The notes beneath the pieces are model-generated. The model had not been told where the DNA came from. It saw nothing but the letters and a program-made list of their open reading frames with translations, and made no database searches. This document shows positions 1 to 20,446 of a stretch of DNA of 20,446 bases, piece by piece. Numbering within the stretch: the stretch's first letter is position 1; each line of letters starts with the position of its first letter. The translations under genes and the position numbers were made by a program. Source of the stretch: a virus. The stretch is taken from IMG/VR virus record IMGVR_UViG_3300019761_000016, positions 1-20,446 of that record; one strand, 5' to 3'.

Positions 1-816
1 AAGATAGATGGTGGTAGCTGGTTAGCTAAGTTCCATGCTGGTGTTAGTAGTAGCAACGGAATAACTAAGTTAAGATATGAAGGGTTCATGAGAGCTCCAA
101 ATGGTGACGAAACTACATTATTTACATCAGAGAGTAAAGAGCTTGATAATGTGACTGTGTATAGAGAGTTCGAAACAGTTGAGACGGCGTTCACAGTTGA
201 TCCGTTATCACGATATGGAATTAGAGTATTTGCGAACACTGACTCAAACAGTGATAAAATAGTAAACTACACAGTTGGTGATGGTAGTGCATCATACACA
301 AACACACCAGCTGCATTACGACATGACCAGCTAAGAGACAGAAGCAGGGAAGATAGTCACCCAATTGAGGCAATAACTGACTTAACAGAGCAATTGTCTG
401 TTAGAGGCACATACACCGAGTCAGCAACGGAGCCGGGCGGTAGTAAAGTGGGTGATGAGTGGTTAGACACAACAAATGAAGTACTATACAAACGAGTTAG
501 TGACGGTGTAACATCAGCTTGGCTACAAACCAACGGGAGTGCAGGAACAACATTCACTAATGCTACTAGAGGACCAATTACAGTAACAAGTGACTACGTT
601 GTTGAGCAGAAGTATAAGAGAGTGTTTGTTGATGCCTCAAACAGTGATGTGCTAATTACACTACCAAGTGCTGTTGGCAACATAAACGAGTTCAGCGTAA
701 CGAGAATAGACAATTCTGGCAATTCGGTTGACGTTGATGGTATTGTACCATCAGGTTTACTAGATGGTGAGACAGTTGATTTAGCAAGTGATGGAACACA
801 ATGGAGGATAGTATAG
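1..816 (+). CDS. Tail fibre / appendage protein, 5'-truncated
   Basis: The frame is open from the first base of the window (it begins K-I-D-G-G-S-W), so the gene starts upstream and the internal ATG at 88 is probably not the real start. About 271 residues are visible. The C-terminal part carries a pattern common in phage fibre proteins: a G-D-E-W-L-D-T-T segment followed by a strand-rich end in which V-F-V-D-A-S and I-T-L-P-S-A describe small beta repeats, and a final Q-W-R-I-V. It probably forms part of a receptor-binding fibre or adsorption appendage. The stop (814-816) abuts the ATG of the next gene, suggesting translational coupling. The family is recognised only by style, so a tailspike or other baseplate-like appendage is equally possible. 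Confidence 0.6.
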   Translation, partial: KIDGGSWLAKFHAGVSSSNGITKLRYEGFMRAPNGDETTLFTSESKELDNVTVYREFETVETAFTVDPLSRYGIRVFANTDSNSDKIVNYTVGDGSASYTNTPAALRHDQLRDRSREDSHPIEAITDLTEQLSVRGTYTESATEPGGSKVGDEWLDTTNEVLYKRVSDGVTSAWLQTNGSAGTTFTNATRGPITVTSDYVVEQKYKRVFVDASNSDVLITLPSAVGNINEFSVTRIDNSGNSVDVDGIVPSGLLDGETVDLASDGTQWRIV

Positions 817-2103
817 ATGAGTAATTTCAGAAGAGTAGACAATAACGCAAATAGCCTTGGGACTGATGCGTGGGGTAGAAACAAAGCGGTGTTGGACAAG
901 AGCTTGTTCCACGGAATTAATACAATGGGTATCCAGAAAGAATCATGGAAGAAGTTATTAAATGGTAATGAAGTAGTTGGTAACGGTCTTGATACATATA
1001 TAAGAGATGAGAATGGCTCTACTAAAGTAACATCAACAATCTTAGGTGCTAGAAATACATTACAGTCACTACAACACCCAGGATACCAACCAAATAGAGG
1101 GCACTTATTCAGTGATTCAAGTTGGATACCAAATGCAAATAACGGTAAGTTTGGGTTGGTAGTAAGAACAATGACTGATGGTACAGTAAGTGAGAGGTTC
1201 ACTGAAATAGGTACAATGACTGGTGCTACACTTACTGTGGATGGCCAAACATATGACATTACTAAAGGTAATGTACATGACATCCAAATACAGTGGAGAG
1301 GTGTTGGTAACTTCGAGACGTTTATCAATTTACAAGATGCTGATAACAACGAAGTACTCGGTACGTTAAACGGACTGTCAGTTAGCAATCCATCGCTACC
1401 AGTGCGATACGAGGCTATAAAAGGTGGGCACACGTTAGGCGGATTAGCTAGAGTAGGTTCAGCCGTTAGGTTAGGTATCGGTACGGAAGAAAATGCAATC
1501 ATGTTAGAGTATCAATACACGGATGACGCTGATGCAGTTCTGTATATGGGTTGTTGTGACATCACTAGTGAAGGTGGAGATAGAGAGACACAAACACTCG
1601 GGTCAGTGGTACAGAAGAGATTCCCTACACATACTGGGACTAATAGTACAGAAGAAGCAGATGAGTTTGCAGTACTGGCGTTCAGGGTACCTGAGACAAG
1701 GACAGTAAATGGCACAGTTGGTACATATCAAGCATACAACACAAGAGATATACAGATTAAAGGACTTGATATAAAGGCAAATGACGAAGGGGATTTTGCG
1801 TTATATAGAACAAGAAACCCAAATGCAATTGTTGCAAATACTTGGGTGCCAAATTGGTCAGATGATGTGGAGTTTGCTGTAGGACTGAACGGAGCTGCAA
1901 ATCAAGTGACGAACTTCCTGCCAAGTGAAATGGACGAGCTATACTTCATGGGAGTTGAGCAAGATCATGGTAGACCTGTTGACCTTAAGGATGATAACTT
2001 ATGGGCCACTAATGGAGATTACTATATACTAACATACCACGCAGCTAATAATGGTGTTGGGGACAACGTTAGTGCATCAATCAAATTAGGAGTAGAGAAA
2101 TAA
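817..2103 (+). CDS. Putative virion structural (tail appendage) protein
   Basis: A 428-residue protein starting immediately after the previous stop. Its N-terminal stretch (residues about 14-40, with D-A-W-G-R and V-L-D-K-S-L-F-H-G) resembles an opening segment I recall from structural proteins of marine phages. The rest is predicted beta-rich with many Gly, Asn and Thr and no signal peptide or membrane segment. The segment around residues 93-130 (residue pattern H-L-F-S-D-S-S-W) suggests a jelly-roll-like binding domain, but no catalytic motif is visible. It lies in a run of fibre genes and overlaps the next gene by one base (TAATG). Likely role: fibre or adhesin component. The exact function is not recognised. 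Confidence 0.5.
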   Translation: MSNFRRVDNNANSLGTDAWGRNKAVLDKSLFHGINTMGIQKESWKKLLNGNEVVGNGLDTYIRDENGSTKVTSTILGARNTLQSLQHPGYQPNRGHLFSDSSWIPNANNGKFGLVVRTMTDGTVSERFTEIGTMTGATLTVDGQTYDITKGNVHDIQIQWRGVGNFETFINLQDADNNEVLGTLNGLSVSNPSLPVRYEAIKGGHTLGGLARVGSAVRLGIGTEENAIMLEYQYTDDADAVLYMGCCDITSEGGDRETQTLGSVVQKRFPTHTGTNSTEEADEFAVLAFRVPETRTVNGTVGTYQAYNTRDIQIKGLDIKANDEGDFALYRTRNPNAIVANTWVPNWSDDVEFAVGLNGAANQVTNFLPSEMDELYFMGVEQDHGRPVDLKDDNLWATNGDYYILTYHAANNGVGDNVSASIKLGVEK

Positions 2104-2324
2104 TGATAAACTTACCAACAAACCCAACACTGGGCGAGGAGATAGAACTAGATGGCGTGATGTACTCGTACAACGGAGTAGGTTACGAAATAGTGACAGA
2201 TGTACTGGAAACGAAGTCAGCTACAGTTAGTAGTGATAGCGTGATAGTGCAGGATAGTGAAAATGGTGGAGTGTACAAGGTTGTACCACTAGCAGACTTC
2301 AATAATACAATAACTGAGTGGTAG
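2103..2324 (+). CDS. Small fibre-associated protein
   Basis: A 73-residue protein whose ATG overlaps the preceding TAA by one base, which argues for translational coupling. The N-terminal half has the pattern N-L-P-x-N-P-x-x-G-E-E followed by Y-S-Y-N-G-V-G-Y-E. This resembles the short beta motif often found in phage fibre proteins, where a Trp or Tyr ring replaces the usual W-D-G-x-x-W. There is no hydrophobic segment and no Cys. It may be a detached fibre module or a fibre-tip accessory protein. Function is inferred from neighbours only. Confidence 0.5.
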   Translation: MINLPTNPTLGEEIELDGVMYSYNGVGYEIVTDVLETKSATVSSDSVIVQDSENGGVYKVVPLADFNNTITEW

Positions 2325-2377
2325 TTAATACTACCATAAGTTATAACAAGATAAAATGGTAAAAATAAAGGATATAT

Positions 2378-3751
2378 ATGGGAGCAAAGATTACAAAAAT
2401 TGACACTGATGGTGTCATAACAAACCCAAACACACTGGGTGACTTGTCGATTGACAATTATATTGCTGGTGGAGATGCTGGACGGATGTATTACAATGAC
2501 GGTACTGATGACATTGCCATAGCACGAAAAGACGAGATTGATAACATTGATAACACCAGTGATGCAGATAAACCAGTAAGCACAGCGCAACAAGCTGAAC
2601 TTGACTTAAAGGCAAATGCAGCAGATGTAGTTACATTAGCTGGTACACAAACAATTACAGGGGATAAGACATTCTCAGGCACTGTTGAGGTTCCAACACA
2701 AGCGGCTGATGATAGTTCAACTAAAGTGGCAAGCACGGCATTTGTTCAGCAAGAAATTACGAATAATATACCTACAGGTTCTGCACCAATTGTATCTTCT
2801 AGGTTTATTCCTACTGTTCTATCTGTGATTAACACCACTAGCTTTTCTGTTACAGATGTTGTAGTTATGTATGGTTCATTTGATACTACTGCAGGTTTTA
2901 CCCAAACTAATGAAATATTGACAGGAACTACGAATATAACTCCATCGAACGGGTTTGGTTCTGATGGTTTTAAATACATAAAGTCGGTAAATGGTGCTCC
3001 TTCTACGTATGTAAGAGTAGATAATAAACCAAGTTTCGGTATGTATACTAAAGAGTTTGTTGACGATAACCGAGAGGTGTTAGTTGATGGCAATTGGTAT
3101 AGTACTAGTGGTGGTGAGTTAATTAGCAATGGTACTTTTGACAGTAATGTAGACGGTTGGATTAATGGTACTGATTGTATAGCTAGTTTTGATTCTGGTA
3201 GGATGAAGATTACATCACTTGCAAGTGATGCATCAAATAATGGTGTAAGTACTGCTATTAGTACAATTGCAGGAGAAGAGTACTCAGTTACACTTAGCTA
3301 CATAGTAGGTACAAGGGGTTATATGAGAGTACTTGTAGAGGGTGCTACATTAGGTAACATATCAGTAACTGGTACTTACACATTTAACTTCACTGCTAGT
3401 GTTACAGGAACATCCAGTGTGGTTTTTGCTATGGCTACTGCTGCTACTACTTATGATTATGTCGATAATATATCTGTGTATAAAACTCAACCTACACTAG
3501 GTGCTGCACTGCCTCAACAATCATACCTAGAGAATCCTGATGGTACTCTGGCTAAGTTTGAGGTGGTTAATGGAGACTTGGTAGCGGTTGATAAAGGTGA
3601 GATAGTTCCTAGTTTGGTGCTAAACGAAGTAAACCTAAACGGCCTGAGTTCTGGCACTATAGTACTGAAGGGATTAGAAACCGTAGATCCTTTGATCATA
3701 GGTACAGTATGGAATGATACTGGAATATTGAAAATAAGTTCAGGAGTGTAG
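2378..3751 (+). CDS. Mosaic tail fibre with carbohydrate-binding-like domain
   Basis: A 457-residue protein preceded by the Shine-Dalgarno-like AAAGGA. Residues 1-130 form a typical fibre shaft: D-A-D-K-P-V-S-T-A-Q-Q at 62-72 and an L-A-G-T-Q-T-I-T-G-D-K-T-F-S-G repeat near 87-101 are widespread in phage fibres. Residues about 247-369 look like a CBM4/9-type jelly roll, beginning with N-G-T-F-D-S-N-V-D-G-W and ending with Y-V-D-N-I-S-V-Y, a layout known for carbohydrate-binding modules. The C-terminus (around 430-457) is a short beta tip. From about base 2762 the codon use shifts toward TCT, CCT, GCT and CTT compared with the shaft, so the receptor-binding part may have been swapped in. It probably recognises surface glycan. 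No cleavage residues are evident. Confidence 0.7.
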   Translation: MGAKITKIDTDGVITNPNTLGDLSIDNYIAGGDAGRMYYNDGTDDIAIARKDEIDNIDNTSDADKPVSTAQQAELDLKANAADVVTLAGTQTITGDKTFSGTVEVPTQAADDSSTKVASTAFVQQEITNNIPTGSAPIVSSRFIPTVLSVINTTSFSVTDVVVMYGSFDTTAGFTQTNEILTGTTNITPSNGFGSDGFKYIKSVNGAPSTYVRVDNKPSFGMYTKEFVDDNREVLVDGNWYSTSGGELISNGTFDSNVDGWINGTDCIASFDSGRMKITSLASDASNNGVSTAISTIAGEEYSVTLSYIVGTRGYMRVLVEGATLGNISVTGTYTFNFTASVTGTSSVVFAMATAATTYDYVDNISVYKTQPTLGAALPQQSYLENPDGTLAKFEVVNGDLVAVDKGEIVPSLVLNEVNLNGLSSGTIVLKGLETVDPLIIGTVWNDTGILKISSGV

Positions 3752-3752
3752 T

Positions 3753-4283
3753 ATGGTATTGAGAGTGAGAGTACATGAAGATGGTAGGCATGAGTTCTAC
3801 AACTTCAAAGATAGTACAAAAGTAAACGAGTCTGTATGGTTGCTTGCTGGCGATAAGTATACAAAATTAGGTGAAGGTAGATACGAAGAGTTCTATCTTG
3901 ATGAGATTGTTGATGGCAAGTATGTAGTTGACAACGAGGCCTCTGCTTCGGCTTCACTGGCTAAGTACAAAGCTGAGGCTAAAGCCGCTATCGAAAAGGC
4001 TATTGCTATTATGAGAGTAGAAGTTGATGGGCTAGGTTATGACGGTGATGAGACTGCTACTACTAGAATGCAGAAGGCTATCACCACACTAGTTGGTGAC
4101 GAAGAGATTAACTGGAGGTTGTATGACAATAGCATGGCTGTTGTTACACAAACTGAGTTAGGTAAAGCTATGAGAGCTGCTGGAGTTCTTATGAGCAAGT
4201 TGTGGTTCTGCGCAAGCGTAGAAGAAGTAGAAGCTATCGTTGGACTTGATCCAATATGGCTAGACAAGTACAAAGCTCAGTAG
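3753..4283 (+). CDS. DUF4376-like tail fibre accessory protein
   Basis: A 176-residue protein with AGGAG at 3742-3746 placed just ahead of its ATG. The C-terminal two thirds (residues about 70-165) resembles DUF4376: an Ala/Lys-rich helix, then R-V-E-V-D-G-L-G-Y-D-G-D-E, R-M-Q-K-A-I, I-N-W-R-L-Y-D-N, and L-G-K-A-M-R-A. Domains of this kind are found downstream of phage fibre genes, often as fibre assembly or cap proteins. The N-terminal 60 residues form a beta segment that may bind the fibre end. It follows the mosaic fibre directly and shares its shifted codon use, so the two may have been exchanged together. The accessory role is inferred. Confidence 0.65.
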   Translation: MVLRVRVHEDGRHEFYNFKDSTKVNESVWLLAGDKYTKLGEGRYEEFYLDEIVDGKYVVDNEASASASLAKYKAEAKAAIEKAIAIMRVEVDGLGYDGDETATTRMQKAITTLVGDEEINWRLYDNSMAVVTQTELGKAMRAAGVLMSKLWFCASVEEVEAIVGLDPIWLDKYKAQ

Positions 4284-4284
4284 C

Positions 4285-4545
4285 ATGCGAACACCGGAAG
4301 AAGTTAGACTACTAATTTGTAAGTTTGAGAACGATGTTAAAAAAAGAAGTAGAGGCTTTAGGTTTCTACTCGTTCTTGATCAGATGTTCAATGTACTGCT
4401 ATGGAACGGCTCACATGACGAAACAATTAGCTCACATGTAGGTAGACGTATCACAGAAGGTAAGGCGAATTGGTTTGATAAGGTGGTCTGTTGTGCTCTC
4501 AAGAAGATGGAAAACAATCACTGCAAAGAAAGTTTAGGGGAATAA
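4285..4545 (+). CDS. Conserved phage protein of unknown function
   Basis: An 86-residue protein beginning one base after the preceding stop. It has the pattern L-D-Q-x-F-N-V-L-L-W-N-G-S-x-D-E-T-I-S-S-H and, near the C-terminus, N-H-C-K-E-S-L-G-E. I recall this arrangement from small conserved proteins encoded beside lysis genes in many phages, with no known activity. There are three Cys residues (12, 70 and 81 by approximate count) but no clear metal motif and no membrane segment. It opens the lysis module and is immediately followed by a membrane-anchored conserved protein. Function is not recognised. Confidence 0.65.
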   Translation: MRTPEEVRLLICKFENDVKKRSRGFRFLLVLDQMFNVLLWNGSHDETISSHVGRRITEGKANWFDKVVCCALKKMENNHCKESLGE

Positions 4546-5181
4546 ATGTATAAATACATAGAGTTCATAGGTATAATGATATGGACGTTGATAAGAAAAG
4601 TAGTAGGCATGATATGGTACTGGTTTGTCGTTTGGCTTAGAGGGCCTGCTAGAAGTGTTGTGTATAACTATGTGCTACAGAATGATATATACTTAGCTAG
4701 ACTACTATCACGTAGCCCTAAGTGGGACGACGATAGAAAAGGTTGGGTATTGACGGGGTATCCTTGGCATACTACAAGAAACGGTTTCATAGCCTATAGA
4801 AAAGTTAGTAAGACACAATACTTGTTTTGGTATTGGGTTGTGTGGGGTTGGTTAGATGATGACTCGACAAATGATACATACTGCTCAAAGAAGTTTTTCA
4901 GAGAGTACAAAGATATAAAAGGGTATAGTTGGGTAGATGAAATACCTGTTACCAGCGACGATGGTAATTCGTTTGACCTTGGGGATGAACTAGAGCCGTG
5001 CTTTAGTGTAAGACCTGCTTTCTGGTGGACATTAAGAAATACTGCGTACAACTTCAAGTATGTGCAGTTTGAGACGGATAAACCAAGAAGTGAATGGTTC
5101 TGGATAGATGTGAGTTTCCTAGGTGGAACTGGGTTTGGTAATCGACCAAAAGATGGAAGATTAGAGTTTGGGTGGTTCTAG
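4546..5181 (+). CDS. Membrane-anchored conserved phage protein (Trp-rich)
   Basis: A 211-residue protein whose ATG directly follows the previous TAA; AGGGGA just upstream serves as ribosome binding site. Residues 6-32 are strongly hydrophobic and aromatic, interrupted by R-K near 17-18, consistent with one long or two short membrane segments. The remainder is rich in Trp and Tyr, with an N-T-A-Y-N-F motif near residues 165-170 (compare R-N-P-A-x-N-F) and a C-terminal G-R-L-E-F-G-W-F. This resembles a conserved protein of unknown function (DUF7338-like as I recall it) encoded in phage lysis regions. It stands between a soluble conserved protein and the holin. A lysis-regulating or envelope role is possible but unproven. 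Confidence 0.55.
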   Translation: MYKYIEFIGIMIWTLIRKVVGMIWYWFVVWLRGPARSVVYNYVLQNDIYLARLLSRSPKWDDDRKGWVLTGYPWHTTRNGFIAYRKVSKTQYLFWYWVVWGWLDDDSTNDTYCSKKFFREYKDIKGYSWVDEIPVTSDDGNSFDLGDELEPCFSVRPAFWWTLRNTAYNFKYVQFETDKPRSEWFWIDVSFLGGTGFGNRPKDGRLEFGWF

Positions 5182-5202
5182 CCACTCATGAAAGGATAAG
5201 AT

Positions 5203-5697
5203 ATGTTACCAATATTAGCGCCTATAGTTAGTATGTTAGCTGGTAAAGGACTTGATTTGCTTAGCAATGCCATAGAAGGTGGAGCTGACAAAGCAATTGA
5301 ACTAGTAAGTGAGAAGACTGGTATTGATCTGACAAAAGGGTCAGTAAGTAAAGAAGAAATTGCGGAGCTAAAGAAGTTCCAAAGAGAACATGAGAGTGAG
5401 TTACTGAAGTATCATGCTGAGAATACAGCTAATGCCCGAGCAATGCAAGCAGAGGCGCTGGCACAAGATGATGTGTTCAGTAAGAGGTTTGTGTACTACT
5501 TCGCTTCGTTGTGGAGTATAGCTGCAATTGTGTTCATATTCGGTATTACGTTCATCACGATACCAGAAGGCAATGAGAGATTCGCTGATACAATACTTGG
5601 GTTTCTACTAGGAACAATCGTAGCAACGATAATCAACTTCTTCTACGGGTCAAGTAAAGGTAGTCAGGACAAAGATATCCTGATTAAAGGTAAGTAG
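5203..5697 (+). CDS. Holin, 3-TM family (PF11351-like)
   Basis: A 164-residue protein matching the layout of the 'holin of 3TMs' family. It has a hydrophobic, amphipathic N-terminus (1-20), T-G-I-D-L near 39-43, an acidic helix with E-E-I-A-E-L-K-K-F and E-H-E-S-E-L (51-68), and N-A-R-A-M-Q-A-E-A-L (78-86). Two clear membrane segments follow (about 96-120 and 129-148), linked by I-P-E-G-N-x-R-x-A-D-T, and then G-F-L-L-G-T and F-F-Y-G-S-S-K-G-S-x-x-K-D at the C-terminus. It would permeabilise the inner membrane at the end of infection and release or activate the endolysin encoded downstream. AAAGGA lies ahead of the ATG. The call is among the strongest in the window. Confidence 0.88.
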   Translation: MLPILAPIVSMLAGKGLDLLSNAIEGGADKAIELVSEKTGIDLTKGSVSKEEIAELKKFQREHESELLKYHAENTANARAMQAEALAQDDVFSKRFVYYFASLWSIAAIVFIFGITFITIPEGNERFADTILGFLLGTIVATIINFFYGSSKGSQDKDILIKGK

Positions 5698-5699
5698 TT

Positions 5700-5756
5700 A
5701 TGATAAATAATTACATAGTCGTGACGTGTGTTCCAAAGGTCGTACACCAAGTATGA
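5700..5756 (+). CDS. Possible 18-codon leader ORF coupled to the PAS gene
   Basis: An ATG two bases after the holin stop opens an 18-codon frame (M-I-N-N-Y-I-V-V-T-C-V-P...). AAAGG at about 5686-5690 is well placed for initiation. Its TGA (5754-5756) overlaps the ATG of the PAS gene (5753) in an ATGA arrangement, as in translational coupling. Without this leader the PAS gene has only a weak, distant ribosome binding site (AAAGG about 14 bases upstream). It could be a coupling or attenuation leader, or simply chance. Its translation is not proven. Confidence 0.35.
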   Translation: MINNYIVVTCVPKVVHQV

Positions 5757-6424
5757 AAGTAGTAAACAAATGGATCAGTGCAGTACTAGACTTCATGGAT
5801 GTACTTGGATTAGGCAAATCAATGAGTAAAGCAGAAGACGGGTTAAAGACACTGTCTGACTGCGTTGCTTGTAAGGACATCATGCTATCAAAGTACCAAG
5901 CAGAACTACGGGAGTTAAAGCAACAACACCAAGAATCTGATAATATGTTTATGCAGGTTATCAACCATTTACCAGACATGGTGTGGGCCAAAGACGTTGA
6001 AGGTCGTTATATCATGGCAAACAACATATTCATGAAGAATTTCTGTTATGATATGTCATGGGAACAGTTACAAGGTAAGACAGATACAGAGATTGCTAAA
6101 CTATTCAAAGAAAAGGTTGGTAATGAAAACCATACATTCGGTGAGAAGTGTGCTAACTCAGACGTAATAGTAAGAGACACAGAGAAAGCCAGAAGGTTCC
6201 TGGAGTTAGGTAATATAAATGGTAAACAAATGAAGTTGGAAGTACACAAAAGCCCTGTGTACAACTTAGAAGGTACATTATATGCAATATGTGGTGTTGG
6301 TAGAGACATAACAGAGATGCATGATGAGTTAATGGATGCAATAGATGCATCAAATGCTTGTTTTGGTAAAGAAGGTAGAGAATTCTTGAAAAAGATAGCA
6401 AATAAATACGAGTTCAAGGATTAG
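5753..6424 (+). CDS. PAS-domain sensor protein in the lysis module
   Basis: A 223-residue protein with the ATG at 5753 chosen over an in-frame GTG at 5726, which has no ribosome binding site. Residues 1-60 form an N-terminal helical region with a C-V-A-C pair (37 and 40) and a Lys/Glu/Gln-rich stretch that may be coiled coil. Residues about 64-187 are a PAS domain: V-I-N-H-L-P-D-M-V-W-A-K-D at 69-81, G-R-Y-I-M-A-N-N at 84-91, G-K-T-D near 108-111, H-T-F-G-E-K-C at 127-133, G-N-I-N-G-K near 153-158, and the closing G-x-G-R-D-I-T. The H-T-F-G-E and G-N-x-x-G-K signatures resemble PAS domains of Campylobacterota sensor proteins. No kinase, GGDEF or other output domain is fused. It sits between holin and endolysin, so a role in sensing cell state or timing lysis is plausible but inferred. 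Confidence 0.75.
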   Translation: MKVVNKWISAVLDFMDVLGLGKSMSKAEDGLKTLSDCVACKDIMLSKYQAELRELKQQHQESDNMFMQVINHLPDMVWAKDVEGRYIMANNIFMKNFCYDMSWEQLQGKTDTEIAKLFKEKVGNENHTFGEKCANSDVIVRDTEKARRFLELGNINGKQMKLEVHKSPVYNLEGTLYAICGVGRDITEMHDELMDAIDASNACFGKEGREFLKKIANKYEFKD

Positions 6425-6430
6425 ATACGT

Positions 6431-6820
6431 ATGGGAATGGATGAAATGGTTGTAAGCCAAATAAACTTACGAATTGATGATGTACATAACAGACAAGATA
6501 ATGCTGATGCCTTAATTGAGAAGATACGAGAAGAAAATGCTGACTTCAATAGTAAGATAGTTGCAGCAATGAACGACCAAGCTGTTGCGTTCAGTGACAT
6601 TAAGACAAAGCAGACAATTTACGTATCAATTGCTGTATTCGTAATAACATTAGCACTAAACTTTGGTTTGGATGCAGTGAAAAGCTTCAGTGAACCGGAG
6701 AAGAAAAAGTACTACAATGAGCGAGTTGAACAATCGGATGCAGCAAAAAGACTTCAAAATGAAGTAAACATACTAACAGAAAAACTCAATGAAGTTCTGT
6801 TAGCTAAACACAAAGGATAA
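6431..6820 (+). CDS. One-TM coiled-coil protein, spanin- or antiholin-like position
   Basis: A 129-residue protein with a single clear membrane segment at about residues 62-81, flanked by helical charged regions: 10-60 (with R-I-D-D-V-H-N-R-Q-D-N) and 90-125 (heptad-like, L-Q-N-E-V-N-I-L-T-E-K-L). AAGGA around 6417-6421 favours the first of three closely spaced ATGs. The location between holin and endolysin and the C-terminal coiled coil would suit an i-spanin-like or regulatory lysis protein. Typical i-spanins, however, have the membrane anchor at the very N-terminus, and no o-spanin lipoprotein was found nearby. It might also be the membrane partner of the adjacent PAS protein. Function is uncertain. 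Confidence 0.5.
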   Translation: MGMDEMVVSQINLRIDDVHNRQDNADALIEKIREENADFNSKIVAAMNDQAVAFSDIKTKQTIYVSIAVFVITLALNFGLDAVKSFSEPEKKKYYNERVEQSDAAKRLQNEVNILTEKLNEVLLAKHKG

Positions 6821-6822
6821 GA

Positions 6823-7173
6823 ATGAAATATTTTAAAAGATTAGAGTTTGCATGTAAGTGTAATTGCGGGTTTGATACGGTTGACTACGAATTAGCAGAA
6901 GTACTAGACGATGTTAGAGAACACTTCGGTAAGCCAGTAACAATAACAAGTGGATGTAGATGTGATGCACATAATGCAAAGGTTGGTGGAGCTAAGAACT
7001 CAGTACACAAGACAGGACAAGCTGCCGACTTCAGAGTAAAAGATGTGCATGCTGATGATGTTGCTATGTACCTACACAACAAGTACCCAAATAAGTATGG
7101 GATTGGTAGATATGTTGGCAGAACACATGTCGACACTAAAAGCGGTGTACCACGAAGATGGGATAAACGGTAA
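6823..7173 (+). CDS. Endolysin, peptidase M15 family (D-Ala-D-Ala carboxypeptidase-like)
   Basis: A 116-residue protein with the compact M15_3 layout. It has F-A-C-K-C-N-C-G at the N-terminus, V-D-Y-E-L near 20-24, H-F-G-K-P-V-T-I-T-S-G-C-R-C near 34-47, and S-V-H-K-T-G-Q-A-A-D (60-69) supplying the zinc ligands His62 and Asp69. Y-G-I-G-R-Y near 92-97 is followed by T-H-V-D with His102 as third ligand and Asp104 alongside. The family cleaves peptide bonds in the peptidoglycan stem or cross-bridge. There is no signal peptide, so export would depend on the holin. The start lies two bases after the preceding stop, with AAAGGATAAG ahead of it. This is a confident call. Confidence 0.88.
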   Translation: MKYFKRLEFACKCNCGFDTVDYELAEVLDDVREHFGKPVTITSGCRCDAHNAKVGGAKNSVHKTGQAADFRVKDVHADDVAMYLHNKYPNKYGIGRYVGRTHVDTKSGVPRRWDKR

Positions 7174-7202
7174 GCTACAATTAATAAATAGTAAGCTATA
7201 AT
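7171..7202 (+). promoter_or_regulatory. Tandem 11-bp repeat with a -10-like TATAAT
   Basis: TAAGCTACAAT (7171-7181, beginning in the endolysin stop codon) recurs as TAAGCTATAAT (7192-7202) with one mismatch and a 21-bp period, two helical turns. The second copy ends in a perfect TATAAT (7197-7202), and no good -35 box is seen. Sigma-70 promoters in Campylobacterota often lack a conserved -35, so this may be a promoter or operator for the portal and head operon. Confidence 0.35.
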
Positions 7203-7220
7203 CGAGAAGATAACAAATGG

Positions 7221-9284
7221 ATGGTACAGATGGAAAGACCTAAAATAAAAGACATACTAAGCAAGTTCAAGAAGGATTACACTAATAGTAAGACGCAGCA
7301 CGACACGCAGATGAATAAGATACAAGACTACAGACGTGTGTACAATGCTGACCTGTACGGTAATGAAGAGGAAGGAAAGTCAAAGATTGTAAGTAAGGAC
7401 TCAAGACGTCAGTCGGAGTGGTTATACGCAAGCTTGATGGCGCCCTTCATGGATCAGGACATAATCAAGAGTAAACCAATAACATGGGAAGATAAGGCAA
7501 TTGCCAGACAGACTGAGTTGGTAATCAATACACAATTCACTAGACGATTCCCAAGATACAACTTCCTTCAGAAAGCAATAAAAATATACGACAGAGATGG
7601 TACGGTTGCTGTACAATGTGGCTGGGAATACAAAGGTAAGAAGATCCAGGTTGAGCAGGCTATCGTGATGGTAGATGAAACAACTGGCGAAGAGTACTTG
7701 GGCGGGATTGAAACAGTTACACAAGAAGTAACAAAAGTAAATAACCCGACAGCAGTAGTTAGACGAAATGAAGATGTGTTTATTGACCCTACATGTGAGG
7801 ATGATATGGATAGATGTCAGTTCGTCGTGGTAAGGTATAAATCAAATCTGAGTGGACTTAAACAAGATGGTAGATACAAGAACTTAGATAGAATCAAAAA
7901 GCACGCTGATGACGCTGATCCACAAAGTGATGAGGATTATGAAGAACAGGATGAGTCATCATTCAAGTTCGAGGACGACCCAAGAAAAGAGTTGCTGGTA
8001 TACGAGTACTGGGGTAACTATGATTTAGACGGTGATGGGATTGCTGAACCAATCGTATGTACTTGGGTAAATGACACAGTAATCAGACTACAAGGTAATC
8101 CATACCCAGACAAACAAATACCATTCCTATTCACATCAGCTAATAGTGTACCATTCGAAATGTACGGTGAGGCAAATGCTGCGTTAATTGCTGATAGTCA
8201 ACAAATCAAAACTGCTGTGTTCAGAGGTATGATTAACAACATGGCTCAGTCGAATAATGGGCAGATAATCACTAAGAAAGGCGCACTAGACACACGTAAC
8301 AAGAAACGTATGGAAGCTGGTAAGCACTTCGAAGTAAACACATCAATTGCTGATATACAACACGGTTCGTTCAACCAAATGCCAGGCACTGCGTTCGACA
8401 TGCTGAATGTAGCAGATAGAGACATTGAGTCTATAACTGGTGTTATGGGAATGAATGAAAAAGGACTAAGTGGTGGAATTGGTGGTAGTGCCAAAGGTGC
8501 TGGTGGAGTACTTGATTCAATCAGTACAAGAAGACTAAACACAGTAAGAAACCTCGCAGAGAACTTGATTAAGCCATTAGTTAGAAAATGGATTAGTTAC
8601 AACGCTGAGTTCATGTCACCTGAAGAAGTAACAAGAATAACAAATGAAGAGTATGTACAGCCAAGTACAGATGATGTTGGCTCGTCAATCGACATAGAGA
8701 TTGAGGTAAGCACAGTAGAAGATAACGCACTAAAAGCCGAAAAGCTTGCGTTTATGCTACAAACACTTGGACCGTCAATGGAGCCAGACTTACTAGCAGA
8801 GATGACAGCAGATTACTATGAGTTAGCAAAAATGCCAACAGAAGCTAAGAGAATGAGGGACAGAGCAGACCAACTGAGAGAACAGATGGCTAATCCAGAC
8901 CCAATGATCGAAATGATGAAGCAAGAAGAATATAGAGCAGCTAAGTTAGCAAATGACAAAATAGAAGCTGAGATAAGGCAAATGAAAGCAAGTGGTGAAG
9001 AAGATATAGCAGATAAAGCTGAAAAAAATTCAAAAGCGAAATTACTAGATGCTCAACGCTACAAGTTACTAAAAGAGGCTAAGCTACTTGACGAGAAGAT
9101 TGACAATGAAGCCCTTACCTACCTTAAAAATGACAATGGGGTTAGTCACTTAGAGGCGCTTGAGTTAGAAGATAGAAAAGCTGCGGGTAAGAAAGAGATA
9201 GAACAAATGAAAGCTAGAGTGAACTTGATTCAGATGAGATATCAAGCTCAGCAAGGTGATAAAAATATAGGAGTGGTAGAATAA
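7221..9284 (+). CDS. Portal protein (N4-like podovirus type)
   Basis: A 687-residue protein of the size expected for podovirus portals. It would form the dodecameric ring at the head vertex through which DNA is packaged and ejected. Visible features include the N-terminal helical region with S-E-W-L-Y-A-S-L-M-A-P-F near 65-76, a central segment with F-I-D-P-T-C-E-D-D-M-D-R-C-Q-F, and an acidic loop near 230-255. I-P-F-L-F-T-S-A-N-S-V-P-F-E-M-Y-G-E is typical of the portal core, and I-T-G-V-M-G-M-N-E-K-G-L leads into a Gly-rich turn. The C-terminal about 120 residues are a long charged helix rich in Met, Lys and Glu. The start at 7221 has GAGAAG upstream; a second in-frame ATG at 7230 is possible. 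It ends in a TAATG overlap with the next gene. Confidence 0.82.
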   Translation: MVQMERPKIKDILSKFKKDYTNSKTQHDTQMNKIQDYRRVYNADLYGNEEEGKSKIVSKDSRRQSEWLYASLMAPFMDQDIIKSKPITWEDKAIARQTELVINTQFTRRFPRYNFLQKAIKIYDRDGTVAVQCGWEYKGKKIQVEQAIVMVDETTGEEYLGGIETVTQEVTKVNNPTAVVRRNEDVFIDPTCEDDMDRCQFVVVRYKSNLSGLKQDGRYKNLDRIKKHADDADPQSDEDYEEQDESSFKFEDDPRKELLVYEYWGNYDLDGDGIAEPIVCTWVNDTVIRLQGNPYPDKQIPFLFTSANSVPFEMYGEANAALIADSQQIKTAVFRGMINNMAQSNNGQIITKKGALDTRNKKRMEAGKHFEVNTSIADIQHGSFNQMPGTAFDMLNVADRDIESITGVMGMNEKGLSGGIGGSAKGAGGVLDSISTRRLNTVRNLAENLIKPLVRKWISYNAEFMSPEEVTRITNEEYVQPSTDDVGSSIDIEIEVSTVEDNALKAEKLAFMLQTLGPSMEPDLLAEMTADYYELAKMPTEAKRMRDRADQLREQMANPDPMIEMMKQEEYRAAKLANDKIEAEIRQMKASGEEDIADKAEKNSKAKLLDAQRYKLLKEAKLLDEKIDNEALTYLKNDNGVSHLEALELEDRKAAGKKEIEQMKARVNLIQMRYQAQQGDKNIGVVE

Positions 9285-9655
9285 TGGCTAATGATTGGAT
9301 GATAGGACAAGGATTTGAGAGTACGAGAGCAGTAGACACAGAAGGTGCTGCTGAACAAGAGTATTTCGACAGACTCGACCAAAGACAAAAAGAAACTGGT
9401 GCAATAAACGGAAGTAAGCTGTACGACCTAGATAATGGTACTGGAATCAGTGAGAAGTTGAGTAATGCTGAGTTAGGTAAACAAGCAAAGCAATCAATGA
9501 GAGATCAACAAGTAGCTGGACAAGTTGCATCAGCAAAGGACCAGGAGATTGGTGCTATGTATGGTAGACTAAAAGACATAATTGAGAACACACAAATGGA
9601 GAATGAAGCACTTAAGAGTGTGATTAATCCACAAAGTTTAGCCTTCCAAGGTTAG
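9284..9655 (+). CDS. Small head-module protein, hypothetical
   Basis: A 123-residue hydrophilic, mostly helical protein, translationally coupled to the portal by a TAATG overlap. It has no membrane segment, Cys or recognised motif. The C-terminal half (around G-A-M-Y-G-R-L-K-D-I-I-E-N) is predicted helical and could be a short coiled coil. Its place between portal and scaffold matches small head-assembly genes of N4-like phages, but I do not recognise the family. Confidence 0.55.
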   Translation: MANDWMIGQGFESTRAVDTEGAAEQEYFDRLDQRQKETGAINGSKLYDLDNGTGISEKLSNAELGKQAKQSMRDQQVAGQVASAKDQEIGAMYGRLKDIIENTQMENEALKSVINPQSLAFQG

Positions 9656-9711
9656 GTTAAGCTAGTGTGTAGTAAAATTAGAGCAATAAAAGACACAACA
9701 AGGGAGTACAT

Positions 9712-9954
9712 ATGGCAAATGGATTAGCAGGAGCTGGAGCACCAGTGAATCAGCAAGGATTACAAGCTGTAGAAGAAGTTAAGGCAATGCTTATGCAAGG
9801 AGCTACACCAGAAGAATTAATTGGTATGGGTATCCCAGAAGATGTGATCATGTTGGCAATACAAGAGCTAGAAGCTGAATTAGCACAACAACCACAGGCA
9901 CAGATTGCGTCACAACCACCAAGAGCTGGATTAGCAGCACAAGGTATGGCGTAA
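9712..9954 (+). CDS. Small Ala/Gln-rich head-module protein, hypothetical
   Basis: An 80-residue protein with AGGGAG at 9701-9706 before its ATG. Residues about 18-58 form a compact helical unit (E-E-V-K-A-M-L-M-Q-G-A-T-P-E-E-L and I-P-E-D-V-I-M-L-A-I-Q-E-L) resembling a three-helix or UBA-like fold; the ends are flexible and rich in Gly, Ala, Gln and Pro. Proteins with a similar 'G-x-x-P-E-E-L-x-x-x-G-I-P' unit are common next to portals of podoviruses. Its function is unknown. Confidence 0.55.
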   Translation: MANGLAGAGAPVNQQGLQAVEEVKAMLMQGATPEELIGMGIPEDVIMLAIQELEAELAQQPQAQIASQPPRAGLAAQGMA

Positions 9955-10010
9955 GTCCATAAGTAATGACTAAAAACTTGACTAATAAATAAACAACAGA
10001 AGGACTTGCA

Positions 10011-10286
10011 ATGAGTGCAAATACCCAAGAATCTGATTTAGAAATTAGAAAAAGAGAAATAGAGTTGGGTCAGGCATTAGCCAGACTGAAAACAAATCCA
10101 GACTTCCAGTTAGTAATCGTACAAGAGTACATGATGAAAACGTTACTAGAAGATTCAGGAGACTTAATCGATATGAACCCTGCATTGAGACAACAGACAA
10201 TGGAAGAGATCATGAGTGTTAAGTACTTACAGAGAAAGCTAGAAGTTATGCAAACTACTGCTGATAATGCGGGAGAAGATGAATAA
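10011..10286 (+). CDS. Small helical head-module protein, hypothetical
   Basis: A 91-residue protein with AAGGAC ahead of the ATG. It is helical and charged, with L-K-T-N-P-D-F-Q-L-V-I near 27-37 and M-N-P-A-L-R-Q-Q near 60-67. I recall this pattern from small proteins found beside portal and scaffold genes in other podoviruses. The stop overlaps the start of the scaffold gene (TAATG), so it is probably made in proportion to the scaffold. A head-assembly role is inferred from position only. Confidence 0.55.
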   Translation: MSANTQESDLEIRKREIELGQALARLKTNPDFQLVIVQEYMMKTLLEDSGDLIDMNPALRQQTMEEIMSVKYLQRKLEVMQTTADNAGEDE

Positions 10287-11497
10287 TGGATGAGTTAAAC
10301 AACATGACAGACGAAGAGTTTGAAGCTAAGATGAACAGTGGTGAGTTCGATGAACAACTAACTGAAACATCAAGTGAAGAACAAGAGCAAGTGGAAACAA
10401 CTGAGACAGCTGAAGATACTACGGAACAACCTATTACGGATTCCAGTGATATTTCTGATGATGAAAATACAGATGACGAAACTAAAGAAGATCCGAAAGA
10501 AGATGATAAAGTGGATGCCGATCCAGACGAGTCAACAGAAGACGGGAAATCAACTGAAGAAGAGACTGAAGTAAAAGACTCAAAAGATGACCTACTCGCA
10601 GAGTATTTAAACTCTACTAGCACAATTAAGGCTATTGGTAAAGAGTTTGCGTTTACAAATAAAGAGAAGCTTGAATCATTTGACAAAGTGTACAAACAAG
10701 CGATGGACTATACACGTAAGACACAAGCAGTTGCCAAACATAGAAAAAGGATTAGTGCTATGGAAGAATTGGGCATGACGGATGAACAATTCAATACAAT
10801 GATTGATGTAGCAAAAGGTAATAAAGATGCGATAACGTCGGTAATCAAACAAGCAGGCATAGATGCACTTGATATTGATACTGAACAAGAGCTGAACTAC
10901 ACACCTAACCATCACGGTAAAAGTGATAAAGAACTAGAGATTGATGATGCATTCGGTGCAATCAAAGGTACGCCAACTGGTGATAGAACAACTAACGTAC
11001 TAGGTGCGGAATGGGATGATAGATCTAGGGACCAAATCGTTGAAGGGTTAACACTACCAAATGGTGCGAAGATGGGAACTCAAGAAGTGATTGAAAACCT
11101 ACACTACGACATGGAAAATGGGATATACGATGAAGTTGCTCCAGAAATGCTTAAGTTAAAGCAATTAGACGGTGCTAAGAAATCAGACCTAGATTACTAC
11201 GTAGAAGCAGGTATACAAAGACTTGAACGAATGGCTCAAGCAAAGGTCGCAGCTGAGCAAGCAGAGAAACTTGAGGCAGTTAGATTGCAGGCAGAAGCTG
11301 ACGCTAAGGCGAAGGTAATTGCAGACGCAAAAGCAGCACAAGTGGCTACAGAGCAAGCTAAGATTGCGGCAGAGAAGAAAAAGGCAGCAGCAGTAACGCA
11401 AGGAGCTGGTGGAACTACTAATGGAGTAGACTACTTAGATATGGATAACATGTCAGATGAAGAGTTTATGAAGTTTATGGATAAACAAATAGGATAA
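10286..11497 (+). CDS. Capsid scaffolding protein
   Basis: A 403-residue protein immediately upstream of the major capsid gene, the usual position of scaffolds. The N-terminal 100 residues are extremely acidic (runs of Glu, Asp, Thr and Ser), and the centre is a mixed helical region. The C-terminal 110 residues form a long Ala/Lys/Glu/Gln helix typical of scaffold coiled coils, ending in a short M-D-N-M-S-D-E-E-F-M-K-F-M-D-K-Q hook that may bind capsid subunits. The same D-E-E-F pattern occurs at the N-terminus (M-T-D-E-E-F-E-A-K-M), which is curious. It would guide procapsid assembly and then leave. No protease motif is seen. Confidence 0.75.
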   Translation: MDELNNMTDEEFEAKMNSGEFDEQLTETSSEEQEQVETTETAEDTTEQPITDSSDISDDENTDDETKEDPKEDDKVDADPDESTEDGKSTEEETEVKDSKDDLLAEYLNSTSTIKAIGKEFAFTNKEKLESFDKVYKQAMDYTRKTQAVAKHRKRISAMEELGMTDEQFNTMIDVAKGNKDAITSVIKQAGIDALDIDTEQELNYTPNHHGKSDKELEIDDAFGAIKGTPTGDRTTNVLGAEWDDRSRDQIVEGLTLPNGAKMGTQEVIENLHYDMENGIYDEVAPEMLKLKQLDGAKKSDLDYYVEAGIQRLERMAQAKVAAEQAEKLEAVRLQAEADAKAKVIADAKAAQVATEQAKIAAEKKKAAAVTQGAGGTTNGVDYLDMDNMSDEEFMKFMDKQIG

Positions 11498-11502
11498 CAA
11501 AC

Positions 11503-12744
11503 ATGGGATATAATACAGGAAAAACAGGTGGAGAATCTACAATAGATAACTCAGCAGGTAACGTACAACTTAACCAACATTACTACAACAAGAAAGCGAT
11601 TATCGAATCAAAAGATATGATGTACCTTGGTCAAATGTCAGGTTCAATGTCACAACCTAAACACATGGGTAAAGAAGTAGTTAAACACAGATACATTCCG
11701 TTATTAGACGACGAAAATGCAGGTGGTGCAGGATTAGGGCTTGATAGTGCTGGTGTAGCATACGCAAATGGTAACTTATACGGTTCAAGTAGAGGTACTG
11801 GTGTAATTTCAGGTAAACTACCAGAATTGTCAGAAGATGCTGAAAGAGTGAACAAAGTTTCTTTCTCAAGAAAAGAAGTTAGAGGTAATATTGTTAATAG
11901 AGGATTCTTCTTCGAGTGGACAAAAGACGAAGTGAACTTCGATTCAGACCCTAAGTGGAAAGAGCACGTAACAAGAGAAGCAGTAAAAGGTGCTACACAA
12001 ATTAACGAAGACGTACTTGCTATTGAGTTAATTAACGGTGCTGGTGTTAATATGTTCGCAGGTGATGCTACAACATTAGCTACAATTGATGCTACTTCAG
12101 TTCCAACATTGAAAGATTTATACGCTTTAGACACAGAGTTAGATAATAACAAATGTGCAAAAGACACTAAAATCATCAAAGGTTCAAGATTAGTTGATAC
12201 TAAAACAGTTGCGGCAGCTAGATACATCTTCATTACTCCAGACCAAAAAATGGATTACATGACAATCGAAGCATTAGATTCAACAGCTACTAACCCTAAA
12301 ATGGCGTTCGTGCCAGTAGAACAGTACGCAGATGCAGACAAAGACGGTAAGTACAGAAATGCAATTCACGGTGAGATCGGTAAAGTTGGTCCATTCAGAA
12401 TCGTAGTTAACCCTAAAATGGTTAAATATTCAGATGCAGCTGGTGCGGCAGTTGGTGCGGCATGGACATCAAATGCAACTAATGATGCGTTCAGAAATGA
12501 TGGTACTAAGTTCGAAGCATACGCTTCATTAATCGTTGGTTCAGAATGTTTCACACACATCGGATTCGAATACGGTGCTGGTACAAAAGGTAAGTTCAAC
12601 GTAGTTACTAAAACTCCAGAAGAGTTAAGAACTAAAGAGAACCCGTACGCTAAAACAGGTATGACTGTAATCGAGTTCTGGAATGGGGTTCTGGTTGATA
12701 GACCTGATCACTTAGCAGTATACTCAACAGCTTCTAAATACTAA
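11503..12744 (+). CDS. Major capsid protein, N4-gp56 family
   Basis: A 413-residue protein matching the N4-gp56 major capsid family, HK97 fold. It has an N-terminal arm with Y-Y-N-K-K-A-I, then Y-L-G-Q-M-S-G and Q-P-K-H-M-G-K-E-V-V-K-H-R-Y-I-P-L-L-D-D near 40-72. A central region carries E-V-R-G-N-I-V-N-R-G-F-F-F-E-W-T, and K-V-G-P-F-R-I-V-V-N-P and a Gly-rich A-Y-A-S-L-I-V-G form the C-terminal core. Codon choice is more biased (TTC, AAC, GGT, GTT) than in the neighbours, as expected for the most abundant virion protein. It follows the scaffold after five bases, and two hairpins lie at its 3' end. This family anchors the assignment of the phage as N4-like, although it also occurs outside Schitoviridae. 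Confidence 0.88.
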   Translation: MGYNTGKTGGESTIDNSAGNVQLNQHYYNKKAIIESKDMMYLGQMSGSMSQPKHMGKEVVKHRYIPLLDDENAGGAGLGLDSAGVAYANGNLYGSSRGTGVISGKLPELSEDAERVNKVSFSRKEVRGNIVNRGFFFEWTKDEVNFDSDPKWKEHVTREAVKGATQINEDVLAIELINGAGVNMFAGDATTLATIDATSVPTLKDLYALDTELDNNKCAKDTKIIKGSRLVDTKTVAAARYIFITPDQKMDYMTIEALDSTATNPKMAFVPVEQYADADKDGKYRNAIHGEIGKVGPFRIVVNPKMVKYSDAAGAAVGAAWTSNATNDAFRNDGTKFEAYASLIVGSECFTHIGFEYGAGTKGKFNVVTKTPEELRTKENPYAKTGMTVIEFWNGVLVDRPDHLAVYSTASKY

Positions 12745-12753
12745 TTAGAAGCT
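12729..12753 (+). terminator. Hairpin spanning the capsid stop codon
   Basis: A perfect 9-bp inverted repeat, AGCTTCTAA at 12729-12737 and TTAGAAGCT at 12745-12753, with a 7-base loop containing the TAA stop (12742-12744). It is A/T-rich with no U-tract. It may protect the 3' end of the capsid message or act together with the stronger hairpin that follows. Function is inferred. Confidence 0.4.
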
Positions 12754-12758
12754 AGGTG

Positions 12759-12780
12759 CTGACAGGGTTCGCCCTGTTGG
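12759..12780 (+). terminator. Strong hairpin downstream of the capsid gene
   Basis: CTGACAGGG (12759-12767) pairs with CCCTGTTGG (12772-12780) around a TTCG loop. This gives a 9-bp stem, six pairs perfect Watson-Crick, plus two G-U pairs and a closing C-G. No run of T follows, so it is more likely a partial terminator or an RNA stabiliser that lets capsid mRNA exceed downstream genes. Confidence 0.5.
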
Positions 12781-12838
12781 TTAACAAACGTCTGGTATCA
12801 CCGATGACAATAAAAATAAGATAAAACAGGAAAACAAA

Positions 12839-13360
12839 ATGGCAACAGAAAGAGAAGAACTAATAGCGAAAGCTGGCGAGATGGGATTAGAGTTCAAGAA
12901 GAACATGAGTACAGTAGATTTGCAATTACTAGTAGATGAAGCAGAACAAGAAGCAGCTGATAAAGCGATTGAAGAAAAAGCAAGTAAAGCTGAAACAGCT
13001 TCAGTAGAGGTTAGTGAAAAGATTGTAGCAGAAAAGAACAAAGCTAGTGGTATGAGATCAAGTACTGAAATGGTTAAAGTAATAGTTACTGCATTAGACC
13101 CAAGAATGAGAGAGATCCCTTCTGATATGTTTACACATATGGGTAAATTTGGTACTAAGAAACAAGTAGTTAAGTTCGGTAAAGAGCAATTAGTGTTCAA
13201 GGTAATAACAGATATGTTAGCTGAAAAGAAATCACTACAGCAAGTTAAAAGAACAAGCTCAAAAGGTAGAGAAATTACTACATATCAAATGTCCCCAGCA
13301 TTCATGATTCAAGAAATTCCGTTAACAGCAGAAGAACTAGCCGAAATACAAGGTAAGTAA
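12839..13360 (+). CDS. Capsid-adjacent head protein
   Basis: A 173-residue protein preceded by AGGAAAA. Residues 1-60 are helical and acidic, with a short fold resembling a SAP/LEM-like helix pair (E-L-I-A-K-A-G-E-M-G-L near 7-17). Residues about 78-165 are beta-rich, with V-I-V-T-A-L-D-P-R-M near 81-90 and the C-terminal P-A-F-M-I-Q-E-I-P-L-T-A-E-E-L. I recall this general layout (V-I-V-T-x-x-x-P start and a final I-x-x-x-P-L-T-x-E-E-L) in genes next to N4-gp56-type capsid genes. It is likely a head or head-neck protein, function unproven. Confidence 0.6.
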   Translation: MATEREELIAKAGEMGLEFKKNMSTVDLQLLVDEAEQEAADKAIEEKASKAETASVEVSEKIVAEKNKASGMRSSTEMVKVIVTALDPRMREIPSDMFTHMGKFGTKKQVVKFGKEQLVFKVITDMLAEKKSLQQVKRTSSKGREITTYQMSPAFMIQEIPLTAEELAEIQGK

Positions 13361-13365
13361 TTAGA

Positions 13366-13392
13366 TTCAGCTCATCAAATTGGTGGGTTGAA
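13366..13392 (+). other. Intergenic RNA hairpin
   Basis: An 11-pair stem with four G-U pairs (13366-13376 with 13382-13392) around the loop AAATT, located between two head genes. It has no U-tract, and the following gene starts 21 bases later with a strong AAGGAG. It is probably an mRNA processing or stability element rather than a terminator. Confidence 0.35.
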
Positions 13393-13413
13393 GTGTGATT
13401 ACAAGGAGACTAC

Positions 13414-13809
13414 ATGGGTACATCAATACTAAACGGTAAAAGTAAAAAGTTCGGAAAGATTGGTATAGCCAAAGCTAACACAATAGTTATTGACGTAGAT
13501 AGTAAATACGAAGACGATAGACTAAGATTTCTCTCAATGGCCACTTCGCTTGGTGTTAACTTCACAGGCACGGCAGTATCAGCAAACAACACAAATGATA
13601 GACTGGATACGCTTGAGACCGATACAGGTACAATTAATACAGAACTTGCTATACTAAACAATAAAATGGATGCAATAGCAATAGCACTTGAAGTGACGTT
13701 CAATCCAGATGGTACATTAGACACTGAGGCTTATACAGCACATACACATACGTATGTAGATGATAATGGTACTACAACAACTAATAAAACAACACAAGGA
13801 ATAGATTAA
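13414..13809 (+). CDS. Putative virion structural protein with HTHTY motif
   Basis: A 131-residue protein with a strong AAGGAG before the ATG. Residues 30-60 are mixed. Residues about 65-92 (N-D-R-L-D-T-L-E-T-D... L-N-N-K-M-D-A-I-A) look like a short coiled coil, suggesting a trimer. The C-terminus has A-H-T-H-T-Y-V-D-D followed by a Thr/Asn tail, reminiscent of beta trimer motifs in phage fibres or spikes. It could be a head fibre or decoration protein. It overlaps the next gene by one base (TAATG). Confidence 0.5.
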   Translation: MGTSILNGKSKKFGKIGIAKANTIVIDVDSKYEDDRLRFLSMATSLGVNFTGTAVSANNTNDRLDTLETDTGTINTELAILNNKMDAIAIALEVTFNPDGTLDTEAYTAHTHTYVDDNGTTTTNKTTQGID

Positions 13810-14333
13810 TGGCATTTACAGAAGACTATTTAGTAAAATATACAAACCTAATGGCGGCAGCAACAGCTGATGGCAGTCCGTATGACTTAACAAAAGCATT
13901 CGTACAGAATGAGTTCAATAACTTCAACATTACTGAGAAGGAAAAAGCTGAGTTACTTACTAACTTCATAGCAAACATAACAACTAGTATTACAACAGGG
14001 GCTATGCAAACAGCACTAGCATTAGCTGATAAAGAAGGTAAATACCAACTAGAGGTGGATAACATCGCTAAACAAGGTGGTATACTAGACTCACAGATTG
14101 CCAAAATGGTTGCAGATACTGCATACGTTGAGACACAAGAAGAGAAGTTAATCGAGCAAGTTGAGCACAATAAATTAATTAAAGCAATGGATAGTATGGG
14201 TGATATGATTGGTACAGTTGGAGCAGGAGGGTTAAAACCAACAGCAACAATGTGGGCAACGTACTTCAACCTAAACGCAGCATTAACAGGTGAGGCAGCT
14301 CCGTTAAATCCAGACTTATCACCTGCGGCATAG
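13809..14333 (+). CDS. Putative helical virion protein
   Basis: A 174-residue protein coupled to the preceding gene by TAATG. It is largely helical: I-T-T-S-I-T-T-G-A-M-Q-T-A-L near 56-69, a long Glu/Lys/Gln helix (around 70-125), then a Gly/Ala-rich tail. I recall a similar arrangement (T-x-x-M-Q-T-A-L then coiled helix) in structural proteins located after the capsid gene in N4-like phages. It is the last gene before the acyl cassette. Its function is unknown. Confidence 0.5.
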   Translation: MAFTEDYLVKYTNLMAAATADGSPYDLTKAFVQNEFNNFNITEKEKAELLTNFIANITTSITTGAMQTALALADKEGKYQLEVDNIAKQGGILDSQIAKMVADTAYVETQEEKLIEQVEHNKLIKAMDSMGDMIGTVGAGGLKPTATMWATYFNLNAALTGEAAPLNPDLSPAA

Positions 14334-14342
14334 GTGGTTAGT

Positions 14343-14582
14343 ATGACTGAAGAACAATTCCTAAGTCAGATAAATGAGTTCATCGAAGAACAGGATGGAC
14401 TTGAAATACTGGATATAGACGACTTGCTAATAAATAGTGAAATGGACTCGTTCTCGTACGCATTCTTCTGGGCCTACTTCGAGTCCGAGGTAGTAGAACT
14501 TGGCAATGAGTACGTTAATGGTATAGACTACGAAACATACACAATTAGAGACTTGTATAGAGAGTACCATGAACGTAGTTAA
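14343..14582 (+). CDS. Acyl carrier protein-like protein
   Basis: A 79-residue acidic, helical protein of the size of acyl carrier proteins. After helix I (residues 1-16) and an Asp-rich loop, L-L-I-N-S-E-M-D-S-F-S (28-38) matches the ACP G-x-D-S-L-type site, with Ser36 as candidate 4'-phosphopantetheine attachment residue. Helix II follows (39-52), and Y-T-I-R-D-L-Y-R-E (66-74) resembles the T-V-x-D-L start of ACP helix IV. I chose the ATG at 14343 over a GTG at 14334 because AGGTGG (14332-14337) is then properly spaced. It overlaps the ketosynthase gene by 14 bases, which supports a functional pairing. The Gly usually before the Asp is replaced by Met, so phosphopantetheinylation needs proof. 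Confidence 0.7.
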   Translation: MTEEQFLSQINEFIEEQDGLEILDIDDLLINSEMDSFSYAFFWAYFESEVVELGNEYVNGIDYETYTIRDLYREYHERS

Positions 14583-15435
14583 TTATGTTTACGTACTGCC
14601 AGACACAATAAGTGAAGATGGTAAGGCTATGTACATAGGATCAACATTAGAGAAGCGTGATAAAACGTTTATGAACACATACAATAGTCGGACATATAAA
14701 GACAAGGTAAACAGTATCAAACCAACTGGTAGAACTGCTGTGTTGTACGTAATTGGTCCAAGTGAACACCATAGTTGCTCTAGGGATTTCACAGATACAG
14801 CACCAATACCAAAAGGAGTAATGCCAGTACAAAGTCAAGCTGGGTTCATAGCAAGTAAAGTAGCTGCTCGATACGGTGCTGACTACTTGAGTATATGTGC
14901 CAATACCTGTGGGGCTAGTATGCACGCACTACAGGAAGCTGAGATGCTACTAAACAGCAATAAGTTCGATGATGTGATTGTGTATGCCGAAGACTGGACT
15001 GATCCAACACAAAGACTGCTGTTCGAGAAGATGGGGATAACACTAACTTGTAGTGATGGGTTTGCTATATTACACTTACAAAGAGGTGAACAAATCAGTA
15101 CAGTGAATTGGGTGTACCATGCAGACAAAAATCCGTTCTTCGTAAGTAAAGAAGGATATATGAAGGCTATGAAACCATTTGCCGAAGAGCAGATAAAAGC
15201 AGTGAAAACACATGGTACACAGACACCAAACAACACTGAGGCTGAGTATACTGCAATCGAAGAAATGTACGGTGATGTTGAGCTGATTGAGTACAAGAAA
15301 GAAATAGGTCACACACAAGGAGTTAGCACAGCAATAGAACTGTGTATGCTCCTGGATAGAGAAGAGCCAGGCAAGTACTTGGTAAATGCTAGTGGACTGG
15401 GGAACTTCTACGGAAGTTGTACAATAGAGGTATAA
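14569..15435 (+). CDS. Compact beta-ketoacyl-ACP synthase (thiolase fold)
   Basis: A 288-residue protein with the core of beta-ketoacyl-ACP synthases (KAS I/II). A-N-T-C-G-A-S (111-117) supplies the nucleophile Cys114; the following helix A-L-Q-E-A-E-M-L-L and the strand V-I-V-Y-A-E-D-W match the family. C-S-D-G-F-A-I-L-H-L (161-170) matches the S-D-G-A motif. T-H-G-T-Q-T-P-N-N-T-E-A-E (214-226) supplies His215. K-K-E-I-G-H-T-Q-G (243-251) supplies Lys244 and His248. N-A-S-G-L-G-N-F-Y-G-S (273-283) matches the C-terminal Gly loop. The family condenses acyl chains with malonyl-ACP. The protein is about 120 residues shorter than typical KAS; the N-terminal region and cap loops are reduced, so substrate or activity may differ. 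It lies directly behind the ACP-like gene. Confidence 0.82.
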   Translation: MNVVNYVYVLPDTISEDGKAMYIGSTLEKRDKTFMNTYNSRTYKDKVNSIKPTGRTAVLYVIGPSEHHSCSRDFTDTAPIPKGVMPVQSQAGFIASKVAARYGADYLSICANTCGASMHALQEAEMLLNSNKFDDVIVYAEDWTDPTQRLLFEKMGITLTCSDGFAILHLQRGEQISTVNWVYHADKNPFFVSKEGYMKAMKPFAEEQIKAVKTHGTQTPNNTEAEYTAIEEMYGDVELIEYKKEIGHTQGVSTAIELCMLLDREEPGKYLVNASGLGNFYGSCTIEV

Positions 15436-15436
15436 T

Positions 15437-15979
15437 ATGGTAAATACAATTGCACACAATAACATAGAACGAATAAAGTCACTACCGACAATTGAAGAGA
15501 TTGAGAAGTTGGTAAAACCATTGATAGAACAAAAGGCCAAGCCTGAGTTCGAGCCAACTGGTAATGATGAATACGAGCTGATGAGGATGGGTGCAAAAGA
15601 CACAGTAAAAGTATTAAAATACTTGAAAGATACTGGTGTTGAGATGGAATTACCAACTAGGACTGAGATGAAAAATTATGTGGCTCTTGGCTATGGTGCA
15701 ATAATTAGACATAAGAAAACAAGAAAGTACGCTGGGGTTGCATTAACGTTCGAAACAGAAGGCTATAACGTGTTTGCGTTCTTCCATGTGCAAGAAGAGT
15801 TGAGACGTAAGCCAGTAGTTGGTAGTATGTTCAAAGCAATAATAAAATCACTAAATAAGGAGAAACCAATGCTGATAGAATCAAGAGATATACACACGTT
15901 CAAAAACTGTGTAGTTCCGTCAGAGCTTGGGGAGAACCTATACGAGTGGAAGAAGGGTTGGTCAAAATGGGCGGGGTAG
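15437..15979 (+). CDS. GNAT-like acyltransferase
   Basis: A 180-residue protein starting two bases after the ketosynthase stop. Residues about 80-160 resemble a GNAT N-acyltransferase fold: Y-V-A-L-G-Y-G-A-I-I, strands R-K-Y-A-G-V-A-L-T-F and V-F-A-F-F-H-V-Q-E-E-L (112-122), then R-R-K-P-V-V-G-S-M-F (123-132) in place of the R/Q-x-x-G-x-G/A acyl-CoA loop, followed by a helix and I-E-S-R-D-I-H-T-F. The first Gly of the motif is Pro or Val here, so the identification is moderate. T7 gp13, encoded just before its internal core proteins, is a known acetyltransferase-like virion protein, so position fits. Because an ACP and a ketosynthase precede it, it might use acyl-ACP, as HlyC-type toxin acyltransferases do. 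That is inference. Confidence 0.5.
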   Translation: MVNTIAHNNIERIKSLPTIEEIEKLVKPLIEQKAKPEFEPTGNDEYELMRMGAKDTVKVLKYLKDTGVEMELPTRTEMKNYVALGYGAIIRHKKTRKYAGVALTFETEGYNVFAFFHVQEELRRKPVVGSMFKAIIKSLNKEKPMLIESRDIHTFKNCVVPSELGENLYEWKKGWSKWAG

Positions 15980-17109
15980 CTAAAAAGGTAGGCTCCGCAC
16001 TTGAGAAGGTTGGTGATTTAGTAGTAGCTGAGATAAAGATGTCTCTCCAGTTGAATGTTATAGCCCCTGCTAAGTTTATTGGTAGTGTTGTTAGCGGAGA
16101 TAGCTGGTCAGGTGCATTTGAGGAATTCGGTTCGGATGTTGTTACCGCTCATGGTGACTTTCTACAACAGGAGTACTTAAGCTTGTATAAACCTCTTGGA
16201 TTAGATGACAGGAGTTGGTTCGGTAAAATAGTAAAGGATTTTTTCTATGATGATGCGTACAGCACTGCTGCCATTGGGGTAATTGTAGCAGCACTAGCTC
16301 TAGCTTACTTCTCTGCTGGAACGATGTCAGATTGGTCTGCTGGTGCTATTGCAGGTGCCAGTGCATGGCTCGGTGGAGCAGCTTATGTAGCTGCTGCGTC
16401 AATGATAATCATAACAGAGATAGTTGTTGGTCTTGGTATCTCATTAATAATAGGTGGTGTAATAAATGGAGCACTGTCGCACTTGATGAACCCAAAAACA
16501 ATTCAGTTTGCTATGCAACAATTGATACAGGCGCAAGAGCAAGAAGCTAGGCTACGGTATCAGAACCTAATAGATGTAGCGGATGGCACGGTGTTTGAAA
16601 AGATGGCTGGTGGAGTTATATACAACGAAACCTACTCAGGTGGTGACTTGTATGGATATGACCAAAAGAACTCACTTGCAGTAAGTGTTGGTGGTGAGTT
16701 TGGGTTAAGTGAGGGAAATAAATTAATTAATCACGTAGATGCCGATCAAGCTGGAGGAGGGCTATTCGAAAACAAATTCAACTTGAATATTGTAAACACA
16801 GATGTGAGTGAAAGCAGTGGAGGAATGCCTCCACAGGAAGCAATAAGAATGAGAAACCTACAAAACTATAATAAGCTAACTAAGCAGTATAATACCAAGA
16901 CAAAGACATACAATGATAAAGTTGCTCAGTACAAAAGTATAGCAAATGCTTACAACGATTTGCCCTCCGCTATGAAAACTAAAGAGAGCTATGAAAGTAC
17001 AATGAAGCAGCTAAGTGTAATTGAAGCTGGCTTAGGTGGAATGGAAAAAGAGCTAACAGATATACGGAAATCAATGGAAAATGTGTGGAAGAAGCCATGG
17101 GAAAAATAG
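15967..17109 (+). CDS. Membrane-active internal virion protein (putative ejection protein)
   Basis: A 380-residue protein. I chose the ATG at 15967 (AAGGG about nine bases upstream) over an in-frame GTG at 15946; it overlaps the acyltransferase gene by 13 bases. Residues about 101-118, 124-147 and 148-170 are Gly/Ala/Ile-rich membrane segments, some with glycine-zipper spacing, separated by short polar turns. Residues 175-205 are a Gln-rich amphipathic helix and the C-terminal 110 residues form a long coiled coil with many Tyr, Asn and Lys. There is no signal peptide. The pattern of hydrophobic core plus coiled coil fits proteins ejected with phage DNA that form a channel in the envelope. The stop precedes a gene for another internal protein. 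It is the closest candidate target for the adjacent acyl cassette. Confidence 0.6.
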   Translation: MGGVAKKVGSALEKVGDLVVAEIKMSLQLNVIAPAKFIGSVVSGDSWSGAFEEFGSDVVTAHGDFLQQEYLSLYKPLGLDDRSWFGKIVKDFFYDDAYSTAAIGVIVAALALAYFSAGTMSDWSAGAIAGASAWLGGAAYVAAASMIIITEIVVGLGISLIIGGVINGALSHLMNPKTIQFAMQQLIQAQEQEARLRYQNLIDVADGTVFEKMAGGVIYNETYSGGDLYGYDQKNSLAVSVGGEFGLSEGNKLINHVDADQAGGGLFENKFNLNIVNTDVSESSGGMPPQEAIRMRNLQNYNKLTKQYNTKTKTYNDKVAQYKSIANAYNDLPSAMKTKESYESTMKQLSVIEAGLGGMEKELTDIRKSMENVWKKPWEK

Positions 17110-17175
17110 CCCCAAAGCTGAAATTAAGTGAATTAGTAGTAAGATAAAAACAAAAACCAATACAGGAGAATAGAT

Positions 17176-17523
17176 ATGTCAGGATGGATACAAGCAGCCG
17201 GATCAGTAATAGGTGGTGGGTTACAAGCCTATGGTGGAGTAAAGAGTGCTAAAATGATGGCTGATCAACAGTCAAAGATGAATCAGTTAGCACGAGACCA
17301 ATTCAATTACGCAAAAGAGTTAGCCGGTAAAGCAGATATAGCTAAGGAAAACACACAAAACGAGATGGAGATGGGGTTAGCTAACAGCTTGTATGGTAAC
17401 AAGAAGCCTGCTGCTCCGATACCTGGACAAACAACAGTACAAACAGGGTTAGCTGGTGCGGCTGGTATACCACAAGCACAAAACACGCAACAAAATCCGT
17501 TTGCAATACCACAAGTAGGATAA
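17176..17523 (+). CDS. Small internal virion protein (T7 gp14-like style)
   Basis: A 115-residue protein with AGGAG upstream of the ATG. The N-terminus (W-I-Q-A-A-G-S-V-I-G-G-G-L-Q-A-Y-G-G at 4-21) is a glycine-zipper amphipathic or membrane helix followed by a Met/Gln/Lys helical stretch, the form seen in small internal core or ejection proteins of podoviruses. The C-terminal 45 residues are flexible, rich in Pro, Gln, Ala and Gly. It probably belongs to the internal core ejected with the genome. It lies four bases ahead of the next structural gene. Confidence 0.6.
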   Translation: MSGWIQAAGSVIGGGLQAYGGVKSAKMMADQQSKMNQLARDQFNYAKELAGKADIAKENTQNEMEMGLANSLYGNKKPAAPIPGQTTVQTGLAGAAGIPQAQNTQQNPFAIPQVG

Positions 17524-17527
17524 CAGC

Positions 17528-18883
17528 ATGGCAAAAGGTTGGTATGATAACAGTGCAGAAGCAAATGCTTACTTGAGTGGTGCTAATAGAGCAACAGCGT
17601 CAGCGCAACAGGCAGCAATTGCCGGTGCAGATGCAACTCGTGGTGTATTCAATACACTTGGTAATACAGTGATAAAAGGTGTTGAATTAGCAGAACAAAG
17701 AGAACAACGGAACAAAGCTGAGGCTAAAGACAAGTTGAACTCGGAGTACCTAAAAACAGTAATTGCTGGCGGGGACGTTAGTGATAAGAAGTTCGCTGGA
17801 GTTGATGCTGGTGTACTTGCTAAGGGTGTGACGTTGCAGAACTCAATAAACACAAACACAAGAGCTGAAAATAAAGCAGAACAAGATAAGTTACTTGGGG
17901 ATGCATTGGTACAAGCAAATCAGGATAAAACGATTACTGGTACAGAGAAAAGAGTAACGAGACAAGGCAATGAGGCAGAAGTCGAACTTGCTAAAAACCT
18001 GCGTAATCGAGTTATTGATAAAAATACAAAAAGGTTACAACAACAAGAAGAAGGCTCTACAAAATATGCTGAACTGTTCGATAAATACAGTAATCAAAAA
18101 GTTGGTGCTGCTCCTAGGGTTCCTGGTACACAGTACACTAAAAATACCGATGGTAGCTATATAGAAGCAGATTCAGTATTTGGTAGATGGTTAGGTAAAA
18201 AACAACCAAGTGAACAAATGTATACTCCAGAACAGGCACATACACTTGCACTGAGAGAATCAGGGCTAGGTGGAGTTCGTGGTACATTAGAAGTGCCAAC
18301 AGTACCAAAACTAGTTGAGACAGTTACTAAGCAAGTACCAGTTACACGTAATATGACACAAACAGAGTGGTTAAAGAAGTCAGTAGACTCTATAATGAAT
18401 AGAACAGACTTGACTGGTAGCACTAAATTAGCAGCAAAGAAAGCTCTTGAAAAAGAAGTTAAAGGGCCTACATTCGATCAGCTGTTCAAGGTTAAAAAGA
18501 TGCAAAAAGAAACACAAGATGACCACAGAGTCGGTACAAATTTAGCTAAAACATTGAACATTCAGATACCAAAGGGGTTAACAGGTACTGCTCTACTGGA
18601 TTACGTAAAAGGCACTAAACAATATGCCAACCGAGGGGATGCGTTCAAGACACCAAAGAAATATGGGGCTGGGCCAAAAACGCTACAAGCGTACGATAGT
18701 GGGTTAGGCACAATTGACGAAAAAGACCAAGCTAAAATAGCAAAAGCAGCAAAAGATGTTAAGATGAGCGACGCTGATTTGGCAAGTATAATCACAACAT
18801 TCAATACTCAAGATTGGACCCCTCGGTTCAGTGGAGAGGTTACTAAAGATGTAGTAAAATACATAAAAGATAACGCTAAATAA
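17528..18883 (+). CDS. Putative internal virion protein, 451 residues
   Basis: A 451-residue hydrophilic, helical protein. The N-terminus (W-Y-D-N-S-A-E-A-N-A-Y-L and R-A-T-A-S-A-Q-Q-A-A) followed by a charged helix rich in Glu, Lys and Gln resembles internal core proteins of podoviruses. The centre includes V-P-G-T-Q-Y-T-K-N near 195-203 and a T-K-Q-V-P-V-T repeat; the C-terminus is Lys/Asp-rich. No enzymatic motif is recognised. It stands between the small gp14-like protein and the nuclease-headed protein, so it most likely forms part of the ejected core. Confidence 0.55.
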   Translation: MAKGWYDNSAEANAYLSGANRATASAQQAAIAGADATRGVFNTLGNTVIKGVELAEQREQRNKAEAKDKLNSEYLKTVIAGGDVSDKKFAGVDAGVLAKGVTLQNSINTNTRAENKAEQDKLLGDALVQANQDKTITGTEKRVTRQGNEAEVELAKNLRNRVIDKNTKRLQQQEEGSTKYAELFDKYSNQKVGAAPRVPGTQYTKNTDGSYIEADSVFGRWLGKKQPSEQMYTPEQAHTLALRESGLGGVRGTLEVPTVPKLVETVTKQVPVTRNMTQTEWLKKSVDSIMNRTDLTGSTKLAAKKALEKEVKGPTFDQLFKVKKMQKETQDDHRVGTNLAKTLNIQIPKGLTGTALLDYVKGTKQYANRGDAFKTPKKYGAGPKTLQAYDSGLGTIDEKDQAKIAKAAKDVKMSDADLASIITTFNTQDWTPRFSGEVTKDVVKYIKDNAK

Positions 18884-18939
18884 AACCATAAGACAAATTG
18901 TGCTACACTCAGTAAAATAAAAACTGAAGGTGACACAAT

Positions 18940-19931
18940 ATGCCAACTCAAAAAGAATTACTAGATAGTGCGTTCGCAGAACCAACTACACAAACAAATA
19001 AATACAACACAGATACATACATATACGATGCTGATACCGTATACCAAGACGGACAAGGATATAGAATAGCTGGAATTGATGCACCAGAAATGCCAAAAGC
19101 TGCACTAAAAGCTGATAGACTGAGCAAAGCAAGAGAAAGTAAACTTGGTAGACACGTAAGTAAAGCAACAGCTGGAGAAGCCGCTAAATTAGAGGCTGAG
19201 TTCAGTACACTGGATTTCAGTGGAATTGATGGGGGCTTCCAAGAAACACACTTCGACGATACAAAACAACAACCAGTATATCAGAATACACCAGAAGCAT
19301 CGACAGTTGGGGTGCATGGTAGAGACGTGATAGAGAATAAGGCATACCAGAATAAAATGGTATCCGATGGGTATGCAATACCTGCATTCGATAATCAAAC
19401 ACCAGAAGCACAAGAACTGATGCTACAAGCAAAAGAGCAAGGCAAAGGACTATGGGCTGACCCAGAGTACGCTGCAGAAATGGAATCAGTTGCTAGTAAA
19501 CGTGGCACAGAAACAGTAAGACCAGTAGAAGATTACAACACGCTAAGAGGAGTTGGTAGTGCTTCGTTCAATGTAGGGGTAAAAGTAGGCTCACTTGTTG
19601 GTGAGGGGATTGAGTCACTTGGACAACTGATTGGGGTTGAGGATGTAGAGAAAAGTGGTACAGCAATACAACAAGCTGCTACAGAGTTCCTACAAAGTGG
19701 GTTTGCTGATAAGATAACTGGGTACAATGCAGTAAACGTGCAAGAACTGAGTAAAGAGATAGAAGACACAATAGAAACAGATGGATATATGTCGGCACTT
19801 GGTAAAGCTGTAACGGATGTAAGATCACTTGAAGTGCTTGCAGGGAGCTTACCTGAAATGGTTGCACTAGCTGCAAGTGTTGGTACAATGGCCGTAGCTA
19901 ACGTAAATAATAACATTAACATAGCAGAATC
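18940..19931 (+). CDS. Internal virion protein with N-terminal thermonuclease-like domain, 3'-truncated
   Basis: About 330 phage-encoded residues remain; GAAGGTGA precedes the ATG. Residues 24-52 match the staphylococcal nuclease (TNase) opening: Y-D-A-D-T-V (29-34) and Y-R-I-A-G-I-D-A-P-E (41-50), giving Asp32, Arg42, Asp47 and Glu50 equivalents of the Ca2+ and catalytic site. After an inserted acidic linker, H-G-R-D-V (126-130, Arg128) and V-S-D-G-Y-A (141-146), then K-G-L-W-A (169-173), match the later TNase strands. A helical region with Gly-rich amphipathic segments (203-230) follows. In N4-like phages this position holds large ejected proteins, so the native gene was probably much longer. 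The frame reads on to 20181 only by chance through bacterial sequence; the phage part ends within about 19920-19945. Confidence 0.65.
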
Positions 19932-19945
19932 GAAATTAAAGAGAA
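19920..19945. other. Phage-bacterial chromosome junction (breakpoint zone)
   Basis: Left of this zone the codon style is phage-like and continues the internal virion protein. To the right, from about 19935, a different frame encodes the bacterial flavoprotein C-terminus. The exact base cannot be placed, because A-rich sequence (AAATTAAAG) fits both. No att core, tRNA or integrase accompanies it. Confidence 0.7.
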
Positions 19946-20408
19946 AATTAACAAAATTCTTAGTATCAAAGGTAAGAAAACAGTTGATGAAATTCATAAA
20001 GAACTTGGTCTTATCATGTGGGAAAATGTTGGTATGGCTCGTTCTTCAGAATCTCTTAAAAAGGCTTCAGAGCTTATCAAAGGGGTTAGAAAAGAGTTCT
20101 GGTCAAATGTATTTGTTCCTGGTACAGCAGATGATTTCAATCAAGAGCTTGAAAAAGCAATTCGTTTGGCTGACTTCATAGAATTAGGTGCACTTATGGC
20201 ACGTGATGGTCTAAACCGTAACGAGTCTTGTGGTGGTCACTTCCGTTTAGAATACCAAACTCCAGAAGGAGAAGCTATGCGTAATGATGAAGATTATAAA
20301 TACGTTAGTATTTGGGAATATAAAGGTGAAGGTGTTGAACCTGCTATGTCTAAAGAAGAATTAGTATTTGAAAATATCAAAGTTGCTCAACGTAACTACA
20401 AAGATTAA
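19935..20408 (+). CDS. sdhA: Succinate dehydrogenase / fumarate reductase flavoprotein subunit, C-terminal fragment
   Basis: An in-frame run without stop from 19920 encodes I-N-K-I-L-S-I-K-G-K-K-T-V-D-E-I-H-K-E-L-G-L-I and onward to a TAA at 20406-20408, about 157 residues. It holds the conserved C-terminal motifs of the SdhA/FrdA type found in Campylobacterota and Bacteroidota: W-E-N-V-G-M-A-R, E-L-G-A-L-M-A-R-D-G-L, R-N-E-S-C-G-G-H-F-R, Y-Q-T-P-E-G-E-A-M-R-N-D-E-D and V-S-I-W-E-Y-K-G-E. The FAD domain and most of the active site are absent because the 5' part is replaced by phage DNA. The subunit oxidises succinate or reduces fumarate at the membrane. Codons CGT, CTT and TCT differ sharply from the phage. 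The ATG at 20016 is internal, not a start. It is a broken copy in this contig. Confidence 0.85.
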   Translation: MKEKINKILSIKGKKTVDEIHKELGLIMWENVGMARSSESLKKASELIKGVRKEFWSNVFVPGTADDFNQELEKAIRLADFIELGALMARDGLNRNESCGGHFRLEYQTPEGEAMRNDEDYKYVSIWEYKGEGVEPAMSKEELVFENIKVAQRNYKD

Positions 20409-20420
20409 GGAGTTATAAAA

Positions 20421-20446
20421 ATGGATTTAAAATTAAAAATATGGCG
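20421..20446 (+). CDS. sdhB: Succinate dehydrogenase / fumarate reductase iron-sulfur subunit, first codons only
   Basis: An ATG 12 bases after the flavoprotein stop, with a canonical AAGGAG (20407-20412), opens M-D-L-K-L-K-I-W and runs off the window. The N-terminal M-x-L-x-L-K-I-W fits iron-sulfur subunits of the same complex, and the order flavoprotein then iron-sulfur protein is the usual operon. Only eight codons are visible, so the call rests on context. Confidence 0.6.

Follow-up and report, generated by a model that had tools for sequence, protein, structure and literature searches.

A stand-alone PAS protein and its membrane coiled-coil partner in phage lysis cassettes, a candidate two-gene sensor

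What does a PAS domain without any output domain do among the lysis genes of a phage? In the usual account, lysis timing works as a clock governed by the build-up of holin and by membrane potential. The locus considered here lies in a 20,446-nucleotide stretch of viral DNA (IMG/VR record IMGVR_UViG_3300019761_000016, positions 1 to 20,446), called the window throughout, and its features are collected in Table 1. A sequence-only reading of this DNA had described a single PAS domain with helical flanks, a CxxC pair and no output domain, placed between holin and endolysin.

Table 1. Features of the lysis region of the window and the evidence for each
Feature	Position	Strand	Evidence or remark
Holin-like protein (phrog_1544)	5203..5697	+	phrog match; holin role inferred
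Stand-alone PAS_4 protein, 223 aa	5753..6424	+	Pfam, AlphaFold2 model, alignment
PAS protein parts: amphipathic N-helix 2-17; long helix 20-71; PAS ~72-186; C-terminal helices; KYEF tail			
CxxC codons C37-V-A-C40	5861..5872	+	conserved only within the window's phage group
Partner, 129 aa coiled coil, one TM helix (~62-80), C-terminal extension	6431..6820	+	sequence, model
M15_3 peptidase endolysin	6823..7173	+	Pfam E 8.3e-28; phrog_894 E 2.3e-40
SU10-type portal protein, basis for placing the phage	7221..9284	+	Pfam PF23899 E 1e-111

The PAS gene opens with an ATG, and an alternative GTG start at 5726 would add nine residues. Its product matches PAS_4 in Pfam at residues 71-190 (E 8.4e-9, 36.1 bits against a cut-off of 23.1) as well as the TIGR00229 PAS S-box model in NCBIfam (E 7.9e-9), and no other domain, and hence no output domain, exceeds the cut-offs of either collection. 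The AlphaFold2 model built from 15 sequences (pLDDT 87.5) predicts a PAS fold that follows the first helix and a second one of ~50 residues and is followed by helices at 187-199 and 201-216, and in a fold search this model resembles solved PAS domains. The earlier description of the protein is therefore borne out by Pfam, NCBIfam and the model. Comparison of the window gene with that of a related contig (L002) gave a dN/dS of 0.063, with dS near saturation, which indicates purifying selection and makes a chance open reading frame unlikely; together, the Pfam match, the model and this ratio rule out a chance frame or a false domain. We rejected the choice of a heme or flavin ligand from the fold, because FAD (NifL), heme (DosP, FixL, SrrB) and LOV proteins match at broadly similar scores and the matches thus do not discriminate.

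The claimed position between holin and endolysin stands, with one caveat about the holin. A holin-like gene adjoins the PAS gene and an M15 endolysin lies downstream, but phrog_1544, which the holin-like gene matches, is annotated 'unknown function', and the same product has no match in Pfam; its hydrophobic C-terminal half and its position ahead of endolysins suggest that it is a holin. For the partner, a low-confidence model (pLDDT 67.5) shows a long helix at 3-85, and the C-terminal extension of this protein is common to the window and L158. By portal protein the closest named phages are the Alteromonas phages AD45 (48% identity), and no PAS domain lies closer than 8 kb to the portal gene of AD45-P1. 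Elsewhere in the window, within the structural gene block, the frame at 14569-15435 (+) encodes a beta-ketoacyl synthase C-terminal domain (Pfam E 1.2e-6; NCBIfam fabF E 7.7e-8; phrog_35856) in a product that is short for a ketosynthase.

The window's PAS protein occurs on four IMG/VR contigs at 100, 88, 73 and 72% identity, the identical copy being on a 107,713-base contig (L001). L002 and L003 keep the window's gene order of holin-like gene, PAS gene and TM protein gene, while the endolysin varies from M15_3 in the window to a lysozyme-type protein (phrog_7) in L002 and another endolysin family (phrog_465) in L003. A survey of related phages for conserved placement, proposed with the sequence-only reading, was divided in its outcome: L002-L004 keep the PAS gene, but no PAS domain was found at 10 loci with a related holin-like gene or in two portal relatives (0/12; hmmsearch without filters, best E 1.8). 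At three of the loci with a holin-like gene (L014-L016) an endolysin-like gene, judged by eye, directly follows it. Between the window and L003 the PAS proteins are 44% identical over residues 4-66 and 95% identical over residues 143-223, so that conservation is highest in the latter half of the PAS domain and in the tail. Synonymous divergence between these two drops at 6179-6520, the PAS-partner junction, relative to both sides; recombination may therefore contribute to the conservation there, and the drop reflects either recombination or a conserved signal.

A wider family was gathered by a scan for the pattern TFGExCxN[ST]D, which gave at least 119 stretches in genomes and 18 in viral contigs, and by an alignment search, which gave 17 viral loci; with one further copy there are 18 distinct phage-type proteins. 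These are window/L001, L002, L003, L004, L158, L108 (identical to L111), L148, L161, L030, L152, the L185 copy, L162, L153, L156 (identical to L160), L159, L149, L174 and L155. Left out were L151, where no PAS was found, and L147/L171; the L147 frame at 6240-7529 encodes a 429-aa PAS-containing protein on a virus-classed contig and falls on a different tree branch. The family members, mostly from uncultured phage contigs, are ~207-240 aa long with identities down to ~30%. Note that the invariance of TFGExCxNSD is no evidence of relatedness because the search pattern fixes that motif; traits independent of the pattern are an N-terminal helix (often with W-x-x-Y-N-P-F-D), a tail ending in K-Y/F-E/K-F/Y, and a cysteine pair. 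A first genome scan confirmed no relatives, and tblastn with three family members found no match in named phages at E <= 0.01; at E <= 10 it returned 19 records, of which VP882 and phi14:2 were followed. An SU10 portal was recognized in 8 of 14 records and was not found in the six others, some of which are fragments; the family may thus extend over two or more phage groups. L030 is located in a Campylobacterales MAG. L108 and L111 carry identical PAS proteins on phage stretches in single-cell genomes of two different candidate phyla, and these stretches are probably contaminating phage DNA.

The adjacent TM protein, which had been singled out for interaction tests with the PAS protein, is a near-constant companion. 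A single-TM coiled-coil gene comes right after the PAS gene in 17 of the 18 family members (16/16 tested plus L174), with the partner beginning -14 to ~+26 nt from the PAS stop. By comparison, such a downstream product follows in only 12 of 184 (6.5%) other adjacent same-strand gene pairs from 17 loci. The partner frames encode proteins of 69-138 aa in which a coiled-coil-like stretch (the coil judged by eye) precedes a single hydrophobic span, and their sequences are too divergent for a common profile. The sole exception is the diverged second copy on the L152 contig (L185 574-1242), where the next frame is coil-like and ends before any TM. This 60,612-base contig has two different PAS genes (second locus at L185:574-4269) and two portal genes, one of them short; it may thus be a mis-join of two phages, or else a real duplication. 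In five phages a third mini-ORF (~40-64 aa) follows the pair (L148:7698-7889, L030 after 4407, L152 after 1183, L162 after 2068 and L159:4996-5169), and in four of these it ends in cysteine.

The setting of the pair is, in most cases, a lysis cassette. A peptidoglycan hydrolase is encoded within 1 kb downstream of the PAS gene in 13 of 18 loci, L004 not being among the loci scanned, and these hydrolases are of at least six types (M15_3, M15_4, phrog_465, lysozyme-type phrog_7, CHAP, GH108 and Amidase_2). The presence of different hydrolases beside a constant pair indicates that endolysins are exchanged while the pair stays. Judged by eye, spanin-like ORFs lie upstream of the L185 copy and Rz/Rz1-like ORFs are present in L159 and L174. 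L153 and L149 have only DUF5675 beside the pair, and near the L161 pair no lysis gene was recognized by eye. In L161 (8356-9006, minus strand) the pair forms an isolated two-gene unit amid opposite-strand genes, flanked by a helicase-like gene (by eye) and a NUDIX-like gene; this speaks for the pair as a unit and makes a strict dependence on lysis less likely. Among the open-licence papers listed in literature searches, none reported a PAS protein in a phage lysis cassette.

The cysteines differ from what the window alone suggested. The CxxC pair noted earlier is present at C37/C40, but it is private to the window's phage group and was rejected as a family trait; the commoner feature is a C-terminal pair. 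Two cysteines within six residues of the phage-specific tail occur in 12 of 15 aligned proteins, an enrichment over shuffled sequences (mean 1.5, maximum 7), and L174 likewise has such a pair. The window's group lacks the tail pair and has C37/C40 instead, and the L185 574-1242 copy has neither. The spacing in the tail varies from CC to CxxxxC, which makes a metal site improbable and leaves a common redox function as no more than a suggestion.

Several known systems resemble parts of this arrangement. In the bipartite energy-taxis receptor CetA/CetB of Campylobacter jejuni, CetB is a dimer on the membrane (PMC2628428), and the phage pair is similar in that a PAS-only protein is encoded next to a separate membrane partner. 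However, CetA is a two-TM chemoreceptor, whereas the phage partners have 69-138 aa and one TM helix, and no HAMP or chemoreceptor signalling domain was matched in the eight partners scanned (E 0.5). For CetB, FAD binding is predicted. VqmA of Vibrio phage VP882 is a PAS receptor that brings about lysis by way of transcription (PMC8284805). It is likewise phage-encoded, and VqmA structures are among the best fold matches of the window model (VP882 VqmA 7dwm, Z 11.1, rmsd 4.3, 141 aligned; V. cholerae VqmA 6ide, Z 12.4, rmsd 4.6, 130 aligned), with weak sequence similarity (tblastn E 2; hhalign E 3.2e-5). Unlike VqmA, a temperate-phage transcription factor that binds DNA, the window protein has no DNA-binding domain; no LuxR-type HTH after the PAS domain was matched in Pfam or NCBIfam, and only ~37 residues follow it. 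The input half of ArcB (TM, zipper, PAS) also sets a coiled coil before PAS and gives a partial NCBIfam match (E 7.7e-8) that covers the input part, but in the phages the TM lies in a separate gene, the protein has only 223 aa, and no kinase domain was matched in Pfam or NCBIfam. The cytosolic redox cysteines of ArcB reportedly form disulfides. XhlA is a small coiled-coil protein with a C-terminal TM found in phage lysis cassettes, but the one partner that matches XhlA (PF10779) does so at 14.1 bits against a cut-off of 34.7. Because a defining feature of each was looked for and not found, we do not regard the phage proteins as members of the VqmA, CetA/CetB, ArcB or XhlA systems.

A similar design, with membrane-anchored PAS proteins, occurs in unrelated phages of Bacteroidota. 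Cellulophaga phage phi14:2 and Chryseobacterium phages MA9V-1 and MA9V-2 encode stand-alone PAS_4-type proteins next to or near the endolysin. The phi14:2 (crass-like) protein has 209 aa with an N-terminal hydrophobic span, a coiled-coil-like stretch and a PAS domain that falls 0.3 bits short of the Pfam cut-off and that the phage's authors themselves called PAS. The gene overlaps that of the GH19 endolysin, and L184, a relative at 51%, is built alike. MA9V-2 encodes a 202-aa TM, coil and PAS_4 protein two genes after its GH108 endolysin, and no relatives of it were confirmed in viral contigs. Unlike the family, these proteins have TM and coil fused to PAS and lack the HTFGExC motif. Their similarity to the family is remote (hhalign E 4.6e-8 for phi14:2 and 5.3e-5 for MA9V-2), which leaves a choice between parallel design and deep kinship. 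BFVD already lists phage proteins named 'PAS domain', so a PAS protein in a phage is in itself nothing new.

These observations lead us to a tentative reading, which falls short of probable, in which the pair is a membrane-docked sensor that tunes lysis to the host energy state. The PAS protein would be the sensor half of the two-gene unit, and we infer that it dimerises through its long helix, rests on the inner membrane via its amphipathic N-terminal helix and associates with the coiled-coil/TM product of the next gene downstream. Our guess is that a redox change or a bound small molecule, acting at the PAS pocket or the cysteine pair, would alter the coiled-coil state of the partner, which would then advance or delay holin triggering in the membrane and so tie lysis to host energy state. 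CetA/CetB, the ArcB redox cysteines and VqmA of VP882 would serve as precedents by analogy. Counted against the sensor reading are the L161 locus, the presence of only DUF5675 in L153 and L149, the L185 copy, the lack of a tail pair in the window's group and the below-cut-off XhlA score.

A rather unlikely alternative is that PAS acts as a ligand-free structural adaptor that, with its partner, scaffolds or inhibits holin assembly in an antiholin-like manner. PAS domains can serve as dimerisation modules, and the constant neighbours and the conserved pair fit an adaptor too; the partners are also weakly XhlA/hemolysin-like (phrog_1193, E 0.0033 and 0.0024). However, the 95% identity of the PAS second half and tail between the window and L003 goes beyond what a scaffold needs, even though synonymous change nearby is also lower, and the enriched cysteine pairs likewise argue against an adaptor.

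The ancestry of the domain bears on a further, improbable explanation, that the captured PAS is a decoy pairing with host PAS sensors such as kinases, cyclic-di-GMP enzymes or energy-taxis proteins. Trees were built from 130 columns, a quick one with 125 PAS domains and a careful one with 90 in which every second other cellular row was left out. The 16 phage rows form one clade (support 99 in the quick tree, 100/99 in the careful tree) nearest to Campylobacterota sensors, which agrees with the kinship proposed from motifs alone and would suit a decoy; the smallest strongly supported set around it in the quick tree holds 40 Campylobacterota, 16 phage, 3 Pseudomonadota and 2 unassigned rows. The simplest reading of these trees is a single capture from a Campylobacterota-type sensor. 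The midpoint at which the careful tree was rooted fell between the phage and the cellular rows, and its bootstrap had yet to converge, so the direction of transfer is presumed. A recent host-gene passenger was rejected, since the phage proteins form one deep clade with its own ends and none of 397 Campylobacterota genomes has a phage-type protein at E <= 1e-50; the three matches in Campylobacterota genomes lie in open frames of 431-436 aa. The long branch and distinct N- and C-terminal parts of the phage clade speak against a decoy, which moreover needs neither the partner TM gene nor a place in the lysis cassette, yet both are kept. Interference with host energy taxis, raised in the sequence-only reading, is thus less favoured.

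Finally, a signalling unit unrelated to lysis (e.g. one controlling superinfection or takeover) and carried along in late gene blocks would account for the isolated L161 pair among replication-type genes, a locus that weighs against a strictly lysis-bound role, but it is improbable as well, given the hydrolase within 1 kb at most loci and the spanin-like ORFs, judged by eye, beside several.

Returning to the sensor reading, its extension to the family as a whole is possible, if doubtful. These phages would carry two-gene redox or metabolite sensors, made of a Campylobacterota-type PAS protein and a membrane coiled-coil partner in the lysis cassette, that time lysis by the host energy state, at the protein level and not through transcription, with the phages of Bacteroidota using the same design in fused form. 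If true, this would also assign a function to a small membrane protein that recurs without a known one. The pair, the holin-like gene and the endolysin adjoin within ~2 kb, and if a sensor is conserved in the cassette, the question of whether lytic phages read host physiology before lysis would become directly testable.

Follow-up and report, generated by a model that had tools for sequence, protein, structure and literature searches.

A predicted phage cassette of acyl carrier protein, beta-ketoacyl synthase and probable acyltransferase genes adjoining an ejection-type protein gene

Acyl carrier proteins (ACPs) of phages have been interpreted in terms of metabolism. According to excerpts of the respective papers, gp30 of R22Y (PMC11705849) and ORF 32 of R6L (PMC5463345) were published as fatty-acid metabolism genes, and acpP/fabF/fabG of roseobacter prophages were treated as auxiliary metabolic genes (PMC8224337). 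The RTX toxin-activating acyltransferases HlyC and ApxIC have the GNAT fold, no usual CoA elements and acyl-ACP as the donor, as stated in an excerpt of PMC8339906. From an excerpt of PMC8510554, HlyC-type enzymes rely on a His/Asp dyad that is conserved among them, and cdiC adjoins the gene of the protein lipidated by CdiC.

The cellular enzymes FabF/KAS II and AcpP share the fold family and catalytic residues with the beta-ketoacyl-ACP synthase (KS) and ACP of the phages considered here. In contrast to them, the phage set scores far below the NCBIfam equivalog cut-offs, forms a separate KS clade (in a limited sample) and is encoded in a virion operon. P22 gp14 (DUF2824) and T7 gp13 (PF11090) are small proteins encoded directly before ejection-protein genes, as is the phage GNAT; no ACP or KS adjoins them in the stretches viewed. 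Both look GNAT-like by eye. In a scan with P22 gp14, the best 80 relatives were 94–100% identical. The original prediction for the locus described below knew of no characterised phage system of such a kind, and none was found in the open-licence PMC literature.

Layout and genomic context of the cassette

The window is the whole analysed stretch of 20,446 nucleotides (IMG/VR record IMGVR_UViG_3300019761_000016). ORF analysis confirmed a phage fatty-acid trio of ACP, KS and a third gene at 14343–15979, with the 14-base overlap of the first two genes (14569–14582) and the one-base gap between the KS and the third gene as predicted. The relevant features are:

7221..9284, + strand: portal protein, SU10 type (context; PF23899, E 1e-111)
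11503..12744, + strand: major capsid protein, N4 gp56 type (context; phrog_1357 major head protein, E 1.8e-78)
14343..14582, + strand: ACP-like protein, 79 aa, ATG start (ORF call)
14569..15435, + strand: KS, compact, 288 aa (PF02801, phrog_35856, catalytic alignment, tree)
15437..15979, + strand: probable GNAT-fold acyltransferase, the third gene, 180 aa (place in the locus, pairwise similarity, weak Foldseek match)
15967..17109, + strand: ejection-type protein, probably membrane-active, predicted substrate, 380 aa from ATG, N-terminus MGGVAKKVGSALEKVGDLV
17528..18883, + strand: further late protein, after the predicted substrate (context; ORF call)

An alternative GTG start of the ACP-like ORF is open at 14334. 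The tblastn matches of the capsid gene carry N4 gp56-like annotation, and the nearest phage records by the portal protein are Alteromonas phages AD45-P1 to P4 (48%). No family was found in Pfam or PHROG for the product of 17528..18883. The virion-operon setting of the original prediction is supported. The claim that the trio shares the codon style of the phage is broadly right: total GC of the cassette (0.388–0.411) and its codon likelihood lie inside the ranges of 15 other window genes (0.358–0.424 for GC). Third-position GC in the ACP (0.45) and the third gene (0.403) is just above that of the other window genes (0.242–0.401).

A chance arrangement of the trio is excluded, because the linkage is conserved in other loci. 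Capture of a host fatty-acid operon by the contig was rejected: the KS is of the phage type and has a close, full-length relative in phage record MW202545.1, the sole carrier of such a relative among 50,697 GenBank phage records (tblastn). The remaining tblastn matches labelled as phage resemble cellular FabF/FabB; their identity is 23–34%, and the alignments span part of the query or most of it. Decay of the genes was rejected given the dN/dS values and the retained catalytic residues. In nine hand-picked pairs dN/dS equals 0.01–0.20 for ACP, 0.03–0.09 for KS and 0.04–0.14 for GNAT (one value undefined); all three genes are under purifying selection.

The ACP and KS genes and their linkage in other phages

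By its sequence matches, the window KS is genuinely related to the beta-ketoacyl synthases, an assignment that is firm at the family level. It matches PF02801 above the cut-off (E 1.2e-6) and phrog_35856 (E 9.4e-15), and gave no match to PF00109 in Pfam; two KS relatives that were scanned match both Pfam families. The FabF equivalog model TIGR03150 scores 31.4 bits (E 7.7e-8) with the window KS and 107.6 bits with the KS of a related locus (L088), both far below the curated cut-off of 493.75 bits, so that the window KS falls outside this equivalog. In the alignment with E. coli FabF, the catalytic residues Cys114 (14908–14910), His215 (15211–15213), Lys243 and His248 (15310–15312) are kept. 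The protein has 288 aa, where most phage relatives have about 370 aa. Among relatives selected by profile alone, Cys is present in 191/191, the first His in 190/190, and Lys and the second His each in 188/188, contigs ending before the residue being left out of the denominators. Earlier counts (128/128; 140) rested on loci picked with a motif that includes a His, and the profile-only selection gave the same result. On a tree built from a limited sample, the phage KS and those of two phage-like MAG contigs form a clade of their own, which excludes the other cellular KS.

The window ACP is divergent and keeps the serine; judged by sequence, its assignment as an ACP is firm at the family level. 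The motif is D-S-F (MDSF), with Ser36 (bases 14448–14450) as the predicted phosphopantetheine serine. It has no PP-binding match in Pfam (PF00550) or NCBIfam, and it reaches only 7.9 bits with a phage ACP profile from which it was left out. Its pairwise score with the ACP of a Sulfurospirillum-associated phage-like contig is 95 versus 27 ± 5 for shuffled sequences (0/2000 as high), and the same pair gives a tblastn E of 0.008. In loci selected by profile alone, the ACP adjoins the KS in 190/191 cases, the exception (L094) being cut by the contig end, and a phosphopantetheine-type Ser is present in 190/190 ACPs; the window ACP occupies this same place relative to its KS. Nine of 48 phage ACPs match PF00550 at E ≤ 1 (best 0.0012); counted by records, 6/32 match and none is above the cut-off. 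The ACP of PT11-V19 scores 20.7 bits against the 20.8 bits required. The phage ACP profile aligns with E. coli AcpP at an hhalign probability of 85–88% (E 3e-6 to 6e-6, one comparison) and with solved ACPs at E 2.7e-4 at best. The phosphopantetheinyl transferase family PF01648 was not found in the 32 phage records searched.

A profile scan of IMG/VR gave at least 582 KS relatives among the 600 candidate stretches listed; the best 80 were kept and inspected, and some of the others may encode cellular-type KS. Each locus scan likewise took in at most the best 80 loci. A search of phage genomes for the same trio had been proposed with the prediction, and unlinked genes with randomly lost catalytic residues in homologous phages were to count against it. 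We found the order ACP, KS, third gene for 124/140 distinct KS proteins, and Cys-His-Lys-His kept in the profile-selected loci as far as their contigs reach. Counted by locus, ACP-KS-GNAT occurs in 168/187 KS loci; this set is what remains of 190 KS loci after removal of L129, L250 and L252, which are cut by contig ends, and it includes repeats of one contig, hence the 140 distinct KS. Eighteen loci have no adjacent GNAT: in six the sequence stops about 120 bases or less from the KS, ten make up a separate ACP-KS group, and the others are L107 and the window phage. The GNAT profile, run without a positive control for these records, had no match in five ACP-KS-only records, nor, for the window phage, anywhere in its 107-kb contig. 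Where the separate ACP-KS loci are readable, the neighbour is presumably a helicase-like gene. The KS is missing in 4/75 GNAT-led loci, two of them apparently from one phage, and the GNAT and the following protein are kept there.

These counts bear on the possibility that the ACP and KS serve auxiliary metabolism, altering host fatty-acid synthesis or membrane lipids during infection, the GNAT being next to them merely by the accident of late expression. Such an interpretation was given to R22Y gp30, R6L ORF 32 and the roseobacter prophage genes, as the excerpts cited above have it, and it agrees with the 10/187 KS loci where ACP-KS lies away from any GNAT. However, in the 124 distinct cases ACP-KS immediately precedes a GNAT of one and the same family, the same type of N-terminus comes after the GNAT, and the loci devoid of KS retain the GNAT and the protein that follows it. 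Moreover, the phage KS group with two phage-like MAG contigs and not with the other cellular KS sampled. We consider auxiliary metabolism unlikely.

Related layouts occur in other virion lineages. In the cultured Alteromonas phages R22Y and PT11-V19, the ACP is followed by a 167-aa protein and by a protein starting with MGGLVNS or MGKLGSA, respectively; there the ACP and the possible acyltransferase have no KS between them. R22Y resembles the cassette in that its phage-encoded ACP is accompanied by the 167-aa protein and the MG... protein, and we infer that its ACP ORF is the published gp30. In the Sulfurospirillum-associated phage-like contig, the ACP is followed by a third gene and a protein starting with MGGTAKI, with a KS about 8 kb further on; this third gene was recognised only from the DNA itself. 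The Sulfurospirillum MAG had no match to the window third gene or the window capsid protein. No ACP ORF was found at the corresponding place in AD45-P1, the closest phage by portal, and no cassette among the annotated genes in the first 50 kb of the 112 kb of Vibrio phage Vp_R1.

The third gene and the protein that follows it

For the main third-gene family of the related loci, the structure model firmly indicates the GNAT fold (pLDDT 94.7; element order beta1-alpha1-alpha2-beta2-4-alpha3-beta5-alpha4-beta6-7). Against solved GNATs the model reaches Z up to 12.0, with rmsd 2.6 over 125 residues, and the N-alpha-acetyltransferases RimI (Z 11.9), Ard1 (Z 10.7) and NatF (Z 10.3) are among its matches. 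A DUF2824 protein stands at rank 50 among the Foldseek matches. HlyC-type enzymes are not among the structure matches listed, which carries no weight. At the beta4-alpha3 place, the CoA pyrophosphate motif [QR]xxGx[GA] is absent from the 42 family members (four matches lie elsewhere), and N[AV]DxxxN[FY] replaces it in 39/42. Such an absence is expected if the donor is other than CoA. All 42 members share four positions without exception (Asn, Asn, Asp, Asn), and no His column is invariant (best 36/42), so that the pattern of the HlyC-type His/Asp dyad is not found. Three members of the family that were searched have no match in Pfam.

The window's own third protein is probably a GNAT too. It occupies the same place in the locus as the GNAT-fold third gene of the related loci, and its score with the Sulfurospirillum-associated third gene is 52 versus 28.9 ± 4.6 for shuffles (2/2000 as high), with a BLASTP E of only 0.25. 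The single-sequence model is poor (pLDDT 42.7); its best Foldseek match is a GNAT, a weak one (E 0.027, prob 0.93), and all Z-scores in VIA-align are below 5. There is no match in Pfam or PHROG, and the NCBIfam match is unrelated and far below the cut-off. In hhalign comparisons, the window third gene showed no sequence relationship to the main GNAT family, T7 gp13 or the third gene of R22Y/PT11, and the main GNAT family showed none to T7 gp13. Shuffled pair scores gave no link of P22 gp14 to the window or the Sulfurospirillum-associated third gene.

Of the enzyme types in the original prediction, ACP and KS thus stand firmly at the family level, and GNAT is firm for the related family and likely for the window protein. 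The profile checks suggested for the window were positive for PF02801 and negative for PF00109 and PF00550, with the third protein free of any Pfam match; structure prediction returned a GNAT for the related family and a weak GNAT match for the window protein.

The GNAT-fold protein, and perhaps the ACP and KS as well, might have been reused structurally, as chaperones that help ejection proteins assemble and do no catalysis. The annotation of T7 gp13 (PF11090) names a probable scaffold protein, and that of P22 gp14 head morphogenesis; both precede ejection genes, and the missing CoA motif would fit such a role. A scaffold would not need the invariant Cys-His-Lys-His of the KS and serine of the ACP, though, nor the four Asn/Asp residues invariant in the 42 GNAT members; we find structural reuse quite unlikely.

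The ejection-type protein of the window begins with MGGVAKKVG, has an amphipathic N-terminus (moment 0.51) and contains three hydrophobic segments (residues 102–120, 131–149 and 152–170). From these features it is probably membrane-active, and the suggestion of a membrane-active protein right after the trio is supported as a possible one. Its 60 N-terminal residues score 47 with the Sulfurospirillum-associated counterpart versus 25 ± 4.7 for shuffles (1/2000 as high). We compared 47 distinct downstream proteins, drawn from 150 that lie within 10 bases of the GNAT (152 found). The N-terminal pattern M-[G/S/A/P]-small/hydrophobic is conserved in 45/47 of them versus 0/221 other genes, a comparison that overstates independence, since the 47 proteins are mutually related and the motif was chosen post hoc. 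Gly occupies position 2 in 16/47 versus 6/221 background genes, and Gly, Ser or Ala in 43/47 versus 91/221; the small residue, common in the background, may merely reflect Met removal. In the outlying lineages, two of four proteins miss the motif (MGKLG, MGGTA), although Gly is the second residue in each of the four. A transmembrane-type hydrophobic segment (Kyte-Doolittle) is present in only 15/47 downstream proteins, many of them partial, and the median helical moment is 0.55, an uncontrolled value.

The same ejection protein might instead be acylated on lysine, in the manner of HlyC and CdiC. Excerpts of the source papers describe HlyC-type enzymes as acyl-ACP-dependent GNAT-fold proteins without CoA-binding elements (PMC8339906) and CdiC as lipidating a Lys of a surface protein (PMC8510554). 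In contrast to these Lys-modifying enzymes, the phage GNAT has no Pfam match and no invariant His where the excerpts give HlyC-type enzymes a conserved dyad. In addition, the first 30 residues contain no Lys in 31/47 downstream proteins, internal Lys still being possible. Lysine acylation appears distinctly improbable to us. The RTX toxin-activation and CdiC systems are not known to include an ACP or KS gene.

The trio could also make a small acylated molecule, an N-acyl amino acid or a signal, that acts in the lysing cell or its neighbours. GNATs of the LuxI and FeeM type use acyl-ACP, and an ACP, a KS and a GNAT devoid of the CoA motif would suffice. A weak counter-argument is that the constant neighbour is a virion-type protein, whose conserved part is its N-terminus; we regard this product as very improbable.

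Proposed role of the cassette

The reading that we favour, in a tentative way that stops just short of calling it probable, is that the cassette would be dedicated to the lipid tailoring of an ejection protein of the virion; both the acylation and its target are predicted. The phage ACP would be converted to the holo form by a host phosphopantetheinyl transferase. The KS, with its intact Cys-His-Lys-His, would condense an acyl group drawn from the host pool with malonyl on the phage ACP, a step that would fix the chain length or leave a beta-keto group. The GNAT, with the ACP instead of CoA as its donor, would then move the chain onto the adjacent ejection protein, the acceptor most likely being an N-terminal Gly, Ser or Ala exposed by Met removal. 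Packed in the virion, the acylated N-terminus would aid the entry of the ejection protein into the host membrane at genome delivery.

Myristoylated picornavirus VP4 provides a predicted parallel, namely a virion protein whose acylated N-terminus is used to deliver the genome across a membrane (excerpt of PMC8545138). The phage would differ in bringing its own carrier, synthase and transferase. In myristoylation of the VP4 type, the enzyme (NMT) belongs to the host and the donor is acyl-CoA. The cassette could even be a bacterial-virus counterpart of N-myristoylation, in which a phage carrier, synthase and GNAT N-acyltransferase would attach a lipid peculiar to the phage to the N-terminus of the ejection protein piercing the host membrane, with gp14 and gp13 as reduced versions; this wider proposal is possible and somewhat doubtful. 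Under it, P22 gp14 and T7 gp13 would acylate or acetylate ejection proteins with host donors, which we hold to be similarly doubtful.

The cassette looks widespread in uncultured viruses, with at least 582 KS-encoding stretches in IMG/VR versus one of the 50,697 GenBank phage records (tblastn). If the proposed role is true, it would offer a concrete chemical answer to the question of how short-tailed phages drive their ejection proteins across bacterial membranes. It would bear on the role, seemingly unsettled judging from annotations, of the small pre-ejection genes such as those of T7 gp13 and P22 gp14, and phage ACPs now listed as auxiliary metabolism would have to be re-read. It would also mean that phages and animal viruses, with their myristoylated entry proteins, have converged.

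The late operon of the window phage

The acyl carrier protein (ACP), beta-ketoacyl-ACP synthase (KS) and third gene of the cassette are part of a late (virion) operon in the window, with small proteins encoded between the capsid and ACP genes:

7221–9284, SU10-type portal (PF23899, E = 1e-111)
11503–12744, N4 gp56-type capsid protein (phrog_1357, E = 1.8e-78)
14343–14582, ACP
14569–15435, KS
15437–15979, third protein, 180 aa
from ATG 15967, protein after the cassette, 380 aa, with hydrophobic segments

The operon also encodes a 232-aa protein (5726–6424) with what we take to be a PAS-like stretch, odd for a virion/lysis region. A 116-aa protein (6823–7173) presumably resembles M15-type peptidases and is likely a lysis enzyme.

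Bases 1–19954 are identical to a 107,713-base IMG/VR contig, which also encodes an SU10-type adaptor, family A DNA polymerase, ribonucleotide reductase large chain and PhoH. The last 492 bases (19955–20446) mismatch this contig at the corresponding place and contain an ORF (20016–20408) that resembles the C-terminal end of a succinate dehydrogenase flavoprotein from bacteria; therefore the right end of the window is probably an assembly chimera. Two huge late proteins of the contig (at least 2154 and 1239 aa; L143 208–11028, contig 28208–39028) had no Pfam match at E 0.01 and are probably ejection or virion proteins. The nearest portals to that of the window belong to Alteromonas phages AD45-P1 to P4 (48%), followed by R22Y and PT11-V19 (43%). 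No ACP was found at the corresponding place in AD45-P1.

Conservation and linkage of the cassette genes

IMG/VR was scanned with a two-sequence KS profile (166 relatives), the KS of MW202545.1 (51) and a 20-sequence profile (at least 582 among 600 candidate stretches), the best 80 loci at most being kept from each scan. MW202545.1 is the sole record among 50,697 GenBank phage records with a full-length close KS relative; its gene order is ACP, KS and a small gene, then large proteins, one carrying an SLT domain. In loci selected by profile only, the catalytic Cys was present in 191/191, the first His in 190/190, and the Lys and second His each in 188/188, the remainder being contig ends. All four residues are kept in the alignment of the window KS with E. 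coli FabF, and the family profile matched solved beta-ketoacyl-ACP synthases (best 2e-29). The KS-like enzyme of the original prediction is a real KS, and it is of a phage-specific kind.

Maximum-likelihood analysis of 72 KS sequences pairs the window KS with the KS of a Sulfurospirillum-associated contig (100/99 support). The two are placed next to the main phage clade (100/98) and away from the other cellular KS sampled; since the inner branches are long, the branching order is provisional. The Sulfurospirillum-associated contig appears phage-like, judging from its ORFs. A Balneolaceae MAG contig within the main clade encodes ACP, KS and GNAT (the acyltransferase fold of the third gene).

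The ACP gene lies directly 5' of KS, and in most loci the two share between a few and 24 bases. ACP was found by profile in 190 of 191 KS loci, the lone exception (L094) being cut by the contig end, and its serine is kept in 190/190. The phage ACP profile matched E. coli AcpP (hhalign probability 85–88%) and solved ACPs (best E 2.7e-4); single sequences are weak against Pfam (9/48 match at E <= 1). That of the window stands apart from the rest; the closest relative found is the ACP of the Sulfurospirillum-associated contig, likewise DSF.

In the main groups the third gene forms one family, mostly 140–210 aa, with a VDSK-like start and GNT and NAD...NF motifs. AlphaFold2 with 42 of its sequences gave a model (pLDDT 94.7) with the strand/helix order of GNAT. 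VIA-align listed 50 solved entries, almost all of them named as acetyl-/acyltransferases or CoA complexes (3ld2 has no function named), with RimI scoring Z 11.9; the CoA pyrophosphate loop is replaced in this family. The window third protein is not alignable with the main GNAT family, and its single-sequence model is unreliable. The protein does have a detectable relative, encoded by the third gene of the Sulfurospirillum-associated contig, which reads like a GNAT: 2/2000 shuffles scored as high, but BLASTP gave E 0.25.

An HMM scan of 187 KS loci found ACP, KS and GNAT together in 168, ACP and KS without adjacent GNAT in 18, and KS and GNAT, cut before ACP, in one. Of the 18, six are cut off and ten form a separate ACP-KS group; the other two are L107 and the locus of the window phage, whose third gene has diverged. 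Homologous phages with unlinked genes and randomly lost catalytic residues would have refuted the original prediction; the residues are kept, and 124 of 140 distinct KS proteins are linked to both partners (15 lack an adjacent GNAT, and one has GNAT but is cut before ACP). dN/dS was 0.01–0.20 across all three genes in nine hand-picked pairs, one GNAT value being undefined.

The separate group (L004–L010, L017, L022, L030) has a 446-aa ORF 5' of ACP in 6/10 loci, that of L007 reading as helicase-like, and no GNAT in the five records searched; its function may differ from that of the cassette. A GNAT-led scan gave 444 relatives, of which the best 80 yielded 75 new loci. KS and ACP occur together in 69 of these, two have KS with ACP cut off, and four are without KS (L277, L295, L298, L328; two apparently one phage). 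In these four, GNAT still precedes a similar (MSAVV-type) protein, and they offer a natural way to test whether host donors can serve GNAT.

The protein following the cassette

The next protein starts no more than 10 bases from the stop codon of GNAT. Its N-terminus, M-[G/S/A/P] with small/hydrophobic residues and then a Val/Ala/Asp-rich stretch, occurs in 45/47 distinct downstream proteins and 0/221 other genes of the same loci; as the motif was drawn up after inspecting the sequences and the 47 proteins are related, these counts reflect conservation and should not be read as 47 separate origins. Taken by itself, G/S/A at position 2 occurs in 43/47 against 91/221. Independent lineages matter more: the window (MGGVAKKVG), the Sulfurospirillum-associated contig (MGGTAKIIGG), R22Y (MGGLVNSIL) and PT11-V19 (MGKLGSAVW) all have Gly at position 2, and two of the four carry the full motif. 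The window and Sulfurospirillum-associated proteins are alike in the first 60 residues (1/2000 shuffles), with no detectable resemblance over the whole length (233/1000). That the protein is membrane-active is suggested by its amphipathic N-terminus and by its position ahead of ejection-type proteins; transmembrane-type segments occur in 15/47, many of the 47 sequences being partial. In L066 (9254–16618) the N-terminus MSFIVDAV... opens one giant ORF (at least 2455 aa) that stands in place of the several separate genes of other groups.

Cultured phages and known parallels

The cultured Alteromonas phages R22Y and PT11-V19 (L417 23774–27301, L418 22858–25683) encode ACP together with a protein of 167 aa and an MG... 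protein, in PT11-V19 upstream of the annotated RNA polymerase. In P22 the order is 26-14-7-20-16, gp14 (DUF2824) preceding the ejection genes; in T7, gene 13 (gp13, PF11090) precedes 14 and 15. Among the viral structure matches listed for the GNAT model, a DUF2824 protein stands at rank 50 (E 6.8e-3). Judged by position, this one structure match and inspection of the P22 and T7 sequences, the presence of a small GNAT-like gene ahead of ejection genes seems to be old, and ACP-KS an addition to it.

Phage ACPs, including R22Y gp30, have been interpreted as auxiliary metabolism (PMC11705849); the available part of that account mentions neither the neighboring possible acyltransferase nor the MG... 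protein. In the open-licence PMC literature, as far as its text was accessible, no paper was found that deals with acylated virion proteins in phages or with a phage cassette of ACP, KS and GNAT. The enzyme families and ACP-dependent protein acylation are already known; as a phage system, the cassette appears undescribed in the literature searched. The nearest worked-out chemistry is the ACP-dependent lipidation by HlyC-type enzymes, which have the GNAT fold without CoA elements (PMC8339906), and by CdiC, for which it has been proposed that the attached lipid anchors the target protein in lipid A (PMC8510554). The nearest biological parallel is myristoylated VP4, which acts in poliovirus genome translocation (PMC8545138). 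R22Y and PT11-V19 are good laboratory models.

Follow-up and report, generated by a model that had tools for sequence, protein, structure and literature searches.

A phage gene cassette that couples an acyl carrier protein and a ketosynthase to an ejection-type virion gene, and its minimal ketosynthase in an N4-like-related sublineage

The window analyzed here, a 20,446-nt stretch of viral DNA (IMG/VR record IMGVR_UViG_3300019761_000016, positions 1 to 20,446), encodes a minimal ketosynthase (KS) of the FabF type. Its gene forms part of a cassette in which an acyl carrier protein (ACP) gene precedes the KS gene and, in most relatives, a gene for a GNAT-family protein follows it. The cassette lies directly before the gene of a presumed injected protein, a placement suggesting that phages attach a fatty group to the machinery with which they inject DNA. 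A phage ACP-dependent acylation system for the ejection protein is the best reading of these data, at a probability of about 0.5. A little short of even odds is the fuller proposal that ACP, KS, and GNAT install a custom acyl group, possibly a beta-keto one, on the N terminus of the ejection protein, with the KS reduced to about 285 residues in an N4-like-related sublineage.

The ketosynthase of the window and its minimal relatives

The KS gene is an intact open reading frame (ORF) of the FabF type, as the original prediction had it; that prediction missed the upstream ACP gene, the downstream third ORF, and the virion gene. The window DNA recurs in a 107,713-bp IMG/VR contig, to which it is identical over bases 1-19954 and from which it differs beyond, and the KS ORF is the same in both. 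The right end of the window (19955-20446) may be a chimeric junction. An ORF at 20016-20408 looks by eye like the C terminus of a succinate dehydrogenase flavoprotein. Another at 18940-20181, which comes after a 451-amino-acid (aa) ORF and has its 3' end past the junction at 19954, resembles staphylococcal nuclease over part of its length, with a PF00565 match (E 0.002) that falls short of the curated cut-off. Judged by its proteins, the virion context of the window is N4-like: in addition to the profile matches in Table 1, the portal protein shares 48% identity with the AD45-P1 (Alteromonas phage) portal, itself noted as N4 gp59-like.

The KS family is identified by matches to Pfam Ketoacyl-synt_C (1.2e-6, over the curated cut-off), NCBIfam TIGR03150 fabF (7.7e-8), and phrog_35856 (9.4e-15), and a profile of the phage KS family retrieves FabF structures from the PDB at 8e-31. 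The TAC-S-type active-site cysteine of FabF/KAS II is present in the motif NTCGAS, and the HGT histidine and the K-x4-H pair correspond to His215, Lys243, and His248. The original prediction had found Cys114, His215, and His248 in their expected motifs, where they prove invariant in all phage and bacterial KS sequences compared. It had named Lys244 as the catalytic lysine; this assignment was rejected, as bacteria have S at position 244 and the other phages A, Q, or P, and the invariant lysine is residue 243, five residues before His248. The C-terminal Gly loop that it described is indeed there, in altered form: the GFGG-type loop with its gatekeeper Phe, seen in the nine bacterial KS, is absent from the window KS and reads GMGN or GLGN across the phage clade, a change from Phe to Leu or Met. 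Judged by alignment, the four catalytic residues may meet at one site. AlphaFold modeled the window KS with low confidence (pLDDT 57), and the structural neighbors of the model are all KS/thiolase-fold enzymes, including FabH-type ones (TMq about 0.58).

Table 1 Features of the window and of related loci (coordinates of the window unless a locus is given)
Feature	Coordinates	Strand	Basis or remark
N4 gp59-type portal protein	7221..9284	+	phrog_1216 1.1e-145
Major capsid protein, marks the virion gene module	11503..12744	+	phrog_1357 1.8e-78
Virion-module gene between capsid gene and ACP	13809..14333	+	phrog_34316 4.7e-27, function unknown
ACP, 82 aa, GTG start; putative phosphopantetheine Ser39 in MDSF	14334..14582	+	Profile of relatives
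ACP Ser39 codon	14448-14450	+	Motif MDSF
Minimal FabF-type KS, 288 aa	14569..15435	+	Pfam, NCBIfam, PHROG, profile-PDB, tree, alignment
KS Cys114 codon, nucleophile, NTC-G/A-A/S-S	14908..14910	+	98/98 phage, 9/9 bacterial, 6/6 minimal KS
KS His215 codon, K-T/P-H-G-T	15211..15213	+	98/98 phage, 9/9 bacterial, 6/6 minimal KS
KS Lys243 codon, conserved catalytic lysine	15295..15297	+	98/98 phage, 9/9 bacterial; residue 244 variable
KS His248 codon, G-H	15310..15312	+	98/98 phage, 9/9 bacterial, 6/6 minimal KS
KS Gly loop GLGNFY, in place of bacterial GFGG	15394..15411	+	Alignment, phage vs bacterial KS
Third cassette ORF, 180 aa; proposed acyltransferase	15437..15979	+	Position only
Virion/ejection-type protein starting MGGVAKKVGSALEKVG..., 380 aa, hydrophobic segments; proposed acyl acceptor	15967..17109	+	Position, MGGV start
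AcpS, 124 aa	L007 1398-1772; L109 1108-1482		PF01648
ACP + 167-aa ORF before gp53-like gene, no KS	L261 20858-23683; L272 3233-6760		PT11-V19 and R22Y

At 288 aa, against about 410 aa for FabF/KAS II, the window KS lacks several segments found in its relatives of about 370 aa. The view of it as minimal is borne out by 284- to 290-aa versions in five further phages, and with these and the identical second contig at hand, a frameshift or assembly artefact was dismissed as the source of the short form. Together, the window and the five others (L262 to L266, found via capsid relatives and then with a two-sequence profile) make up six contigs related to N4-like phages. All share the gene order ACP, KS, 158- to 180-aa ORF, virion-type gene. 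The window KS is only 34 to 38% identical to the other minimal forms, and the Cys, both His, Lys243, and the stretch GLG(G/N)FYGSC are unchanged in 6/6 aligned sequences. In two close pairs, dN lies far below dS (0.16 vs 1.33 for L265/L266; 0.22 vs 1.45 for L263/L264). The invariant catalytic set and the low dN/dS argue that the minimal scaffold is real and selected, and the substitution pattern indicates purifying selection on the minimal KS, in line with the earlier proposal of selection for chemistry. No smaller KS scaffold retaining all four catalytic residues was met in this analysis. The reduced size arose within one sublineage and does not define the phage KS. A new acyl-transfer reaction by the window KS, also proposed earlier, is plausible; the better case for acyl transfer is a separate enzyme, the adjoining GNAT predicted from structure in the relatives with a KS of about 370 aa.

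The ACP ORF of the window overlaps the KS start by 14 nt, compared with 4 nt in most ACP/KS gene pairs among the relatives. It matches a profile of 5 relatives from which the window was left out (E 1.4e-4, Z=10000), and reaches only E 0.83 against a broader family profile built without the window. In the Pfam PP-binding search, the window ACP gave no carrier match, and 3/18 family members matched weakly. The family assignment comes from the family profile itself, for which 40/40 PDB matches are ACPs (best 2.3e-4), and from Asp38-Ser39, which is invariant in the 18-row family alignment and in 6 minimal-lineage ACPs. The best match of the minimal-lineage ACP is NodF (E 0.024).

The third ORF of the window occupies the position that the GNAT holds in 84 other loci, which suggests that its product is an acyltransferase. 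Comparison with the GNAT family by hhalign and HMMER found no alignable similarity, and Pfam no match; against the third ORFs of the other minimal-KS phages, the window ORF is likewise not alignable (E ~550). For the third ORF of the minimal lineage as a whole, sequence comparison did not demonstrate GNAT membership, and the window ORF was not retained as a demonstrable GNAT homolog.

Layout and distribution of the cassette

KS scans of IMG/VR gave 157 and then 439 confirmed stretches, of which 80 were kept each time. Across 97 distinct KS genes, an ACP gene lies directly upstream in every case (97/97), and a GNAT-family protein of about 145 residues is encoded directly 3' in 84; typical members of the clade have a KS of about 370 residues. 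The reciprocal, GNAT-first scan (376 stretches, 65 distinct) found a KS next to the GNAT in 63/65 distinct loci, 60 of them with a recognized ACP too. A dedicated phage KS clade with the layout ACP-KS-GNAT is therefore common in IMG/VR. The same cassette is carried by a contig of a Balneolaceae metagenome-assembled genome (MAG).

Phylogenetic analysis places the phage KS in one clade against nine bacterial KS (SH-aLRT 100); the original prediction had suggested a phylogeny to look for just such a clade. The window KS falls on the phage side of the tree, on a long branch whose exact placement is unsure. Contamination by host FabF was rejected, since the phage clade is separate from bacterial FabF. 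FabF-like records named after phages of Listeria, Enterococcus, Staphylococcus, and Pseudomonas are UNVERIFIED and unannotated and served only as bacterial-type outgroups.

The small protein that follows the KS of about 370 aa is predicted with high confidence to be a GNAT acyltransferase. The structure model of this 143- to 156-aa family has a pLDDT of 93, and its top 50 PDB neighbors are all GNATs (best E 1.3e-4).

The cassette stands before an ejection gene in two structural backgrounds, P22-like and N4-like, and occurs there in more than one form. Two loci (L176 and L228) have the GNAT without ACP or KS in the same position before the ejection gene. The cultured Alteromonas phages PT11-V19 and R22Y have no KS; their ACP gene is joined by a third ORF and the gene of the downstream protein. 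The PT11-V19 proteins match those of the minimal lineage at 6e-13 (ACP) and 2e-16 (third ORF). These forms establish that the layout is modular. A GNAT alone, an ACP plus third ORF, or ACP, KS, and GNAT before the first ejection-type gene is the pattern expected if the acyltransferase modifies that protein.

One KS subclade differs in context, with ACP-KS in a replication region behind a helicase-like gene; within the sequence at hand, no GNAT was found beside it. Both records tested from this subclade (2/2) encode their own AcpS (PF01648; E 3e-17 and 7e-17), located 4.3 to 4.6 kb upstream of ACP-KS, which indirectly supports its ACPs as real carrier proteins. Given ACP-KS among replication genes and no GNAT found, the acceptor must differ at least in this subclade. 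In the phages with the ejection context, an AcpS search returned none in the viral records, the sole matches being on other contigs of the MAG that holds locus L154.

The gene after the third ORF of the window likely starts at the ATG at 15967 (product MGGVAKKVG...), and its position and MGGV start are common to other cassettes. The downstream proteins of L262 and L266 are homologous to that of PT11-V19, and the latter has a match in Vibrio phage pVa5, to its N4 gp53-type protein. In pVa5, the annotated genes run capsid, gp55, virion structural protein, gp53, without a cassette. Between the 380-aa protein of the window and the gp53-like proteins of its minimal-KS relatives, no similarity was detectable. 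Position, together with the gp53-type match in the relatives of the minimal lineage, suggests that the downstream protein is ejected.

The residue after the initiator Met of this protein is Ser, Gly, or Ala in 70/71 loci and Pro in one (a count that leaves out the mis-started window entry), and Ser, Gly, or Ala in 61/63 of the GNAT-first set. Three downstream proteins start Met-Pro (L059, L262, and L263). Almost half of the 71 downstream proteins (35/71) have no Lys within their first 40 residues, which argues against a conserved lysine acceptor in the N-terminal region. In one single case, L176 (3995-4426), where the GNAT stands without ACP or KS, the next protein starts Met-Cys-Ser, possibly an altered acceptor. 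Cysteine-rich runs, e.g., CSDCCSCCCSCCC, which are unusual for virion proteins, occur at L002 (13224-16385) in the products of both genes that come after the GNAT.

Proposed acylation of the ejection protein and alternative readings

In the mechanism we propose, the upstream ACP would be converted to its holo form by the host AcpS, or by the phage's own in one subgroup. The KS would then condense an acyl group with a malonyl unit, leaving the phage ACP charged with a dedicated acyl chain, probably a beta-keto one. From there, the GNAT-fold acyltransferase would pass the chain to the virion protein whose gene lies directly downstream. The acceptor site would most likely be the new N terminus, the Ser, Gly, or Ala left after Met removal. 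This site is suggested by the small second residues; the suggestion is weakened by the three Met-Pro starts and by the possibility that the downstream proteins simply inherited M-(S/G/A) from a common ancestor. As acyl acceptor, the ejection protein would gain a lipid anchor, with which it could cross or seal the membranes of the host as the DNA enters. ACP, and then KS, may have been added to an acyltransferase already acting on the ejection protein, supplying it with a special acyl donor.

Whether the KS extends chains bears on the first alternative, in which it would transacylate without elongation, passing a host acyl chain to the phage ACP or the GNAT, with the acylation model otherwise unchanged. 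The residue set is of the decarboxylating type and argues for chain extension: both His and the Lys, tied to decarboxylative condensation, are strictly kept, which is unexpected for transacylation alone. The altered gatekeeper loop (GFGG to GMGN/GLGN across the phage clade) and the loop losses of the minimal form leave room for transacylation, and among the weak NCBIfam matches of the window KS is AmcF, a KS-like acyltransferase subunit (1.1e-5). PT11-V19 and R22Y, moreover, manage with ACP and third ORF alone. On balance, we regard transacylation as a minority possibility, at perhaps one chance in five.

Somewhat less probable is an auxiliary metabolic role, with ACP and KS boosting or redirecting host fatty-acid synthesis or membrane composition and the proximity to virion genes being incidental. 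In its favor, fatty-acid elongation is centered on ACP and FabF, and the ACP-KS pair of one subclade lies in the replication region of phages that encode an AcpS themselves. From a survey of prophages, acpP-fabF-fabG were reported to be auxiliary metabolic genes (PMC8224337). The genes in those prophages, however, follow the bacterial fab operon order and may be host genes. The cassettes as read contain no reductase or dehydratase, and they keep a fixed place before the ejection gene in both P22-like and N4-like backgrounds, with the GNAT between in 84/97. Where the KS is missing, the GNAT or the ACP stays at the same spot.

We also consider it improbable that the cassette makes a small acylated metabolite, a signal or an anti-competitor compound, in the manner of LuxI-type or N-acyl-amino-acid synthases. 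GNAT-fold enzymes that make small molecules from acyl-ACP exist, and the nearest folds of the GNAT model include small-molecule acyltransferases. Against this stands the tight linkage to the ejection gene, which persists where KS or ACP is absent, and the GNAT that precedes gp14 in a T7-like phage too (PMC10142737). Catalytically idle cassette proteins, acting as assembly chaperones or structural parts, are very unlikely. In their favor, T7 gp13, whose gene takes the place of the GNAT gene ahead of gene 14, carries the annotation of an internal virion protein, but the invariant Cys/His/Lys/His set and ACP Ser, dN far below dS, and the AcpS co-encoded in one subgroup all speak for activity.

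Relation to known systems and implications

The cassette is built from known enzyme families. With FabF (KAS II), the window KS shares the Cys-His-Lys-His set and its spacing, matches in its C-terminal half (Pfam, NCBIfam, and profile-PDB), and KS neighbors of its predicted fold. It differs in the missing loops and the GLGN in place of GFGG, as well as in its phage-only clade and its place within a virion gene module.

In the HlyC family of RTX-toxin acyltransferases, a GNAT-fold enzyme takes the acyl chain of an ACP and attaches it to a membrane-active protein whose gene is adjacent. As a comparison of mechanism, they may offer a parallel for acyl-ACP-dependent protein acylation. Unlike in the proposed system, their acceptors are internal lysines, their acyl-ACP comes from the host, and there is no dedicated KS.

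A single annotated phage record, ctpbd312 (MW202545.1), has the order ACP, KS, GNAT-family protein, and MGGV... protein. Its KS is full-length (366 aa) and its gene neighbors are P22-like, in contrast to the window, and the KS alone of its cassette has been given a function. The nearest published observation comes from a T7-like phage (PMC10142737), where a gene with an acetyltransferase (GNAT) fold immediately precedes that of the ejection protein gp14. In T7 itself, gene 13 precedes gene 14, without ACP or KS there. T7 gp13 was rejected as a relative of the GNAT family by sequence, as no similarity between the two was detectable. In the open-licence papers searched, no description of ejection-protein acylation or of a like phage system was found.

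These findings caution against classing viral acpP/fabF genes automatically as auxiliary metabolic genes. They also bear on the question of how short-tailed phages carry their DNA, along with the ejection proteins, past two membranes. A conserved, modular, and widespread ejection-linked cassette makes lipid modification directly testable in this setting, partly in the two cultured Alteromonas phages. If the proposed reading is true, the cassette would represent phage-directed lipidation of the DNA-injection machinery.
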